This document shows, piece after piece, positions 1 through 64,000 of a stretch of 64,000 nt of DNA. A model generated the notes under the pieces. The model was not told the origin of the DNA, searched no databases, and saw only the letters and a program-made list of their open reading frames with translations. The stretch comes from Bradyrhizobium sp. WD16. Lineage in GTDB: Bacteria; Pseudomonadota; Alphaproteobacteria; Rhizobiales; Xanthobacteraceae. Each line of letters opens with the position of its first letter. The stretch's first letter is position 1. The stretch lies in NCBI RefSeq assembly GCF_024181725.1, contig NZ_CP028908.1:186001-250000 (forward strand), written 5' to 3'. A program made the translations under genes and the position numbers.

Positions 1-51
1 ACCGTGCGAGGGTGAGGCAAACGAAGCGGTAATTCGGAGACGGGACACTAG
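1..51. repeat. CTAG-bounded palindromic element, type A (cut by window start)
   Basis: Right part of the type A element seen whole at 6374-6445, 25408-25482, 27603-27677 and 40371-40445. It carries the loop sequence and the right stem arm (GCGGTAATTCGGAGAC) and ends in GGGACACTAG. The left arm lies outside the window. Confidence 0.85.
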
Positions 52-104
52 CGGTCTTCAGGACGCGCTTCGGCTCCCACCTCGTCGTCACCGGGCCTGT
101 CATC

Positions 105-230
105 GCAAGTCGGATCTATCCGACTTGCAACATTCAATCAGGACGCAACTCGGCTGCGCCGAGTTGCTATGGACCTCGCTTAGGGAGGCACTGCGCCCCT
201 CATCGGGGTGGCCGGGACAAGCCCGGCCAC
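105..230. repeat. Cluster of three short palindromes
   Basis: Three hairpins follow one another. GCAAGTCGGAT pairs with ATCCGACTTGC (105-128, 2-nt loop). GCAACTCGGC pairs with GCCGAGTTGC (145-167, 3-nt loop). GTGGCCGGG pairs with CCCGGCCAC (208-230). The third belongs to a dispersed repeat also found near 23392-23531 and in part near 35858-35943. The arrangement resembles extragenic palindromic repeats. Confidence 0.75.
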
Positions 231-306
231 GACGAAAGAAAGGGTGCGACGAATGCGGTGGTGGACGGCGGTATTCAGCCTTTGACGAATTCTGCGCGAA
301 GCAGAT
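181..306 (+). repeat. Dispersed intergenic repeat, type E, copy 1
   Basis: It runs from the GGCCGGGC-type hairpin through GCGACGAATGCGGTGGTG to a stretch ending near CTGCGCG. The same succession occurs inverted at about 23392-23531 and in part at about 35858-35943. No coding potential is evident; it is a genome-specific intergenic repeat. Confidence 0.65.
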
Positions 307-353
307 CCCAGGCGCGCGCCAGGATGAGGCTCGGCTTCCTCGGCGATAGACTG

Positions 354-626
354 TCAGTCGCTGCAGCCTTGCAGCCTTTCCAAGCGCTGAATGGTATTAA
401 TCCTATCACGATCGCGATCTGAAAGCGGGACGTCGGACTGATTGTCATACTGACAGCCCGCATTACCAAATGCTCGGATACCGCGCTGGGTATGGAAACA
501 GTAACCGGCGTCCTTGAAGATACGATTGCGAGCATGCCAGAGCTGACTGCACGAATAAGCATTGGCAGGGCTTGTCGCCATCAAAGCAATCACGATGGCA
601 ATTGCAGCTTGATATGGCGTCGTCAT
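354..626 (-). CDS. Small secreted YARHG-like protein
   Basis: A 90-residue protein with a signal peptide of about 23 residues ending in SPANA. The mature part reads YSCSQLWHARNRIFKDAGY, then CFHTQRGIRAFGN and a C-terminal Cys. This pattern (Leu-Trp, Arg-Asn, Gly-Tyr-Cys-Phe, Phe-Gly-Asn) resembles the YARHG domain of exported bacterial proteins. The four cysteines suggest disulfides in the periplasm. The function is unknown. It stands alone between repeats and gudD. Confidence 0.75.
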   Translation of the reverse strand: MTTPYQAAIAIVIALMATSPANAYSCSQLWHARNRIFKDAGYCFHTQRGIRAFGNAGCQYDNQSDVPLSDRDRDRINTIQRLERLQGCSD

Positions 627-788
627 TGCTCTTACCCCTGTTCGCCCTGGTTGAGGCGATCACTGAATGCATCCTGGCACATTGACACATATCAAAGCCG
701 AGCCCCGGGCACGAAATCGACGCCGGTCCCTCGGCCGCGTCGCGCGCCTGCACCATTTTCCGCTGTCATCGCCGCGTTCCGCCGATGA

Positions 789-2144
789 TCAACGCACGAG
801 GCACGGCCGCTTGTCGTCGAAGCGCCAGCCCGGAATCAGGAACTGCATCGCCACCGCGTCGTCGCGCGCGCCGAGACCGCGCTTCTTGTAGAGGTCGTGC
901 GCCGCCTCCAGCGCCGCCCGGTCGATCTCGATGCCGAGCCCCGGCCGGTCGGGAAGCGTGATGGCGCCACCTTCGATCCGCAGCGGCTCCTTCGTCAGGA
1001 ACTGACCGTCCTGCCAGATCCAGTGGGTGTCGATCGCCGTCACCTTGCCCGGCGCCGCCGCGGCGACGTGGCTGAACATCGCCAGCGAGATGTCGAAGTG
1101 GTTGTTGGAATGCGAGCCCCAGGTCAGGCCGTGGTCTCGACAGGTCTGGGCGACGCGGACCGAGCCCTGCATCGTCCAGAAATGCGGATCGGCCAGCGGA
1201 ATATCGACGGCGCCGAGCCGCAGCGCATGGGTGAGCTGGCGCCAGTCGGTGGCGATCATGTTGGTGGCCGTCGGCAGGCCGGTGGCGCGGCGGAACTCGG
1301 CCATGATCTCGCGGCCGGAGAAGCCGCCTTCGGCGCCGCAGGGATCCTCCGCATAGGCGAGCACGCCGTGCATGTCCTTGCACAGCGAGATCGCCTCCTC
1401 CAGCGACCAGGCGCCGTTCGGATCGAGGGTGACGCGGGCCTTGGGGAAACGCCGGGCCAGGGCGGTCACCGCCTCGATCTCCTGCTCGCCGCGCAGCACG
1501 CCGCCTTTCAACTTGAAATCGGCAAAGCCGTAATGATCGTGCGCCGCCTCGGCGAGGCGGACCACGGCGTCCGGCGTCATCGCCTCCTCCTGCCGCAGCC
1601 TGAACCATTCGATCCGCTCGGCCTCGCCGCCGGCGTAAGGCAAGTCGGTCTTGCGGCGGTCGCCGATGTAGAACAGATAGCCCAGCGTCTCGACCCGCCG
1701 GCGCTGGACGCCCTCGCCGAGCAGCGCGGCGACCGGAAGGCCGAGGTGCTGGCCGAGCAGGTCGAGCAGCGCCGATTCCACCGCGGTGAGCGCGTGGATC
1801 GTCACCCGCAGATCGAAGGTCTGCTTGCCGCGGCCGCCGGCGTCGCGATCGGCGAAGCGGGCCCGCATCGCCGCGAGGACATTGTTGCAGGCGCCGATGG
1901 TCTGGCCGACGACGAGCTCGCGCGCGTCTTCCAGGGTCTTGCGGATGGCCTCGCCGCCGGGCACCTCGCCGACGCCGGTATGACCGGCATTGTCGGAGAG
2001 GATGACGACGTTGCGGGTGAAGAACGGCCCATGGGCGCCGCTCAGATTGAGCAGCATGCTGTCGCGGCCGGCGACCGGGATCACCTCCATGGCGGTGACC
2101 ACCGGGGCGCCGGCGATGCCGTCGCGAATAGATTGCTGTGTCAT
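789..2144 (-). CDS. gudD: Glucarate dehydratase
   Basis: A 451-residue enolase-superfamily enzyme, the usual length of GudD. It dehydrates D-glucarate (and idarate) to 5-keto-4-deoxyglucarate. Visible family features are the FKLKGG segment with the catalytic Lys pair, [10 protein letters not shown] and [11 protein letters not shown] with metal ligands, ATNMIATDW, and [18 protein letters not shown] with the catalytic His. The ATG at 2144 is preceded by GGAG at good spacing, and the homology begins there; an upstream in-frame extension lacks family similarity. No other glucarate genes flank it. Confidence 0.93.
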
Positions 2145-2736
2145 GGATCCATCTCCGCCGCGAGAGTTGCCGGCAGGCGCATGGACGTCCTCCCGAAACT
2201 GGCGCCGGACTTCTGCCCTTGTCCGGTCGAATTCCTTCGATGTCAGAGACTGATACACCATTGGGCCCGTCGGAGCAGGCTCAATTCTGCATCGATCGAT
2301 ACCGGGATTGAATGGATGAGTCAGCGTCAGTGGCCGGCGGCATCCTTGGCCAGCGCCACGAACCAAACTGGCGGCAATTGGGGGAAAAATGTCAGGCTGC
2401 CGACCGCTCCACTCGCCGTTGTCGTCGACCGGCTTCGACGGGGCAATCTTGGCCCGCATCCGACGTATCTTCTTCAGGCGGTCATGGCCGCGCTTGTCGC
2501 TGCCATCCCGATCAGGAAGGCAGCCGCGTGCCGGCGCCGCGCGCACTCCCACCCGGCGAGAATGGGCGTTGCCGCGACCGCGAAGGCGTGTTGGTCTCGA
2601 TCCGGCGGTCCAGGGCTTCGGCCGGCTGTTTCAGGGCGGAAGGGCCTGAACGATCACTCGTCGTTGCGAAGATCTCGCGGCCGGCAGAACCCCGATCCGC
2701 TGAAACGCTGCGGGGCATTTGAGGCCACGCCCTCCG
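2145..2736. other. Intergenic region with no recognised gene
   Basis: About 590 bp between gudD and the terminase-like gene. Open frames here are GC-driven or out-of-frame extensions of gudD. The part next to gudD should hold its promoter, but I see no clear operator. Confidence 0.5.
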
Positions 2737-3453
2737 TCAGCTCAGCTTCCCGCCGCAATGCGGGCAGCATGCGCCTTCCTTGGCAGAGGCTTCACCGGCG
2801 CCGCTCGAGTTCCAGTGACTGGTGCGACCGTCGATCTGCCTCATGACCTCGCGCAGGGACTGGTTCGGATCGACGCTCGCCTCGTGGCTGACGCGATGGC
2901 CGAACATCCGCGGCAGCATGCGCGACAACAGCCAGCAGCGGGCCATGACGCGCAGGCGCGAGCGCCTCACCGCCTCGCGATCGAGGACGGGCATGTCCTT
3001 GCCGCCGGCGCCGCGACGCGCCACCCAGTCGTTGCGTCCGTCGTCGGCGATGTCGAGAATGTCGTCGGCGATCAGCATGTAGCCCGCATCACGCGCCTCC
3101 CGGTAACGCGCGCCGAAGCCGTCGAGATCGGCCTTCATCCAGTTGAGAATGGTTGCCGCCGCCGGCATGCCCTCCCCGGCGCAGATATCGCGCAGCGTGC
3201 GGCCCTCGTACAGCCCGTCGCAGACCCGGTCGGCGATGGCGCGGCTGTACTCCGACTGCCTGCCGATGGGGTGGGCGGATTTTCGGTAGCGATCACGAAA
3301 GCCGCCGATATTCTCGCGTGCCCAGCGCTGCACGGTGGCGGACGCCGGCATGCCCTCGCTTCGGCAGATCTCCTGGAGAGTGCGTCCACGGTCGAGCTCC
3401 TCGCAGATTCGCGCGGCGACGGCGTCGCTGTAGGGAACATAGAGTCGTTGCAT
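2737..3453 (-). CDS. Orphan terminase-small-subunit-like DNA-binding protein
   Basis: A 238-residue protein with two tandem copies of a roughly 50-residue helix-turn-helix unit: GRTLQEICRSEGMPASATVQ at about residues 23-42 and GRTLRDICAGEGMPAAATIL at about 82-101. Each is followed by W and an RYR motif. Such units occur in Sf6-type phage terminase small subunits. The C-terminus has a Cys pair motif, CCPHCGG. No large terminase subunit or other phage gene is nearby, so it is either a prophage relic or a domesticated DNA-binding protein. Confidence 0.7.
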   Translation of the reverse strand: MQRLYVPYSDAVAARICEELDRGRTLQEICRSEGMPASATVQRWARENIGGFRDRYRKSAHPIGRQSEYSRAIADRVCDGLYEGRTLRDICAGEGMPAAATILNWMKADLDGFGARYREARDAGYMLIADDILDIADDGRNDWVARRGAGGKDMPVLDREAVRRSRLRVMARCWLLSRMLPRMFGHRVSHEASVDPNQSLREVMRQIDGRTSHWNSSGAGEASAKEGACCPHCGGKLS

Positions 3454-3642
3454 GGGGCGGCCCGTTTTCGTGCTGCGGCAGACGTCGCGGGCGGCGGTGC
3501 GCCGCCGCGCAAACGAAACCCCGCCCCGGCGTGGCCGGAGCGGGGGCGATCCTGATCATTGTCCGCAATTGTCCGTCACGGCGCAACCGCCTCCGCGCCC
3601 GGCGGTGGCTAACTCTCGCCCGGCCGCCCGGCGTCGCCCGCC

Positions 3643-4749
<1,107 letters not shown>

Positions 4750-4865
4750 AAGTCTGTTTCGTCCGTAGGTTGGCCGGGCCTGGAGGCTGACCGGCAATGC
4801 TGAAACGGGTCAGATCGCCGTCGCCCCAGGGCACTGGCATGTCTCGCGATGGCCGGGCTTGCTAG

Positions 4866-6373
4866 TCTTACTGTGTCATAAGTTGCGTGGCTTTTTTCGA
4901 TTGTTTGTTCGTGCGCAGCATGGACATCGGGACAACGATCTTGCGAGTGCGACGGCGAGCTTGTGGCGCATTGTTGCAATGGAATTAGGGATGTGACGCT
5001 GGGGCCTGAGGGGCGGCACCTCTGGGTCGGCAACTTGGGGGAATCTCAGGTTTTTGGAGGCACCGGGCGGTACGAGGTCCTGAGGGGGGAATCGATTCCC
5101 TTTCGGAAATCAGGAACCCGTAGGCTGCGATGCACAAGGTGGCGTGATGATGAAAGCCTCGCCAACTGCGGCCTTCGAAGTGGCCGAGCCCAACTTCCTG
5201 CTTGAGATCCTGATAGTCGCGCTCGATGCGCCAGCGCAGCTTGGCAAGATCGACGAGGCGTTCGCAGGTGATGTCTGGCGCCAGCGTCGAGAGCCAGTAT
5301 TTGGTAGGCTCTTTCTCGCCTTTGGGCCATTCGATCAGCAGCCATTCTTCGTCCCGCAGCCTGTTGCGATGAGCGGCGCGCACACGCACCCGCGCAAAGC
5401 GCGAGGACAGTCGATCATTCGAGCCTTCGCGCCAGCCGATCGTGCGCCAAGCGGGCTTAGGCAAAGCCAATGCGAGTGCTTTGACCGAGACGGGCTTGTG
5501 TTTGGCGTCGCGGCACACGCGCGTCGGCGGCCGCCCCTGGCCCGACCAGCACTTCGGCAGCAGCGGCGCCGTACCCGGCCCCCACACCGAGGTGCTCGAC
5601 AGAATGCCGGCAGCATAGCGCAGCCCCAGCGCAGTAATTTCCGTGCGGAGGCTCGTGTGATTGCCGTAGCCGGCATCGAGCAATACGACGCCGCGCGGAA
5701 GTCCTGCCTCGCATGCCCAGCGAAGCTGATCGAGCGCGATTTCGGGCTTGCTCTTGAAGTCGATCTCCTCCGGCACCCCTGCCTTCTTCCGCCGCGCGGC
5801 ATCGTCCGCCCATTCCTGCGGCAGATAAAGTTGATAGCGAACCGGCAAGCTCGCATGCCGATGGGCAATCGACAGCGATACCGCCACCTGGCAATTGTCC
5901 TGCTTGCCCAGTTGCCCGCAATATTGCCGCGCCACGCCCACCGAATGCTTGCCCTTCTTCGGAAAGCCCGTGTCGTCGATGATCCAGCCCTCGATCGGCC
6001 CGTGGCGTTCCATCTCTGGCAGCACCTTCTCGCGGACCTTGGCCAGGACCTTTTCGTCAGACCAGGCCCCATTGCCGATAAAGTGCAGCAGCGATTGATG
6101 CTGGGCCCCGACCCGGGCCGGCGCGGTCACCGCCGCCATCGGCTCAACACTCTTGCGATCACCCGCCATCACAAGTCCCAGGCAGTAATCCCGAAAAGGT
6201 CCCACCCGGTCCGCATGGCCAAGGACGCTCGCCAGGCCCTCGACGTAACTCGCAAATCGCGCTTCACCGGCATCCCCAAGGCGCGCCATTCCAGCTCCCT
6301 CCCGCTGAAAACGAATCGCCTAAAATACCGGCCCACAACATGTTTTTGCCTGCGGCTTTCTGACTCAGTAAGA
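4866..6373 (-). mobile_element. IS701-family insertion sequence, 1508 bp, with CTAG target duplications
   Basis: The ends are inverted repeats: TCTTACTGTGTCATAAG at the left and TCTTACTGAGTCAGAAAG read inward from the right. Both sides are flanked by CTAG (4862-4865 and 6374-6377), the 4-bp target typical of IS701. It carries one transposase gene. The right CTAG is also the first four bases of a type A palindromic element. The insertion lies between the ABC binding-protein gene and the ATPase gene of one transporter. Confidence 0.93.
4985..6289 (-). CDS. IS701-family DDE transposase
   Basis: A 434-residue transposase. The first catalytic Asp lies in IIDDTGFPKKGKHSVGVARQ (about residue 105), the second in LLDAGYGN (about 205), and the Glu region in RIERDYQDLKQEVGLGHFEG. 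These match the DDE pattern of the IS4/IS701 superfamily. The frame is intact, so the element may be active. The start at 6289 follows AGGGAG. Confidence 0.93.
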   Translation of the reverse strand: MARLGDAGEARFASYVEGLASVLGHADRVGPFRDYCLGLVMAGDRKSVEPMAAVTAPARVGAQHQSLLHFIGNGAWSDEKVLAKVREKVLPEMERHGPIEGWIIDDTGFPKKGKHSVGVARQYCGQLGKQDNCQVAVSLSIAHRHASLPVRYQLYLPQEWADDAARRKKAGVPEEIDFKSKPEIALDQLRWACEAGLPRGVVLLDAGYGNHTSLRTEITALGLRYAAGILSSTSVWGPGTAPLLPKCWSGQGRPPTRVCRDAKHKPVSVKALALALPKPAWRTIGWREGSNDRLSSRFARVRVRAAHRNRLRDEEWLLIEWPKGEKEPTKYWLSTLAPDITCERLVDLAKLRWRIERDYQDLKQEVGLGHFEGRSWRGFHHHATLCIAAYGFLISERESIPPSGPRTARCLQKPEIPPSCRPRGAAPQAPASHP

Positions 6374-6445
6374 CTAGTGTCCTGTCTCCGAATTACCGTG
6401 CGAGTGCGAGGCAAACGTAGCGGTAATTCGGAGACGGGACACTAG
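6374..6445. repeat. CTAG-bounded palindromic element, type A
   Basis: Begins CTAGTGTCC and ends GGACACTAG. The inner stem pairs GTCTCCGAATTACCG with CGGTAATTCGGAGAC around a conserved loop. Other copies lie at 1-51, 25408-25482, 27603-27677 and 40371-40445, plus one split by an IS3 element. The left CTAG is shared with the neighbouring IS701 target duplication. Confidence 0.9.
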
Positions 6446-6550
6446 CGCTTGTCCCGGCGATCTGTGCGAAGCAACTGCGATCGCCTGATATGGCGGGGGT
6501 AAGGCAACATGGGCCGCCGCCGTCCCGGCCCATGCGCCTTGCCGTTCGCC

Positions 6551-8011
6551 CTATTTCTTCGGCGGCAGTCCCATCGCCGCACGATAGGCCGCGAGCTGCT
6601 TGTCGCGCCCGAACTCGTCGGTCAGACGGTTCCACTCCTTGGCCACGGTGTCCAACGCCTGCTTGGGCGTCACCTGACCGGCCAGCGCCTTGCCGAGTTC
6701 GATTTCGACCACCTCGGTGTAGGAGAAGTAACCGGGCAGCCGCATGTCGAACGCGACATTCTTGCCGTTGATCGAATCGTGCTGGGCGCCGAGATATTCC
6801 CTGGCTTCGTCGGGCGTGAAGATCTTGCCCCACAGCGCATGGTTGGCGGTGTGCGACTTGCGATACGGGTTGACGCCCGTGCCGCCGGTGATCGCCGCCT
6901 GGCCGGAGACCTCCGGGCTCGTCAGCGTCTTGACGAAGTTCCAGGCCGCCTGCTGGTTCTTGCCGGATTTCGGCACCGCGATCTGCCAGCCGCCGAAGGC
7001 CATGAAAGGCCCGGGCAGCACCTCGGGGAATTTATCCCAGCTCCTGGTCCTGGCGTTCCAGATCTCGTTCGATCCGGGCAGCACCGCGGACCCGACCTTG
7101 CCCGAGATCTTCGACTGCTTGGGATCGGCGGCAATCACGCCGGTGTCACCCCAGCCGATCGATTCGGCGACCTGGCCGCCGGCCACCGCGGCATTGACCT
7201 CGCCGAAGGAGAAATTCAGCGCATTGGGCGGCCCGAGCTTGGAGGCGCGGATATATTCCTCGAGGCCCTTCACCCAGCCCGGGTTGTTGATCTGCGCGTC
7301 CATGGTTTCCGGATCGAAGAACATGGCGCCGGGATAGTTCGGGTTGTTGGTATAGGCCGCCGCGTGGCTGAAGAAGAACCAGAACTGCTGGCCGCCGCGG
7401 CGGAAGGCTTCGGCGGTGCCCCACAGCCCCTTGTCCGGTCGCTGGAAGAATTCGGCGATATCGAGATACTGTTTCCAGGTCGTCGGCGGCGCGAGATCGT
7501 AGCCGTATTTCGCCTTGAAGGCGTCCTTCTCCCTGGGATCGTCGAACAGGTCCTTGCGATAGGTATAGGTGTGGACGTCGCCGTCCATCGACTGGGAATA
7601 GATCTTGCCGTCCCACACCATCAGCCGCTCGCGATAAGCCGGCTCGATATCGTCCCAGTCGGCGCCGGACTGCATCTCCTTGGGCATCTCGCCGAGATAG
7701 GGCACGAGATCCGGCAGCCAGGCCGGCGCGAAGCTGACGAGATCGAAGGCAGCGTCGCCGGAGGTCAGCGAGGTCGCGATCTTGGGGTAGAGCTCGGACC
7801 AGGGAAACTCGACCACATTGACCTTGCCGCAGGTCTGCTTCGCCCAGGCGTCGGCGCCGAGCTTGAGCGCGGAGGCGATATAGGGGCCGGTCTGGCTCGC
7901 CACCGTCAGCGTCACGTTGGAATAGTCGGGATTGCAGGCCGCCTCGGCGCGGCCGACGGCGCAGACCGCCGCCACGGACGCGGCAAGGGCGACGAGTGAC
8001 TTTCTCAGCAT
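6551..8011 (-). CDS. Sugar ABC transporter substrate-binding protein
   Basis: A 486-residue periplasmic binding protein with a Sec signal peptide (LVALAASVAAVCAVGRAEA, cleavage near residue 24). The fold is that of the extracellular solute-binding family 1 of CUT1 carbohydrate transporters. The start at 8011 follows GGGAGAGGAAAC. It lies 26 bp downstream of its permease gene and is the last gene before the IS701 element. The gene neighbourhood points to 2-deoxyribose, a deoxynucleoside or a related sugar; the sequence alone does not show the ligand. Confidence 0.9.
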   Translation of the reverse strand: MLRKSLVALAASVAAVCAVGRAEAACNPDYSNVTLTVASQTGPYIASALKLGADAWAKQTCGKVNVVEFPWSELYPKIATSLTSGDAAFDLVSFAPAWLPDLVPYLGEMPKEMQSGADWDDIEPAYRERLMVWDGKIYSQSMDGDVHTYTYRKDLFDDPREKDAFKAKYGYDLAPPTTWKQYLDIAEFFQRPDKGLWGTAEAFRRGGQQFWFFFSHAAAYTNNPNYPGAMFFDPETMDAQINNPGWVKGLEEYIRASKLGPPNALNFSFGEVNAAVAGGQVAESIGWGDTGVIAADPKQSKISGKVGSAVLPGSNEIWNARTRSWDKFPEVLPGPFMAFGGWQIAVPKSGKNQQAAWNFVKTLTSPEVSGQAAITGGTGVNPYRKSHTANHALWGKIFTPDEAREYLGAQHDSINGKNVAFDMRLPGYFSYTEVVEIELGKALAGQVTPKQALDTVAKEWNRLTDEFGRDKQLAAYRAAMGLPPKK

Positions 8012-8037
8012 GTTTCCTCTCCCTGGTAGACGACTTG

Positions 8038-9072
8038 TTATTTGATTGCGCCGAGCAGCATGCCTGAGCGCATCATGCGCCCGAGAATGGCCGCCATGAT
8101 CATCATCGGCACGATGGCGACGAGCGCCGCGGCGGAAATCGCCCACCATTCGTCGCCGCGCTGGCTGTTCTGGCCGGCGACGAGGATCGGCAGCGTCTGC
8201 CACCTGGAATTGGTCAGGAACAGCGCGAACAGGAACTCGTTCCAGACGAAGGCCAGCGTGATCATGAAGGTCGCAAGCAGGCCGTTCATCGACATCGGCA
8301 CCACGATGCCGACGAAGATGCGCCAGCTCGGCACGTTGTCGACCAGCGCCGCCTCCTCGACCTCGACCGGCAGCGCCTCGAAGAAGTCGCGCATCAACCA
8401 GACCACGATCGGCAGCGAGAAGGCGACGTAGCACAGCGTCAATCCGAGAAAACTGTCGACCAGCGGAAAACCGAGCCGGCCGATTTCGGAATAGAGCAGG
8501 TAGAGCGCGAAGGCGGTGACGATCGGCGGAAACATGCGCTGGCTGACGAACCAGAAGAGGATGTCCTGGTTGGCGAGCACCGGTCCCGGCAGCGGCAGCA
8601 GATCGACGGCGAGCGCGGCGAACAGAGCCACCGGAAAGGCGAGCAGCAGGGCCTGCGGCCGCGTCAGCCCGAAGGAGGCGAAGGCGAGATAGCCGCCCAG
8701 CGCCAGGACGAGGAAGGCGAGCCCGGACAGGAGCTTCACCTTGAACTCGAAGCGCACCAGCGCATAGGCGGCCATGGCGCCGATCAGCGTCGCGACCACC
8801 GCCGAGGTCAGGCCGACGATCGTCGAGTTGAGGAAGGTGCGAAAGAATTCGCCGCGAATGCCGTGATAGAGATCGGCGAAGGCCTGGATCGTCGGAGTAA
8901 AGTCGACGAAGGGCAGATAGGTCGGGCCGCCGACCACGCCGGGCGGCGTCTTGAAGGCGGTGATCACCACCCAGTAGAGCGGAAACAGGGTGAGCAGGCA
9001 CCAGACGAGGCAGCCGATCGCGGCAAGGCGGCGCGCCGCCGGCGACAGGCCGATGAGCGGACGGCCCTTCAT
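8038..9072 (-). CDS. Sugar ABC transporter permease (MalG type, long form)
   Basis: A 344-residue inner-membrane protein. The EAA loop EEAALVDNVPSWRIF, which docks on the ATPase, lies near residues 237-251. At about residues 109-180 there is a hydrophobic segment (VLALGGYLAFASFGL and LLLAFPVALFAALAVDLLPL) that ordinary MalG-type permeases of 270-290 residues lack, so this one probably has extra membrane helices. Its start overlaps the stop of the preceding permease gene (ATGA). Confidence 0.9.
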   Translation of the reverse strand: MKGRPLIGLSPAARRLAAIGCLVWCLLTLFPLYWVVITAFKTPPGVVGGPTYLPFVDFTPTIQAFADLYHGIRGEFFRTFLNSTIVGLTSAVVATLIGAMAAYALVRFEFKVKLLSGLAFLVLALGGYLAFASFGLTRPQALLLAFPVALFAALAVDLLPLPGPVLANQDILFWFVSQRMFPPIVTAFALYLLYSEIGRLGFPLVDSFLGLTLCYVAFSLPIVVWLMRDFFEALPVEVEEAALVDNVPSWRIFVGIVVPMSMNGLLATFMITLAFVWNEFLFALFLTNSRWQTLPILVAGQNSQRGDEWWAISAAALVAIVPMMIMAAILGRMMRSGMLLGAIK

Positions 9073-9944
9073 CGCCGCTTCTCCAGATGCGGCTTGAGCA
9101 GCGCCAGATAGGTCGTGCCGATCACCGTGATGGCGATCAGGAACAGGAAGCTCAGCGCCGAGGTGTAGCCGAGATTGAACTTCTTGAAGCCCTCCTGATA
9201 GGCGAACAGCGTCAAGGTCTCGGTGTCGACGCCGGGACCGCCGCCGGTCATGACGAAGACGGTGTCCATGATCTTGTAGCTCTCGATCAGGCGGATGAAG
9301 ACCACCGCCGCCGAGATCGGCAGCAGCATCGGGAAGGTGATGCCCCAGAACTGCTGCCAGTGGCTGGCATTCTCGAGCTCGGCGGCCTCATAAACGTCCT
9401 CCGGCAGGGTCTGCAGCCCCGCCAGCAGCATCAGGATCATGAAGGGCGTCCACTGCCAGACTTCGACGGCGATGATGCAGCCGAGCGCCCAGGGCCCGCT
9501 GGTGAGGAAGGGCAGATTGGGAAAGCCGAAGGCGGTGAACAGCTGGTTCAGCGGCCCCATGGTCGGGTTGAACATCATGCGGGCGACGAGCGCCACCGCC
9601 ACCGGGGCGAGCAGCATCGGCAGCAGGAAGCCGACGCGGAACAGCCGCTCGCCCGGCACCCGCGCATTCAGCGCCAGCGCGACCGCAAAACCGATGACAT
9701 ATTGCAGGCCGACGGCGACGAAGGCGATCAGGCTGGTCTTGGCCAGCGCGTTCCAGAACCGCGGCTCCTGCAGCAGCGTCGCGTAATTGCCGAGCCAGAC
9801 GACGCGCGGCGGCAGCGGCGGAATCAGGCGGTAGCTCAGGAAGCTGGTGGTCAGGGAATAGATCAGCGGAAAGATCGAGATCGCCAGCACGACCACGACG
9901 GCCGGCCAGATGAAGACATGCTTGATCGGGTCGTTGCGCATCAT
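9069..9944 (-). CDS. Sugar ABC transporter permease (MalF type)
   Basis: A 291-residue permease with about six hydrophobic helices and an EAA loop (YEAAELENASHWQQFWGI). It forms the heterodimeric channel with the product of the next gene. Its start overlaps the end of the kinase gene by four bases (ATGA), and its stop overlaps the next permease start, so transcription and translation are coupled. A second ATG at 9941 is an alternative start. Confidence 0.92.
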   Translation of the reverse strand: MMRNDPIKHVFIWPAVVVVLAISIFPLIYSLTTSFLSYRLIPPLPPRVVWLGNYATLLQEPRFWNALAKTSLIAFVAVGLQYVIGFAVALALNARVPGERLFRVGFLLPMLLAPVAVALVARMMFNPTMGPLNQLFTAFGFPNLPFLTSGPWALGCIIAVEVWQWTPFMILMLLAGLQTLPEDVYEAAELENASHWQQFWGITFPMLLPISAAVVFIRLIESYKIMDTVFVMTGGGPGVDTETLTLFAYQEGFKKFNLGYTSALSFLFLIAITVIGTTYLALLKPHLEKRR

Positions 9945-10876
9945 CGCGCGTCGTGCTCCGACAGGAGTTGCTCGATCTCCGCAAGGGCCGGCATCGCCGG
10001 CGCGGTGCCGCGGCGCGTGACCGACAGTCCCGCCGCCGCCGAACCGAAGCGCGCCGCCGCCACCGGGTCGCTGCCGCGGGCGAGCGCCGCGGCGAAGGCA
10101 CCGACGAAGGCGTCGCCCGCGCCGGTGGTCTCCACCACCGGCCCCGCCGCGAAGGGCGGGATGTGGATCGAGCGTTCGCGGTCATGAAACAGCGCACCGC
10201 GCTCGCCCAGGGTAATCAGCGCGGTACCGGCGCCCTTGGCGAGGAGCGCGTCGCCGGCGCGACGCGCGGCGTCGAGATCACCGACCTCGATGCCGGTCAG
10301 GGTCTGCGCCTCGACCTCGTTGGGCACCACATAGTCGCAGAGCGGAAACAGCGCCGCGTCGCATTCGGTCGCCGGCGCCGGATTGAACACCGTCGTCACC
10401 CCGGCCGCCCTCGCCAGTTCGAGACCGCGCCGTGCCGCAGCGACCGGCTGTTCGAGCTGGGTGACGAAGACGGCGCTGTCGCGGATGACGTCGGCGGCAG
10501 CGTCGAGATCGGCGGCGCACAGCCCGGCCGCCGCGCCCGGCACCACGATGATCGCGTTGGCACCGGTGGTGTGGTGGACATAAATGAAGGCGGCCCCGGT
10601 CTCGGCGTCATCGCACCGCCTCGCGCGCGGCGTGATGCCGTCCGCCTCCCAGGTCTTCAGCGCCAGTTCGCCGAAGGTATCGTTGCCGATGCGGGTGATG
10701 AAGGTGGTCTCGCCGCCGGCCCGCGCCGCCGCCACCGCCTGGTTGGAGCCCTTGCCGCCGGGCCCGACGGCGAAGCCGGATCCGGCGATGGTCTCGCCGA
10801 TCGCCGGCAGCCGGCCGGCGCGGAAGGCGAGATCGGCGACGAAGATCCCGAGGATCGTGACCCCGCGACGCGTCAT
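9941..10876 (-). CDS. Ribokinase-family (PfkB) sugar kinase, probably deoxyribokinase
   Basis: A 311-residue PfkB-family kinase. The N-terminal substrate motif is GGKGSNQAVAAARAGG (residues 40-55), and the catalytic anion-hole/base motif is ETTGAGDAFVGAFA near the C-terminus. Ribokinase relatives phosphorylate ribose or deoxyribose at O5. Placement with deoC makes deoxyribokinase the best guess: it would supply deoxyribose 5-phosphate to the aldolase. The ATG at 10876 starts the homology, 5 bases after the mutarotase gene. Confidence 0.85.
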   Translation of the reverse strand: MTRRGVTILGIFVADLAFRAGRLPAIGETIAGSGFAVGPGGKGSNQAVAAARAGGETTFITRIGNDTFGELALKTWEADGITPRARRCDDAETGAAFIYVHHTTGANAIIVVPGAAAGLCAADLDAAADVIRDSAVFVTQLEQPVAAARRGLELARAAGVTTVFNPAPATECDAALFPLCDYVVPNEVEAQTLTGIEVGDLDAARRAGDALLAKGAGTALITLGERGALFHDRERSIHIPPFAAGPVVETTGAGDAFVGAFAAALARGSDPVAAARFGSAAAGLSVTRRGTAPAMPALAEIEQLLSEHDAR

Positions 10877-10881
10877 GACCG

Positions 10882-11337
10882 TCACTCCGCATCGGGCGCG
10901 ATCACGCCCTTGGTGAACAGGAAGCAGCCGTAGAAGCGGCGCTCGCCGGTGGCGATGACGCAATAGGCCTCCTTGGCGCGGGCATAGAAGGCGTGGCGCT
11001 CGACCCCGACCAGCGGCCAGCGCCGGCCTTCGGCGCGGTCGATCTCGCCCTGAACCTCCTGCTGCACGTCTGGCACCTCGTCCGGCGCGCCGACGATCTC
11101 CATCCGCACCGCCGCGTCGTCGACGAAGGTGTCGAGCGGCAGCAGCGACAGCACCGCCCGCGCGGCCCGCGCCGCCGTCACATTGTCGATGCGCAGCAGA
11201 TGGCCGAGCCGGGTCTGGCGGGCGATGGAATCGGCCGGAAAATTGGTGTCGCAGATCACCAGCCGGTCGCCATGGCCCATGGCCCGCAGGGCATGGAGCA
11301 CGTCGGCATTGAGCGCCGGATCGATCGTCTTGAGCAT
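10882..11337 (-). CDS. RbsD/FucU family sugar mutarotase
   Basis: A 151-residue protein with the family signature HGDRLVICDTNFPA, which carries the active-site His and Asp, and a C-terminal segment with Tyr-Gly-Cys (RRFYGCFLFTKG). The family equilibrates sugar anomers for the downstream kinase. It lies between the aldehyde dehydrogenase and the kinase genes in the deo-type operon. Confidence 0.9.
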   Translation of the reverse strand: MLKTIDPALNADVLHALRAMGHGDRLVICDTNFPADSIARQTRLGHLLRIDNVTAARAARAVLSLLPLDTFVDDAAVRMEIVGAPDEVPDVQQEVQGEIDRAEGRRWPLVGVERHAFYARAKEAYCVIATGERRFYGCFLFTKGVIAPDAE

Positions 11338-11422
11338 CTCTCTCCCCTCGTGTCCTGTTGTTGAAGGCGTCGCGGCCGGCTGCGCTCAGCCTGGCCCCTC
11401 GCCCGCTGCGCTCCCCGCCTGG

Positions 11423-13822
11423 TCATTCGCCATATGGAATCCAGACATTCTTCACCTGCACGGCGTGACGCAGCAGGATCGGCCCTTCGGCGGCGGCGGC
11501 ATCGAACCAGTCGAGCGCCAGGCCATGGTCGACCAGCGTGCGCTTGAGATTGCCGGCGGACAGTTCCTCCGCCAGCGCCGAAGCCGCTTTCGAGCCGAAC
11601 ACCCATAGCGCATCGACGTCGTCGTGCTCGGCCAGCGTCCTGACGAGGCCGTCGCGCGCGCCGGTGACGATGTTGAGCACGCCCGGCGGCACATCCGAGG
11701 TCTCCAGCACCTGATAGAGATCGGTGGCGCTGAGCGGGTGGCGCTCGCTCGGCACAACGACGACGCGGTTGCCCAGCGCGATCAGCGGCGCCACGAGGCT
11801 GACGAAGGCAAGCAGCGGCGCTTCATCCGGACAGGCGACACCGACGACGCCGATCGGCTCGTGCATGGCGAGCGCGACGCCGCGCAGCGGCGGCGTGTGC
11901 ACCGCGCCCTCATATTTGTCGGCCCAGGCGCCGTAGCTGAACAGCCGGGCAATGCTGGCTTCGACCTCGCGCCTGCCGATGGCGCCGGACACCCCGGTCA
12001 TGGCCGCGATCCTGCCGGCGAATTCGCCGGCGCGCGCCGAGAGATTCTCGGCGAGGTAATAGAGGATCTGGCCGCGGTTATGGCCGCTCGCCCGCGACCA
12101 CGCACCGGCGCCCCGCGCCGCCGCCACCGCGTTGCGGATATCCTTGCGGCTGCCGTCGCCGACCTCGCCGAGCGGCCCGCCCTTGGCCGAGAGCACGCGG
12201 CGAACGTAATTGCCGTCGGGCCTGACCTGCTTGCCGCCGATGAAGAGCTTGGCGGTGCGGTCGAGCCGCGGCAGATCGAAGCCGGCGGTGTCGCTGACGG
12301 CGGTCTCGGCGCCGCCGGCCAGCGCGGCGAGCTGCGGCCGCGGCCGCCGCGCGGCCCAGGCCTTCGGCTTGAGATATTCGAACACTCCCTCACGTCCGCC
12401 CTCGCGGCCGAAGCCGGATTCGCGGGTGCCGCCGAAACCGACTCCGGCATCGAACAGATTGGTGGCGTTGATCCAGACGACCCCCGCCGCGAGCTTGGGC
12501 GCGATGTCGAGGGCGCGACCGATGGTCTCGCTCCAGACGCTGGCGGCGAGGCCATAGCGGCTGTTGTTGGCAAGCATCACGGCCTCGTCAGGGGTGCGGA
12601 AGGTCATCGCCACCAACACCGGGCCGAAGATCTCCTCCATGGCCACCGTCGAGGTCGGCTGCACATCCCACAGCAGCGTCGGCGGGTAATAGCAGCCGGC
12701 CTGCGGCAGCGCCGCGCCGGCCTGATAGCACCGCGCGCCCTCCTTCACTCCGGCCGCGACCAGCGCCTTGATGCGCGCGAGCTGCACCGGCGCGACCACC
12801 GCTCCCATGTCGATGGTCTTGTCGAGCGGATGGCCGAGGCGCAGCGTCTCCATGCGGCGGACGAGGCGCTTGCGGAAGGTCTCGGCGATCCCCTCCTGCA
12901 CCAGCAGCCGCGAGCCGGCGCAGCAGACCTCGCCCTGGTTGAACCAGATGGCATCGACGACGCCTTCAACGGCGCCGTCGAGATCGGCGTCCTCGAAGAC
13001 GATGAAGGGCGACTTGCCGCCGAGTTCGAGGGTCAGCGACTTGCCGCTGCCCGCGGTCGCCTGGCGGATCAGGCGACCGACCTCGGTGGAGCCGGTGAAG
13101 GCGATCTTGTCGACATCGCCATGGGCGACCAGCGCCGCGCCGGCCTCGCCATCGCCGGTGACGATGTTGAGGACGCCCGGCGGCAGCCCGGCCTCGGCCG
13201 CGAGTTCGACGAACAGCAGCGCGGTGAGCGAGGTGAATTCCGCCGGCTTGAGCACCACCGCGTTGCCGAGAGCCAGCGCCGGCGCGACCTTCCAGGCCAG
13301 CATCAGCAGCGGGAAATTCCACGGAATGATCTGCCCGACCACGCCGAGCGGAACATAATCGGCAAACTCGCGCTCCTGCAGCTGGGCCCAGCCGGCATGG
13401 TGGAGGAAGTGTCGCGCGGCGAGCGGCACGTCGAGGTCGCGGGTCTCGCGCAGCGGCTTGCCGTTGTCGAGCGCCTCGAGCACGGCGAACAGCCTGGCAT
13501 GGCGCTGCAGCAGCCGCGCCAGCGCATAGAGATGGCGCGCGCGGCCGTGGCCGCCGAGCTTCGCCCACGCCGCCTGCGCGTTGCGGGCGGCGCGCACCGC
13601 CGCGTCGACGTCGGCCGCCGAGCCTTGGGCGAGCCTCGCCAGCGGCTGGCCGGTTGCCGGCTCGAAGGTGGTGAAGTGCTCGCCGGACGCCGGTGGCGTG
13701 AACGCGCCGGCGATGAAATGACCGAAACCGCCGGCGTGGCCGGCGAGCCAGCGCCGCGCCTCGCCATCGGCCTCGGGCGCCGTGCCGTAATCCATCGTTT
13801 CGAAATAGTCCACGACGGTCAT
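11423..13822 (-). CDS. Double-domain aldehyde dehydrogenase
   Basis: A 799-residue protein. Residues 1-490 form a complete NAD-dependent aldehyde dehydrogenase: IIPWNFPLLML, FTGSTEVGR, the catalytic Glu in LELGGK (about residue 266) and the catalytic Cys in NQGEVCCAGSR (about residue 300). Residues of roughly 510-799 repeat the aldehyde dehydrogenase fold (GVVGVACPDEAPLLAFVSLV, PPGVLNIVTGARDG, VFGSKAAS), but I see no Cys loop there, so this half looks inactive. Next to deoC it would oxidise the acetaldehyde released by the aldolase. The start lies 4 bases after deoC. Confidence 0.9.
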   Translation of the reverse strand: MTVVDYFETMDYGTAPEADGEARRWLAGHAGGFGHFIAGAFTPPASGEHFTTFEPATGQPLARLAQGSAADVDAAVRAARNAQAAWAKLGGHGRARHLYALARLLQRHARLFAVLEALDNGKPLRETRDLDVPLAARHFLHHAGWAQLQEREFADYVPLGVVGQIIPWNFPLLMLAWKVAPALALGNAVVLKPAEFTSLTALLFVELAAEAGLPPGVLNIVTGDGEAGAALVAHGDVDKIAFTGSTEVGRLIRQATAGSGKSLTLELGGKSPFIVFEDADLDGAVEGVVDAIWFNQGEVCCAGSRLLVQEGIAETFRKRLVRRMETLRLGHPLDKTIDMGAVVAPVQLARIKALVAAGVKEGARCYQAGAALPQAGCYYPPTLLWDVQPTSTVAMEEIFGPVLVAMTFRTPDEAVMLANNSRYGLAASVWSETIGRALDIAPKLAAGVVWINATNLFDAGVGFGGTRESGFGREGGREGVFEYLKPKAWAARRPRPQLAALAGGAETAVSDTAGFDLPRLDRTAKLFIGGKQVRPDGNYVRRVLSAKGGPLGEVGDGSRKDIRNAVAAARGAGAWSRASGHNRGQILYYLAENLSARAGEFAGRIAAMTGVSGAIGRREVEASIARLFSYGAWADKYEGAVHTPPLRGVALAMHEPIGVVGVACPDEAPLLAFVSLVAPLIALGNRVVVVPSERHPLSATDLYQVLETSDVPPGVLNIVTGARDGLVRTLAEHDDVDALWVFGSKAASALAEELSAGNLKRTLVDHGLALDWFDAAAAEGPILLRHAVQVKNVWIPYGE

Positions 13823-13826
13823 GCGC

Positions 13827-14861
13827 TCATCCCGCGGCGTGCCGGTTGAAGGCCGAGTAGCGGCCGGTGACGTGATGCTCGAGCTGGCGCTCGATGTCGG
13901 CGAGCAGGCTGGAGGCACCAACGCGGAAGAGATCCGGTTCGAGCCATTCGCGCCCGAGCTCCTCCTTCATCAGGAACTGGTACGACAACACGTCCTTGGC
14001 GGTGGAAATGCCGCCGGCCGGCTTGAAGCCGACCTGAAATCCGGTGCGCTCGGCATAGGCGCGGATCATCCGCAGCATCGCCAGCGTCACCAGCAGCGTC
14101 GCATTGACGCCTTCCTTGCCGGTCGAGGTCTTGATGAAATCCGCTCCCGCCATCATGCAGACCGTCGCCGCCCTGGCGACATTGCCCAGGGTCTTGAGAT
14201 CGCCGGTGGCCAGGATCGTCTTGATATGGGCATCGCCGCAGGCGGCGCGGAAGTCCCGCACCTCGTCGTACAGCGCGCCCCAGTTGCCGGTGAGGACATG
14301 CTCGCGGGTGATGACGATGTCGATCTCCCTGGCCCCGTCCCGGACCGAGGCCTCGATCTCGCGGAGCTTGACGTCGTGGGGCACCAGCCCGGCGGGGAAG
14401 CCGGTGGACACAGCGGCGACGGGAATCTCCGAGCCCTCCAGCGCCTCCACCGCGGTGGCGACGAAGCGGTGATAGACGCAGACCGCGGCGGCGTGCAGCG
14501 GTCGCCCGGCGAACCCCAGCGCCTCGACGAGATCGGCACGGATCGGCGTCTTCGCCTTGGCGCAGAGCCGCTTCACCCGCCCGGCGGTGTCATCGCCGCT
14601 GAGCGTCGTCAGATCGATGCAGGTCACCGCCTTGAGCAGCCAGGCCGCCTGGGCGGCGTTCTTCACGGTGCGACGCCCGGACAGCGTCGCGACGCGGCGC
14701 TCGGCGGCGGAGAGGTTGACCCTGATCTCGTCGATCCAGTCGGCCTGGAAGGCGCAGCCCTCATTGCGCCGCGGCGGCGCGTTCGCCACACGGTGGCGCT
14801 CGCCGCCCGCCGGCAAGCGAGCCGTATCGACGTGACGACTGGACGGCTGGAGGCTCGACAT
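13827..14861 (-). CDS. deoC: Deoxyribose-phosphate aldolase
   Basis: A 344-residue class I aldolase that splits 2-deoxyribose 5-phosphate into glyceraldehyde 3-phosphate and acetaldehyde. The Schiff-base Lys is in GADFIKTSTGKEG, the second Lys in GFKPAGGIST, and a proton-relay Asp/Lys pair lies in EIDIVI and AHIKTILATG. It is longer than the roughly 250-residue E. coli type, as is usual for this subfamily. It heads the sugar operon. Its ATG overlaps the stop of a small upstream reading frame. Confidence 0.95.
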   Translation of the reverse strand: MSSLQPSSRHVDTARLPAGGERHRVANAPPRRNEGCAFQADWIDEIRVNLSAAERRVATLSGRRTVKNAAQAAWLLKAVTCIDLTTLSGDDTAGRVKRLCAKAKTPIRADLVEALGFAGRPLHAAAVCVYHRFVATAVEALEGSEIPVAAVSTGFPAGLVPHDVKLREIEASVRDGAREIDIVITREHVLTGNWGALYDEVRDFRAACGDAHIKTILATGDLKTLGNVARAATVCMMAGADFIKTSTGKEGVNATLLVTLAMLRMIRAYAERTGFQVGFKPAGGISTAKDVLSYQFLMKEELGREWLEPDLFRVGASSLLADIERQLEHHVTGRYSAFNRHAAG

Positions 14862-14965
14862 CAGGCGATGATCGCGTCGCGGATCGCGGCAGGCCGCGCC
14901 ACCCAGCGCGGCGCCCGGCCGGCCGGTCGCCGCACGGATGCCGACGCCAGAGGTGATTTCGCCAT
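14861..14965 (-). CDS. Possible 34-residue leader reading frame coupled to deoC
   Basis: An ATG at 14965 follows GGGAGGA at ideal spacing. The frame runs 34 codons, rich in Ala, Arg and Pro, to a TGA that shares its A with the deoC ATG. deoC itself has no better Shine-Dalgarno sequence, so ribosomes may reach it by coupling. It resembles no family I know; conservation of the peptide or of the overlap is untested. Confidence 0.45.
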   Translation of the reverse strand: MAKSPLASASVRRPAGRAPRWVARPAAIRDAIIA

Positions 14966-15069
14966 GCCGTCCTCCCGCTCGTCAGCGCCGGTCGACGCCT
15001 GGTGGACGAAGGCCGAGCCGCGCTCGCAAACCCCTCGCCTGCGACCTAATGTCAGGTCTCAGCGCCAAC

Positions 15070-15087
15070 ATGTTACTTTTGTAACAT
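15070..15087. promoter_or_regulatory. Palindromic operator between deoC operon and deoR-type gene
   Basis: ATGTTAC and GTAACAT are perfect 7-bp inverted arms around TTTT, in an AT-rich patch of otherwise GC-rich DNA. It lies 83 bp upstream of the regulator gene and about 105 bp upstream of the leader frame before deoC, in the divergent promoter region. It is the likely site of the DeoR-family repressor, consistent with autoregulation. Confidence 0.75.
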
Positions 15088-15166
15088 TTTGTGTTTCAAT
15101 AGTCACATCGCGGGAGACCGTTGTCAACGGCGAAAGTCGGGACGTCGAAGGAGCACAAGAGACATC

Positions 15167-15964
15167 ATGGCGGCTGGAACCTCATTGCCTGCGGCACGGG
15201 TCGATGCGCGCACCGAACGCCTGCAGCGCCTGCGCCGCGCCGTCGACGACAACGGCAGCCTGCATCTGAAGGCCGCCGCGCAGTTGCTCGACGTCTCCGA
15301 GATGACGATCCGCCGCGACCTCGCCGCGGCGGAGACCTCGCTCGCCCTGCTCGGCGGCCATGTGGTCGACGCCGCGCAGCCGACCGGCGCGAAATACACC
15401 ATCGAGCAGGAACTCGATCACCACGCCCAGAACAAGCGTCTGGCGTGCCGCCGCGCCGCCGGACTGATCCGCGAGGGCGATACGCTGTTCGTCGATTGCG
15501 GGTCGACGATGCAGCTGCTGGCCGACTGCCTGCCGGCCGGACTGTCGCTGTCGGTGATCTGCTTCTCGATGAATGTCGCCGCCCTCGTCACCAGGCGGCC
15601 GGCGACCCAGGTGATCCTGCTCGGCGGCCTCTACCATCCCTCGTCGCAATCCTTTTCCTCCGAGGAGTCGCTGGCCTATATGCGCAAGCTCGGCATCAAC
15701 AAGGCCTTCATTTCAGCCGGCGGCGTCCATCCCTCGCGCGGCGCCAGCTGCTCCAACTTCCACGAGATCGCGGTCAAGCAGACGGCGATCGCCACCGCGG
15801 TGGAAAGCATTCTGGTGGTCGACGAAAGCAAGCTCGGCAGCCTCAAGCCCGCCTTCTTCGCCGGCCTCGAGGCCTTCGGCAAGATCGTCGTCGGCGGCCC
15901 CGTCGGCACCGAGACCCGCAAGCGCTTCAGGAGCTTCGCGATGGACTACGCGGCGAAGGGCTGA
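15167..15964 (+). CDS. DeoR/GlpR-family transcriptional repressor
   Basis: A 265-residue regulator. The N-terminal helix-turn-helix contains LKAAAQLLDVSEMTIRRDL (about residues 29-47), the hallmark of the DeoR family. The rest is the DeoRC sugar-phosphate sensor domain, with LFVDCGSTMQLLADCL and VDESKLGS. It is transcribed away from the deoC operon across a shared palindrome and so most likely represses it until a phosphosugar binds. The ATG at 15167 follows GAAGGAG. Confidence 0.92.
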   Translation: MAAGTSLPAARVDARTERLQRLRRAVDDNGSLHLKAAAQLLDVSEMTIRRDLAAAETSLALLGGHVVDAAQPTGAKYTIEQELDHHAQNKRLACRRAAGLIREGDTLFVDCGSTMQLLADCLPAGLSLSVICFSMNVAALVTRRPATQVILLGGLYHPSSQSFSSEESLAYMRKLGINKAFISAGGVHPSRGASCSNFHEIAVKQTAIATAVESILVVDESKLGSLKPAFFAGLEAFGKIVVGGPVGTETRKRFRSFAMDYAAKG

Positions 15965-16032
15965 CCGCCGCGCTCGCGCAAATCTCCGGCGCCGCCGCCG
16001 ACGAGGGCCAAGCACGACGACGAGACGATGAT

Positions 16033-16088
16033 AAGCGAAGCTGGATAAGTGAAGCTGGACAAGTGAAGCCGGATTAAGCGAAGCCGGA
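16033..16088. repeat. Four imperfect 14-bp tandem repeats
   Basis: AAGCGAAGCTGGAT is repeated about four times with small changes (AAGTGAAGCTGGAC, AAGTGAAGCCGGATT, AAGCGAAGCCGGA). They lie in the intergenic region after the DeoR-family gene. No hairpin is formed. Confidence 0.8.
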
Positions 16089-16156
16089 GCGGGCACGCCG
16101 AAATTGTCACGCCTGCGTCGCGCCGTCACATCCCGCGGCGCCAGCCCGCCCCTCGG

Positions 16157-16351
16157 CTATGCCAGATCGGGGATCTCTCCCTGATCGACATCGGTCGCCC
16201 CGGGTCGCGGCGCCACCGCCGTGCGGACGGCCAGCGGCGGCCGGCGCGGCGCCGGATCCTGGTTGCAGACGCGCGCCTGCTGTTCCAACCTCGCGGCCCA
16301 CCGCCGCTCGATGCCGTTGACAATGTGACGGGGCAGATTCAATCGATCCAT
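16157..16351 (-). CDS. Small conserved hypothetical protein
   Basis: A 64-residue protein beginning MDRLNLPRHIVNGIERRWAA. Short proteins with this MDRLN-PRH-V-ERRWA opening recur in Bradyrhizobium-like genomes as I remember them. GGGAGG precedes the ATG at 16351. There is no signal peptide or membrane segment, and the function is unknown. It lies downstream of the SDR gene on the same strand. Confidence 0.6.
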   Translation of the reverse strand: MDRLNLPRHIVNGIERRWAARLEQQARVCNQDPAPRRPPLAVRTAVAPRPGATDVDQGEIPDLA

Positions 16352-16510
16352 GTTGCGGTGCCTCCCTGCGCAACGCGCGTGAGCAGCGAGAAAATGGCGC
16401 AGGTATCGAAAGGTTCCTGGAACCGGGCGGCGGCGTGCAAATAAAGATCAGCTGTCGCCGCCGCGCCGCGGGCGAAACCGGTGGCCCATGCGCCGCGAAC
16501 GACCGCGCCC

Positions 16511-17254
16511 TTACCATTTCTCGCCGTAAGGGCGGATCTCCTGCTCGAACACCCAGGCGCCGCGCGGCTGGTTGTAGAGCTGCCAGTAGGCATCGGCCAC
16601 CGCGCTCGGCGGCATCAGACGGTCGGGCGGCAGAGCATCGAGCGCCGCCAGCCCCTCGCGCTGGCGCAGCCGCTCGCGCACCCACGCGGTATCGACGCCG
16701 GAATCGATGATCAGGTGGGCGACATGGATGTTCTGCGGCCATAATTCCCGCGCCGCGGACTCGGCGACGGCGCGCAGCCCGAACTTGGCGCTGGCGAAGG
16801 CGGCATAGCCGAGGCCGCCGCGCCGGCTGGCGGTCGCGCCGGTGAAGAAGATGTGGCCCTTGCCACGGGGCAGCATCAGGCGCGCCGCCTCGCGCCCGGT
16901 GAGGAAGCCGCCGTAACACGCCATTTCCCACACCTTGCGGAATACCCGTTCGGTGGTCTCCAGCAGCGGGAAGTTGACGTTGGCGCCGACATTGAAGATG
17001 CACACCTCGAGCGGCGCCCTCGCATCGGCCTCGCTCAGGAAGGCCGCGACCTCCGCTTCGTTGCGCGCATCGAGCGAGCGGGCGACGATCGCGCCGCCGG
17101 CAGCTTCGATCTGCGCGACCAGCGGCGCCAGCTTGTCGCCGTTGCGCCGGCCCGCGAACACGGTGAAGCCCTCGGCGGCGAATTTCCTGGCGATCTCCGC
17201 GCCGATGAAATCGCCGGCGCCGACCACGGCCACGGTGGCGTTGCGCGCTGTCAT
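16511..17254 (-). CDS. Short-chain dehydrogenase/reductase
   Basis: A 247-residue SDR. The N-terminal Rossmann motif is a variant (VVGAGDFIGAEIARKF) of the usual GxxxGIG. NVGAN replaces NNAG. The catalytic Tyr and Lys region appears as YAAFASAKFGLR, and TGATAS supplies the Ser region. The start overlaps the stop of the upstream isomerase gene (ATGA), so the two are coupled. The substrate is not evident. Confidence 0.85.
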   Translation of the reverse strand: MTARNATVAVVGAGDFIGAEIARKFAAEGFTVFAGRRNGDKLAPLVAQIEAAGGAIVARSLDARNEAEVAAFLSEADARAPLEVCIFNVGANVNFPLLETTERVFRKVWEMACYGGFLTGREAARLMLPRGKGHIFFTGATASRRGGLGYAAFASAKFGLRAVAESAARELWPQNIHVAHLIIDSGVDTAWVRERLRQREGLAALDALPPDRLMPPSAVADAYWQLYNQPRGAWVFEQEIRPYGEKW

Positions 17255-17871
17255 GCCACCCTCTTCTGCTGGGCCAGGATTTCCTCCTCGACGTCGCGAA
17301 GCTGATCCTTGCCGTAGAACATCTCGTCGCCGACGAAGAAGGTCGGCGCGCCGAACGCCCCGCGCGCCACCGCGCGCCCGGTGAGTTCGACCAGCCGCGC
17401 CTTGACGTCGGCCTCGCCGGCACGGGCGATGATGCGGTCGGCGTCGATGCCGGACGAGGCCAGCGCCTGCCTGAAGACCGCCGGATCGTCCATCTTCTTC
17501 GGCTCTTCCCACATGTGATGGAAGCCAGCGCGCACATAGGCCGCCAGTGTGCCATCGATCTCGGCGGCGACGGCGCCGCGCATCAGCATCAGGGTGATCA
17601 CCGGAAAGAACGGATTGGGCCTGAACCCGGTGACGCCGTGACGGCGGATGAAGCGCTCGGTCTCGCGCTGGATGTAGTCCGGCTTGTTCCTGATGCCGGC
17701 CAGGGTTTCGACCGGCGAGCGATTGTTGGTCAGCTTGAAGATGCCACCGAGCAGCACCGGCACGTAGGCGAAGCTGACGCCGGCGCGCTGCTCGACCTGG
17801 GGAATGACCCGATGCGCCAGATAGGCGTTGGGACTGCCGAAATCGAACAGGAATTCCACCTTCGGATTCAC
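17251..17871 (-). CDS. DsbA-fold 2-hydroxychromene-2-carboxylate isomerase family protein
   Basis: A 206-residue kappa-class thioredoxin-fold protein. The N-terminus FLFDFGSPNAYLAHRVIPQ has Ser in place of the DsbA cysteines, as in glutathione-dependent HCCA isomerases. The C-terminal GAFGAPTFFVGDEMFYGKDQ is the cis-Pro and hydrophobic loop of the family. The GTG start at 17871 is preceded by GGGAGGG. Coupled to the SDR gene and facing an HxlR regulator, it probably acts in aromatic or xenobiotic conversion. Confidence 0.88.
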   Translation of the reverse strand: MNPKVEFLFDFGSPNAYLAHRVIPQVEQRAGVSFAYVPVLLGGIFKLTNNRSPVETLAGIRNKPDYIQRETERFIRRHGVTGFRPNPFFPVITLMLMRGAVAAEIDGTLAAYVRAGFHHMWEEPKKMDDPAVFRQALASSGIDADRIIARAGEADVKARLVELTGRAVARGAFGAPTFFVGDEMFYGKDQLRDVEEEILAQQKRVA

Positions 17872-17940
17872 CTCTGCCCTCCCTCGTCGCGCGCCGCGGC
17901 GGCACGCTTGTCGTGCTTGTGTCGTCGCTCGCGATCCTAT

Positions 17941-17957
17941 AGTTCTAAAAAAGAACT
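17941..17957. promoter_or_regulatory. Palindromic operator for the HxlR-type regulator
   Basis: AGTTCT and AGAACT form perfect 6-bp inverted arms around five A residues. The site lies midway between the divergent isomerase/SDR pair and the HxlR-family gene. It is a plausible dimer site controlling both directions. Confidence 0.65.
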
Positions 17958-18074
17958 GTAAACCTCGGCAAGCTCGTTGCGATGGCAGATTTCAAGTTCC
18001 ATTTTGGAATGAAAGAGGCGGCCTGACCTGCTATTGATCGCCGGGCGACGACGCCGCAGCCGGAGAGCCTTGCG

Positions 18075-18581
18075 ATGAAGTGGGATGCGCTGGAGGAGGA
18101 AAACTGCTCGGTCGCCCGCACGCTGGCGGTGATCGGCGATCGCTGGACGCTCCTGATCCTGCGCGACTGTTTCCTGCGGGTGCGCCGCTTCGAGGCCTTC
18201 CAGGCGCGGCTCGGGATCACGCGCCACCTGCTCGCCGACCGCCTCAGGAAGCTCGTCGACTTCGGCGTGCTGCGTCGCGTGCCCTATCAGGACAGCCCCA
18301 GGCGGCATGAATATCTTCTCACCCACAAGGGCCTCGATCTCTATCCCGTCCTGATGGCGATCGTGCATTGGGGCGACGTCCACATGGCCGATGAGCGCGG
18401 CCGGCCGCTGCTCCACCAGCACGACGGCTGCGGCAAGTTCTTCGATCCCGTCATGGTCTGTTCCGAATGCGGCGAGCCGTTGCGCGCCAGGGAAGTCACG
18501 GTCCATCCGGGACCGGGGGCGCAGTCTTCACCGCTACCGCCGCAGACGTCGCCGCGCCGGCCGGCGACCGGGGCGCCGTGA
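18075..18581 (+). CDS. HxlR-family winged-helix regulator
   Basis: A 168-residue regulator with the HxlR signature CSVARTLAVIGDRWTLLILR near the N-terminus, then RFEAFQARLGITRHLLADRL (recognition helix) and the wing RRVPYQDSPRRHEYLLT. An added C-terminal segment holds Cys residues (HDGCGKFFDPVMVCSECGEP) that could bind metal or sense redox state. The Pro/Thr-rich tail is low complexity. It is divergent from the isomerase/SDR pair. Confidence 0.9.
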   Translation: MKWDALEEENCSVARTLAVIGDRWTLLILRDCFLRVRRFEAFQARLGITRHLLADRLRKLVDFGVLRRVPYQDSPRRHEYLLTHKGLDLYPVLMAIVHWGDVHMADERGRPLLHQHDGCGKFFDPVMVCSECGEPLRAREVTVHPGPGAQSSPLPPQTSPRRPATGAP

Positions 18582-18728
18582 GGTCGCGGCAGCGCCCCGG
18601 GGCGACCGGACATCCTTGCTGACGTAACTGCCGACCGGACCGCCGCGCATCTGCCGCAGGCCAAACGCACCCGACGACGCCCACGGGCGTGATATGCTTG
18701 CGGCTGTTCGAGAGCGCGGGAGCCCGAG

Positions 18729-18938
18729 ATGACAGACCACGTCTACAAGATTCTGGAACTTGTCGGTTCTTCGGAGAAGAGCATCGAGGACGCCATTCAG
18801 AACGCCGTCTCGCGCGCCAAGAAGACGGTGCGCGACATGCGGTGGTTTGAAGTCGTTCAGACCCGGGGGCACATCGAGAACGGCAGCGTCCATCACTATC
18901 AGGTCGTCCTCAAGATCGGCTTCACGCTGGAGGCCTGA
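18729..18938 (+). CDS. Dodecin, flavin-storage protein
   Basis: A 69-residue dodecin, the full family length. Recognisable parts are [27 protein letters not shown], the flavin-stacking Trp in [10 protein letters not shown] and the C-terminal [12 protein letters not shown]. Dodecins form hollow dodecamers that bind FMN, riboflavin or lumichrome. It is monocistronic. Confidence 0.95.
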
Positions 18939-19016
18939 CCGCCGCGACGCCGCCGCCGGCCCGATCCGGAACCGTGCTTGTCGTCACCGGCGCGGCGGGC
19001 AGCGTTGCGCCGTGGC

Positions 19017-19523
19017 TTACCACCACACGACGGACTTCATCGCCCCTTTCGACAGCCGCTCGCTGAAGCGGGCGTGGTGGGCGGCGGCCATCAGCAGCGC
19101 GAACTGGGCGTGATCCATGTGGAGCAGCGTCTTGTGGTCGCCTGCCTCCATGTAGACGTCCGGCTGCGCCTCGATACTGTCGTCGACCAGCAGCGGCAGT
19201 CCATAGCATGAGCCGACCGGCGGCACCGCGCCATGGGCGCAGTCCCAGAACAGCTTGTCGACTTCGGCTTCCTTGGCCATCTCGACGCTTTCGCCGAGTT
19301 CGTTCTTCAGGTCGGACAGCCGCATGTGATGGGACGCCGGCAGCACGGCGAGCACGTAACCGCCATTGCGGCGGCGCAGCACGATGCCCTTGGCCAGCCG
19401 ATCCTGCGAGATCCGGCAGGCCTCCGCCGTCCGCTCGGACGACAGGGTCGGTTCGTGCGGGATCACGTCGTAGGCGATGTTCTTGGCGACGAGGTATTTC
19501 TGGAGGGCGGGAGCGATGGGCAT
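19017..19523 (-). CDS. YbaK/EbsC-type aminoacyl-tRNA deacylase
   Basis: A 168-residue YbaK-domain protein. The family removes misacylated amino acids from tRNA, often Cys-tRNAPro. The catalytic Lys region is KGIVLRRRNGGYVLAVLPAS, and the C-terminal part has GAVPPVGSCYGLPLLVDDSI, which fits the GxxPP-G loop. The ATG at 19523 follows GGAGG. A second in-frame ATG at 19544 lacks a better signal. Confidence 0.88.
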   Translation of the reverse strand: MPIAPALQKYLVAKNIAYDVIPHEPTLSSERTAEACRISQDRLAKGIVLRRRNGGYVLAVLPASHHMRLSDLKNELGESVEMAKEAEVDKLFWDCAHGAVPPVGSCYGLPLLVDDSIEAQPDVYMEAGDHKTLLHMDHAQFALLMAAAHHARFSERLSKGAMKSVVWW

Positions 19524-19648
19524 GACGGACCTCCGTTGCAGCATGCAACCCGGGCTTCCGTGCAGGCCCTCACGCCGGCTCGCAGGGATGCACGGCTGAG
19601 TTCAGTTTCAATGACGATCGAAATCCTATCACATCGCCGCGAGAAACA

Positions 19649-19662
19649 CTGATCCAAATCAA
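19649..19662 (+). promoter_or_regulatory. FixK/FNR-type box upstream of the CBS gene
   Basis: CTGATCCAAATCAA matches the TTGAT-N4-ATCAA consensus at 9 of 10 positions. It ends 70 bp before the ATG of the CBS-domain gene, a spacing that fits activation under low oxygen. Confidence 0.6.
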
Positions 19663-19732
19663 CGTTCCTCGACGAGATTTCGTCCAGGAAATATCATGTC
19701 TTGGTCGTTCCGTCCGACAGCATGGGTGTCCC

Positions 19733-20167
19733 ATGACAACCATCCGCCAGTTGCTCGACAAGAAGGGGCATGAGGTCTTTTCGGTCAGCCCCGACGACAC
19801 GGTCTACGACTCCATCCGGAAGATGGCCGACAAGAACGTCGGTTCGCTGGTCGTGATGGACGGCAACAAGCTCGTCGGCATCATCACCGAACGTCACTAT
19901 GCCCGGAACGTGATCCTCAAGGGCCGCGCCTCGCCCACGACCCGCGTCCGCGACATCATGGAGACGAACGTCGTCTTCGTCCGGCCCGATCAGAGCGTGG
20001 AAGAATGCATGGCCATCATGACCGAACGCCTGGTACGCCACCTGCCCGTCATCGACCAGGGAGAGCTGGCCGGCATCGTTTCGATCGGCGATCTGGTGAA
20101 AGACACCATCAGCGACCAGACCTTCGTCATCGAACAGCTCGTGCAATTCATCCACGGCACGCGATGA
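19733..20167 (+). CDS. Two-CBS-domain protein
   Basis: A 144-residue protein made of two CBS units: VFSVSPDDTVYDSIRKMADK (about 16-35) with VGSLVVMDGNKLVGIITERH, and TNVVFVRPDQSVEECMAIMT (about 79-98) with RHLPVIDQGELAGIVSIGDL. Stand-alone CBS pairs bind adenine nucleotides and act as energy sensors. An upstream FixK/FNR-type box suggests oxygen-responsive expression. Confidence 0.93.
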   Translation: MTTIRQLLDKKGHEVFSVSPDDTVYDSIRKMADKNVGSLVVMDGNKLVGIITERHYARNVILKGRASPTTRVRDIMETNVVFVRPDQSVEECMAIMTERLVRHLPVIDQGELAGIVSIGDLVKDTISDQTFVIEQLVQFIHGTR

Positions 20168-20256
20168 ACCGATATCGGCGCCCGCTCCCGGCGTCCCGGT
20201 TCCAGATTTCACGCGCCGCACGGCGCGGCGCAATCTCGCCACGCGTCAGCCGGCCC

Positions 20257-21051
20257 TCACTCCCTGATCAGCCGGTCGCGGTTCTTTGCCTTGTCGAAGT
20301 TCCTGGCCTGGTCGAGGCCGATCGGCGCGCTGAGCCTGACGGAAGCGAGATCGGCGCCATCGAAATCGGTGCCGACCAGGGTGACGCCGGTCAGGTCGGC
20401 GCCGCCGAGTTCGGCGCCCTTGAGAGACGCATTGCTGAGGTCGGCGCCCTTCAGCGACGCGAATTCGAGATCGACCCGCGACAGGTCGGCGCCGCGCGCG
20501 TTCAGTCGCTCCAGCCTCGCGGACTTCAGCACCGTGCGCATCAGGCCCATCGACTGGTTGCGCATGTCCGCGCCCAGGTTCGCCCCTGCGATCGAGGCGC
20601 CGACCAGGCTCGCACCGGTCAGGTCGGCGGCGATGCGCGCTTGCGAGAGATCGGCGCGGTCGAGCCGGGCCCGCCGCATTTGCGCCGCGAACAGGTTCGC
20701 CCCCTTCAGGCTGGCGCCGGTCAGATCGGCTTCGAGCAGCCATGCCTGGTCGAGCACGGCGCGGTCGAGCCGGGCGCCGGCCAGCCTCGTCTTGTTGAGC
20801 CGGGCGCCGCGAAAGATCGCGCCGGACAGATCGAGCCCGGACAGGTCGAGGCCGGATAACCGCTTGCCGCTGAAATCGGCCGCCCCGGCCGGCCGCGCCG
20901 CCGCGAGCGCCGCCTCGACCTCGGCGCGGGTCATTTCCGCCGAGACCATGTCCGGCGACGACAGGTCGACGTCGCGCATCATGTCCTGCGCCGCCGCCGT
21001 CGCGGCGAGAAGGCCGAGGCCGAGGCCGGCGGCGCCGAGCATCCGGCGCAT
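20257..21051 (-). CDS. Exported pentapeptide-repeat protein
   Basis: A 264-residue protein with a signal peptide (MRRMLGAAGLGLGLLAATAA). It has a long run of A(D/N)LxxA-type pentapeptides, for example LSGLDLSGLDLSGAIFRGAR, ADLTGASLKGANLFAAQM and ADLSNASLKGAELGGADL, which fold as a right-handed quadrilateral beta-helix. The first five-repeat stretch and the second are split by an irregular piece near MRNQSMGLMRTV. I chose the ATG at 21051 (GGAG before it, signal peptide directly after); 21087 is an alternative. The function is unknown. Confidence 0.85.
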   Translation of the reverse strand: MRRMLGAAGLGLGLLAATAAAQDMMRDVDLSSPDMVSAEMTRAEVEAALAAARPAGAADFSGKRLSGLDLSGLDLSGAIFRGARLNKTRLAGARLDRAVLDQAWLLEADLTGASLKGANLFAAQMRRARLDRADLSQARIAADLTGASLVGASIAGANLGADMRNQSMGLMRTVLKSARLERLNARGADLSRVDLEFASLKGADLSNASLKGAELGGADLTGVTLVGTDFDGADLASVRLSAPIGLDQARNFDKAKNRDRLIRE

Positions 21052-21216
21052 TGCTCCGATCGACCGACACGGCAGGCTGGCTGGCATGTTGAGCCTCGCA
21101 CGCGATAGCGCACCCTGATCGAGGATGCCGTCAATTATGCCGCAAATGCCTGCGATTGGAAACGCATCGGCCCACGGCGGCTGCCGGTGACGGCGACGGC
21201 CGGCGCGCCGGTCCAT

Positions 21217-21498
21217 TCATTGCCGGATCTGCTCGATCCTGGCGGCCATGTGGGGAATGAGGCGGAGCCGATAGGTCGCGTTGTCGCAGGTCAGGATCCA
21301 GACCGCCTCGTCCGGCTTCGACAGCGCCGCATCGCGCTCCGCCTTCTGCGGCTTGCCGCAGGCGAGCCCCTGGATGCGCACCTGCGCGGCGAGCGTCTCC
21401 TGCGGTCCGTCATCCGCGGCGGCGACCGGCACCACCACCGATGCGGCAAGGCCGATCGCCAGCACGGCGACACCCAGAACATCCCGCATGTCCATCAT
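21217..21498 (-). CDS. Small secreted hypothetical protein
   Basis: A 93-residue protein with a signal peptide (VLGVAVLAIGLAASVVVPVA, cleavage after AAA). The mature part has two cysteines (GLACGKP and LTCDNA) and a basic C-terminus (YRLRLIPHMAARIEQIRQ). GGAG precedes the ATG at 21498. A perfect FixK/FNR box lies about 104 bp upstream. No named family is recognised. Confidence 0.72.
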   Translation of the reverse strand: MMDMRDVLGVAVLAIGLAASVVVPVAAADDGPQETLAAQVRIQGLACGKPQKAERDAALSKPDEAVWILTCDNATYRLRLIPHMAARIEQIRQ

Positions 21499-21601
21499 GG
21501 CACGCTCCTGCATCTTGATGCGATGTGCAGTGCACCTCGCCGTCGGCGGCGCATCAGGGCGCGGCGCCGCGATACGATCCCAGAAATGCCCGAGGTCCCG
21601 G

Positions 21602-21615
21602 TTGATGCAGATCAA
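21602..21615. promoter_or_regulatory. Perfect FixK/FNR-type box
   Basis: TTGATGCAGATCAA has the full TTGAT-N4-ATCAA consensus. It lies 104 bp upstream of the leftward secreted-protein gene at 21217-21498. Nothing intact lies on the other side, where a chimeric pseudogene begins. Confidence 0.65.
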
Positions 21616-21674
21616 GCAGGCTTGCGGACATCTATAGCGGAGGTCGACCGCCTTCGGGCGGGGCGCTCAGCTGT

Positions 21675-22025
21675 TCACCGATCGCCGGTCCGATGCTTGA
21701 TCATTCGCATCAAAAGGATGGCGGCGAGAACGGCGGCGGCGAGATTGTAGAGCATGGCGCGCACGAAAGCGCTGGCATAGAGGCCGGCCTGATCGGCAGC
21801 GGCTGTCGCGTTCGTCAGGACTGAGCTGAACAGGATGCTGACTGCGGCGACGCCCAGCGCCGCGCCGACCTGCTGGAGTGTGGAGATCACGCCGGAAGCC
21901 ATGCCGGCCTGACGTGGCTCGACAAAGCCGAGAACAAGATCGAGCAGCGCACGATAGACCGCGGGGCGGGCTGCTTTGATATGGCGTCCGATCCGGGTTT
22001 CGCTCATCGAGGGGAATGTCCGCAC
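21675..22025 (-). pseudogene. Chimeric remnant: SRPBCC N-terminus joined to MFS transporter C-terminus
   Basis: The frame opens (from an ATG at 22007) with SETRIGRHIKAARPAVYRAL, which reads like the N-terminus of an AHSA1/SRPBCC protein. From about 21938 it continues as GFVEPRQAGMASGVISTLQQ, VGAALGVAAVSILFSSVL and a last hydrophobic helix. That is the C-terminal end of a DHA2 (EmrB/QacA) multidrug transporter. A deletion appears to have joined two unrelated genes in frame. It is unlikely to be functional. Confidence 0.75.
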
Positions 22026-22082
22026 AGACGCGGCGGGGCAACAGGCGGGCCGCTTCCGCCCTGCGGCGTGATCCCGCGACGA

Positions 22083-22214
22083 TCAATGCCGCGGCGGACC
22101 ACCGTGGCAGGACGACGACTGCCAGTCTTCCCAGATCCAGCCGCATTTCGAACAGGCGCCGAGCGGGATGGTCAGCGCCAGCAGCAGCGACAAACAAGCA
22201 AGACGACGCACCAT
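22083..22214 (-). CDS. 43-residue lipoprotein
   Basis: A short reading frame starting MVRRLACLSLLLALTIPLGA, followed by CSKCGWIWEDWQSSSC and a short tail. It has a classic lipobox (LGAC), then a Cys- and Trp-rich mature part of 23 residues with three further cysteines. The pattern SKCGW-W recurs in small lipoproteins of Bradyrhizobium-like bacteria as I recall. The Shine-Dalgarno sequence is weak. It is probably anchored in the membrane; function unknown. Confidence 0.65.
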   Translation of the reverse strand: MVRRLACLSLLLALTIPLGACSKCGWIWEDWQSSSCHGGPPRH

Positions 22215-22529
22215 ACCAATCACTCAACTCAACGCCAGCGCGGCAACAAGCGGGGATCAATACTATACCGCCAAGGCGTTGAGAAGCAGGATCGTGCATG
22301 GCCGCCCGCGGCGCCTCGATGACCGTGGTCTCACCAGGTGATTGCTTCGGTAAATCAACGTGGTGAGTGAAACGGGCGACGGTGGCTAATTCCGGCGCCG
22401 CGGCGACGGTGGCTAATTCCGGCGCCGCGGCGACGCCGCACGTTCCCCGTGCAGCCGCTCGGTCAGCGCCGCGAGAGTTGCGTCCTGCGGCCGCTCGGCT
22501 CCCAGGTCCGAGCCCTCAAGCCTGAACTC
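22215..22529. other. Intergenic region with a 27-bp tandem duplication
   Basis: About 315 bp with no supported gene. The main structure is the perfect tandem repeat at 22381-22434. Confidence 0.6.
22381..22434. repeat. Perfect 27-bp direct repeat, two copies
   Basis: Two identical tandem units beginning GGTGGCTAATTCCGGCGCCG, each with the inner palindrome CCGGCGCCG, at 22381-22407 and 22408-22434. The identity suggests a recent duplication. Confidence 0.9.
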
Positions 22530-22721
22530 TCAGAAAGCAACGACTTCGCTTCGCGTCCTCGCCGCCGCGTCGTAGATCTTGATCTGGAGAACCGGAAAGC
22601 GGCGCTTCAGCTCCTCGGCGCCGCGTCGGGCGCCTTCCAGCGTCTGGAAGAGGGTCTTCATGCGGCCGTCCACTTCAAGAGCATAGCCGGCCGTGGGTAA
22701 TTCGACGGAGCTTCCGAGCAT
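22530..22721 (-). CDS. Small conserved hypothetical protein
   Basis: A 63-residue cytoplasmic protein with the core YALEVDGRMKTLFQTLEGAR and RFPVLQIKIYDA. It looks like a single alpha/beta unit, with a hydrophobic beta strand (LQIKIYD) at the end. Similar short proteins are common in Bradyrhizobium-like genomes as I remember them. The function is unknown, and no operon partner is evident. Confidence 0.65.
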   Translation of the reverse strand: MLGSSVELPTAGYALEVDGRMKTLFQTLEGARRGAEELKRRFPVLQIKIYDAAARTRSEVVAF

Positions 22722-22897
22722 CGCAGATTTCCAGAATGGTAGATCGAGTGCATCCTCTTAGGTGAGTCGAGCAGGTCGCGGCAATGATGCCGTCGCGCCC
22801 ACCGAAACTGGCTGTGCATGAGCAATGATTGCAAAGAATTCGCGACAATTGCATATTGCCCCGATCGATGAACCAAGTTGCGCGCAAGGACGGGAAG

Positions 22898-23221
22898 ATG
22901 GCGGAAGCCGATCTGGATGTCGTCATCCGGCAGAATGCAAGACAGCAGTACAAGAACCTCGTTGCGGCCGCCAAGAAGCGACGGGACAAATACCTCAAGC
23001 TGGCCGGCAGTGCGAAGGACGCCGAGGCCAAGACGCGATACCGGCACATCGCCAAGAACGCGATGCTGCAGGGGACTGCTGCGGCGAAGCGATTGCAGCT
23101 CGCCGCCGACAACGCCGCCGACAGTTATGCAAGGTCGATGCGCAACGCGATGACCACCGTCCCCGCAGCAAAGCCGGCGAAGAAGAGCGCCAAGACAAAG
23201 GTCAAAAAGAAGACCGGCTGA
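22898..23221 (+). CDS. Basic, helix-rich hypothetical protein
   Basis: A 107-residue protein, Ala- and Lys-rich and probably all alpha-helical. Its tail (AAKPAKKSAKTKVKKKTG) resembles histone H1-like or nucleoid-associated tails. AAGGA precedes the ATG at 22898; an upstream ATG at 22868 lacks a site. It may bind nucleic acid through its basic end, but this is a composition-based guess. Confidence 0.6.
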   Translation: MAEADLDVVIRQNARQQYKNLVAAAKKRRDKYLKLAGSAKDAEAKTRYRHIAKNAMLQGTAAAKRLQLAADNAADSYARSMRNAMTTVPAAKPAKKSAKTKVKKKTG

Positions 23222-23304
23222 TCCGCCGGCCGGAGCCCGGCACTATATCTCACTGACGCATTTTCAATCCCGCCGCCGCTCACCCGGACCGCTGACGCGG
23301 CCCG

Positions 23305-23370
23305 ACCTCTCCCCGCTTGCGCGAGGAGAGGTGAAGGCCCTGCGATTCATCGGCTCTCTTCACCTCTCCC
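23305..23370. repeat. Nested hairpin repeat
   Basis: ACCTCTCC (23305-23312) pairs with GGAGAGGT (23325-23332), and the longer GGAGAGGTGAAG (23325-23336) pairs with CTTCACCTCTCC (23359-23370). Alternative pairings compete for the middle arm. It may act as a terminator or be a dispersed palindrome. Confidence 0.65.
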
Positions 23371-23391
23371 CGCATTTGCGGCTATCGAATT

Positions 23392-23531
23392 CACACATCT
23401 GATCCGCAGCCGGCGCAGGTTTCGTCAGAGGCGGAAAACCGCCATCACCACCGCATTCGTCGCAACCTCTTTTTCGTGTGGCCGGGCTGGTCCCGGCCAC
23501 CCCGATGAGGGGCGCAGTGCGGTTGCCAGCC
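23392..23531 (-). repeat. Dispersed intergenic repeat, type E, copy 2 (inverted)
   Basis: The reverse complement matches 181-306 (the CCCCTCATCGGGGTGGCCGGG hairpin, then GCGACGAATGCGGTGGTG). Its distal end (CTGCGGATCAGATGTGTGAAT) matches 35920-35940. Confidence 0.7.
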
Positions 23532-23813
23532 TGATCATCAGCGCGGTGCCAGTGAGGGGCGCGGCCGCAACCTGCGGCCGCTCGCGTCGTCCAGCATGAT
23601 GCATGAACCCGCTCTTCACCATCAGACTGCTTCGCCCGACCTCGCTCAGGCTGTCCGGACGGAATCCGATCGCATCGACCATCGGGCCGCCCGGAGCGGC
23701 GGCATGAGCTATCGCAAAGAACCCGTGGCAAAAGCGCGCTATGCTTGATGAAATAAGCGCCGTCACCAGCGCTTGTCGCGCTGATCCTTTGGTGGCCAGC
23801 ACTGGAGGCGGCC

Positions 23814-25319
23814 GTGGGGACCGAAGTCGAACTGAAGCTCACCGTGCCGCGCGCGGCGCTGAACAAGGCGAGACAACTGCCCTGGCTGAAGAGATTGGCA
23901 GCGGATCGCGCCAGGACCGAGGACGTCACCTCCGTCTATTTCGACACGCGCAAATTCGCCTTGCGCGACCACGGTGTGACCTTGCGGGTGCGGACGATCG
24001 GCGCCAAACGGCTGCAGACCATCAAACGGAGCTGCGGAACGCTCGTCGAGCGGGATGAATGGGAGCAGGAGATCACGGCAGAGCGGCCCAACTTGCGCCT
24101 GGCCCGAAAAACCCCTCTGGCGCCACTGCTGACCGGCAGGATCAAGCGTCGACTCCGCCCCGTGTTCGAGACCAGGGTGAGCCGCACCGTCGTGCCGCTG
24201 CGCCTCGGCAGCAGTGAAATCGGGCTTGCGATCGATGAGGGCCGGATCGAGACCGCCCGGAGGCACTGCGAGATCGCCGAGATCGAGGTCGAACTGAAGC
24301 ATGGCGAGCGTCGTGACCTCGCCGTCCTGGTGAGACAACTCGCGCGGAGCATACCGGTCAGTTACGGCGCCATCGCCAAATCCGAACGAGGATACGCGCT
24401 GCTCGACGGCGCGCTCGACGGACCGGTGCGCGCCAGGCCGGTCTCGATATCCGCCGCCTCGGGCGCCGCCGATGCGTTCATCGTCATCGGCTTCGAATGC
24501 CTCCGGCACATCGCCGCCAACGAGCCCGCCGTTCGCCGAGGCGACGCCGAGGGCATCCACCAGATGCGTGTCGGCCTGAGACGGATGCGGGCCGCCATGT
24601 CCCTGTTCAAGGACATGCTGCAAGGCCCCTCGCTGCGCCACCTCAAGGCCGAGCTTGGATGGCTGACCGAGCAGCTTGGGCCGGCGCGCGACTACGACGT
24701 CTTCATTTCGACGACATTGGACCCGCTCCGGTCCAGGCCCCATGATCATCGCGAGATTGAGGTGCTCGGCAACGAGCTTGTGCTGCGCTACAGAGCCGGC
24801 CTGTCACAGGCGAAAACCGCGGTGACGACCCCGCGCTATCGAAAGCTCCTGCTCGATGTCGCGCTATGGCTGTTCGACGGCGACTGGTTGAGAACGAGCG
24901 ATCCGCTCGAGTCGTCGCTGCGAAATCGGCCCGCCAGGTCATTCGCCAAAGACGAGATCCGGCGACGGATACGCAAGATCGCGAAAGCGGCCGGCAGGCT
25001 CGAGCGCCTCGACGCGCGGCGGCGACACAAGCTCAGGATCGCGGTCAAGAAGGCGAGATACGGCCGCGAATTCTTTGCGTCATTAAGTCTCGACAGCGAC
25101 AAGAAGCAGCGGCGCCGGATCGATGGCGCCCTCGGGCGCTTGCAGAAATCGCTCGGCAGCCTCAACGACATGACCGTGCATTCCCGCCTGGCGCAGCCTC
25201 TGTCCCGGGCCACCACCGCGACCCAGGCGGCGTTCGCCGTCGGCTATCTGATCGCGCAGGAGGAGACGCGGTCGGCAGGCATGCTCGCCGACGCCCTGGC
25301 GGCGGCGGACCGACTCTAG
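23814..25319 (+). CDS. CYTH-CHAD domain protein (inorganic triphosphatase type)
   Basis: A 501-residue protein. The N-terminal CYTH domain has the ExExK motif (EVELKL, residues 4-9), YFDT, and Arg/Lys strands such as LRVRTIG. CYTH enzymes hydrolyse triphosphate or thiamine triphosphate in a charged tunnel. The CHAD domain (about 220-490) has the conserved His repeats IHQMRVGLRRMRAAMSLF and RRHKLRIAVKKARYGREFF, known to bind polyphosphate. The GTG start follows GGAGG. Its TAG stop is the first CTAG of a palindromic element. Confidence 0.92.
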   Translation: MGTEVELKLTVPRAALNKARQLPWLKRLAADRARTEDVTSVYFDTRKFALRDHGVTLRVRTIGAKRLQTIKRSCGTLVERDEWEQEITAERPNLRLARKTPLAPLLTGRIKRRLRPVFETRVSRTVVPLRLGSSEIGLAIDEGRIETARRHCEIAEIEVELKHGERRDLAVLVRQLARSIPVSYGAIAKSERGYALLDGALDGPVRARPVSISAASGAADAFIVIGFECLRHIAANEPAVRRGDAEGIHQMRVGLRRMRAAMSLFKDMLQGPSLRHLKAELGWLTEQLGPARDYDVFISTTLDPLRSRPHDHREIEVLGNELVLRYRAGLSQAKTAVTTPRYRKLLLDVALWLFDGDWLRTSDPLESSLRNRPARSFAKDEIRRRIRKIAKAAGRLERLDARRRHKLRIAVKKARYGREFFASLSLDSDKKQRRRIDGALGRLQKSLGSLNDMTVHSRLAQPLSRATTATQAAFAVGYLIAQEETRSAGMLADALAAADRL

Positions 25320-25394
25320 TGTGGCGTCTCGCAATTGCCTACCGCCTTCGCGGCAACCCTCTCGTAGGCAATTGCGAGACATAAGCCACACTAG
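25316..25394. repeat. CTAG-bounded palindromic element, type B, copy 1
   Basis: A 79-bp element beginning CTAGTGTGGC and ending GCCACACTAG. The stem pairs GTCTCGCAATTGCCTAC with GTAGGCAATTGCGAGAC around a loop containing CGCCTTCGCGGCAACC. The stop codon of the CYTH-CHAD gene is the TAG of its first CTAG. It is followed by a 13-bp spacer and a type A element. Confidence 0.92.
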
Positions 25395-25407
25395 CACTTT
25401 GATTTTG

Positions 25408-25482
25408 CTAGTGTCCCTATGTCTCCGAATGACCGTGCGAGCGCGAGGCAAACGTAGCGGTAATTCGGAGACGGGACACTAG
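25408..25482. repeat. CTAG-bounded palindromic element, type A, copy 3
   Basis: A 75-bp element with stem GTCTCCGAAT...ATTCGGAGAC. Its right CTAG is shared with the following type C element. Confidence 0.9.
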
Positions 25483-25548
25483 TGTCCCGTTTCCAACGTT
25501 CGTATGCAGCAGGCGCTCATACGAACGTTGGAACCAAAGGGACACTAG
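25479..25548. repeat. CTAG-bounded palindromic element, type C
   Basis: A 70-bp element beginning CTAGTGTCCCGT and ending GGGACACTAG. The stem pairs TTCCAACGTTCGTATG with CATACGAACGTTGGAA. It is the only copy in the window. It has the same ends as type A but an unrelated stem. Confidence 0.88.
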
Positions 25549-25670
25549 CGATTGATCATGATTCTAGAGCGGTTTTGGATCTGACGCTCGTACCGAGCAG
25601 CGTGAAATACTCAGCTCCAACGACCGCAGGGCATGATCCGGCAGCCCGGCGGTCGAGATCGAGCGGTTCG

Positions 25671-25940
25671 TCAATGATCGGGCTTGCTAGCGTCGATCCG
25701 CTGCGCATCCGCCAGATCGACCGAGCCGATGGAGATCATCTCCATCGTGGAACCGCGCGAGGCCGCCGCAGGCACGACGATCATCGTCGCGACGCGGCGA
25801 AACGACGCGAACGAAAGTCCTTCGATCATCTCCTCGTCCGTGATGACCTCGTAGTCCCCCGCAGGCAGCTCGCGATCGACGCCCCTGATCTGGAACGGAT
25901 GTTTGAAGGTAACGACTTCCCGCCGCGAACGGATATTCAT
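25671..25940 (-). CDS. Conserved hypothetical protein
   Basis: An 89-residue protein starting MNIRSRREVVTFKHPFQIRG, then DRELPAGDYEVITDEEMIEG and LSFASFRRVATMIVVP. The pattern is a compact beta-rich cytoplasmic protein that I recall as conserved but unnamed in Bradyrhizobium-like bacteria. The homology begins at the ATG at 25940, although the upstream frame stays open. The function is unknown. Confidence 0.68.
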   Translation of the reverse strand: MNIRSRREVVTFKHPFQIRGVDRELPAGDYEVITDEEMIEGLSFASFRRVATMIVVPAAASRGSTMEMISIGSVDLADAQRIDASKPDH

Positions 25941-26391
25941 GCCCGCCTGCTTTCTGCAAACAGTGCTGTGCCGGCGCTGACTTCTTGCATCAAGCCACCA
26001 TGCGCCCTTTCGGCTCGATTGGCCATCTGTTTCCCCCAGCCGATGCGGAGCTCGAAAGGGCCGCGCGCCGCCGCCGGGCCATTTTCCGAAACTGTTCCAC
26101 CGCGTTTTAGCGCTCGCTATTCCCAAGACGGAAGCCTAGGCTACCTATCGTTGCAGCTTTGCGGAGAAGGCCACGGTCCGCCGCCTGCGGGAATGACGCG
26201 GTTCATAGTTGATGATGCCGTCGTTGATGATACCGTCGTAGACGATACCGATGGGTGGACCGCGAGCATCAGCTGTTTCAGAGGCAGATCATTTCCATGC
26301 CACCTGTCGATGACAGCTGTCGATGTCACCTGCACGCTTGTTTTGCACGCTTGTTTCAGTCTGCGTAATCCTCAAACCGAAGGAGATCCAC
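25941..26391. other. Intergenic region with short tandem repeats
   Basis: About 450 bp with no supported gene. It holds a 15-bp near-tandem repeat at 26209-26253 (TTGATGATGCCGTCG, TTGATGATACCGTCG, then a degenerate copy) and the duplicated CTGTCGATG and GCACGCTTGTTTT words before the small gene at 26392. Confidence 0.55.
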
Positions 26392-26526
26392 ATGGCCAAA
26401 GGCCAGCAAAAGGGCAATCGGGAAGCCAAGAAGCCCAAAAAGGAGAAGATCAAGGTCATTGCCGCTGCGCCAAGCAGGAAGGACGCGGCATGGCAGCCGA
26501 CCTTCGCCGCCAGCAAACAGAAATAG
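26392..26526 (+). CDS. Small Lys-rich conserved protein
   Basis: A 44-residue protein starting MAKGQQKGNREAKKPKKEKI. The ATG at 26392 has an excellent Shine-Dalgarno sequence (AAGGAG, 6 bases upstream). Short MAKGQ-N-E-KKPK proteins are found widely in proteobacteria and are of unknown role. It is highly basic in the first half and probably disordered. Confidence 0.78.
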   Translation: MAKGQQKGNREAKKPKKEKIKVIAAAPSRKDAAWQPTFAASKQK

Positions 26527-26704
26527 CCGACCTCATCTGACGTCTGACGCGTTGTCGGACGACCATTTGACCGATCCGCAGGGAGCGGCGCCATCCCGGC
26601 GAATGCGCCCGGCGAAAGCCGCGCGACCGCGATCGCAATGAACCGGCCGCGCCACTTCGTGCGCATCGATGTGCGCATCAATGGCGCACGTATCGAGCAC
26701 GCCC

Positions 26705-27181
26705 TCAGGGTCCCGTGAATGAATGCGCCATCCGCCGGACGGTCGGATCGTAATCCGCCTTGAACCTTGCCGGATATTCCATCTCGAATGCATGAATGAG
26801 ACCGCGTCCGGAGAAGATGTAGACCTCGTAATAGATCAACTTGCCGCGCACGCCGCTGATGACGAGACGATGATCCGCGACATGGCGGTAAGTCACATTC
26901 GGATGCGAGCCGTCGGCGACCAATTCGGCGAGCTTCGATGCCGGTGTCTCGCCGGAATTGTGGCGGGCATAGACACGGAAGTTCGCGCCTTCAGGCCCTG
27001 TAAATGATTGGCCGTCGCCATTGGCCGGCGGCGGATCGGGCTCGAAGAATTCCTGATAGGAAATGGACGTGCCGAATCTGGCATTCTGATAGCTCGTCCA
27101 GGTCTCCTGACCGTGAGCCGGGCTGAAAGCTCCTAACAGCAGACTCCCGCCTCCAATCATGAACCCGCGTCGGGACAGCAT
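26705..27181 (-). CDS. Exported hypothetical protein
   Basis: A 158-residue protein with the signal peptide SRRGFMIGGGSLLLGAFSPA, whose twin Arg suggests Tat export. The mature region (TWTSYQNARFGTSISYQEFF, RVYARHNSGET, VYIFSGRGLIHAFEMEYPA) looks like the PsbP-like exported domain with an N-A/R-FG-S-xYP start. AGGAGGAG precedes the ATG. The next secreted-protein gene lies 18 bp upstream, so the two may form an operon. Confidence 0.72.
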   Translation of the reverse strand: MLSRRGFMIGGGSLLLGAFSPAHGQETWTSYQNARFGTSISYQEFFEPDPPPANGDGQSFTGPEGANFRVYARHNSGETPASKLAELVADGSHPNVTYRHVADHRLVISGVRGKLIYYEVYIFSGRGLIHAFEMEYPARFKADYDPTVRRMAHSFTGP

Positions 27182-27199
27182 CGGCTCCTCCTCATCCGT

Positions 27200-27550
27200 T
27201 TACTCCAGCATGGGCAGGTTGGCGCAGACAATCCGGCCGCTGCGCGCGTCGAGCGCCAGGAAGCCGTCGATGACCCCGTTGCTGAACTGATCCTTGTTCG
27301 GGGTGACGACGACGACATGGAATTCCCAGACGGGACGTTTCCGGGCGCCACATGCCCTGGTGTTTCCGTCCTTGAGGTAATTCACCTGCTTGATGGTTGC
27401 GGCAACCGCCTCGGGGGTGGCGCCATAGGGATCACCTTGCAAGATCTTGACCGCCCCGGCGCGCGCCTGCGCCTCCGACAGCAATGCCGCCGCATGGACA
27501 ACGCCGAACGACAGCGTGCCGGCCGCCAGGACCAGGGCAAATCGGATCAT
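27200..27550 (-). CDS. Secreted hypothetical protein
   Basis: A 116-residue protein with a Sec signal peptide (FALVLAAGTLSFGVVHA). The mature part (AVKILQGDPYGATPEAVAAT, then RKRPVWEFHVVVVTP and GFLALDARSGRIVCANLPML) resembles a PepSY-like or small cystatin-like periplasmic fold, though I do not assign it. GGAGG precedes the ATG at 27550. It is probably co-transcribed with the exported-protein gene downstream. Confidence 0.68.
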   Translation of the reverse strand: MIRFALVLAAGTLSFGVVHAAALLSEAQARAGAVKILQGDPYGATPEAVAATIKQVNYLKDGNTRACGARKRPVWEFHVVVVTPNKDQFSNGVIDGFLALDARSGRIVCANLPMLE

Positions 27551-27602
27551 GCGAACCTCCGCCTCCAGCCACGATGCCATGACACAGGGGGCGGCGGTTG
27601 AC

Positions 27603-27677
27603 CTAGTGTCCCGTCTCCGAATTACCGCTACGTTTGCCTCGCACTCGCACGGTAATTCGGAGACATAGGGACACTAG
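27603..27677. repeat. CTAG-bounded palindromic element, type A, copy 4
   Basis: A 75-bp copy of type A, part of an inverted composite that continues with the 13-bp spacer (CAAAATCAAAGTG) and a type B element. It lies in a 345-bp gap between a secreted-protein gene and acoC that holds no other gene. Confidence 0.92.
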
Positions 27678-27690
27678 CAAAATCAAAGTG

Positions 27691-27769
27691 CTAGTGTGGC
27701 TTATGTCTCGCAATTGCCTACGAGAGGGTTGCCGCGAAGGCGGTAGGCAATTGCGAGACGCCACACTAG
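27691..27769. repeat. CTAG-bounded palindromic element, type B, copy 2
   Basis: A 79-bp copy of type B. The whole composite (27603-27769) is flanked by GCGGTTGAC on the left and GTCAACCGC on the right. These are perfect inverted 9-mers, so before insertion they formed a palindrome centred on one CTAG. Confidence 0.92.
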
Positions 27770-27895
27770 GTCAACCGCGTTCGCCCGAACATGACGACGG
27801 TGAGGACGCCGCTGACAGGAAGACGCCAGTCCTGCAGGTTCGATGGCGGGACGCGTCGCGCGGACCCGATGCCGCGCGGCGCGTGCGGCAGTTGC

Positions 27896-29017
27896 TCAGC
27901 CGCCGATGTGGCCGAGGATCAATTCGTTCACCCGGCTGGCCTTTTCCATCTGGACCATGTGGCCGGCGCCGGGAATGACCTCCGCCCGCGCCCGGCCATC
28001 GAGCGCCGTCGCATGGGCGGCGGGGATGATGCGATCCTCCTCCCCCCAGACCACCAGCACCGGCGCCTCGACACCTTCGAGGCGCGGCGCCAGCACCCCG
28101 CCCTGGCGTCCATCGTCGAGGAATTGCGACGACAGGCTTCTCAATGCATCCTCAACGCCGTCGAGACGCTTGTATCTGAGAACATCTTCGAGCAGCTGCC
28201 TGGTGACGAGCTTCGGATCGGCGAAAAGCTGCTCGACCACAGGCTTGAGGTCGCGCCGCGACGCGGCGGCGACGAAGCCGGCGAGATAGCCGGCATTGAT
28301 CTCCGTCCCGAGCCCGGCCGAGCCGATCAGCGTCAGCGACTTCACCCGGCCCGGCGCCTCGATCGCCACCTGCATCGCGATCGCCCCGCCCAGGGAATGG
28401 CCGACGAGATGGGCCGGCCCGATGCAAAGAGCGTCCATGAAGGCGATGACCGTGCCGGCCAGCGCGGCCACGCCGCCCGCCGGCATCGTCTTGGTGGACT
28501 GGCCGTGGCCCGGCAGGTCGAGCGCATAGACGCTCGCCTTCGCCGCCAGCGCGTCGATGTTGAACAGCCAGTTGTCGAGATCGCCGCCGAAGCCGTGCAC
28601 CAGGACGACGGCCTCGCCACCCTCGCCGCGCCGGGCATAGCGCAGCCGCCCGGCCGCGGTGTCGAGAAACTCGTAAGCCGGGCCGGCGACCTCGTCATCG
28701 TCGTCGTCCGCGGCCGGTGTGACATAGCCCGCCACATAGGCCTCGACGTCGGTCTCCGGCACTTCCGGATCGGCGATGACGCCGAGCAGCGCCTTGACCG
28801 GATAGATGGCATCCTTCTCGCCGACGACGCGACGCAGGATCCCTGCGTCGCCCGCCTCCACCACCCCGGCGAACTTGTCGGTTTCCACCTCCACGATCTC
28901 GTCGCCGACGGCGATGCGGTCGCCCGGCTGCTTGAGCCAGCCGGTGATGCGGCCCTCGGCCATCGAGAGTCCCCACTTCGGCATCACCACCGGCTTGATC
29001 CGCTGATCTGTCATCAT
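27896..29017 (-). CDS. acoC: Acetoin dehydrogenase E2 (lipoyl domain plus alpha/beta hydrolase)
   Basis: A 373-residue AcoC. The N-terminal lipoyl domain has PKWGLSMAEGRITGWLKQPG and the lipoylated Lys in VEVETDKFAG (about residue 48). An acidic linker (DDDDDE) leads to an alpha/beta-hydrolase domain with nucleophile Ser in GHSLGGA and a C-terminal His near PGAGHMVQMEKA. This replaces the classical acyltransferase core, as in known acetoin systems. ATGs at 29017 and 29014 follow GAGG. It is the last gene of the acoXABC operon; no E3 gene is in the window. Confidence 0.92.
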   Translation of the reverse strand: MMTDQRIKPVVMPKWGLSMAEGRITGWLKQPGDRIAVGDEIVEVETDKFAGVVEAGDAGILRRVVGEKDAIYPVKALLGVIADPEVPETDVEAYVAGYVTPAADDDDDEVAGPAYEFLDTAAGRLRYARRGEGGEAVVLVHGFGGDLDNWLFNIDALAAKASVYALDLPGHGQSTKTMPAGGVAALAGTVIAFMDALCIGPAHLVGHSLGGAIAMQVAIEAPGRVKSLTLIGSAGLGTEINAGYLAGFVAAASRRDLKPVVEQLFADPKLVTRQLLEDVLRYKRLDGVEDALRSLSSQFLDDGRQGGVLAPRLEGVEAPVLVVWGEEDRIIPAAHATALDGRARAEVIPGAGHMVQMEKASRVNELILGHIGG

Positions 29018-29025
29018 CGAAGACC

Positions 29026-30045
29026 TCACGCAGCCATCGCGCGCGGCGCGATCCTGGAGACGGCGGCGGCGATGGCATCCGCCGTCGGGACATAGAGATC
29101 CTCCAGCACCGGGGTGAACGGCACCGGGGTGTGCGGCGCCGTCACCATCTGCGGCGCCGCCTTGAGCGCGCCGAAAGCGTGCTCCGCCACATAGGCGGCA
29201 ACGTCGCTGGCGATCGAGCAGCGCGGATTGGCTTCGTCGACCACGACGAGCCGGCCGGTGTTCTCCACGCTCTCGATCACCGTGTCCCAGTCGATCGGCG
29301 ACAAGGTCCGCAGATCGACGATCTCGGCCTCGATCCTGTCCCTGGCGAGCTTCTCGGCGGCTTCGAAGGCGCGATGGACGGTGAGCCCGTAGCTGACGAT
29401 GGTGACGTCCTTGCCCTCGCGCACCACGTTGGCCTCGCCGAAGGGAATGGCATAGGCCTCCGCCGGCACGTCGGTCTCGAGCCCGTAGAGGTTCTTGTGC
29501 TCGCAGAAGATCACCGGATCGTCGTCGCGGATCGCCTGGATCAGCAGGCCCTTGGCGTCATAGGCATTCGACGGGCAGATCACCTTGAGCCCCGGCACAT
29601 GGGTGAAGACCGGGGTCAGCATCTGCGAGTGCTGGGCGGCGGCGCGGAAACCGGCGCCGACCATGGCGCGGATGACGACCGGTGTCCTGGCCTTGCCGCC
29701 GAACATGTATTTGAACTTCGCCGCCTGGTTCAGGATCTGGTCGAAGCACACCCCCATGAAGTCGAGGAACATCAGTTCGGCGACTGGGCGCATGCCGCAG
29801 GCCGCGGCGCCGATCGCCGCGCCGATATAGGCGGATTCCGACAGCGGCGTATCGAGCAGCCGTCCGGGATATTTGGCATGCAGCCCCTTGGTGACGCCGA
29901 GCACGCCGCCCCAGGCATCCTCCTCGCCGGGGCTGCCGGCGCCGCCGACGATGTCCTCGCCCATGACGATGACGGTGGGATCGCGGCGCATTTCAAGGTC
30001 GAGCGCCTCGTTGATCGCCTGTTTCATGCTGATCTTGCGGGCCAT
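29026..30045 (-). CDS. acoB: Acetoin dehydrogenase E1 beta subunit
   Basis: A 339-residue transketolase-type beta subunit, with VMGEDIVGGAG (cofactor-binding Glu), PLSESAYIGAAIGAA, HSQMLTPVF, PSNAYDAKGLL and the C-terminal DEANPRCSIASDV. With AcoA it forms the thiamine-diphosphate E1 component that cleaves acetoin to acetaldehyde and a hydroxyethyl group passed to AcoC. GGGAGGAG precedes the ATG at 30045. Confidence 0.94.
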   Translation of the reverse strand: MARKISMKQAINEALDLEMRRDPTVIVMGEDIVGGAGSPGEEDAWGGVLGVTKGLHAKYPGRLLDTPLSESAYIGAAIGAAACGMRPVAELMFLDFMGVCFDQILNQAAKFKYMFGGKARTPVVIRAMVGAGFRAAAQHSQMLTPVFTHVPGLKVICPSNAYDAKGLLIQAIRDDDPVIFCEHKNLYGLETDVPAEAYAIPFGEANVVREGKDVTIVSYGLTVHRAFEAAEKLARDRIEAEIVDLRTLSPIDWDTVIESVENTGRLVVVDEANPRCSIASDVAAYVAEHAFGALKAAPQMVTAPHTPVPFTPVLEDLYVPTADAIAAAVSRIAPRAMAA

Positions 30046-30089
30046 GATGGCTCCTCCCGATGGTCCTGATTGCTTTCGGTGACTGCGGT

Positions 30090-31073
30090 TCAATAGGCGA
30101 CGTAGACGTCGGTGGTGAGGTCGTGCGCGGTGGGCAACGGCGCCGCCTTGGCCGAGACCACGGCATCCTCGATCAGGCTCTCGACGTCCTTGTCGATCAT
30201 CTCCAGTTCGACCGCTGACACGACGCCGGCCTCGCGCAGGCGCGCGGCGAACATCTTCAGGCAGTCGCGGTTCCGCCGGTTGAGTTCATTCTCGCCCGCA
30301 GCCTTGTAGGTCTGGGCGTCGCCCTCGAAATGGCCGAAGAATCGGATCATCCTGCATTCGAGCAGCGCCGGGCCACCGCCCTCGCGCGCCCGGCGGATCA
30401 TCTCGCCGGCGGCCTCGTGCACGGCGAAGAAGTCGGTGCCGTCGACGGTCACCCCCGGAAGCCCGAAGCCCGAGGCGCGGTCGACATAGGAATCGACCGC
30501 GGTGGCGTACTCGACGGAGGTCGATTCCGCATAACCGTTGTTCTCGACGACGAAGATCACCGGCAGATTCCACACCGCCGCGAGATTCATGCTCTCGAGC
30601 ACCATGCCCTGGTTGGAGGCGCCGTCGCCGAAGAAGGTGACGCCGACGCCGCCGTCGCCGCGGAACTTGGCGGCGAGGCCGGCGCCGCAGGCGAGCGGCG
30701 CGCCGGCGCCGAGAATGCCGTTGGCGCCCATCATGCCCTTGGCGAGATCGGCGATATGCATCGAGCCGCCCTTGCCACGGCAGGCGCCGGTCACCTTGCC
30801 GTAGATCTCGGCCATCATCTCGTGGACGTCGACACCCTTGGCGATGCAGTGGCCGTGGCCGCGATGGGTCGAGGCAATGCGGTCGACGTCGGTCAGATGC
30901 ATCATGATCCCGGTCGCGCAGGCCTCCTCGCCGGCATAGAGATGGACGAAGCCCGGGATGTCGCCCTTGGCGAACTCCACATGCAGCCGCTCCTCGAATT
31001 CGCGGATCGTGCGCATGATGCGGTAGGCCTTGAGCAGGTCGGGCTTGTCGAGCGGGAAGGGATTGCCTGGCAT
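30090..31073 (-). CDS. acoA: Acetoin dehydrogenase E1 alpha subunit
   Basis: A 327-residue E1 alpha subunit. The thiamine-diphosphate motif runs GDGASNQGMVLESMNLAAVW ending near VENNGYA. STHRGHGHCIAKGVD and GKGGSMHIAD are further E1-alpha signatures. The start at 31073 follows GAGGAGAAAG. It lies 44 bp upstream of acoB. Confidence 0.94.
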   Translation of the reverse strand: MPGNPFPLDKPDLLKAYRIMRTIREFEERLHVEFAKGDIPGFVHLYAGEEACATGIMMHLTDVDRIASTHRGHGHCIAKGVDVHEMMAEIYGKVTGACRGKGGSMHIADLAKGMMGANGILGAGAPLACGAGLAAKFRGDGGVGVTFFGDGASNQGMVLESMNLAAVWNLPVIFVVENNGYAESTSVEYATAVDSYVDRASGFGLPGVTVDGTDFFAVHEAAGEMIRRAREGGGPALLECRMIRFFGHFEGDAQTYKAAGENELNRRNRDCLKMFAARLREAGVVSAVELEMIDKDVESLIEDAVVSAKAAPLPTAHDLTTDVYVAY

Positions 31074-31105
31074 GGATGCTTTCTCCTCGATGGGCGTGTG
31101 GTCGA

Positions 31106-32152
31106 TCAGGCGTAGGCGGTCGCGAACAGCGGTGCGCCGCCGCGCAACAGGCCGGCGGTCGCGGCGTAATGCATCACGGCGGGAACGTTGACGGTGCGGA
31201 AGGCGTCGGCCGTCAGCGTCACCGAAACGGCATCGCGCGCGTCGAAGAAGATCTCGCGCTCGCCATCGAGGGCGACGGCCCCGGCTTTGAGGCGCGGATG
31301 AAAGGCGATGCCCGCGGGCATGCGGCGCCAGTCGTCGATGCCGATCGGGGCGATGAGACCGGGCGCGATCGGGGCCTGAAGGACGCTGCGCGCCGTCGCC
31401 GCCGGGGCGAGCGACACCATCATGCCGCCCTCCTCGCCGCGCGCCACCGGCTCGATCAGTCCCGCGATCGCCGCCATGCCGATGACTTCGGGATCGGCGA
31501 AGGTGACGAAGAGTTCGCGGAAGGTCTCGGTGCGCCACAGCGCCCGCGCGCCGATATAGCCATCGGTGACGAAGGCGACATCGACCAGGGCGATCTCCGC
31601 CGGCCGGTCGCCGACATGGACGTCGAGGCGCTTGTTGGCGGTGAAGGCGAGCTTCAGCGGAATCCGCCCGGTTGCCGCGAGGCCGGCGGCGAGGCCGGTG
31701 ATGGTCGGCTCGCGATGCTCCGGAAAGGCGTTGTTGGTGCCGGTCGAGATCCCGGCGATCGGGGTCTGGCCGCATTCCTTGACCACGGCGCGATGGGTGC
31801 CGTCGCCGCCGAGCACGACGATGGCGGCAACCCCGGCGCGACGCATCAGGCGCGCCGCACCGGCGCTGTCCTCGGCCGTGCCGGTGACCGGCATGTCGAG
31901 GTGGTTGACCTGCGGAAACCGGCTTTCGCCCTGGTTGCGCGAGCGCTCGATGCCGCGCATCACGTGGCCGCGGATGCCGCCATGCTCCGGCATCATCACC
32001 ACGTTCCGGACGCCGCAGGCGGCGAGCGCCGCCAGCACGCGCAGCACGATATTGGCGCGATCGGCGATCTGCAGGCTCGCGGCATTGGCGATCACCCGGC
32101 GAATGTCCCGCGCGGAAACCGGATTGGCGATGACGCCGACGACGGGCCCCAC
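31106..32152 (-). CDS. acoX: AcoX, NAD kinase-like protein of acetoin operons
   Basis: A 348-residue protein of the ATP-NAD kinase fold, with VGVIANPVSARDIRRV at the N-terminus and the GGDG motif VLGGDGTHRAVVKEC (about residues 113-127). AcoX proteins accompany acoABC in several bacteria, and their role is unproven. The GTG start at 32152 follows GGGAGGG. It is the first gene after the sigma-54 promoter. Confidence 0.92.
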   Translation of the reverse strand: MGPVVGVIANPVSARDIRRVIANAASLQIADRANIVLRVLAALAACGVRNVVMMPEHGGIRGHVMRGIERSRNQGESRFPQVNHLDMPVTGTAEDSAGAARLMRRAGVAAIVVLGGDGTHRAVVKECGQTPIAGISTGTNNAFPEHREPTITGLAAGLAATGRIPLKLAFTANKRLDVHVGDRPAEIALVDVAFVTDGYIGARALWRTETFRELFVTFADPEVIGMAAIAGLIEPVARGEEGGMMVSLAPAATARSVLQAPIAPGLIAPIGIDDWRRMPAGIAFHPRLKAGAVALDGEREIFFDARDAVSVTLTADAFRTVNVPAVMHYAATAGLLRGGAPLFATAYA

Positions 32153-32207
32153 GGCCGCCCTCCCCGTTGCGATGTCTGTTGCGACACGCTTCTTTGAAAG
32201 GGACTTC

Positions 32208-32222
32208 GCAAGGACGATGCCA
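32208..32222 (-). promoter_or_regulatory. Sigma-54 promoter of the aco operon
   Basis: On the minus strand TGGCATCGTCCTTGC carries GG and GC 10 bases apart, the invariant -24/-12 arrangement. It ends about 55 bp before the acoX start. The next gene upstream encodes an AcoR-type sigma-54 activator, which supports the call. Confidence 0.85.
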
Positions 32223-32243
32223 ACTCCACGGCCTCGGCCGGAG

Positions 32244-32327
32244 CACGACCAAGTCGTTGAAAGCTAAAGGTCGTGGTCGTTGCCGCAGCGCATGATGGGG
32301 CACGCGACGGCGCCACGGGTGTGGCGC
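32244..32327. promoter_or_regulatory. Candidate AcoR upstream sites
   Basis: Two inverted repeats lie upstream of the aco promoter: CACGACC with GGTCGTG (32244-32250 and 32269-32275), and GCGCCAC-GGGT-GTGGCGC (32310-32327), centred about 64 and 122 bp before the expected start of transcription. Either may bind AcoR. The second could also be the acoR terminator, though no T run follows. Confidence 0.45.
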
Positions 32328-32361
32328 TCCGGCTGCAACACCTGTGGCGCGAGCATCGGCT

Positions 32362-34341
<1,980 letters not shown>

Positions 34342-34835
34342 AACGGCGTCCTCCCGGTCGGTCTGCCCCGTGCCTGCGCCGGGAGCTTGGCGCGGAGTGT
34401 CGCGCCGGAACGCGGCGCGATCAAGACGAAGGCGAAGCAGATCGCCGCAGCGCCAAGGGATGCTCTTGCACCGGCCACCACCCGGCGCCAAGCCCTCCCG
34501 GTTCAAATCGCAGCCGGCGCGCCACTTCGGTAAAGAACTGGACACACCAAAAGCTGCCGTTCCTGCGCTTGAGGCAGTGACCAGCGCGCGCAGCAGCACG
34601 CCTTTCGACCCCATGATGCGAACTTCTTTCGTTTACCTCGGTGCGCTGGGCCAGGGCGCGGAGGTGGTCGCGGCGGTAGCCGTCCGACTCGGTCCGCATG
34701 CGCATGCGTGCCGTTCTGGCAAAGGTCTTGATCGATTGGGTGGTTATGGATGGCGTTTGTCCGCGCTGTGGCACTGGCGCGATAGCCCGATAGGGCGCTA
34801 AAATTACTCCGGCTGTTATTCTTCCGGGGCGTCAC
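34342..34835. other. Intergenic region upstream of acoR and a lipoprotein gene
   Basis: About 490 bp with no supported gene. It should carry the divergent promoters of acoR and the gene at 34836. GC content falls towards the right end. I see no clear operator. Confidence 0.5.
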
Positions 34836-35630
34836 ATGAAAATCGACCAACCGACCCTTGAGCGGTTCGCGGCGCTTCCTCGCAGAGCTCAAGAATGCAT
34901 TCGTGAGTGTGCATTCACTGTATTCGCTCTGCTGATTATGGGCGGTTGCGCCGTTAACTCTGGTGTCGTTCAAACCGGACAAAATACATTCACGGTTTCC
35001 CGGCAAGCGGCGAGCGGGTTTAGCAACTACAGTGAGCTTCGGCCCGAGGCGATCAACGAAGCAAATCAGTATTGCGCGAATCAGCGCCAATCCGCGGTGA
35101 TGATCAACATCAAGGACGCGAGGCAATCCTCTGGGCCCGGGGATTTTCCGAGGGCTGAGGTTCAATTCGCATGCGTTGACCCAACGAAAATCGATTCAAT
35201 AATGGCGGAGTGCAACGAGAAGCGGCTGAAAAAGGAAATCCACGGCTATAAGGCATCTGTTGAGTGCTCGACCCAAAGAATCGTGGCAGCTCGCAGGGAG
35301 CGCAATTATCCGTACATGGACCTGGTAGATTTATACGAAGCGGCACGCCTTGTCGGCGCTGAAAAAGTCGACAAGGGCCAGATAACCGTCGCCGAGTACA
35401 ATTTTCAGCTGGCCGAGCTTCAGACGCGAATAGCTGCCGAGGAGCAACGGCGCGGGCTTGCGGTTGCCAATACGCAGATAGCGCAGACACAGGCTCAGGC
35501 AGCAACCGCCCAAGGCAATGGCGCAATGTTACAGGGCTTGGCGGCGTTTCAGGCAGCCAATCGGCCGCCGCGCTCCGTCAATTGCACAACAACTGGACCT
35601 TACAACTCACGCATGACAACTTGCTATTGA
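34836..35630 (+). CDS. Lipoprotein with coiled-coil-prone C-terminus, low GC
   Basis: A 264-residue protein with an extended N-terminus, then a hydrophobic segment (FTVFALLIMGG) ending in a Cys that fits a lipobox (MGGC). A conserved-looking block follows (NTFTVSRQAASGF, EANQYCANQRQSAVMIN). The second half is Gln/Ala-rich and helical (AEYNFQLAELQTRIAAEEQR, QIAQTQAQAATAQGNG). The gene is visibly poorer in GC than its neighbours, which suggests acquisition by transfer. The function is unknown. Confidence 0.7.
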   Translation: MKIDQPTLERFAALPRRAQECIRECAFTVFALLIMGGCAVNSGVVQTGQNTFTVSRQAASGFSNYSELRPEAINEANQYCANQRQSAVMINIKDARQSSGPGDFPRAEVQFACVDPTKIDSIMAECNEKRLKKEIHGYKASVECSTQRIVAARRERNYPYMDLVDLYEAARLVGAEKVDKGQITVAEYNFQLAELQTRIAAEEQRRGLAVANTQIAQTQAQAATAQGNGAMLQGLAAFQAANRPPRSVNCTTTGPYNSRMTTCY

Positions 35631-36189
35631 ACGCACGCATTCAGGGCGCCGCCGATCGCACGTTGCTGACCCCGCGCCAAACGGCGGAACATCCATCGAA
35701 ACTCCAATCACCGCTGGATAAAACTTCAGGGGTAGGTCAACTGAGAACAGGAGCGGTGAGCGCGGCGCGGTCAGCTCTACTCGTTCCGGGTGGCATGTGC
35801 TGTCGGACTTGTTTTGCCGTGGGGATCATTTGGCCTTCTTGATTTCTACGATATGATCGGTTGCGACGAATGCGGCGGTGACGGCGGTTTTCAGCATCTG
35901 ACGAAATCTGCGCGCCGGCTGCGGATCAGATGTGTGAATGCGATAGATGCGACCGGGAGGGGCGCAATCTCGGCCATGACAATCTCGTTCAGGATTTCGA
36001 CGCGCCAAGACTACCCACGCGCGCCACAGTACGATTGCACGATGCGGCACGATGTCGCCGCCATTGCCCCGCCCAACAGCGCCGAACCGTCGCCGCCTCG
36101 TGCCCTGATGGCGCGCCTGTATTCTTGGCGCTGCTGTCGTGGCAATATTGCGCCGCCTGCGATTCGCCAGTGAAACTCGCCGAGATGCC
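35631..36189. other. Intergenic region with a partial dispersed repeat
   Basis: About 560 bp without a supported gene. Positions of about 35858-35943 match dispersed repeat type E (GCGACGAATGCGGCGGTG to CTGCGGATCAGATGTGTGAA), shared with 240-306 and inverted at 23392-23450. Confidence 0.6.
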
Positions 36190-36534
36190 ATGATCGACAA
36201 TCCAGACCAGGTTGAGCGCCTTGTGGCCAGGCTGAGACAATCCTTGCCGCTTTTCGCGACCGTCAATCCTGAAGTGGCCGCCGTCATCCGCGAGCAATCT
36301 CCAGCAACTGATCCGCTGCGTCGGTACTCTATCACTCAGGTCGACTACGCCGGTGACGAGGGCGGGATCGTCTGCAAAGTTGAGCTCGGTCCGGAGAACG
36401 GCGACAGGGCTCTGTTTGCTTCAATCACGCATCTGAAATTCGGCCCCGCGGAACCGATCGCTCGCCAGATCGCCGCGTACCAGAAACATCGCGTCAAACG
36501 CTTGCGGCGTCTGGGCTCCGGACACGAAAACTGA
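36190..36534 (+). CDS. Conserved hypothetical protein
   Basis: A 114-residue cytoplasmic protein beginning MIDNPDQVERLVARLRQSLP. The middle (SITQVDYAGDEGGIVCKVEL) and the end (ITHLKFGP, AYQKHRVKRLRRLG) look like a small alpha/beta fold. I recall relatives in Bradyrhizobium-like genomes, without a known role. The start at 36190 fits those relatives better than an upstream ATG. Confidence 0.65.
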   Translation: MIDNPDQVERLVARLRQSLPLFATVNPEVAAVIREQSPATDPLRRYSITQVDYAGDEGGIVCKVELGPENGDRALFASITHLKFGPAEPIARQIAAYQKHRVKRLRRLGSGHEN

Positions 36535-36589
36535 CAACGGTCCGCGCGTTGAGCTTAGCGGAAAATCGAAGGCGGACGCTGCATTGGCG

Positions 36590-36620
36590 GCCGGGCCGTG
36601 TGCCCGGCCACACCCTCATA
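36590..36620. terminator. GC-rich hairpin after the hypothetical gene
   Basis: GGCCGGGC and GCCCGGCC form a perfect stem around a short loop about 60 bp after the stop codon. The same GGCCGGGC hairpin is part of the dispersed repeats near 210 and 23490, so it may be a repeat remnant serving as a terminator. No T run follows. Confidence 0.45.
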
Positions 36621-36772
36621 GCGCCACGGCGAAAAAGGGTGGCGCGATCACGCCCATGTGCCTTGGTTGCCATCGCGCCGCAGCGTAATCGATGATCTAT
36701 TGTTCCTTCTCTTGTACCTGGCATCCGGCGGGACGCCAGGTACTTCTATTTTCGCCAACGAGGAGATGCCTC

Positions 36773-37228
36773 ATGACGATCACCCTCAAGATCAACGGCA
36801 CCGCCCAAGACTGGGACGGCGATCCGGCGCTGTCGCTGCTGTGGTACCTGCGCGACGAAGCCGGATTGACCGGAACCAAGTTCGGCTGTGGCGAGGCGCT
36901 GTGCGGCGCCTGCACCGTCATGGTCGACGGCGCGGCGGTGCGCTCCTGCATCACCGCGGTCGCGGACGTCGCCGGCCGGGAGATCACCACCATCGAAGGC
37001 CTGCATCCGACCGGGGATCATCCGGTGCAGAAGGCCTGGCGCCAGGTCAACGTGCCGCAATGCGGCTATTGCCAGGCCGGCCAGATCATGCAGGCCGCCG
37101 CGCTGCTCAAGGAAAACCCCAAACCCAGCCACGATCAGATCCGCGACGCCATGGCGGGCAACATCTGCCGCTGCGGCTGCTATCAGCGGATCGAGGCCGC
37201 GGTCCACCTCGCCTCGACGGGAGCCTGA
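36773..37228 (+). CDS. 2Fe-2S subunit of a molybdenum hydroxylase (IorA type)
   Basis: A 151-residue protein with two [2Fe-2S] clusters. The plant-ferredoxin-like motif is [15 protein letters not shown] with a preceding GTKFGCG, and the helical-domain motif is [10 protein letters not shown] then [11 protein letters not shown]. It transfers electrons from the molybdopterin subunit encoded next. AGGAG precedes the ATG at 36773, and its stop overlaps the start of the next gene. Confidence 0.93.
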
Positions 37229-39522
37229 TGATGCTGGACATCGTTTCTCCCCCGATCGAGAAAATCTCCCGCCGCGGCGTGCTCAAGACTCTCGGCCTCG
37301 TCGGCAGCTTCGTGCTCGCCGCGCCGGTGATGTCGCGCCAGGCGCTCGCCGCCTATACGACCGGCGCGGACAAGATGCCCCACGGCACCGTGGCGGACCC
37401 GCGGGTCTTCGTCGCCATCGCGCCGGATGGCATCGTCACCATCCTGGCGCACCGCGCCGAGATGGGCACCGGCGTGCGCACCAGCCTGCCGATGATCGTC
37501 GCCGACGAGATGGAGGCCGACTGGAGCCGCGTCCATGTGAAGCAGGCCCCGGGCGACGAGGTCAAATACGGCAACCAGGACACCGACGGCTCGCGCAGCA
37601 CACGTCATTATCTCATGCCGATGCGCCAGATCGGCGCCGCGGCGCGCACCATGCTCGAAGCGGCGGCGGCGAAGCGCTGGGGCGTATCGGTCTCCGCGGT
37701 CAGGGCCGAGAATCATGAAGTCATCCATGCCGCAAGCGGCCGCCGGCTCGGCTTCGGCGATCTCGCCGCCGATGCCGCGGCCCAGCCGGTGCCGGCGATC
37801 GACGGCCTGCAGCTCAAGGACCCCAAGCAGTTCCGCTATATCGGCACCGGCAAGGTCAGCATCGTCGATCTCCACGGCATCACCACCGGCACGGCGCAGT
37901 ACGGCGCCGATGTCCGCCTGCCCGGAATGAAATACGCCGTGATCGCCCGGCCTCCGGTGGTCGGCGGCAAGGCGACCTCGTTCGAGCCGGACGCGGCGCT
38001 GCGCGTGCCCGGCGTCGAGAAGGTCATGAAAGTGCAGGGCTGGCCGTGGCCCTCGAAATTCATGCCGCTCGGCGGCGTCGCGGTGATCGCGCGCAACACC
38101 GGCGCCGCGATCAAGGGCCGGGACGCCCTGAAGGTCGACTGGGACGACGGCCCCAATGCGTCTTACGACTCGATCGCCTACCGCGCCGGGCTCGAGGACG
38201 CCGTCCGCAAGCCCGGCAAGGTGGTGCGCAATAACGGCGATGTCGACGCCGCGCTCAAGCGCGCCGACAAGGTGGTCGTCGGCGAATATTACGTGCCGCA
38301 CCTCGCCCATGTCAGCATGGAGCCGCCGGTCGCCACCGCCCACGTCGCCGACGGCAAGGCGGAAATCTGGGCGCCGGTGCAAAGCCCCGGCGGCACCCGC
38401 GAGGATGTCGCCAAGATGCTCGGCATTCCGATCGAAAATGTCACGGTGAACGTCACGCTGCTGGGCGGCGGCTTCGGCCGCAAGTCCAAATGCGACTTCG
38501 CCCTGGAAGCGGCGTGGCTGTCGCGGGAGATCGGCGCGCCGGTCAAGCTGCAGTGGACGCGCGAGGACGACATCCGCCACGACTTCCTGCACACGGTGTC
38601 GGCGGAGCGGATCGAAGCCGGTCTCGACAGCAGCGGCAAGGTGATTGCCTGGCGCCATCGCAGCGCGGCGCCCACCATCGCCTCGACCTTCGCCGCCGGG
38701 GCCAGGAACCAGGCGCCGTTCGAACTCGGCATGGGTCTCGTCGACATGCCGTTCGAGATCGCCAATATCCGCTGCGAGAATCCGCAAGCCGTGGCTCATA
38801 CCCGCATCGGCTGGTTCCGCTCGGTGTCGAACATCCCCCACGCCTTCGCCGTGCAGTCGATGGTTGGCGAACTCGCCCATGCCAGCGGCCGCGACCAGAA
38901 GGACATGCTGCTGGAATTGATCGGCACGCCGCGTATCGTCACCATGAACGGCTCGGTCAAGGACCCGTGGAACTACGGCGAGCCGCTCGACAGCTATCCG
39001 ATCGACACCGCCCGGCTGCGGCGGGTGGTGGAATTCGTCGCCGACAAGGCCGGTTGGGGCCGCTCCGTGCCCAAGGGACACGGCCTCGGCATCGCGGTGC
39101 ATCGCAGCTTCGTCAGCTACATCGCCACCGTGATCGAGGTCGCGGTCGACGACAAGGGCAAGCTCAGCGTGCCGCGGGTCGATACCGCGATCGATTGCGG
39201 CACCTTCGTCAATCCGGAGCGGATCCAGTCGCAGCTCGAGGGCGCCGCCATCATGGGGCTGAGCCTCGCCAAACATGGCGAGGTCACCTTCAGGAACGGC
39301 CGCGTCCAGCAGAAGAACTTCGACGACTTCCCGGTGGTGAGGATCGACGAAGCGCCGCTGGTGACGAACGTCCACATCGTGCCGACGAACGGCGATACGC
39401 CGCCGAGCGGCGTCGGCGAGCCCGGCGTGCCGCCGTTCGCCCCTGCCCTCGTCAACGCCATCTTCGCCGCCACCGGCAAGCGCATCCGCAGCCTGCCGAT
39501 CGGCAAGCAGCTCGAGGCATGA
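37228..39522 (+). CDS. Molybdopterin subunit of an isoquinoline 1-oxidoreductase-like enzyme (IorB type)
   Basis: A 764-residue large subunit. A Tat signal ([20 protein letters not shown]) targets it to the periplasm. Molybdenum-cofactor motifs include [14 protein letters not shown] and the catalytic Glu in [18 protein letters not shown] at the C-terminus. Members of this family oxidise N-heterocycles or aldehydes and usually pass electrons to a cytochrome; no cytochrome or XdhC-like maturation gene is adjacent. Its ATG overlaps the preceding stop by one base. Confidence 0.92.
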
Positions 39523-39812
39523 TCCGACCTGAAGTCGGGGAAAGGCCCAGGGGACGGTCCTTGGGGTGCGATGCTTGAGCGTGATGCTTGGAAGTGATGG
39601 GCGTCCGTCATGCGCGTCGTCGTTGGTGCGCATGACGGACGATCTTTCGCCTTGACGTTTCGGCGGGCCTTGCCGGCTTCTGCTCACGCTCCGCCGATCC
39701 CAGCACGCACCGCAACAAGGCACGGGCCGGCGCGGAGCCACAGCGCGCTCGCCGTGCTTGCGCCGGCCCACCACTTGGCGCTAGCCTTCCCCAAAATCAC
39801 GGGAGGAAAGAG

Positions 39813-40208
39813 ATGCGCTATGGTCTGTTACTGGCAGGATTGGTTGCGCTTGCGGCACCGGCGCAGGCGGAGACCGGTCATGCCGATCCGCGCTCGGTCT
39901 ATGTGACCATGGTGCTGCAGGCCTTCGCCGCCAAGGTGGAATGTCCCGGGATGGATGTCGCCTATCAGGACCTGGTGACGAAAGCCAAGGAGATGAACCT
40001 GCCGGACGGCACCACCGAGCAGGTGCGCAAGGCCATCGCCTTCATGCACACCGGCGGCAAGATGGGCGAACGCCAGTCCGACGAGCTGATGACGGAAGTC
40101 GCGGTGGCGACGACAGCCACCGACCTCGATCAGCGCCGCCTTGGCATGCAGAGCTGGTGCGATACCCAGAAGACCCGCCTCGCCGGCTTCGTTCGCGCCA
40201 AGAACTAG
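39813..40208 (+). CDS. Secreted hypothetical protein
   Basis: A 131-residue protein with the signal peptide MRYGLLLAGLVALAAPAQA. The mature part has two cysteines (KVECPGMD and QSWCDTQK) and is mostly helical. GGGAGGAAAG precedes the ATG. The TAG stop is the TAG of the first CTAG of a type D palindromic element, so the element abuts the gene exactly. Confidence 0.78.
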   Translation: MRYGLLLAGLVALAAPAQAETGHADPRSVYVTMVLQAFAAKVECPGMDVAYQDLVTKAKEMNLPDGTTEQVRKAIAFMHTGGKMGERQSDELMTEVAVATTATDLDQRRLGMQSWCDTQKTRLAGFVRAKN

Positions 40209-40282
40209 TGTGGTTTGGGATCTGACGCTCGTATGAAGAGCTCGCTGCAATACTGATACGAGCGTCAGATCCACCGCACTAG
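40205..40282. repeat. CTAG-bounded palindromic element, type D, copy 1
   Basis: A 78-bp element. The stem pairs GGATCTGACGCTCGTAT with ATACGAGCGTCAGATCC. It begins at the CTAG that contains the stop codon of the preceding gene and ends at a CTAG shared with a type B element. Another copy with worn ends lies at 52880-52949. Confidence 0.9.
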
Positions 40283-40357
40283 TGTGGCGTCTCGCAATTG
40301 CCTACCGCCTTCGCGGCAACCCTCTCGTAGGCAATTGCGAGACGTAAGCCACACTAG
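40279..40357. repeat. CTAG-bounded palindromic element, type B, copy 3
   Basis: A 79-bp type B copy, followed by the 13-bp spacer CACTTTGATTTTG and a type A element, exactly as at 25316-25482. Confidence 0.92.
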
Positions 40358-40370
40358 CACTTTGATTTTG

Positions 40371-40445
40371 CTAGTGTCCCTATGTCTCCGAATTACCGTG
40401 CCAGCGCGAGGCAAACGAAGCGGTAATTCGGAGACGGGACACTAG
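40371..40445. repeat. CTAG-bounded palindromic element, type A, copy 5
   Basis: A 75-bp type A copy at the right end of the D-B-A string. It ends in CTAG at 40442-40445, 94 bp before the amidase gene. Confidence 0.92.
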
Positions 40446-40539
40446 GCCGGATTTCGCATATGGAATATACGCAGATCGCGGCATCGCCCCGTCGCGATCG
40501 ATCGCTCACGCCGGTCATCCATTTCGAGAGAGCGCCGAC

Positions 40540-41958
40540 ATGCCCCCCTCTTCGTCCGAACTCTGGCGGTGGGATGCCGTCGATCTCGCCCGCGGCATCC
40601 GCAGCGGCGCGCTGTCGAGCCGCGAGGCGGTGAAGGCCAGTCTCGATCGCATGGCGGCGGTCAATCCCAGGCTCAACGCCGTCGTGGTGGAATTGCGGGA
40701 GGAGGCCCTCGCCGCCGCCGACGCCGCCGACCGCGCGGTGGCCCGCGGCGAGGTGCTGGGTCCGCTTCACGGCGTGCCGGTCACCGTCAAGTGCAACGCC
40801 GACCAGAACGGACAGGCGACCAGCAACGGCGTCGTCGCCTTCGCCAATGCCGTGGCCGAGGAGGACAGCCCGGTGGTCGCCAACCTGCGCGCCGCCGGCG
40901 CCGTGTTCGTCGGCCGCACCAATGCCCCGGCCTTCTCCTTCCGCTGGTCGACCGAGAACGACCTTTATGGCCGCACCCTCAATCCGTGGTCGGCGGCTCA
41001 CACTCCCGGCGGTTCGAGCGGCGGCGCTTCCGCCAGCGTCGCGGCCGGGATCACGCCGATCGCCCATGGCAACGATCTGGCCGGCTCGATCCGCTATCCG
41101 GCCTGGTGCACCGGGCTCGTCGGGCTGCGGCCGAGCTTCGGCCGCGTCCCCGCCTTCAATCCGTCGGCCAAGGCCGAGCGCTCGCTGTCGCTGCAATGGA
41201 TGTCGGTGCAAGGGCCGCTGGCGCGCTCCGTCGCCGATACCCGCCTCGCGCTGGCGGTGATGGCGAAGGGCGACCACCGCGATCCGTGGTGGGTGCCGGC
41301 GCCGCTGACGGGCGATCCGCTGCCGCGTCCGCTGCGCGTTGCGCTCTCGATCGATCCGACCGGCACCGGCGTCCATCCCCATGTCGAAACCGCGCTGCTC
41401 GCGGCGGCCAAGGCGCTGGCCGCGGCGGGCTATGCGGTCGAGGCGGTCGATCCGCCGGAGATGGCGGCGATCACCGAAGACTGGCACGTGCTGTCGCGCG
41501 CCGAAGTGCCGCGTTACATGCTCGACAGCGTCCACGCCTATGGCGACGCGGGCGTGAAGAGGGCGATTCACTGGCATTTGGAGAAGCCGCCGCACCCGAC
41601 GCCGGACCAGTACATGGATGCGCTGACGCGCCGGGCGACCTGGCTGCGCCGCTGGAATGTGTTCCTGGAGCGCTATCCGCTGGTGCTGTGTCCGGTGTCG
41701 CTGGCGCCGCCGTTCACGCACGGCGCCGATGTCGCCAGCGAGGACAGCTTCAACGCCATCGCGCGCAGCCAGGCGCCGTGCTTCGCGGTGCCGCTGCTCG
41801 GCCTGCCCGCCATCTCGGTGCCGACCGGCGTTCACGACGGCTTGCCCACCGGCGTGCAGATCGTCTCGCGGCGCTTCCGCGAAGACCTCGTCCTCGACGC
41901 CGCCGAGGTCATCGAGCAGCACACGCCGCGGCTCACTCCGATCGATCCGACATTTTGA
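40540..41958 (+). CDS. Amidase (amidase signature family)
   Basis: A 472-residue Ser-cisSer-Lys amidase. The catalytic Lys is in VPVTVKCN, the cis-Ser in the Gly/Ser-rich TPGGSSGGASASVAAG, and the nucleophile Ser in GNDLAGSIRYPAWCTG. It hydrolyses an amide to acid and ammonia. The family includes many substrates and none is evident here. It is followed by an EthD protein gene on the same strand; the GntR-controlled acid cluster next door may use its product. Confidence 0.9.
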   Translation: MPPSSSELWRWDAVDLARGIRSGALSSREAVKASLDRMAAVNPRLNAVVVELREEALAAADAADRAVARGEVLGPLHGVPVTVKCNADQNGQATSNGVVAFANAVAEEDSPVVANLRAAGAVFVGRTNAPAFSFRWSTENDLYGRTLNPWSAAHTPGGSSGGASASVAAGITPIAHGNDLAGSIRYPAWCTGLVGLRPSFGRVPAFNPSAKAERSLSLQWMSVQGPLARSVADTRLALAVMAKGDHRDPWWVPAPLTGDPLPRPLRVALSIDPTGTGVHPHVETALLAAAKALAAAGYAVEAVDPPEMAAITEDWHVLSRAEVPRYMLDSVHAYGDAGVKRAIHWHLEKPPHPTPDQYMDALTRRATWLRRWNVFLERYPLVLCPVSLAPPFTHGADVASEDSFNAIARSQAPCFAVPLLGLPAISVPTGVHDGLPTGVQIVSRRFREDLVLDAAEVIEQHTPRLTPIDPTF

Positions 41959-42080
41959 GGTCGGGCGCCATCGCGCGCGCGGCCTCACCCTGTTCGATAT
42001 TGCGGCATCGGCAAAACTGAAGCAGAGTTGCGACCAGCGCCGGAGCTCAACCGGCGAGCATCGATCCCAGGGAGAACGCC

Positions 42081-42395
42081 ATGATCAAGATCAGCGTCAT
42101 GTATCCGAACACGCCGGGCGCCCGCTTCGACCACGACTACTACCGCGACAAGCATATGCCGCTGGTCAAGGCGCGGATGGGCGACACCTGCACATACTAC
42201 ACCGTGGACAAGGGGCTTGCGGGCGGCGCCCCCGACGCCCCCGCGACCTATGTCGGCATGTGTCACATTTTCTGCGACTCGGTCGAGGCCTTCCAGGCCG
42301 GCTTCGGGCCGCACGCCCAGGAGATCCTGGCCGACATCGCGAACTACACCGACCAGAGCCCGGTGATCCAGATCAGCGAAGTCGTCGTCGGCTGA
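42081..42395 (+). CDS. EthD-family protein
   Basis: A 104-residue dimeric alpha/beta-barrel (ferredoxin-like) protein with the EthD opening IKISVMYPNTPGARFDHDYY and RDKHMPLVKARMG. Such proteins assist catabolic enzymes, but their precise roles are mostly unknown. GGGAGAA precedes the ATG. It lies 122 bp after the amidase. Confidence 0.9.
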   Translation: MIKISVMYPNTPGARFDHDYYRDKHMPLVKARMGDTCTYYTVDKGLAGGAPDAPATYVGMCHIFCDSVEAFQAGFGPHAQEILADIANYTDQSPVIQISEVVVG

Positions 42396-42612
42396 CGACC
42401 GTCTCCCGCAGAACTCGCCTCCCGGGTTCCGTTGCGCGGCAGGCCGGCCCCGGCAGCCTCTGCCGCGGCGGGGCACGCGCGAGCGCCGGCGCCGCGTGCA
42501 GGAGACGTCAACGCCGTCCCGATGAATGGCGACTTCAGACGCTGAGTTGTGAGGTCGCCCGCTCGGCATGCTGCGCGGGCGACCTCAACCCCGGCCGAAC
42601 TACCGGCTGCAG

Positions 42613-43476
42613 CTACGTCCAGTAATTGAGCGCGTGCTCCGCCGCCTGCTGTCGCGTTCCGATCCACACCCCGCGCGCCGCCTTGGCCTTCTGCATCATC
42701 ACATCGAAGGTCCAGGCTCCGGCTGGCCGGCCGTAGACATGGGCGTGGATGGTGACATCGAAGAACAGGGGCGAGGTTTCGCGCTCGAGGCTCGCTTCGA
42801 GCAGGTCGTCGAACTGCTCGACGAGGCTGCGTGCATTGTTGCCGTAGCGGATCGCGCTCGGCAGGTCATTGACGTCCATGGTCAGCGGGACGCCGACGAT
42901 CGAGCGCTCGCCATAGTTCAAGCGGTAGGGCAGATCGTCGTCGTTGCAATCGCCCTGATGGAGATACCCCGCCTCCGCGAGCAGCGCATTGTGGACGAGG
43001 CTGCCGGTGCCGCGCGGGCTGATCCAGCCCCTCGGCGTCTCGCCGGTCAGATCGGCGATCAGCGCGGTGGTCCGCTTGATGTTCTCCCGCTGGCCGGCTT
43101 CGTCGAGATAGACCGGGATCACATCCATGCCGTAGGAATGCGCCACGATCTCGTGCTTCGCCGCATGGATGGCCTTGACGGTGTCGGGCCATTTCTCGGC
43201 GAGCACGCCGTTGACCATCACGCTGAGCGGGACGGCGTTGCGCTCGGCGATTTCGAGCGCCCGCCAGATTCCCCGGGTCGGGCCGTAAAGACCCCAGGAC
43301 AAAGCATTGACGTCGACGTGACCCGGCCGCAGCGGATTGCCCATCGGCCCGAGCCCCGGGGTCTGTCCTTCGGACCAGCCCTCATAGGCGACATTGAAGA
43401 TGATGCCGACGCGGGCGCCGCCCGGCCAGCGGAAGGATTGATCGAGACGGCTGACGGAAGTCGGGGAAAGCTGCAT
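42613..43476 (-). CDS. Polysaccharide deacetylase/PuuE-like amidohydrolase
   Basis: A 287-residue NodB-fold protein. The N-terminus RVGIIFNVAYEGWSEGQTPG lacks the usual Asp pair of classical deacetylases, while HEIVAHSYGMDVIPV and WISPRGTG keep the H-H metal region and the R/P loop. It ends with FFDVTIHAHVYGRPA. This pattern is that of the PuuE/allantoinase-like branch, which acts on small amides rather than chitin. It lies 22 bp downstream of a fumarylacetoacetase-family gene. Confidence 0.82.
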   Translation of the reverse strand: MQLSPTSVSRLDQSFRWPGGARVGIIFNVAYEGWSEGQTPGLGPMGNPLRPGHVDVNALSWGLYGPTRGIWRALEIAERNAVPLSVMVNGVLAEKWPDTVKAIHAAKHEIVAHSYGMDVIPVYLDEAGQRENIKRTTALIADLTGETPRGWISPRGTGSLVHNALLAEAGYLHQGDCNDDDLPYRLNYGERSIVGVPLTMDVNDLPSAIRYGNNARSLVEQFDDLLEASLERETSPLFFDVTIHAHVYGRPAGAWTFDVMMQKAKAARGVWIGTRQQAAEHALNYWT

Positions 43477-43498
43477 GTGAGAATTCCAGAGGATGTGG

Positions 43499-44326
43499 TC
43501 AGGCCCGCGCCACGGGATTGCGCAAGGTACCGATGCCGTCGATCTCGATCTCGCAGACGTCCCCGGCCTTGAGGAAGACCGGCGGCTTGCGGGCGTAGCC
43601 GACGCCCGAAGGCGTGCCGGTGATGATGATGTCGCCGGGCTCCAGCGTCATCGCCTCGGAGGCGATCGCGATCAGCCGGGCGATGGAAAAGATCATGTCC
43701 GAGGTATTGCCGTTCTGCATCACGGCGCCGTTCAGACGTGTCCGGATGCCGAGGTCCGTCGCCCCCGGCGGCAGTTCGTCCGCGGTCGTGACATGCGGGC
43801 CGAAGGCGCCGGTGCCGTCGAAATTCTTGCCGACGGTCCACTGCGAGGACTTGCGCTGATAGTCGCGCACCGAGCCGTCGTTGAAACAGGAGTAGCCGAA
43901 GACGCGGGACAGCGCGTCGCCCTCCGCGACCTTGCGCGCCCGCGCGCCGATGATGACGGCAAGCTCCGCTTCGTAATCGAGCTTGTCGGATGCGTCCGGC
44001 ACGATCAGCGGCGCGCCGTGCGGAATGAGGGACGTCAGGGCGCGCAGGAAGATCGCCGGATAATCCGGGATCGGATTGCCGCCCTCCCTGGCGTGCTCGC
44101 GATAATTGAGCCCGATGCAGATGATCTTGCCCGGGTTCGGCACCGGCAGCCCCAGGGTCAGGCTTGCCGCCGGACGGGGCCGGCCTTCGGCGAGGCGGCC
44201 GTCGCGCATGAAGGCGGCGATCGCCTCGGCCGTCGTCCGGTGTGGCGTGTCGATGGCGACGACGCTGTCGTCCCGCAGCACCCCGGGGCGCCACTCGCCC
44301 TCCTCGAGAAACGAAACGAGCTTCAC
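43499..44326 (-). CDS. Fumarylacetoacetate hydrolase-family protein
   Basis: A 275-residue enzyme with family motifs ICIGLNYREHAREGG, DYEAELAVIIG (metal-binding Glu), YSCFNDGSVRDYQRKSSQWT, GKNFDGTGAFGPHV and ITGTPSGVGYARKPP. The family cleaves C-C bonds in 2,4-diketo acids or hydrates/decarboxylates related acids. The GTG start at 44326 follows GGAGG. It is divergent from a GntR regulator gene. Confidence 0.9.
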   Translation of the reverse strand: MKLVSFLEEGEWRPGVLRDDSVVAIDTPHRTTAEAIAAFMRDGRLAEGRPRPAASLTLGLPVPNPGKIICIGLNYREHAREGGNPIPDYPAIFLRALTSLIPHGAPLIVPDASDKLDYEAELAVIIGARARKVAEGDALSRVFGYSCFNDGSVRDYQRKSSQWTVGKNFDGTGAFGPHVTTADELPPGATDLGIRTRLNGAVMQNGNTSDMIFSIARLIAIASEAMTLEPGDIIITGTPSGVGYARKPPVFLKAGDVCEIEIDGIGTLRNPVARA

Positions 44327-44422
44327 TTGGCGCCTCCACTGTCGAACCTTCTTGATTTCAGTATGAATATCGATAATTCTGCAGACATCAACAATTTTAT
44401 CGACAAAAAATTTGGAGCGTCC
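44327..44422. promoter_or_regulatory. Divergent AT-rich promoter region
   Basis: A 96-bp gap between the hydrolase and GntR genes, markedly AT-rich for this genome. It contains the inverted pair CGATAA...TTATCG (about 44371-44402). It probably holds both promoters and the GntR operator. Confidence 0.55.
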
Positions 44423-45106
44423 ATGGAGCTGGTGGGGTCCTCCGCCAAGACGTTGGCCACGAAGGCCGCGGATGTCCTGCGCGCCAGCATCCTGGGCGGC
44501 GCGGATGCGCCGGGTACGCGGCTCGGCATCGACGAGCTGAAGCGACGCCTCGGCATGGGAGCCTCGCCGCTCCGCGAGGCACTGAACCTGCTGGTCGCCG
44601 AAGGCCTCGTGCAGCGCATCGACCAGCGCGGCTTCCGCGTCGCCCGGGCCGATCGCGCCGAGCTCGCCGACCTGATCAGGACGCGCTGCCTGATCGAGGG
44701 CGCGGCGCTGCGGGCCGCCATCGCCGGTGGCGACCTCGCCTGGGAGGAGCGCATCGTCGTCGCGCTCCATCGCGTCAGCCGCCTGCCGCGCTCGCTCTCC
44801 AGCGCGCATTACGCGCCGAACCCCGACTGGGACGAGGCGCACCAGGCCTTCCATCTCGCGCTGATCTCGGCCTGCGGCGCCGCAACCCTGCTCGACATCT
44901 GCAAGACGCTGCACCAGCGAGCGACGCGGTTTCGCAACTTGTCGAACGCGGTCGGCTGGCGCGAGCGCGATGTCGCCAGCGAGCACGCGGCGCTGGCAAA
45001 GGCCGCGCTCGAACGCCGGCCGGACGAGGCCGTCCACCTGCTCGAGGCCCATTACCAGCGAACCGGCACCGTTCTCGACGGCGGCATCGAGGCCGGAGCC
45101 GGTTGA
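44423..45106 (+). CDS. GntR-family (FadR subgroup) regulator
   Basis: A 227-residue regulator. The N-terminal winged helix has LGIDELKRRLGMGASPLREA and LNLLVAEGLVQRIDQRGFRV. The C-terminal FCD all-helical domain carries His residues at ALHRVSRLPR, EAHQAFHLALISACG and SEHAALAKAAL that likely bind metal and ligand. GGAG precedes the ATG at 44423; an ATG at 44363 lacks a site. It probably controls the divergent hydrolase/deacetylase genes and the binding-protein gene behind it. Confidence 0.9.
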   Translation: MELVGSSAKTLATKAADVLRASILGGADAPGTRLGIDELKRRLGMGASPLREALNLLVAEGLVQRIDQRGFRVARADRAELADLIRTRCLIEGAALRAAIAGGDLAWEERIVVALHRVSRLPRSLSSAHYAPNPDWDEAHQAFHLALISACGAATLLDICKTLHQRATRFRNLSNAVGWRERDVASEHAALAKAALERRPDEAVHLLEAHYQRTGTVLDGGIEAGAG

Positions 45107-45196
45107 ACGATGGACGCTGCAAAGACGTCGCGGTGAGCGAAATGCTCGCCTCATAGAACAGAGCCCGATCAGCCAAACGACGGGCCAGGGAGGACG

Positions 45197-46168
45197 ATGA
45201 TGACGAATCTCACACGTGCATTCTGCGCAGGCGTCGCGACGACCGTGCTGATGGCGGCGAGCCCCCTCGCCGCCCAGGATTTCCCCAGGCAGGCCGTCCA
45301 CCTCCAGGTCGCCTTCGCGCCCGGCGGGCCGGCCGACATCATCGCGCGGATCGTCGGCCAGAAGCTCAACGAACGCTGGCGTGAACCCGTCGTGGTCGAA
45401 AATCGCGGCGGTGCAGGCGGCAACATCGCCGCGGCGGCGGTCGCCAAGGCCGAACCCAACGGATACACCATGCTGGTGAGCACCTCGGCCTATGCGGTCA
45501 ACGAGACCCTGTCGAAGACGCCGGGCTATGCACCGAACGACCTGCGCGCCGCCGTCATCGTCGCCACCACCCCGAACCTCATCATCGGCGCGCCGACGCT
45601 CAAGGCGAAGACGCTCAAGGAGGTCATCGCGGCGGCGAGGAAGGAGCCGATGATCTACGGCACCGCGGGTGTCGGCACGACGCCGCATCTGTCCGCGGAA
45701 CGGATCTTCCGCCTGGAAGCCAAGGTCGACATTCCCCATGCGCCCTTCACCGGCGCCGGTCCCGCGATGCAGGCGGTTGCCGGCTCGCATATCGCACTCG
45801 CCAGCATCGCCATGTCGGCCGGCGTCGGCAATGTCAAAGCCGGCCAGGTCAAGGGCCTCGCCGTCACCAGCCGAGAACGCGTGCCGGCCCTGCCGGACGT
45901 GCCGACCACGCGCGAACTCGGCCTCGGCGATACCGAGGATTCGACCTGGGTCGCCTTCTTCGTCCCGGCGAAAACGCCCGAGGCAGTGATCGACAGGATC
46001 AATGCCGACGTCAACGCCGTGCTGACCGACAAGGCCACGGTCGACCAGCTCGACAAGATCGGGTTCATGCCCGTCGGAGGCTCGAGGACGGAGGCCGAGA
46101 GCTATGTCGCCTCCGAGGTCGAGAAATGGGGCACCATCATCAAGACGATCGGGCTGGAGCCGAACTGA
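45197..46168 (+). CDS. Bug/TctC-type solute-binding receptor
   Basis: A 323-residue periplasmic receptor of the tripartite tricarboxylate family, with signal peptide VATTVLMAASPLAA. Hallmarks are VAFAPGGPADIIARIV and VVVENRGGAGGNIAAAAVAK, which bind the carboxylate ligand. No TctA/TctB membrane genes are adjacent, as is common for Bug proteins. GGGAGGA precedes the ATG at 45197. It is likely linked to the GntR-controlled acid pathway. Confidence 0.92.
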   Translation: MMTNLTRAFCAGVATTVLMAASPLAAQDFPRQAVHLQVAFAPGGPADIIARIVGQKLNERWREPVVVENRGGAGGNIAAAAVAKAEPNGYTMLVSTSAYAVNETLSKTPGYAPNDLRAAVIVATTPNLIIGAPTLKAKTLKEVIAAARKEPMIYGTAGVGTTPHLSAERIFRLEAKVDIPHAPFTGAGPAMQAVAGSHIALASIAMSAGVGNVKAGQVKGLAVTSRERVPALPDVPTTRELGLGDTEDSTWVAFFVPAKTPEAVIDRINADVNAVLTDKATVDQLDKIGFMPVGGSRTEAESYVASEVEKWGTIIKTIGLEPN

Positions 46169-46304
46169 GGTAGGCGGAGGTGCAAACCAGGATCAATATT
46201 TTCCGGCCTCATTGATTCAACCGCTGCGAAATATTGCAGATCTTCCTTGCCGGCCGTTTCGTATCCTTGCCGTCCGTTTTTCTCAGACGGCTGGGCCGCG
46301 ACCG

Positions 46305-46553
46305 ATGACAGCGACCGATCCGAAGCGCCTCGACTTCCTCGACGCGCTGCGCGGAGTTGCGATCCTGCTGGTGATCGCCGTTCGCGCCTCTCAGAGTATC
46401 GACAACCTTCCCCGGCAGATAAACGCCATGGCCGAACAGGGCAGCCGCGGCGTCCAGCTGTTCATAGCGCCTATTTCATTGCGCATGAGGGGCCCGACGC
46501 AAGCCAGCCATGCGTATTATGCCGAGCATTGCCGGCGACGCCGCAGAGGTTAA
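46305..46553 (+). pseudogene. N-terminal fragment of an acyltransferase-3 family protein
   Basis: The first 55 residues (RLDFLDALRGVAILLVIAVR, then GSRGVQLFIA) match the opening helix of acyltransferase-3 membrane proteins, which normally exceed 330 residues. After about 46465 the frame turns into unrelated, basic sequence and stops. The remaining 250 or so residues are missing. It is a truncated gene. Confidence 0.75.
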
Positions 46554-46918
46554 CGGTGCGTTGATTCTGACGGCGCCGTGAACGTCAGGGCTGGCCTGCG
46601 CCTGGCGCATCGTGCATGCGTTCGCGCAACAAAGCACAACGCAGCGCGCTTCTCCAGCAACAAAACGCATTCGATCACGCGTTCGACAGACGCTCCGTTA
46701 CTTCGCCCCGCAAGTCTTAACGCCTCCAGCAATCTGCGCGGAATGATTCAGCGAGCAGGTCTGCGTGCGATCAACGCGACGAGCGACTCGCGTTGTTAAA
46801 CGATGAGCATTCGAAGCGCGCATTATGTGCAGAACCTGATCTCGCACTTGCGAGACAAATGACTACATCACGCGTACACACATCACGTCTTCGAAGAACC
46901 ACTCAGGAGAAAAAAAAC
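46554..46918. other. Intergenic region with no recognised gene
   Basis: About 365 bp downstream of the acyltransferase fragment. Open frames are short and unlike known proteins. The part just before 46919 holds the ribosome-binding site of the next gene. Confidence 0.5.
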
Positions 46919-47188
46919 ATGACGATTCGTTTGTCGGTCGCAGTCACCGCAATACTGATCGCCGGCAGCGTGGGCGCATTTGCCGCCGAGCTGCCTACCT
47001 ACGAAGCGACCGGCTTTCCGGTGTCGCAGGTCCAGGTCCAGGTGCTCAGCCCTGCCCAGGCTCAGGAAGCGCCGCCGGTCGCAACGCTCACGCGCGACGG
47101 CATGCCGGCCTCGCCCCATCAGGTGAGCGTGCTGGCGCAGCATAAGGTGAAGGTCGGCGCCCTCGCACCGAACTACGCTTCGCGCTGA
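46919..47188 (+). CDS. Small exported hypothetical protein
   Basis: An 89-residue protein with signal peptide TIRLSVAVTAILIAGSVGAF. The mature part (ELPTYEATGFPVSQVQVQVL, then ATLTRDGMPASPHQVSVLAQ) reads as a small periplasmic protein with the GMPASPHQ-V motif that I recall in Bradyrhizobium-like genomes. AGGAG followed by an A run precedes the ATG at 46919. The function is unknown. Confidence 0.75.
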   Translation: MTIRLSVAVTAILIAGSVGAFAAELPTYEATGFPVSQVQVQVLSPAQAQEAPPVATLTRDGMPASPHQVSVLAQHKVKVGALAPNYASR

Positions 47189-47398
47189 AGCGCTGATCAA
47201 CGCCTTCGCGATCCGGATTCGAGATCAGGCGATCGAAATACCCGATCCCGGACTGCGATGCAGTCCGGGAATAGGCCGCAAGACCCGCAGGCGTCAGCCG
47301 CAGCTTCGGCACCAGCAGCCCCCCCCTGAAATCTCAACCGCAGGCCACGCTGCCGATCGCAGCCGACCGCCGCCAACACAGCGATCGTCGCCGCTTGC

Positions 47399-47478
47399 TC
47401 AGAAGTGCCTTCGGACCGATCGGCTGATCTGCGTCCACACCGCCTTGGGCTCGGTAAAATTCTCGATCGCCTCGGTAC
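47399..47478 (-). pseudogene. C-terminal remnant of an aldehyde dehydrogenase
   Basis: The minus strand reads HGTEAIENFTEPKAVWTQIS then RSVRRHF and stop. This is the typical C-terminal end (E-Y/F-T-E-x-K-x-V-W) of an aldehyde dehydrogenase. The rest of the gene is absent, because upstream of it the DNA becomes the opposite-strand remnant at 47481. Confidence 0.7.
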
Positions 47479-47480
47479 CA

Positions 47481-47743
47481 TGCCCGCGGCGAGCGGCATG
47501 GCCGATGCCGCTTTCGGGGTCGAGGCCGCGGCCCGCCAGTTCGGGCTCGATTTCATCCGGCTGCTGACCGAGGACCATGTCTTCGTCTGCCGCAAGAGCG
47601 TCCTCGACGGCGCGCCGATGCAGCGCCTCCTCGCCATCATCCGCAGCGCCGAATTCCGCGACGCCATCGACGCCCTGCCGGGCTACGCCGCCAGCGACAG
47701 CGGCACCGTCAGCAGCGTCAAGGCATTTTTCGACCGCGCCTAG
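47481..47743 (+). pseudogene. C-terminal remnant of a substrate-binding-domain regulator
   Basis: The plus strand reads ASGMADAAFGVEAAARQFGL then DFIRLLTEDHVFVCR and FRDAIDALPGYAASDSGTV. This is the end of a periplasmic-binding-like effector domain found in some helix-turn-helix regulators and molybdate-binding-like proteins. Its N-terminal part is missing at the junction with the aldehyde dehydrogenase remnant. The TAG stop is the TAG of the CTAG that begins a type B element. Confidence 0.68.
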
Positions 47744-47818
47744 TGTGGCGTCTCGCAATTGCCTACCACCTTCGCGGCAACCCTCTCGTAGGCAATTGCG
47801 AGACATAAGCCACACTAG
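47740..47818. repeat. CTAG-bounded palindromic element, type B, copy 4
   Basis: A 79-bp type B copy that starts at the stop codon of the binding-domain remnant. It is followed by the 13-bp spacer and the first four bases of a type A element (47832-47835). That element is interrupted by an IS3 insertion and continues at 49101-49173. Confidence 0.92.
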
Positions 47819-47894
47819 CACTTTGATTTTGCTAGTGAACCTCCTCCGAATTGATGGACACCTGTAGTAGGCTCAGAGAGCCAGGAGGTGTCGG

Positions 47895-48215
47895 ATGGAA
47901 ACACGTCAACGTCGGTCGTTTACGGACGACTACAAGCGGCAAGCGGTCGATCTGGTTGCTTCGAGCGGCCGCTCGATCGGGTCGGTGGCCAAGGAACTTG
48001 GCCTGCGCGATTCCGTGTTGCGGCGCTGGGTTGAACTTCGTGGGGCTGGGCGAGAACCGACGGCGGCGGCGCGGCGCCCCACAACGCAGGCGACGCTGCC
48101 GTCGGCGGATCACGCGGCAGAGATCGCCCGTTTGCAGCGAGAGAACGAGCGGCTGCGCATGGAGCGTGACATTTTAAAAAAGTCGATCGCGATCTTTGCT
48201 GGAGTTCCGAAATGA
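47895..48215 (+). CDS. IS3-family OrfA
   Basis: A 106-residue helix-turn-helix protein (RRSFTDDYKRQAVDLVASSG, RSIGSVAKELGLRDSVLRRW) with a C-terminal leucine-zipper-like segment (EIARLQRENERLRMERDILK). A slippery A-AAA-AAG heptamer at 48176-48182 near the end allows a -1 shift into orfB to make the OrfAB transposase. Its stop overlaps the orfB ATG (ATGA). Confidence 0.95.
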   Translation: METRQRRSFTDDYKRQAVDLVASSGRSIGSVAKELGLRDSVLRRWVELRGAGREPTAAARRPTTQATLPSADHAAEIARLQRENERLRMERDILKKSIAIFAGVPK

Positions 48216-49072
48216 GATTTCGCTTCATCGAAGATCGCCGCGCCGACTATCCGGTAAGACTCATGTGCGACGTGCTCGAGGTATCGCCGGCCGGCTATTA
48301 TGCTTGGCGCTCGCGCCCGCCGAGCCGGCGGACCGCTGCCAATCGTGAGCTCCTGGACGACATCCAACAGGTCCATCGCGACAACCACGGACGCTACGGC
48401 AGCCCGCGCATCCATGAAGAACTGAAGGCTCAGGGCCATGGGGCGAGCCGTGGCCGTATCGAGCGATTGATGCGCCATCACGGGATCAGGGCCATTATGG
48501 CGCGGCCGCGCCGGGTGCGGACCACCGACAGCCGGCACGATCTCCCGATCGCTCCAAATCTGCTCGACCGCAACTTCATCGCCGCCGCGCCGAACCGGAT
48601 TTGGCTGGCCGACATCACCTATGTAGAGACCGATCAGGGCTGGCTCTATCTGGCCACCGTTATGGATCTCTACAGCCGCAAAATCGTCGGCTGGGCGATG
48701 GAGGATCATCTACGCACCGACCTGCCGTTGGCCGCATTGAAGATGGCCATCGCGGTGCAGCGGCCTGGTCCAGGCCTGATCCACCATTCCGATCGCGGCG
48801 TTCAATATGCCTCGGCCGATTACCGAAAGATGATCCAGTCCGCCGGACTCAGAGCCTCGATGAGCCGCAAGGGCAACTGCTACGACAACGCTCCGATGGA
48901 GAGCTTCTTCCACACGCTCAAAACCGAGCTCGTCCATCACCGCCACTATGCGACACGCGAGGAAGCCAGACGGGATATCTTTGCCTATATCGAGGGCTTC
49001 TATAATCGTATCCGTCGCCATTCGGCCATCGGCTACATCAGCCCGATCGCGATGGAACTAAAAGCTGCTTAA
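48212..49072 (+). CDS. IS3-family OrfB (DDE integrase-type transposase)
   Basis: A 286-residue rve-type catalytic subunit. DDE residues lie in WLADITYVETDQGWLYL (Asp), HHSDRGVQYAS (Asp) and NAPMESFFHTLKTELVHH (Glu, with the usual 35-residue spacing). The frame is intact. It lies in the -1 frame relative to orfA, in line with the slippery site. Confidence 0.95.
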   Translation: MRFRFIEDRRADYPVRLMCDVLEVSPAGYYAWRSRPPSRRTAANRELLDDIQQVHRDNHGRYGSPRIHEELKAQGHGASRGRIERLMRHHGIRAIMARPRRVRTTDSRHDLPIAPNLLDRNFIAAAPNRIWLADITYVETDQGWLYLATVMDLYSRKIVGWAMEDHLRTDLPLAALKMAIAVQRPGPGLIHHSDRGVQYASADYRKMIQSAGLRASMSRKGNCYDNAPMESFFHTLKTELVHHRHYATREEARRDIFAYIEGFYNRIRRHSAIGYISPIAMELKAA

Positions 49073-49100
49073 CCCTGTCCATTTTTTCGGGGGAAGATCA

Positions 49101-49173
49101 TAGTGTCCCTATGTCTCCGAATGACCGTGCGAGCGCGAGGCAAACGTAGCGGTAATTCGGAGACGGGACACTA
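49101..49173. repeat. CTAG-bounded palindromic element, type A, copy 6 (right part)
   Basis: Continuation of the type A element split by IS3. It runs TAGTGTCCCTATGTCTCCG to GACGGGACACTA, where an IS5-type element begins; the final G now lies beyond that element at 50023. Confidence 0.92.
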
Positions 49174-49183
49174 AGGCCTGTCC

Positions 49184-49612
49184 TCAATTGAGCCAGATGA
49201 TAACCGCCGCGAGGTGGATTGCGGCGAGGAAATTTCTGGCGGTTTTGTCGTAGCGGGTAGCGATGGCGCGGTATTGCTTGAGCTTGCAGAAGAAATTCTC
49301 GATGAGATGGCGTGCCTTATAGGCGTGCTTGTCGAAATCGCGCTGGAGCTGCCGGTGGCGCCTGGGCGGGATCACGACCGACTTTCCCCGTGCCAGCAAC
49401 GGGGCAATCACCCGTTCGTCGGCGTCGAAGGCCTTGTCTGCCAATAAGGCGTCGGCCGCCATGTCGGGCAGCAGTGCATCGGCGCCCTCCAGATCATGGG
49501 CTTGGCCGGGCGTCAGGATGAAGTCCAGCGGATTGCCCAGGGCATCGACAAGCGCATGGATCTTGGTGCTCAGCCCGCCTTTGCTGCGCCCGATAGCTTG
49601 GTTTTCGCCGTC
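49184..49612 (-). CDS. IS5-family OrfB, made by -1 frameshift
   Basis: In the -1 frame after the A7 run the sequence reads IGRSKGGLSTKIHALVDALG, LGNPLDFILTPGQAHDLEGA, LLADKAFDADERV (second Asp) and HLIENFFCKLKQYRAIATRY (catalytic Glu). An internal ATG at 49462 gives only the last 92 residues. The full catalytic half needs the shift from orfA. Confidence 0.88.
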   Translation of the reverse strand, partial: DGENQAIGRSKGGLSTKIHALVDALGNPLDFILTPGQAHDLEGADALLPDMAADALLADKAFDADERVIAPLLARGKSVVIPPRRHRQLQRDFDKHAYKARHLIENFFCKLKQYRAIATRYDKTARNFLAAIHLAAVIIWLN

Positions 49613-49941
49613 TTTTTTTGTGCGCCGGCACTGTGCTGATGCGCCCGCACGATCGTGCTGTCGATCATCGCGTACTCATTGTCGGCATCGCTCGCCAGCA
49701 TCTTAAACAGCTTCTTCCACACCCCGCTCTTCGTCCAGCGCGAAAAACGCGTATGTATCTTGATCGGATCGCCGAAGCGTTCGGGCAAATCTCGCCAAGG
49801 GATCCCGGCTCGATAGCGGTAGATCACCGCTTCTACAAACAGCCGATTGTCTTTGGCCGTGACCCCTACATGCCCTTCACGTCCGGGCAAAATATCCTTG
49901 ATCCTATCCCATTGATCGTCCCGAAGGGCGTAGCGGCGCAT
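49570..49941 (-). CDS. IS5-family OrfA
   Basis: A 123-residue N-terminal half (MRRYALRDDQWDRIKDILPG, GIPWRDLPERFGDPIKIHTR, RWTKSGVWKKLF) that includes the first catalytic Asp in YAMIDSTIVRAHQH. An A-AAA-AAG heptamer within the A7 run (49613-49619) allows the -1 shift to OrfB. Without the shift the frame ends 16 codons later. Confidence 0.92.
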   Translation of the reverse strand: MRRYALRDDQWDRIKDILPGREGHVGVTAKDNRLFVEAVIYRYRAGIPWRDLPERFGDPIKIHTRFSRWTKSGVWKKLFKMLASDADNEYAMIDSTIVRAHQHSAGAQKKTAKTKLSGAAKAG

Positions 49942-50059
49942 TTGGTCAGCTCCGAATCAGCTGACCGCCTATGAATCATGCGATAATCTGCTTGGGAATC
50001 CTCTAATTGAGGACAGGCTCTAGTCCGGCGCGGCGTGAGGCGGCGTCGGACCGGCGGCT

Positions 50060-50109
50060 TGTTATATCCGCGACAATACAGCATGTCGGGATCTGTTATA
50101 TCCGTGACA
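50060..50109 (+). promoter_or_regulatory. Two NifA-type upstream activator sites
   Basis: TGTTATATCCGCGACA (50060-50075) and TGTTATATCCGTGACA (50094-50109) both fit TGT-N10-ACA, the NifA binding consensus. They are near-identical direct repeats 34 bp apart, each followed by ATACAGC. They lie about 118-152 bp before the predicted start of transcription, a normal NifA distance. An IS5 element ends only 40 bp upstream. Confidence 0.78.
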
Positions 50110-50192
50110 ATACAGCTACCCAGACCTTACGTCCCGCCGCAGAAACTTTAATTCAACCGATAAATCAGCGCTTTATACTCAAGCGCCGGATC

Positions 50193-50207
50193 TGGCACGG
50201 CACCTGC
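50193..50207 (+). promoter_or_regulatory. Sigma-54 promoter of the molybdenum-handling operon
   Basis: TGGCACGGCACCTGC has GG and GC 10 bases apart and a perfect TGGCACG -24 element; the -12 element is CTGC rather than TTGC. It lies 30 bp before the ATG of the first gene and 83 bp after the second NifA-type site. Confidence 0.75.
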
Positions 50208-50237
50208 TAGGGAGACCTCGTCCCAAGAGGAGCCTTC

Positions 50238-51101
50238 ATGAGATCCGCTTCCGTCCGCTGGCCGATCCGCCCGCCTCGGCCATTCGCCCTGGTGCTCGGC
50301 ACCAGCGAGATCGCCTCGGCGGTCGCCGTCACCCTCACCGGCGCCGGCTGCGCCGTGGTCATGAGCCATGATCCTTATCCGCCGGTGATCCGCCGCGGCA
50401 TGGCCTTCCACGACGTCCTGTTCGGCGAGGCCCGCGAGGTGGAAGGCGTCGGGGGCGAACGCGCCGACACCATGGCCGAGATCGCGCGCATCCATGCCGA
50501 TGCCGGCAAGGTGGTGGTGACCGAGCTGCACCTGACCGACGTCATCGCACTGCGCACGCCGGCGGTGATCGTCGACGCGCGGATGCAGAAACATCGCGTG
50601 ACGCCGGACCTGCGCGGCATCGCCCGCGTCACCGTCGGCCTCGGCCCGCATTTCGACGTCGGCGTCAATTGCGACATCGCCATCGAGACCCATCCCTGCG
50701 AGACCGGCGCCCTCGTCACCGCCGGCGCCACGCGGCCGGCGGACGGCGAGGCACGCGACCTCGGCGGCGCCGGGCGCGAGCGCTTCGTCTATGCCGGGCA
50801 CGACGCGGTCTGGCACACGCCGGTCGACATCGGCGCCCGCATCTACAAGGGCTTCCAGCTCGGCTCGCTCGGTGGCCAGCCGGTGCTGGCGCCGCTCGAC
50901 GGCACGCTGCGCGGCATCGTCCGCGACGGTGCGCGGGTGCCCGCCGGGGTCAAGCTGCTGGAGATCGATCCACGCGGTCGCGGCGCCAGCTGGACCGGCA
51001 TGGATGCGCGCGGCCGCGCCATCGCCGCGGGCGTCGCCGTCGCGGTGGCCCGCATGCTGAACGAAAAACGCACATTGTCGCTGGTGCCGGCGACGACCTG
51101 A
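50238..51101 (+). CDS. YqeB/EF2563-like molybdenum hydroxylase accessory protein
   Basis: A 287-residue protein with an N-terminal Rossmann-like opening (FALVLGTSEIASAVAVTLTG), then VVMSHDPYPPVIRRGMAFHD and EVEGV. The middle includes VIVDARMQKHRV and GLGPHFDVGVNCDIAIET, and the C-terminal half resembles a biotinyl/lipoyl-like beta domain (PVLAPLDGTLRGIVRDGARV). This layout is that of the EF2563/YqeB family linked to selenium-dependent molybdenum hydroxylases. It heads an operon behind NifA-type sites. AGAGGAG precedes the ATG. Confidence 0.82.
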   Translation: MRSASVRWPIRPPRPFALVLGTSEIASAVAVTLTGAGCAVVMSHDPYPPVIRRGMAFHDVLFGEAREVEGVGGERADTMAEIARIHADAGKVVVTELHLTDVIALRTPAVIVDARMQKHRVTPDLRGIARVTVGLGPHFDVGVNCDIAIETHPCETGALVTAGATRPADGEARDLGGAGRERFVYAGHDAVWHTPVDIGARIYKGFQLGSLGGQPVLAPLDGTLRGIVRDGARVPAGVKLLEIDPRGRGASWTGMDARGRAIAAGVAVAVARMLNEKRTLSLVPATT

Positions 51102-51236
51102 CGCAGCTGTTGCCGCCCCGCAATTTCGCATAACCTGATCGAAGTGGTCCAGTTCCGGCATCCGCATCCCGCTCCGGCACAGGAGCCGCCTTCAGGCAGG
51201 CAGCGAATGTCAAGTTCACTCCACCAGGAGACCGCC

Positions 51237-51842
51237 ATGAGGATCGCAGAGAAGGACATGCGCCCGGTCATCGCCCTGCAGGGCTCCGGCGCGACGTCGA
51301 TGCAGCCGCTGCTGGCGGCCATCGCCGAGCGGCTTTCGCGGCGCGGCCTGCGCGTCGTCGGCGTGGTCGAGAACCCGCCCGTCGGGGAGATCCCGTGCAA
51401 GTCGATGGAATTGCGCAGTCTCGAGAACGGGCAGCGCTTTTCCATCTCCCAGGATCTCGGTCCGGGTTCGACGGCCTGCAACCTGTCGCCGGAAGGCCTC
51501 GCCCTCGCCTGCGCGGCGGTGCAGAGCGCGATCGCGCAGGGCGCCGACATCGTCGTGCTCAGCAAGTTCGGCAAGCTGGAAGCGGCAGGCGAAGGTCTCG
51601 TCGACGCCTTCGGCACGGCCATCGAACGCGGCCTTGTCGTGTTCACCTCGGTGTCGCCGACGATCATGGCCGAGTGGCAGGCTTTCGCCGGCGATCTCGC
51701 CGCGTGCGTGACGGTCGATCCGGCGCAGGCGAGCGATCAGGCCTGGCTCGAGCGCAGTCTCGACGGCTGGCTCGACGCCTGGGGACTAGAAGCCGCGGCG
51801 CGAGCGGCGAAGCGCGAACCGAAAGCGCGGATCACCGCCTGA
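51237..51842 (+). CDS. DUF2478 protein
   Basis: A 201-residue protein with an altered P-loop-like opening (IALQGSGATSMQPLLAAIAE) and strands VVGVVEN, IVVLSKFGKLEAAGEG and LVVFTSVSP. This resembles DUF2478, an NTPase-like family often found beside molybdate transport genes. The usual GK(S/T) of an active P-loop is missing, so nucleotide hydrolysis is doubtful. AGGAG precedes the ATG at 51237. Its stop overlaps the next start by one base. Confidence 0.8.
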   Translation: MRIAEKDMRPVIALQGSGATSMQPLLAAIAERLSRRGLRVVGVVENPPVGEIPCKSMELRSLENGQRFSISQDLGPGSTACNLSPEGLALACAAVQSAIAQGADIVVLSKFGKLEAAGEGLVDAFGTAIERGLVVFTSVSPTIMAEWQAFAGDLAACVTVDPAQASDQAWLERSLDGWLDAWGLEAAARAAKREPKARITA

Positions 51843-52267
51843 TGACCGAGCCCGCCGCGCGCATCGAACTCACGGTGTGTTTTGCCAACGGCGGCCGGCT
51901 GTCGCCGGAAGACCTGATGCTGATCGAGGCGATCCGCAAGGAGCGCTCCATCCTCGGCGCCGGCCGGGTCACCGGCATCTCCTATCGCAAATGCTGGCTG
52001 ATGGTGGACGCGCTCAACCGCACCTTCGAAGTGCCGGTCTTCGAGACCCATCCGGGACGGCGCGGCGGCGGCGCCGAGATCACGGCATTCGGCGAACGGC
52101 TGGTCGCGCTGTACCGATCGATGGAGCGGCGCATGCGTGGCGCCGCGGCCGCGGCGCTCGACGAGCTCCAACAGGCTACCGATCCGGACTTCCAGCGGCG
52201 GGCCAGCGCCGCGGCCGAGGCAACTCCGAAGCCCGAACCGCGCCGGGCCCGATCGCGACGGTCTTGA
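51842..52267 (+). CDS. ModE N-terminal-type winged-helix protein
   Basis: A 141-residue protein with the ModE/LysR-like DNA-binding domain: LSPEDLMLIEAIRKERSILG, then GISYRKCWLMVDALNRTF and GGAEITAFGERLVALYRSME. It lacks the C-terminal molybdate-binding (TOBE) domains of full ModE. A stand-alone TOBE-containing protein is encoded on the opposite strand just downstream. The tail (PKPEPRRARSRRS) overlaps that gene by 92 bp and may not be conserved. Confidence 0.85.
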   Translation: MTEPAARIELTVCFANGGRLSPEDLMLIEAIRKERSILGAGRVTGISYRKCWLMVDALNRTFEVPVFETHPGRRGGGAEITAFGERLVALYRSMERRMRGAAAAALDELQQATDPDFQRRASAAAEATPKPEPRRARSRRS

Positions 52268-52652
52268 TCATCGCCCAGGCGTTCAGCCCGGTCTCCAGCG
52301 CCAGCCGCTCCACCGACTCGGTGGTGACCAGCGCATGCAGCGCGACCTTGCCGAGATCGAGGGTCACGCGCACATAGGGCGCCGCGAGCGGCAGGATCTC
52401 GACGATGCGCCCGGGCAGGCGGTTGGTGATCGAGACATCCATCGGCCGCGACAGCGCGATCGAGACGTCGCGCGCCTCGATCGTCACCGCGACGCCGCCA
52501 TCGACCGGCGCATCGACCATCGGAACGCGCAATTCGCCGTCGGCGAAGAACAGCGTGGACAGGCCGTAATGCGGATCGTGACGCAGCACGCGCGCCGGCA
52601 GCGATGTCGTGAGCGAGACCGCGCCGGATTGCGGCCGCGAAAGGCTCGTCAC
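52176..52652 (-). CDS. Stand-alone ModC C-terminal (TOBE/Mop) domain protein
   Basis: A 158-residue protein matching only the tail of the molybdate ATPase ModC: LPARVLRHDPHYGLSTLFFA, VTIEARDVSIALSRPMDVSI, TNRLPGRIVEILP and LNAWAMIKTVAI. The ATPase half is absent. A GTG at 52652 has GGAG at good spacing, so it may be expressed as a molybdate-binding protein rather than being a mere relic. It converges with the ModE-like gene and overlaps its end by 92 bp. Confidence 0.65.
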   Translation of the reverse strand: MTSLSRPQSGAVSLTTSLPARVLRHDPHYGLSTLFFADGELRVPMVDAPVDGGVAVTIEARDVSIALSRPMDVSITNRLPGRIVEILPLAAPYVRVTLDLGKVALHALVTTESVERLALETGLNAWAMIKTVAIGPGAVRASELPRPRRWPAAGSPDR

Positions 52653-52727
52653 GATGCATCTCCGGCGCGGATGAGGGTCATGGCGGGATTGTGCCGCATG
52701 GCGGGCGCGTAGGCAATTCAACGCGGC

Positions 52728-52743
52728 TGTCGAGAATCCGACA
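52728..52743 (+). promoter_or_regulatory. NifA-type upstream activator site
   Basis: TGTCGAGAATCCGACA fits TGT-N10-ACA and is itself a near-palindrome (TGTCG...CGACA). It lies about 42 bp before a consensus sigma-54 promoter. Confidence 0.7.
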
Positions 52744-52783
52744 GGCCCGCCGCACCGTCATGCTATTCCCGCGGAAATATAGC

Positions 52784-52798
52784 TGGCACGCCGCTTGC
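52784..52798 (+). promoter_or_regulatory. Sigma-54 promoter of the truncated hemoglobin gene
   Basis: TGGCACGCCGCTTGC matches the sigma-54 consensus TGGCACG-N4-TTGC at every conserved position. The gene starts 225 bp further on, so the transcript would have a leader of about 210 nt containing a type D palindrome. Confidence 0.82.
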
Positions 52799-52879
52799 TC
52801 GTCACCTCCCCGCAGGTGGCCACGGCGCGGGGCCGCCGCCCGGCGGGCCTGCAACATCGTGCAGGCTCTCCGAAGCTCC

Positions 52880-52949
52880 CGTGCGGTGGATCTGACGCTC
52901 GTATCAGCATTGCAGCGAATTCGCCGTACGCGCGTCAGATCCACCGCAC
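52880..52949. repeat. Type D palindromic element, worn ends, in the hemoglobin leader
   Basis: The stem GGATCTGACGC...GCGTCAGATCC is kept, flanked by GTGCGGT and ACCGCAC, but the CTAG ends seen at 40205-40282 are gone. It lies between the sigma-54 promoter and the start codon and would fold in the mRNA leader. Confidence 0.85.
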
Positions 52950-53022
52950 TGGCAGGCCTGCTCATCCGGCCCCGAAGAGCTCCTCCGGACTCGAGGGCTC
53001 GTTCAGACTCGAAAGGACGCTC

Positions 53023-53847
53023 ATGACGATCGAGACCAGCCCCGCAGCCAAAGGGCCGTTGCTGCCGCGCGCCGCGGATCCGCAACCCGGGCTGGGCGGC
53101 TTCCGCTTCACGCCCGGAGAGCCGCCGCACGCCGCCGGCCTTTATGTGTTGACGCGCCGCATCGGCGATTTCCTCCACCCCGTCGTCATCGCCTCGGCAC
53201 AGGATATGGCCGAGGATGCAGCGGGCTTTGCGCGGCGCGAGGGCGCTGCTGCGAAGCTCATCGATGGCGCGTTGTGGATGGAGCGGCCGCAGGCACGGCA
53301 GCGCATCGAAATTCTTCGAGACCTCGTGCGCAGCTACAATCCGCCTCTCAACATCGAGCATCGCACCCGCCGTGCCGCCCCGGAGATCGCGGCGCTGGTG
53401 CCCGATCGCGCCGACGATGACCCCGCCCTGGCGCAGCCGACCGACCTTCTGGCGGCGCTCACCGACACCGAGGCCGATCTCGACCGCCTGGTCAGGCGCT
53501 TCTATGCAACCGCCATGGAGGACGAGCTGATCGGACCGGTATTCCGCCGCGCCATCGGCGACTGGGAGCATCATTTCCGCATCGTCCGCGACTTCTGGTC
53601 CAAGAGCTTGCTCGGCACCACGCGCTACAATGGCATGCCGTTCGCGGCGCATCTCGGCCTCGATCTGAAGCCCGCCTTCTTCGATCGCTGGCTGGAGATC
53701 TTCCGCGCCACGGCCCGCCGGGAATTGTCCGGCCCGGCGGCGGATCGCGCCATCGCCAAGGTCGAACACATGAGCGCCTGCTTCCAGGCCGGGCTGTTTC
53801 CTTCCGCAGCGGGGCGTCAGCCCCCTTCCCTCGCCGCACATCGCTGA
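53023..53847 (+). CDS. Group III truncated hemoglobin with N-terminal GIY-YIG-like domain
   Basis: A 274-residue protein. Residues of about 145-260 form a group III truncated hemoglobin: LVRRFYATAMEDELIGPVF, WEHHFRIVRDFWSKSLLGT and proximal His in FAAHLGLDLKPAFFDRWLEI. The first 120 residues hold GLYVLTRRIGDFLHPVVIAS and end RIEILRDLVRSYNPPLN, which follow the order of a GIY-YIG fold (GLY, VVI, Glu, Y-PPLN) with altered motifs. GAAAGGA precedes the ATG. Expression from a NifA-type promoter suggests a role under nitrogen fixation, such as O2 or NO control. Confidence 0.85.
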   Translation: MTIETSPAAKGPLLPRAADPQPGLGGFRFTPGEPPHAAGLYVLTRRIGDFLHPVVIASAQDMAEDAAGFARREGAAAKLIDGALWMERPQARQRIEILRDLVRSYNPPLNIEHRTRRAAPEIAALVPDRADDDPALAQPTDLLAALTDTEADLDRLVRRFYATAMEDELIGPVFRRAIGDWEHHFRIVRDFWSKSLLGTTRYNGMPFAAHLGLDLKPAFFDRWLEIFRATARRELSGPAADRAIAKVEHMSACFQAGLFPSAAGRQPPSLAAHR

Positions 53848-53914
53848 CGCCAGCGCGGACGCGCGAGAACGCGCCTCTCGCGCCTCGCCTCGCTCAGCGC
53901 GGCACCCGGCCTTG

Positions 53915-54847
53915 TCACCCTGCCGTCGCCTCGCGGTCGATCTGCCGCAGCTCGACGAACAGCGCCCACGCCCTGGGAAAGTCCGGCCCGTTCGGATCGG
54001 TCGCGAGCAGAGCGCGCAGCGCCTCCTCGATCTCCGCCGCCGTGGGCCGCGCGCCAGCTTCTCCGGTTCTGCCCTGTCCCGCCTTGGCCTTCGTCCAGCG
54101 CGCCTCGACATCGGCCGCGAAGGCAATCGCATCGGCGGCGCTCCGCTTGGCCGCCGGCTTCGCCAGGGGATGGTCCAGCGGAAAGCGCGGCCAGGCCGCG
54201 GGCGGCTGATCGCTGCGCCAGGCCTGCTCGTCGTCCCCGGTCTCGACGCCCGATCCGGCGCGCGGCGCGGCGGCTGCTTCCGACGGCGGGGTCGGCCGCC
54301 CGCCCGATGACGGCGCCGGCGAGGCAGCGCCCGGTCCGCCGGGCAGCAGCGTCTGCTGCAAGGTCGTGAGATCCTGCGGGTCGGCCTTCGGCAGGCTCGC
54401 GACGACACCCTTCGCCAGCGCGATCGTCTGCGGCGAGACCGCCGGCTTGGGCGCCGGGCTGCCGTCCTGCGGCACCGGACAGGGCTGGTAGGCGACGTGG
54501 GGCATGGCGATCCGGCCATCGTCATCGATCCGCGCGAAGTCGTTCGCGACCGTGTAGACGAAGGCGCGATCGCCGGCATAGGCACCCTGCCGGTCGCGGC
54601 CCTTGACCCTGCCGCAGACATAGCCCTCGACACCGATATCGACCGAGCGCAGTTCGCTGAACTCCGCCGAGGCGGGATTGAACATCAGCCTCATCACCGC
54701 CTCCCTAGCCTTGGCTTGACGCGGCGCCAGCAACGATGTCAGCGCGAGGTCGGCGAACGGCAGCGCAGGCCTGTAGGGAATGGCGAGCTCGACAGCGAAG
54801 AAGGCTCCGCCCGCTCCAAGCGCAATCAGCGCGGCAATCTTGTTCAT
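53915..54847 (-). CDS. Membrane-anchored hypothetical protein
   Basis: A 310-residue protein with one N-terminal hydrophobic segment (IAALIALGAGGAFFAVELAI). A periplasmic part follows (AVMRLMFNPASAEFSELRSV, YVCGRVKGRDRQGAYAGDRA), which resembles exported proteins that describe an M-NP-S-A-F pattern. The C-terminal half is Pro/Ala-rich and probably disordered. I prefer the ATG at 54847 because the membrane segment follows at once; 54904 is an alternative. The function is unknown. Confidence 0.68.
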   Translation of the reverse strand: MNKIAALIALGAGGAFFAVELAIPYRPALPFADLALTSLLAPRQAKAREAVMRLMFNPASAEFSELRSVDIGVEGYVCGRVKGRDRQGAYAGDRAFVYTVANDFARIDDDGRIAMPHVAYQPCPVPQDGSPAPKPAVSPQTIALAKGVVASLPKADPQDLTTLQQTLLPGGPGAASPAPSSGGRPTPPSEAAAAPRAGSGVETGDDEQAWRSDQPPAAWPRFPLDHPLAKPAAKRSAADAIAFAADVEARWTKAKAGQGRTGEAGARPTAAEIEEALRALLATDPNGPDFPRAWALFVELRQIDREATAG

Positions 54848-54904
54848 CGGCTGGACTCGCTGCGACGCGCCAAACGCGGCGGCGCGGCACACCCTGATTT
54901 CCAT

Positions 54905-55322
54905 TTTTGATTGTTCGTTTCCGGATGCGCATTTGATCGGCGAGTCCGAAACAAACGATTAAAACGGGTGGCTTTGATCGTTTACATCCCCTGGTTATGT
55001 TTTCCTTGAGATCAAGGGATGAACAGGCAGGAATTTTCCCGCGACAATTCGCCTCTTTACAACCAAATGAAGCGGCAGAGCGAAACCGCCGTCAGACGGA
55101 CCTCAGCGCGGCGGCGGCGGCGCGGCCGGCAGGATCAGGACCAGACCGGCATTGACGACACGTGAGCTCAGGGGATCGCTCGAGGGATCGCGCAGGATCC
55201 GGGGCCACTGCGGCGCCGACCGCCGGTTCCGGCAACGACGGTGGCGATGGCGAGATCGGCCATGGGACCGGCGAGCGCCAGCAGGAACGTCGCGTCAGCG
55301 GACGTCAGCCGGATCAACGGCC
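54905..55322. other. Intergenic region with a possible gene remnant
   Basis: About 420 bp between two leftward genes. The left 120 bp is AT-richer and likely holds the promoter of the membrane-anchored protein. The right part contains the remnant at 55103-55225. Confidence 0.5.
55103..55225 (-). pseudogene. Possible C-terminal remnant with NAGLVLI motif
   Basis: In one frame the minus strand reads WPRILRDPSSDPLSSRVVNA then GLVLILPAAPPPPR and stop. The V-NAGLVL-P motif resembles the repeated element of contractile-injection-system tape-measure proteins. There is no start codon and nothing upstream continues it. It may be a decayed end or a chance match. Confidence 0.25.
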
Positions 55323-55913
55323 TCAATAGGGCGGATTCTTCTTCGCGCGCTGCGTCTTCGCCGCTTCGACCCACCACATCAAGTCGTCGGCGAACCGCGG
55401 AAACGCCCGCTCCAGCGCCGCGCCTCCATCGCCGATCGGCCTGCCTTCCGCCGACAGGGTTTGCGCGATCGGCCCGACCGCGATGGTGCTCGAAACCACG
55501 ACCATGCCCATTTCGGAGAGCGTGCCGTGCCAGGCGGTCGCGGCGCGCGCTCCGGCGAAACGGCCACCTGAATAACTCGCGATCGCAGCAGGGCGCCAGA
55601 ACCATTCCTCGAGGAAATGGTCGGTGAGATTCTTCAGTCCCGGCTGAATTCCCCAATTGTATTCGCCGGCGATGAAGACGAAGCCGTCGGCGTCACGGAT
55701 CTGGCCGGCGAGCTTTTCCATCGCCGCCGGCGCCGAGCCCTTCGGATATTCCTTGTACATGCGGTCCAGCATCGGCAGACCGACCGCCTTGGCGTCAATC
55801 AACTCGACATCCTCGCCGCGGCCGCGCAGACCATCGACGACGAATTGTGCGAGCCGGATGCCCATGCGGTCGGCGCGATAGGAGCCGTAGAACACCAGGA
55901 TGCGATCGCTCAT
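55323..55913 (-). CDS. NAD(P)H-dependent FMN reductase
   Basis: A 196-residue flavodoxin-like protein of the NADPH_FMN_red family, with N-terminal ILVFYGSYRADRMGIRLAQF (phosphate loop), FVFIAGEYNWGIQPGLKNLT and SYSGGRFAGARA. It reduces FMN or quinones, or supplies flavin to a partner oxygenase. It lies 105 bp upstream of the dioxygenase gene on the same strand. A link to aromatic catabolism is possible but unproven. Confidence 0.9.
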   Translation of the reverse strand: MSDRILVFYGSYRADRMGIRLAQFVVDGLRGRGEDVELIDAKAVGLPMLDRMYKEYPKGSAPAAMEKLAGQIRDADGFVFIAGEYNWGIQPGLKNLTDHFLEEWFWRPAAIASYSGGRFAGARAATAWHGTLSEMGMVVVSSTIAVGPIAQTLSAEGRPIGDGGAALERAFPRFADDLMWWVEAAKTQRAKKNPPY

Positions 55914-56018
55914 GGCATGCCGATGCTATCACCCCGCGGCCGATCAAGGTACCCCCGCGAAGCATGCGCGATCGCGGCGGCGTTTCGCACGCCCGGATTG
56001 CGTCCGATCAGCAACCGG

Positions 56019-57086
56019 TCAACGCATCGACCCCGATCGCCGATCGGCGAACTCCTCGTAGAAGCCGAGCTTGCGCTGCATCGGCGCGTCGTCGACCTGG
56101 AACAGATAGGCCGTCTTCGTCGCCGATCGATTGACGATCTCGACGCTCGCGTGGGTCGGGATCGCCAGCGTGTCCTGATCGCTCCAGTCGAGCTTTGCGC
56201 CGTCGATTGCAGCCTGGCCGTCGCCCTCGACGACATGGAGGACCGCCGAAGCCGACCGGCGCGGCGGCCGGATGGTTTCACCGGGGCGCAGCATGATGGC
56301 GGAGAAGCCGAGGATCGGCAGACATTCGTGGCCGGTTTCCGGATTGACATAGGCCAGTTGCACGATCTCGTTGGCGTCGGTGACACCGGCGAGATCATGG
56401 AGCGCGGCCTGGGTCTCGCGCCACGGAAACCGCCGCAGCGGATAGTCGGCGCGCGGCCGGTTCAGGGCGCTGTAAGGCAACAACCCGGCCCGGCGGTAGC
56501 GGGTCTGGGAAGCGTCGGGCTGATTGCGGACCGCCTGGGGGTCGCCCTCCAGGCAATACGACGCTTCGAGCGAATAGACGACCGGCAGATCGAGGGCGTC
56601 GAGCCAGACCACCGGCCCCTCGCCTTCGTGGCCGTGCTCGTGCCACAGGCCCGACGGCGTCAGGATCAGGTCGCCCCTCTCCATCGGCAGCTTCTCGCCG
56701 TCGACCACGGTGAAGCCGCCCTCGCCCTCGACGACAAAGCGGACGGCGCTCGGACTGTGACGATGATTGGGCGCGGTCTCGCGCGGCAGGATCAGCTGCA
56801 TGCCGATGTAGATCGACGGCGTCGCCTGCATATTCTCGAGGCCAAGCCCCGGATTGGCGAGCACCAGAACCCGGCGCTCCGCCTTCTCGATCGGCGTCAG
56901 CTCACCGGCTTCGAGCAGGCGCGGCCGGATATCGGCGTAGCGCCACACCATCGGCCGGGTCCGGCGCGAGGGAATTTCGTAAGGCAAGGCGGCGCGCAGG
57001 CTCGGCCACAGCGGAACCAGGTTCTGCGCGGTCAGGCCGTTACGGAACTCGATCGGCAACTCGTCGAGACGCCCGAGCTCAGCCAT
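56019..57086 (-). CDS. Gentisate 1,2-dioxygenase-like bicupin (second copy)
   Basis: A 355-residue bicupin ring-cleavage dioxygenase. The iron site lies in the first cupin ([18 protein letters not shown] and [20 protein letters not shown]). It resembles gentisate, salicylate and 1-hydroxy-2-naphthoate dioxygenases. The paralogue at 62511 shares the motifs but differs widely. This copy closes the transporter operon and may accept a different substituted hydroxybenzoate. GGGAGGG precedes the ATG. Confidence 0.88.
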
Positions 57087-57133
57087 GTAACCCTCCCTTG
57101 ATGTTCAGGCGAAACCTGCCGCGTGTTCGCGTG

Positions 57134-57841
57134 TTAAAGTCCGAGATACTTCGACCTGATGTCCTCGTTCGCCAGCAGGTCGGCACTGCCGCCGCTCCAG
57201 GCAACCTCGCCTTTCTCGATGGCGTAGTGCCGGTCGGCGAATTCGACCAGCACGTCGATCTCCTTGTCGACGATCAGCATCGCCAGGCCCTGGGCCTTCA
57301 GCGCCTTCAGCCGCGCCCAGATTTCGTCGCGGATCACCGGCGCCAGCCCCTCGGTCGCCTCATCCAGCACCAGCAGGCGCGGATTGGTCATCAGCGCGCG
57401 GCCGATCGCCAGCATCTGCTGCTCACCGCCGGAGAGCTGGGCGCCGCCATTGGTCAACCGCGCCCCGAGCCTGGGGAAGAAGTCGAGAACGCGCTCCAGG
57501 CTCCAGGGATCGCGCGCGGCCCGCGGATTGGCCTGCGCCATCAGGAGATTTTCCCGCACCGTGAGGTTGGGAAAGATGTGACGTCCTTCCGGCACCAGAC
57601 CAAGCCCGAGCCGTGCGATCCGATGCGAACGCTGGTTGTCGATGCGTTCGCCGGCAAAGGTGATGGTGCCGGACTGCGCCGGCAGCAATCCGGACAGGCA
57701 GCGCACGGTCGACGTCTTGCCCATGCCGTTGCGGCCGAGCAGCGTCACCACCTCGCCTTCGCCGATCGCCAGCGACACCCCGAACAACACCTGGCTGGTG
57801 CCGTAGCCCGCCGCGAGCTTCTGGACTTCGAGCAGCATCAT
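57134..57841 (-). CDS. livF: Branched-chain-type ABC transporter ATPase LivF
   Basis: A 235-residue ATPase of the HAAT family. Walker A is GRNGMGKTS, the signature is LSGGEQQMLAIGRAL and Walker B LLVLDEATEG. It works with LivG on the LivH/LivM channel. A GTG at 57847 and ATGs at 57841 and 57838 are possible starts; I chose 57841, which follows AGGTG. Confidence 0.93.
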   Translation of the reverse strand: MMLLEVQKLAAGYGTSQVLFGVSLAIGEGEVVTLLGRNGMGKTSTVRCLSGLLPAQSGTITFAGERIDNQRSHRIARLGLGLVPEGRHIFPNLTVRENLLMAQANPRAARDPWSLERVLDFFPRLGARLTNGGAQLSGGEQQMLAIGRALMTNPRLLVLDEATEGLAPVIRDEIWARLKALKAQGLAMLIVDKEIDVLVEFADRHYAIEKGEVAWSGGSADLLANEDIRSKYLGL

Positions 57842-57843
57842 CG

Positions 57844-58587
57844 TCACCTGTGACCGAGATAGGCGGCGCGCACGTCAGGGTCGCGGCGGACCTCGTCCGG
57901 CGCGCCGCTGGCGATCGCTCGCCCGGCCACCAGCACCGCGACGCGGTCGGCCAGGGCGAACACGGCGTTCATGTCGTGCTCGACCAGCAGGATGGCGTAG
58001 CGACGCTTGAGCTGCTCGAGCAGCTGCGTCATGCGAGCGCTGTCCTCCCGCCCCATGCCGGCCATCGGTTCGTCGAGCAGCAGCAGCTTGGGCTGCATCG
58101 CCAGCGCCATGGCGAGTTCGAGCTGGCGCCGCTCGCCGTGGGAGACGTCGGCCGCGCGCCGCTCCGGCTCACCCAGGCCGACGGCGTCGAGCGCCTCGCG
58201 AGCGGGCATGGTCAGTTCCGGATCGCGGCGCGCATCGCGCCAGAAGCGGAAGCTGTGGCCGCGGCAGGCCTGCACCGCGACGGCGACGTTGCCGAGCAGG
58301 TTGAACTCCGGAAACACCGAGGTGATCTGGAATGAGCGCGCAAGGCCGAGGTGCGCCCGCCGGTGCGCCGCTTCGCGCGTGATGTCGCGCCCGGCGAAGC
58401 GGATGGTGCCGGCGTCGGGCGTGAGATCGCCCTGCAGCTGGGCGATCAGCGAGGTCTTGCCGGCGCCGTTGGGGCCGATCAGCGCCAGGGTCTCGCCGGG
58501 GCGGACATCGAGATCGAGCTGGTTGGTGGCGATCAGGCCGCCGAACCGCTTGACGAGACCTCGTACCTGCAGCAGCGCCTCGGTCAT
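57844..58587 (-). CDS. livG: Branched-chain-type ABC transporter ATPase LivG
   Basis: A 247-residue ATPase with Walker A GPNGAGKTS, signature VSHGERRQLELAMAL (SHGE replaces the usual SGG) and Walker B LLLLDEPMAGMG. Its start overlaps the livM stop (ATGA). Confidence 0.93.
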   Translation of the reverse strand: MTEALLQVRGLVKRFGGLIATNQLDLDVRPGETLALIGPNGAGKTSLIAQLQGDLTPDAGTIRFAGRDITREAAHRRAHLGLARSFQITSVFPEFNLLGNVAVAVQACRGHSFRFWRDARRDPELTMPAREALDAVGLGEPERRAADVSHGERRQLELAMALAMQPKLLLLDEPMAGMGREDSARMTQLLEQLKRRYAILLVEHDMNAVFALADRVAVLVAGRAIASGAPDEVRRDPDVRAAYLGHR

Positions 58588-59618
58588 GGCACGCTCCTGC
58601 GCGGCACCAGATGGCCGAACAGTTCGATCAGCCCGCCGCGCAGCGCCACCACGACGATGATGATGAAGCCGCCGAATGCGAGCTGCCAATGGCTCGACCA
58701 GCCGGACAAGACGATCTCCAGCACCAGGAAGGTGGCGGCGCCGATCACCGGCCCGAGCATCGTGCCGAGGCCGCCGAGCACGCACATCACGACGAGATCG
58801 CCCGACCGCACCCAGGACATGTCGGAGGGGCTGATGAACTGCTGGCTTGCCGCCATCAACGCACCGGCGAGCCCGGCGATGGCGCCCGAGACGGCGAACG
58901 CGGCGAGCTTGTAGCGCAGCGGCGGAATGCCCAGCGCGGTGAGACGGCGCTCGTTCTGGGCCGAGGCGCGCAGCACGACGCCGAAGCGGCTGTCGATCAG
59001 CCGGCGCAGGCCCAGCAAGGTCAGCGCCAGGGCGGCGACGCAGCCGTAATAGAACGGCACCCGCGCCGTGGCGCCATGACCGAACAGCGTCAGCTCGGTC
59101 GTGATCTGCAGGCCGTCCTCGCCGCCATATTGCTGCAGGGCGATGAAGAAGTAGTAGATCATCTGGTTGAAGGCGAGCGTGATCATGATGAAATAGGCGC
59201 CGCCGGTGCGCAGCGCGATCACGCCCATCAGCGCCGATGCCAGCCCGGTGACGACCATCGCCAGCGGCAGCACCAGGGCGAGTTCGCCGGTGCCCGGCAA
59301 CACGCCGAGAAAGGCCCCTTCGTCGACATGGAACGCGGCAATTCCGACCACGTAGCCGCCGATCCCGAACAGGCCGGCATGCAGCAGACTGACGAGACCG
59401 CCGAAACCGAGCACCAGATTGAGCGCCAGCGCGGCGATCGAAAACACCACGACGCGCGTCGCGATCTTGATCAGGAAGGGATTGCCGGTCGCCGCGGCCA
59501 GCGTCGGCACCAGCATGAGCAGCAGCGTCGCCGCGGCGATGCCGGCAACGCCGTGATGCCAATGGCCGGCTTTGGGCGCGGCGGCGAGACCGATGTCGGA
59601 AGTGGACATTGCGCTCAT
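58584..59618 (-). CDS. livM: Branched-chain-type ABC transporter permease LivM
   Basis: A 344-residue permease with multiple membrane helices and the LivM motif LGFGGLVSLLHAGLFGIGGY. A cytoplasmic loop carries RASAQNERRLTALGIPPLRY, which docks on the ATPases. The start at 59618 follows GAGG; 59609 is an alternative. It is adjacent to livH. Confidence 0.93.
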   Translation of the reverse strand: MSAMSTSDIGLAAAPKAGHWHHGVAGIAAATLLLMLVPTLAAATGNPFLIKIATRVVVFSIAALALNLVLGFGGLVSLLHAGLFGIGGYVVGIAAFHVDEGAFLGVLPGTGELALVLPLAMVVTGLASALMGVIALRTGGAYFIMITLAFNQMIYYFFIALQQYGGEDGLQITTELTLFGHGATARVPFYYGCVAALALTLLGLRRLIDSRFGVVLRASAQNERRLTALGIPPLRYKLAAFAVSGAIAGLAGALMAASQQFISPSDMSWVRSGDLVVMCVLGGLGTMLGPVIGAATFLVLEIVLSGWSSHWQLAFGGFIIIVVVALRGGLIELFGHLVPRRSVP

Positions 59619-59628
59619 CCTGTCGACC

Positions 59629-60498
59629 TCAACCGTGAACCGGGAACAGACCGCGCGGCCTGAAGGCGAGGATCGCCGCCATCATCATGAAGATGATCAT
59701 GCTACCGAGCGCCGGCGGCAGCAGGACGCGGCCGAAAGTGTCGACCACGCCGATCAGGAGCGAGGCGATGAAGGCGCCCTTGATCGAGCCGATGCCGCCG
59801 ATCACCGTGACCACCAGCGCCAGGATCAGGATGGGCTCGCCCATGCCGACCTGCACCGCGCTGATCGGCCCGGCCATGATGCCGGCGAGGCCCGCCAATG
59901 CGGCACCTGCCGCGAACACCAGCAGGAAGATCAGTTCGACGTTGACGCCCATGGCCGAGGCCATGGCGCGATTGCTGGCGCCGGCGCGCACCCACATCCC
60001 GATCCGGGTATGGGCGACGACAAAATAGAGCGCCAGCGCGACGATGACGCCGACGACGAGAATGGCAAGGCGGAAGCTCGGGTAGGAAACGCCAAGCACA
60101 TTCACCGCACCGGACAGCAGCGGAGGCAACGCCATCGGCACGGGGACCGCGCCCCAGACCATGCGCACCAGCTCGTTGATCACCAGGATCAGGCCGAAGG
60201 TGACCAGAACCTGGTCGAGGTGGCCGCGATGATAGAAGCGGCGCAGCACCACCGCCTCGAGCAGCGCCCCGGCGAGCGCGGTGGCGGGCACCGCGACCAC
60301 CAGCGCGAGGACGAAGCTGCCGCTGCGCGCCAGCACCGCCGCGGCGACGAACGCGCCGATCATGAACAGCGAGCCGTGGGTCAGGTTGATGAGGTTCATG
60401 ATGCCGAATACCAGCGTCAAGCCGGCGGCCATCAGGAACAGCTGGACACCGAGCTGCAGGCCGTTGAGCGACTGCTCGATGAGCAATAGCGAATTCAT
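59629..60498 (-). CDS. livH: Branched-chain-type ABC transporter permease LivH
   Basis: A 289-residue permease with about eight helices. LivH hallmarks are GIMNLINLTHGSLFMIGAFV and RAGASNRAMASAMGVNVELI, the coupling loop. It pairs with LivM. In this operon the system most likely imports an aromatic acid rather than an amino acid. Confidence 0.93.
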   Translation of the reverse strand: MNSLLLIEQSLNGLQLGVQLFLMAAGLTLVFGIMNLINLTHGSLFMIGAFVAAAVLARSGSFVLALVVAVPATALAGALLEAVVLRRFYHRGHLDQVLVTFGLILVINELVRMVWGAVPVPMALPPLLSGAVNVLGVSYPSFRLAILVVGVIVALALYFVVAHTRIGMWVRAGASNRAMASAMGVNVELIFLLVFAAGAALAGLAGIMAGPISAVQVGMGEPILILALVVTVIGGIGSIKGAFIASLLIGVVDTFGRVLLPPALGSMIIFMMMAAILAFRPRGLFPVHG

Positions 60499-60534
60499 CG
60501 CACTCCCCTTTTCGCGACAGGGCGCCCCGCCGGC

Positions 60535-61713
60535 CTATTTCGCCGGCTTCATGACGCAGTCGGACGCGTAGGAATCCGCCTGGTCCGCCTTGATGAGCTC
60601 GAGGCGCTTCATCGCCGGCCGGCCCTTGGCGTCCTTCACGATCTGGGCGAGATAGGAATCCTGGATCGGATGGTGGTTGGCGTTGAACTTGAAATTGCCG
60701 CGCACCGATTCGAACTTCACGCTCTCCAGCGCCTTCTGGAAGGCGGCCTTGTCCTCGATCTTGCCGCCGGAGGCCTTGAGCGCGGCGTCGAGCATCCTTG
60801 CGCCGTCATAGGCGTTGGCCGCATAGGGCGAGGGAATGCGCCCGTAGGCCGCCTCGAAATCGGCGGTGAACTTCCTGCTGGCGGCGTTCTCGAAGTCCTC
60901 GCTCCAGAAGGTCGAGACGAAGCCGCCGACCGCCGCATCGCCCATGCCCGGCAGCACCGTCTGATCCATCGAGAAGGATGGCCCGTAGAGCCGGATCTGG
61001 TCCTTCAGCCCGGCCTGGGCATATTGCTTGACGAAGTTGATGCCCATGCCGCCCGGATAGAAGAAGAACACGGCGTCGGGCTTGGCTGCGCGCAGCTGCG
61101 CGATCTCGGCGGCGTAGTCGAGCTGGCCGAAGGCGGTATAGACCTCCCCGGCGATATCGCCCTTGAAGGTGCGCTTGAAGCCGGCGAGGAAATCCTTGCC
61201 GGCGGGGTAGTTGGGCGCCATCAGATAGACGCGCTTCACCCCGTTCTCACGCAGATAGATTCCCATCGCCTCCGGCAACGTGTCGTTCTGGAACGACTCG
61301 TTGAAGTAGTGCGGATGGCAGAGCTTGCCGGCATATTGCGACGGACCGGCGTTGATGCTGACGATGAAGGCCCCGGAATCGAGCACCGGCTTGGCGATCG
61401 CGAGCATGACATTGGAGAAGTTGACGCCGGTGATGATCTGGACGTGATCGCTCTCGATCATCTTGTCCGCGAGCTGCCGCCCGACATCGGGCTTGGCCTG
61501 GTCGTCGGCCTGGATCACCTGCACGGGACGGCCGCCGAGCGTGCCGCCGACACTCTTGAGGCCGAGATTGAAGCCGTCGAGCAGTTCCTGGCCGAGCTGG
61601 CCCGTGGGTCCGGAAAAGGTCGAGATGAAGCCGATCTTCACCGGCTCCTCCGCATGGGCAATGCCGAAGGCGGCGAACAGGCAGCTGGCAGCGAGAATTG
61701 TCCTGGTCTTCAT
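60535..61713 (-). CDS. Branched-chain-type ABC transporter binding protein
   Basis: A 392-residue periplasmic receptor (peripla_BP_6 family) with signal peptide RTILAASCLFAAFGIAHA. Features are VKIGFISTFSGPTGQLGQEL at the mature N-terminus, PNYPAGKDFLAGFKRTFKGD and YAANAYDGARMLDAALKA. Relatives bind amino acids or aromatic acids; gentisate-pathway genes on both sides favour an aromatic ligand. GGAGGG precedes the ATG. Confidence 0.92.
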   Translation of the reverse strand: MKTRTILAASCLFAAFGIAHAEEPVKIGFISTFSGPTGQLGQELLDGFNLGLKSVGGTLGGRPVQVIQADDQAKPDVGRQLADKMIESDHVQIITGVNFSNVMLAIAKPVLDSGAFIVSINAGPSQYAGKLCHPHYFNESFQNDTLPEAMGIYLRENGVKRVYLMAPNYPAGKDFLAGFKRTFKGDIAGEVYTAFGQLDYAAEIAQLRAAKPDAVFFFYPGGMGINFVKQYAQAGLKDQIRLYGPSFSMDQTVLPGMGDAAVGGFVSTFWSEDFENAASRKFTADFEAAYGRIPSPYAANAYDGARMLDAALKASGGKIEDKAAFQKALESVKFESVRGNFKFNANHHPIQDSYLAQIVKDAKGRPAMKRLELIKADQADSYASDCVMKPAK

Positions 61714-61791
61714 GTTTCCCTCCAGTGATGCGGCCTTCTGCGAGGCCTTTTCGGTTGAGATGCTGTGGTCTCGGAGAAGGCGCCGCGCGTC

Positions 61792-62487
61792 TTAGCGCGG
61801 CGCGATCGCGATCGCGATTTCACCGAGGCCCTCGATGCCGCCGGTGACCTTGTCTCCGGGCACGATGGCGCCGACGCCGGCCGGCGTGCCGGTCATGATC
61901 AGGTCGCCCGGCCTGATCGTCATCGAACGCGACAGGATGGAGATGATGTCCGGTACCGGCCAGATCAGCTCGGCAAGATCGGCGTCTTGCTTCACCGCCC
62001 CGTTCACGGCAAGCCAGATCCGCCCCTTGGCCGGATGACCGACGTTGGCGACGCGATGCAGCGGCGCGATCGGCGCCGACCGGTCGAAGGCCTTGCCCCA
62101 GTCCCACGGCCGGCCCTTGTCGCGGGCCTCGAACTGCAGGTCGCGGCGGGTGAGATCGATGCCGACACCGTAGGCGAAGACGTGATCGAGCGCGGCTTCG
62201 GGGCGAATATCGGCGCCGCCGCCTCCGATCGCCACGATCAGCTCGATCTCGTAGTGAAAGTTGGCTGTCTCGGGCGGATAAGGAATGGTCGCGCCGGAAT
62301 CCACCACCGCGTCCGCCGGCTTGGTGAAGAAGAACGGCGGCTCGCGATCCGGATCCTTGCCCATCTCGCGGGCGTGGGCCGCATAGTTGCGACCGACGCA
62401 GAAGATCCGGCGGACCGGAAAGCGCGCGGCCTCCCCGGCCATGGCGACCGAAGCCTGCGGCGGCGGCGTGAATACGAAATCCGTCAT
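61792..62487 (-). CDS. Fumarylpyruvate hydrolase (FAH family)
   Basis: A 231-residue FAH-family enzyme, with IFCVGRNYAAHAREMGKD, FHYEIELIVAIGGGG (metal-binding Glu residues), YGVGIDLTRRDLQFEARDKG and MTGTPAGVGAIVPGD. With gentisate dioxygenase and maleylpyruvate isomerase beside it, it should split fumarylpyruvate into fumarate and pyruvate. The ATG at 62487 is preferred to the GTG at 62490. Confidence 0.9.
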   Translation of the reverse strand: MTDFVFTPPPQASVAMAGEAARFPVRRIFCVGRNYAAHAREMGKDPDREPPFFFTKPADAVVDSGATIPYPPETANFHYEIELIVAIGGGGADIRPEAALDHVFAYGVGIDLTRRDLQFEARDKGRPWDWGKAFDRSAPIAPLHRVANVGHPAKGRIWLAVNGAVKQDADLAELIWPVPDIISILSRSMTIRPGDLIMTGTPAGVGAIVPGDKVTGGIEGLGEIAIAIAPR

Positions 62488-62510
62488 CACTCTACTCTCT
62501 GCTTTCCTGA

Positions 62511-63551
62511 TCAGGCGTTGCCGCGGTCTTCGCGGAAAAGATCGAGCTTCTGCTGCACCGGCCGGTCCGAGAAGCTGAACACCACCGCTTCCTCGTCGGC
62601 CTCATGGGTCACCCAGTGCCAGCTCGGCACCACGAAGATGTCGCGCGGCCCCCATTCCACCACACGGTCGCCGATCCGCGACCGGCCGCGCCCCTCGACC
62701 GCCGTGAAGACGGTCGCGTCGGTGGAGCGATAGCGCGCCGTACGGAAGCCGTTCGGCAACAGCTGCATGAAGGCGCCAATGGTGGGCATCGGGGATTCAC
62801 CGCTGACCGGATTGACGTAACGCAGCTTCAGGCCGTGGCACGGATCCCATTCACTGGTTCTTCTGGCGGTCTCGAGCGCCTCGCGGGTGTGCTCATAGGG
62901 ATAGTTGAACACCGGCGAGGCCTTGGACTTCGGCTGAAAGTCGACCGGCAGCAGGTTATGGCCGTAGCGCGCGAAGCTGTCGCCGTCCGGGCGCGTCAGC
63001 GGCTGCGCGTCTTCGGCATGCCCCTCGATGAAGGAGGCGTCGAAGAACTGCACCATGGGAATGTCGAGACCGTCGAGCCAGAGCATCGGCTCGGAGGTCT
63101 CGTTGCCGTGATCATGCCAGGCGCGGGCGGGCGTGATGACGAAGTCGCCCGGCGCCATGATTGTCCTTTCGCCGTCGACCGCGGTGTGGGCACCGCGGCC
63201 TTCGAGAATGAACCGTAGCGCCGACTGGCTGTGGCGATGAGCCGGCGCCACCTCGCCAGGCATCACCATCTGCACGCCGGCATAGAGCGACGTGGTGATC
63301 TTCGATTGTCCCCGCAGCCCCGGATTCTCCAGGATCAGCACCCGCCGCTCCGCCTCCCTGGCGGTGATCAGCTTGCCCGCTTCCATCATGTAGCGGCGGA
63401 TCGCCTCATAGCGCCACAGATGCGCCCGACACGGGCTCTTCGGCTCACGGGTGATCAGATCGCCGAGCACGGTCCACAGCGCCGACATGTTCTCGCTGTC
63501 GATCTGGCCATAGAACGCCTCGCGCTCCGGCGTCTTCGCAACGTGATCCAT
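62511..63551 (-). CDS. gtdA: Gentisate 1,2-dioxygenase
   Basis: A 346-residue bicupin, close to the standard length. The iron-binding His cluster is in PAHRHSQSALRFILEGRG and WHDHGNETSEPMLWLDGLDI. It opens gentisate to maleylpyruvate. GGGAGG precedes the ATG at 63551. It is the first gene of the leftward operon from a symmetric promoter that also serves the isomerase gene. Confidence 0.92.
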   Translation of the reverse strand: MDHVAKTPEREAFYGQIDSENMSALWTVLGDLITREPKSPCRAHLWRYEAIRRYMMEAGKLITAREAERRVLILENPGLRGQSKITTSLYAGVQMVMPGEVAPAHRHSQSALRFILEGRGAHTAVDGERTIMAPGDFVITPARAWHDHGNETSEPMLWLDGLDIPMVQFFDASFIEGHAEDAQPLTRPDGDSFARYGHNLLPVDFQPKSKASPVFNYPYEHTREALETARRTSEWDPCHGLKLRYVNPVSGESPMPTIGAFMQLLPNGFRTARYRSTDATVFTAVEGRGRSRIGDRVVEWGPRDIFVVPSWHWVTHEADEEAVVFSFSDRPVQQKLDLFREDRGNA

Positions 63552-63611
63552 CAGGCCTCCCGCCTCGTGCGCCGGCCGCGCCGATCTTATCTCGCCGGCC
63601 GGCAGCCTTGT

Positions 63612-63644
63612 TTGACAGCATACTGATCAACCGTATACTGTCAA
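63612..63644. promoter_or_regulatory. Symmetric bidirectional promoter/operator of the gentisate genes
   Basis: A 33-bp near-perfect palindrome: TTGACAG-C-ATAC, a 9-bp centre, then GTAT-A-CTGTCAA. On the plus strand it contains TTGACA and TATACT 16 bases apart; on the minus strand TTGACA and TATGCT with the same spacing. Thus the two arms are at once -35/-10 boxes for both directions and a likely repressor site. It lies 60 bp upstream of gtdA and 37 bp upstream of the isomerase gene. Confidence 0.8.
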
Positions 63645-63681
63645 TCGACATTGTGCATTATCGTGCGGAGGGGCCGCGAAC

Positions 63682-64000
63682 GTGAAACTCCATGGCTATT
63701 TCCGCAGCAGCGCCAGCTATCGGGTCCGCATCGCGCTCAATCTCAAGGGACTGGCCGTCGAGCACCTGCCCCATCATCTACGCAAGGGCGAGCAGCGCGC
63801 CGCCGACTATCTCGCGATCAATCCACAGGGTCTGGTGCCCGCTCTGGTCGACGACGCCGGCGACATCCTGACCCAGTCGCTCGCCATCATCGAGTGGCTC
63901 GACGAGGTCTGGCCGCAGCCGCCGCTGCTGCCGGACGATCCGCTGGCGCGTGCCCGCGTCCGCGCCTTCGCCCAGGCGATCGCCTGCGACATTCATCCGG
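63682..64000 (+). CDS. Maleylpyruvate/maleylacetoacetate isomerase, glutathione S-transferase type (partial)
   Basis: The first 106 codons of a zeta-class GST-like isomerase: KLHGYFRSSASYRVRIALNL, the catalytic SS-S loop and INPQGLVPALVDD with ILTQSLAIIEWLDE, the glutathione-binding segment. It converts maleylpyruvate to fumarylpyruvate, the step between the two enzymes encoded on the other strand. The GTG start follows GGAGG. The gene runs past the end of the window. Confidence 0.9.
   Translation, partial: MKLHGYFRSSASYRVRIALNLKGLAVEHLPHHLRKGEQRAADYLAINPQGLVPALVDDAGDILTQSLAIIEWLDEVWPQPPLLPDDPLARARVRAFAQAIACDIHP

Follow-up and report, generated by a model that had tools for sequence, protein, structure and literature searches.

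A putative nif-linked molybdenum operon with overlapping NifA-type and ModE-type sites in Bradyrhizobium sp. WD16

Introduction

The closest described systems are those of Rhodobacter capsulatus, where morAB and mopA-modABC are activated by NifA/NtrC and subject to Mo-box repression by MopA/MopB; morAB in particular is NifA-activated and, through Mo-boxes bound by MopA/MopB, Mo-repressed (PMC6925177). Control of modABC by NifA is described for Bradyrhizobium in main-text passages of PMC4999443, in which neither the operon analysed here nor Mo-boxes are mentioned. How ModE proteins lacking a molybdate-binding domain sense molybdenum was noted as unclear in 2004 (PMC545781).

The locus analysed here lies in a 64-kb window (G000:C1:186001-250000; coordinates below are window positions unless stated otherwise) of a complete 5.95-Mb genome. 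It shares with the R. capsulatus morAB and mopA-modABC systems the nif-linked molybdenum genes and, as predicted here, NifA/RpoN activation together with Mo-box control. It differs in content, since morABC encodes a ModABC-like transporter whereas the window operon comprises a yqeB-like gene, a DUF2478 gene and an HTH-only modE. It differs also in that its operators merge a NifA site with a Mo-box, morAB being compared by its published regulation and not by the morA promoter sequence. With the NifA-controlled modABC in the cited passages on Bradyrhizobium it has in common the NifA control of molybdenum supply predicted here; the genes are different. Atu2564 of Agrobacterium tumefaciens, an HTH-only ModE (ModE-S), reportedly recognises a pair of Mo-boxes at modA and is responsive to Moco. 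Such regulators (Atu2564; 2ijl) have in common with the window protein a winged-helix domain without Mop domains and paired Mo-box-like operators, but the window modE is placed inside a NifA-type operon and, in the conserved block, is always accompanied by a convergent ModC-tail gene.

According to the initial annotation the gene set, if rightly read, would be an undescribed branch of molybdenum trafficking, which was found to hold in part. In the literature on DUF2478, on YqeB with nif and on ModE-short, no description of the window operon was found, and its set of genes seems undescribed, as do the merging of the two sites in one operator and the invariable co-occurrence of ModE-short with a ModC tail. 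On the other hand, NifA control of modABC is already known, and so is combined regulation by NifA and Mo, as published for morAB.

Genes and predicted products

A YqeB relative, a DUF2478 protein and a ModE DNA-binding half, with a separate ModC tail on the minus strand, had been proposed initially, and all four were matched by profiles. The first gene (50238-51101, plus strand) was homologous to TIGR03309 over its full length (E 8.8e-43), and its 146.6 bits, far under the equivalog cut-off of 220 bits, marked it as a homolog of YqeB and not an equivalog. The same was observed for 6/6 YqeB-like proteins tested, with block and nif loci both represented. The window protein is further set apart from YqeB by its link to diazotrophs, and no selenium context was seen around it. 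The predicted model (pLDDT 89) consisted of a Rossmann part and a C-terminal barrel-sandwich (lipoyl-like) domain resembling biotin carriers. Fold searches with this protein gave matches at the domain level only, and PDB sequence searches with the YqeB-like and DUF2478 profiles gave nothing usable.

The DUF2478 gene (51237-51842, plus strand) scored 154.2 bits against PF10649 (E 2.8e-45; gathering score 22.3). Its start is probably at 51237, a position preferred for its ribosome-binding site, in a reading frame that is open from a GTG at 51144. The predicted fold was nearest to the P-loop NTPase THEP1 (1ye8, TM 0.60/0.69). The broken P-loop noted initially was borne out, although it is not peculiar to the window, as the loop was degenerate in 19/19 aligned relatives; an intact Walker A (GxxxxGK[ST]) was present in 0/19, and the proteins were not classed as P-loop NTPases. 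The alignment contained an invariant cysteine, Cys81. Elsewhere, on plasmids, DUF2478 genes adjoin Moco genes such as moaA and glp.

The third gene (51842-52267, plus strand), whose start overlaps the DUF2478 stop codon, matched the first part only of TIGR00637 (E 5.2e-16). Its product was assigned to ModE-short, having kept the ModE winged helix and the SY(K/R)..W and GGxGGG-type motifs without a Mop domain, and it resembles the HTH-only solved structure 2ijl. It is not a full-length ModE, which has a DNA-binding domain and tandem Mop domains, as the TOBE domain is absent. No ModE with Mop domains stood out when the genome was searched with the TIGR00637 profile, the two best matches both being HTH-only, and the paralogue of the window gene lies at 3.87 Mb. 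The fourth gene (52176-52652, minus strand) is convergent with modE, the 3' ends overlapping by 92 bp. Its product aligned to positions 237-352 of TIGR02142 (E 3e-22), corresponding to the C-terminal part with the TOBE domain; since the ABC ATPase domain is absent, it was taken as a stand-alone ModC regulatory tail (TOBE/Mop) and not as ModC. The possibility of a degraded modC pseudogene was ruled out because 10 aligned homologues had the same layout at 65% mean column identity, the RDVSIALSRPMDVSITN stretch being invariant.

Several neighbouring features were recorded. An IS5/IS4-type insertion element (49170-50024) with 20-nt terminal inverted repeats and a split transposase reading frame (49570-49941 and 49184-49462) ends 35 bp before the distal composite site, and an IS3-type element lies beside it at 47895-49072, also upstream of the operon. 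A molybdenum hydroxylase with two subunits (2Fe-2S and MoCoBD) is encoded at 36692-39522, some 11 kb away from the operon. A 750-aa reading frame at 32362-34614 encodes an NtrC-family sigma-54 activator that fell under every equivalog cut-off shown.

Composite sites and promoter

Two TGT-N10-ACA sites (50060-50075 and 50094-50109) and a -24/-12 element (50193-50207) had been annotated ahead of the operon, and all were present as described; their ModE-box extension, and a second NifA-type promoter at 52728-52798, had been missed. The distal composite site, TGTTATATCCGCGACAATACAGC (50060-50082, plus strand), contains the NifA-type element at 50060-50075 overlapping a ModE-type dyad, GTTATAT-N8-ATACAGC, at 50061-50082, and the proximal site, TGTTATATCCGTGACAATACAGC (50094-50116, plus strand), contains the same overlapping elements. 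The pair forms a 23-nt direct repeat, 96% identical and 34 bp apart, and the full element is unique to this pair in the genome when up to 3 mismatches are allowed. Both are near-copies of a shared 23-bp motif, TGTTRTAT-N4-RACAATAYAG, which holds the NifA-type TGT-N10-ACA and the ModE box TRTAT-N8-ATAYA with dyad centres offset by 4 bp; bases 5 and 20, placed symmetrically in the ModE dyad, are variable (R and Y).

The sigma-54 promoter, TGGCACGGCACCTGC (50193-50207, plus strand), lies 45 bp before the YqeB-like start codon, and this distance (-45/-46) is kept in Bradyrhizobium, G191 and others. It is one of just three elements in the 64 kb that score at least 0.9, another being at 52784. The arrangement of TGT-N10-ACA upstream of a -24/-12 promoter, in a genome with nifA, is that expected of a NifA regulon member. 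Since five TGT-N10-ACA motifs were found in the window against 3.3 expected, the short motif alone is not significant, and the weight rests on the 23-bp near-copies, conserved with a sigma-54 promoter before the same genes in nine other genomes. A further TGT-N10-ACA pair at 15071/15092 was rejected as a NifA target; it precedes a DeoR-like regulator and lacks a sigma-54 element.

The assignment of the second element to ModE is supported by the following data. The dyads of both sites match the ModE box (core TATAT-N8-ATATA), with the outer CG/CG bases kept only in part. Their core spacing is the same as in the E. coli ModE consensus, written CGNTATATA-N6-TATATANCG or ATCGNTATATA-N6-TATATANCGAT (PMC545781). 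With a Mo-box model trained without the window sites and without composite sites, the two composite sites ranked first in the 64 kb at 23.2 bits each, compared to 19.0 for the best of 20 simulated windows. The strict dyad TRTAT-N8-ATAYA was found at 6 places in the 5.9 Mb genome and at 1 for the reversed control. Two of the six are in the composite sites, one (CGATATATTGAATGAAATATAACG) adjoins a canonical NifA site in the intergenic region of nifH2 and an ABC transporter, one precedes a ModA-like gene, the fifth separates a LysR-type gene from one for a DMT-type transporter, and the sixth is probably a chance occurrence.

The same genome contains a second Mo/nitrogen cluster (4581-14588 of locus L081, G000:C1:3856000-3875900). 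It comprises an ABC transporter with NMT1-type relatives, a Mo-box with an adjoining canonical NifA site, an extra nifH, a divergent yqeB-like gene, DUF2478, an HTH-only ModE and further Mo-box-like dyads at 10080 and 13589.

Conservation and association with nitrogenase

Named genomes and 297 genomes belonging to the order were scanned for relatives of the YqeB-like gene. The same block, headed by or beside the YqeB-like gene and with the ModE half and ModC tail convergent, was found at eleven other loci, the 3' overlap of the latter two being about 90-100 bp in the relatives measured; at one locus (L061) DUF2478 was not recognisable. A sigma-54 element with one or two TGT-N10-ACA sites was present upstream at nine of the eleven, so that the sites and promoter, on whose retention in relatives keeping the genes the initial reading depended, are kept in nine other genomes. 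Of the remaining two loci, L035 is on a contig that begins too near the block to show sites, and L061 keeps a Mo-box-like dyad while the sigma-54 element and the TGT-N10-ACA sites are absent. No nifH was found in the MAG carrying L061, and judging by this MAG the block genes can exist without nitrogenase, if the assembly is complete.

The search of block promoters used TGT-N10-ACA only, the extension bases being no part of the query, and 18/18 sites carried the invariant extension (TRTAT...AATAYAG). The proximal site begins 96-110 bp before the -24 element, and the intervening sequence is only 48-56% alike. The block is not monophyletic in the YqeB-like tree, which forces at least 3 changes, and gene gain, loss or transfer has therefore mixed it. 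Genome G284 has its ModE half broken into two frames (L066:8445-8866), through a frameshift or an assembly error.

The nif genes that the initial reading presupposed are present in the host genome, which has nifA (NifA 762.9 bits, above cut-off), nifDKEN and three nifH. Among genomes with a YqeB-like gene, nifH was above cut-off in 31 of 37, and the rest include several fragmented assemblies in which nifH is partial. In the sample of the order, nifH was above cut-off in 14/15 YqeB-like genomes versus 46/297 overall (Fisher 9e-12, kinship ignored). Three poorly characterised families, the diazotroph YqeB-like proteins, DUF2478 and the stand-alone ModC tail, are thereby tied to nitrogenase genomes.

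The proposed molybdenum link of the operon was strengthened by the ModE box within each site and by modABC, which lies directly upstream of the block in photosynthetic Bradyrhizobium (loci L036-L039). The modABC promoter at these loci carries GATATATACGAATGGATATAGC or a close variant, a Mo-box whose right half is the same as in the composite sites; ACA is missing at the NifA position, and a separate TGT-N10-ACA is found farther upstream. For the host genome's own modA (815 kb), two canonical NifA sites were found and a Mo-box was absent, and the yqeB-like copy in the host nif region, together with many nif-located copies, has canonical TGTC...GACA sites. From these promoters and that of L061 it was deduced that the NifA element and the ModE element each occur alone as well as combined in one site. 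Directly ahead of an NMT1-type substrate-binding protein by the block in Bradyrhizobium sp. STM 3809 (L035:2555-3432) is a perfect palindromic Mo-box, GCTATAT-N8-ATATAGC, and this protein possibly belongs to an unrecognised molybdenum-regulated transporter.

Proposed control and alternatives

The window is likely to contain a nif-linked molybdenum operon that is activated by NifA/RpoN and modulated by ModE through overlapping dyads, with products that would aid molybdenum supply for nitrogenase. In the proposed mechanism, NifA would bind both TGT-N10-ACA sites and from there activate RpoN polymerase at 50193-50207, and a ModE-type protein, most likely the HTH-only product of the third gene or its 3.87-Mb paralogue, would bind the TRTAT-N8-ATAYA dyad that shares bases with each NifA site. 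Owing to this overlap, NifA should be kept off by bound ModE, which is the simplest form of modulation by molybdenum status, and the operon would then run only during nitrogen fixation combined with a shortage of molybdenum (or its cofactor). The products may have a part in acquiring, sensing or allocating molybdenum for nitrogenase. We infer from sequence that NifA and ModE bind, in which direction molybdenum acts and what the proteins do; the sign of ModE action is not fixed by sequence. The NifA/sigma-54 control assigned initially was supported, but control is probably dual, by NifA and molybdenum, rather than by NifA alone. As a compact model, diazotrophs could match molybdenum handling to both the nitrogen-fixation state and metal supply at one operator.

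ModE-short and the ModC tail always occur together in the block, convergent and with overlapping 3' ends. Conceivably, though this is rather unlikely, they make up a ModE split over two proteins, the ModC tail sensing molybdate in trans and the merged operators acting as an AND-NOT switch for nitrogen fixation under molybdenum shortage. Such an arrangement would be a candidate answer to how ModE proteins without a molybdate-binding domain sense molybdenum.

It appears unlikely that, under the same dual control, ModE is a co-activator or anti-silencer at molybdenum sufficiency and that the operon serves molybdenum storage or insertion and not scavenging. MopA of R. capsulatus activates mop, which counts for this reading, as does a small Mop/TOBE protein (molbindin-like, with possible storage function) encoded after yqeB-like in L067 and present in six other loci. 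Exclusion is nevertheless favoured by the bases shared between the ModE dyad and the NifA site, and morAB, the documented nif case with both regulators, is Mo-repressed (PMC6925177). Maturation of molybdenum hydroxylases, with an indirect nif link, would correspond to the annotated role of YqeB, given that TIGR03309 is annotated for selenium-dependent molybdenum cofactor biosynthesis; the hydroxylase (MoCoBD and 2Fe-2S subunit) at 36692-39522 and the plasmid-borne DUF2478 genes adjoining moaA and glp are consistent with it. This was judged quite improbable, as the YqeB-like proteins were under the equivalog cut-off in all six tested, the block neighbours in relatives are modABC and not hydroxylases, and the promoters are NifA-type.

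The repeats could also be ModE boxes only, the TGT and ACA being accidental and the promoter being driven by a different sigma-54 activator such as the NtrC-family protein at 32362-34614. The window contains TGT-N10-ACA alone at a frequency compatible with chance, the genome encodes about 12 other sigma-54 activators, one of them within the window, and the site before the Methylocella tundrae yqeB-like gene keeps the Mo-box without TGT-N10-ACA. However, block promoters invariably have the ACA, which falls within the ModE dyad's spacer, and the Mo-boxes of modA promoters lack it. Together with the canonical TGTC...GACA sites of nif-located yqeB-like genes and the strong nifH co-occurrence of the yqeB-like gene, this makes the reading as ModE boxes only very improbable.

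Second NifA-type promoter

Downstream of the block, a canonical palindromic NifA-type site matching the consensus, TGTCGAGAATCCGACA (52728-52743, plus strand), is followed by a consensus-perfect sigma-54 promoter, TGGCACGCCGCTTGC (52784-52798, plus strand), which scored at least 0.9. A weak Mo-box-like dyad, GCTATTCCCGCGGAAATATAGC (52762-52783, plus strand), abuts the -24 element and had the third-best Mo-box score in the window, not above the null maximum. Behind this promoter lies a gene (53023-53847, plus strand) for an N-terminal extension and a group III truncated haemoglobin domain, which is probably co-regulated with the operon, though it is outside the conserved block. Apart from 52728-52798, the strict pattern of NifA site and sigma-54 element was found in the genome only ahead of nifH. 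M. tundrae likewise has a yqeB-like gene next to one for a group III truncated haemoglobin.
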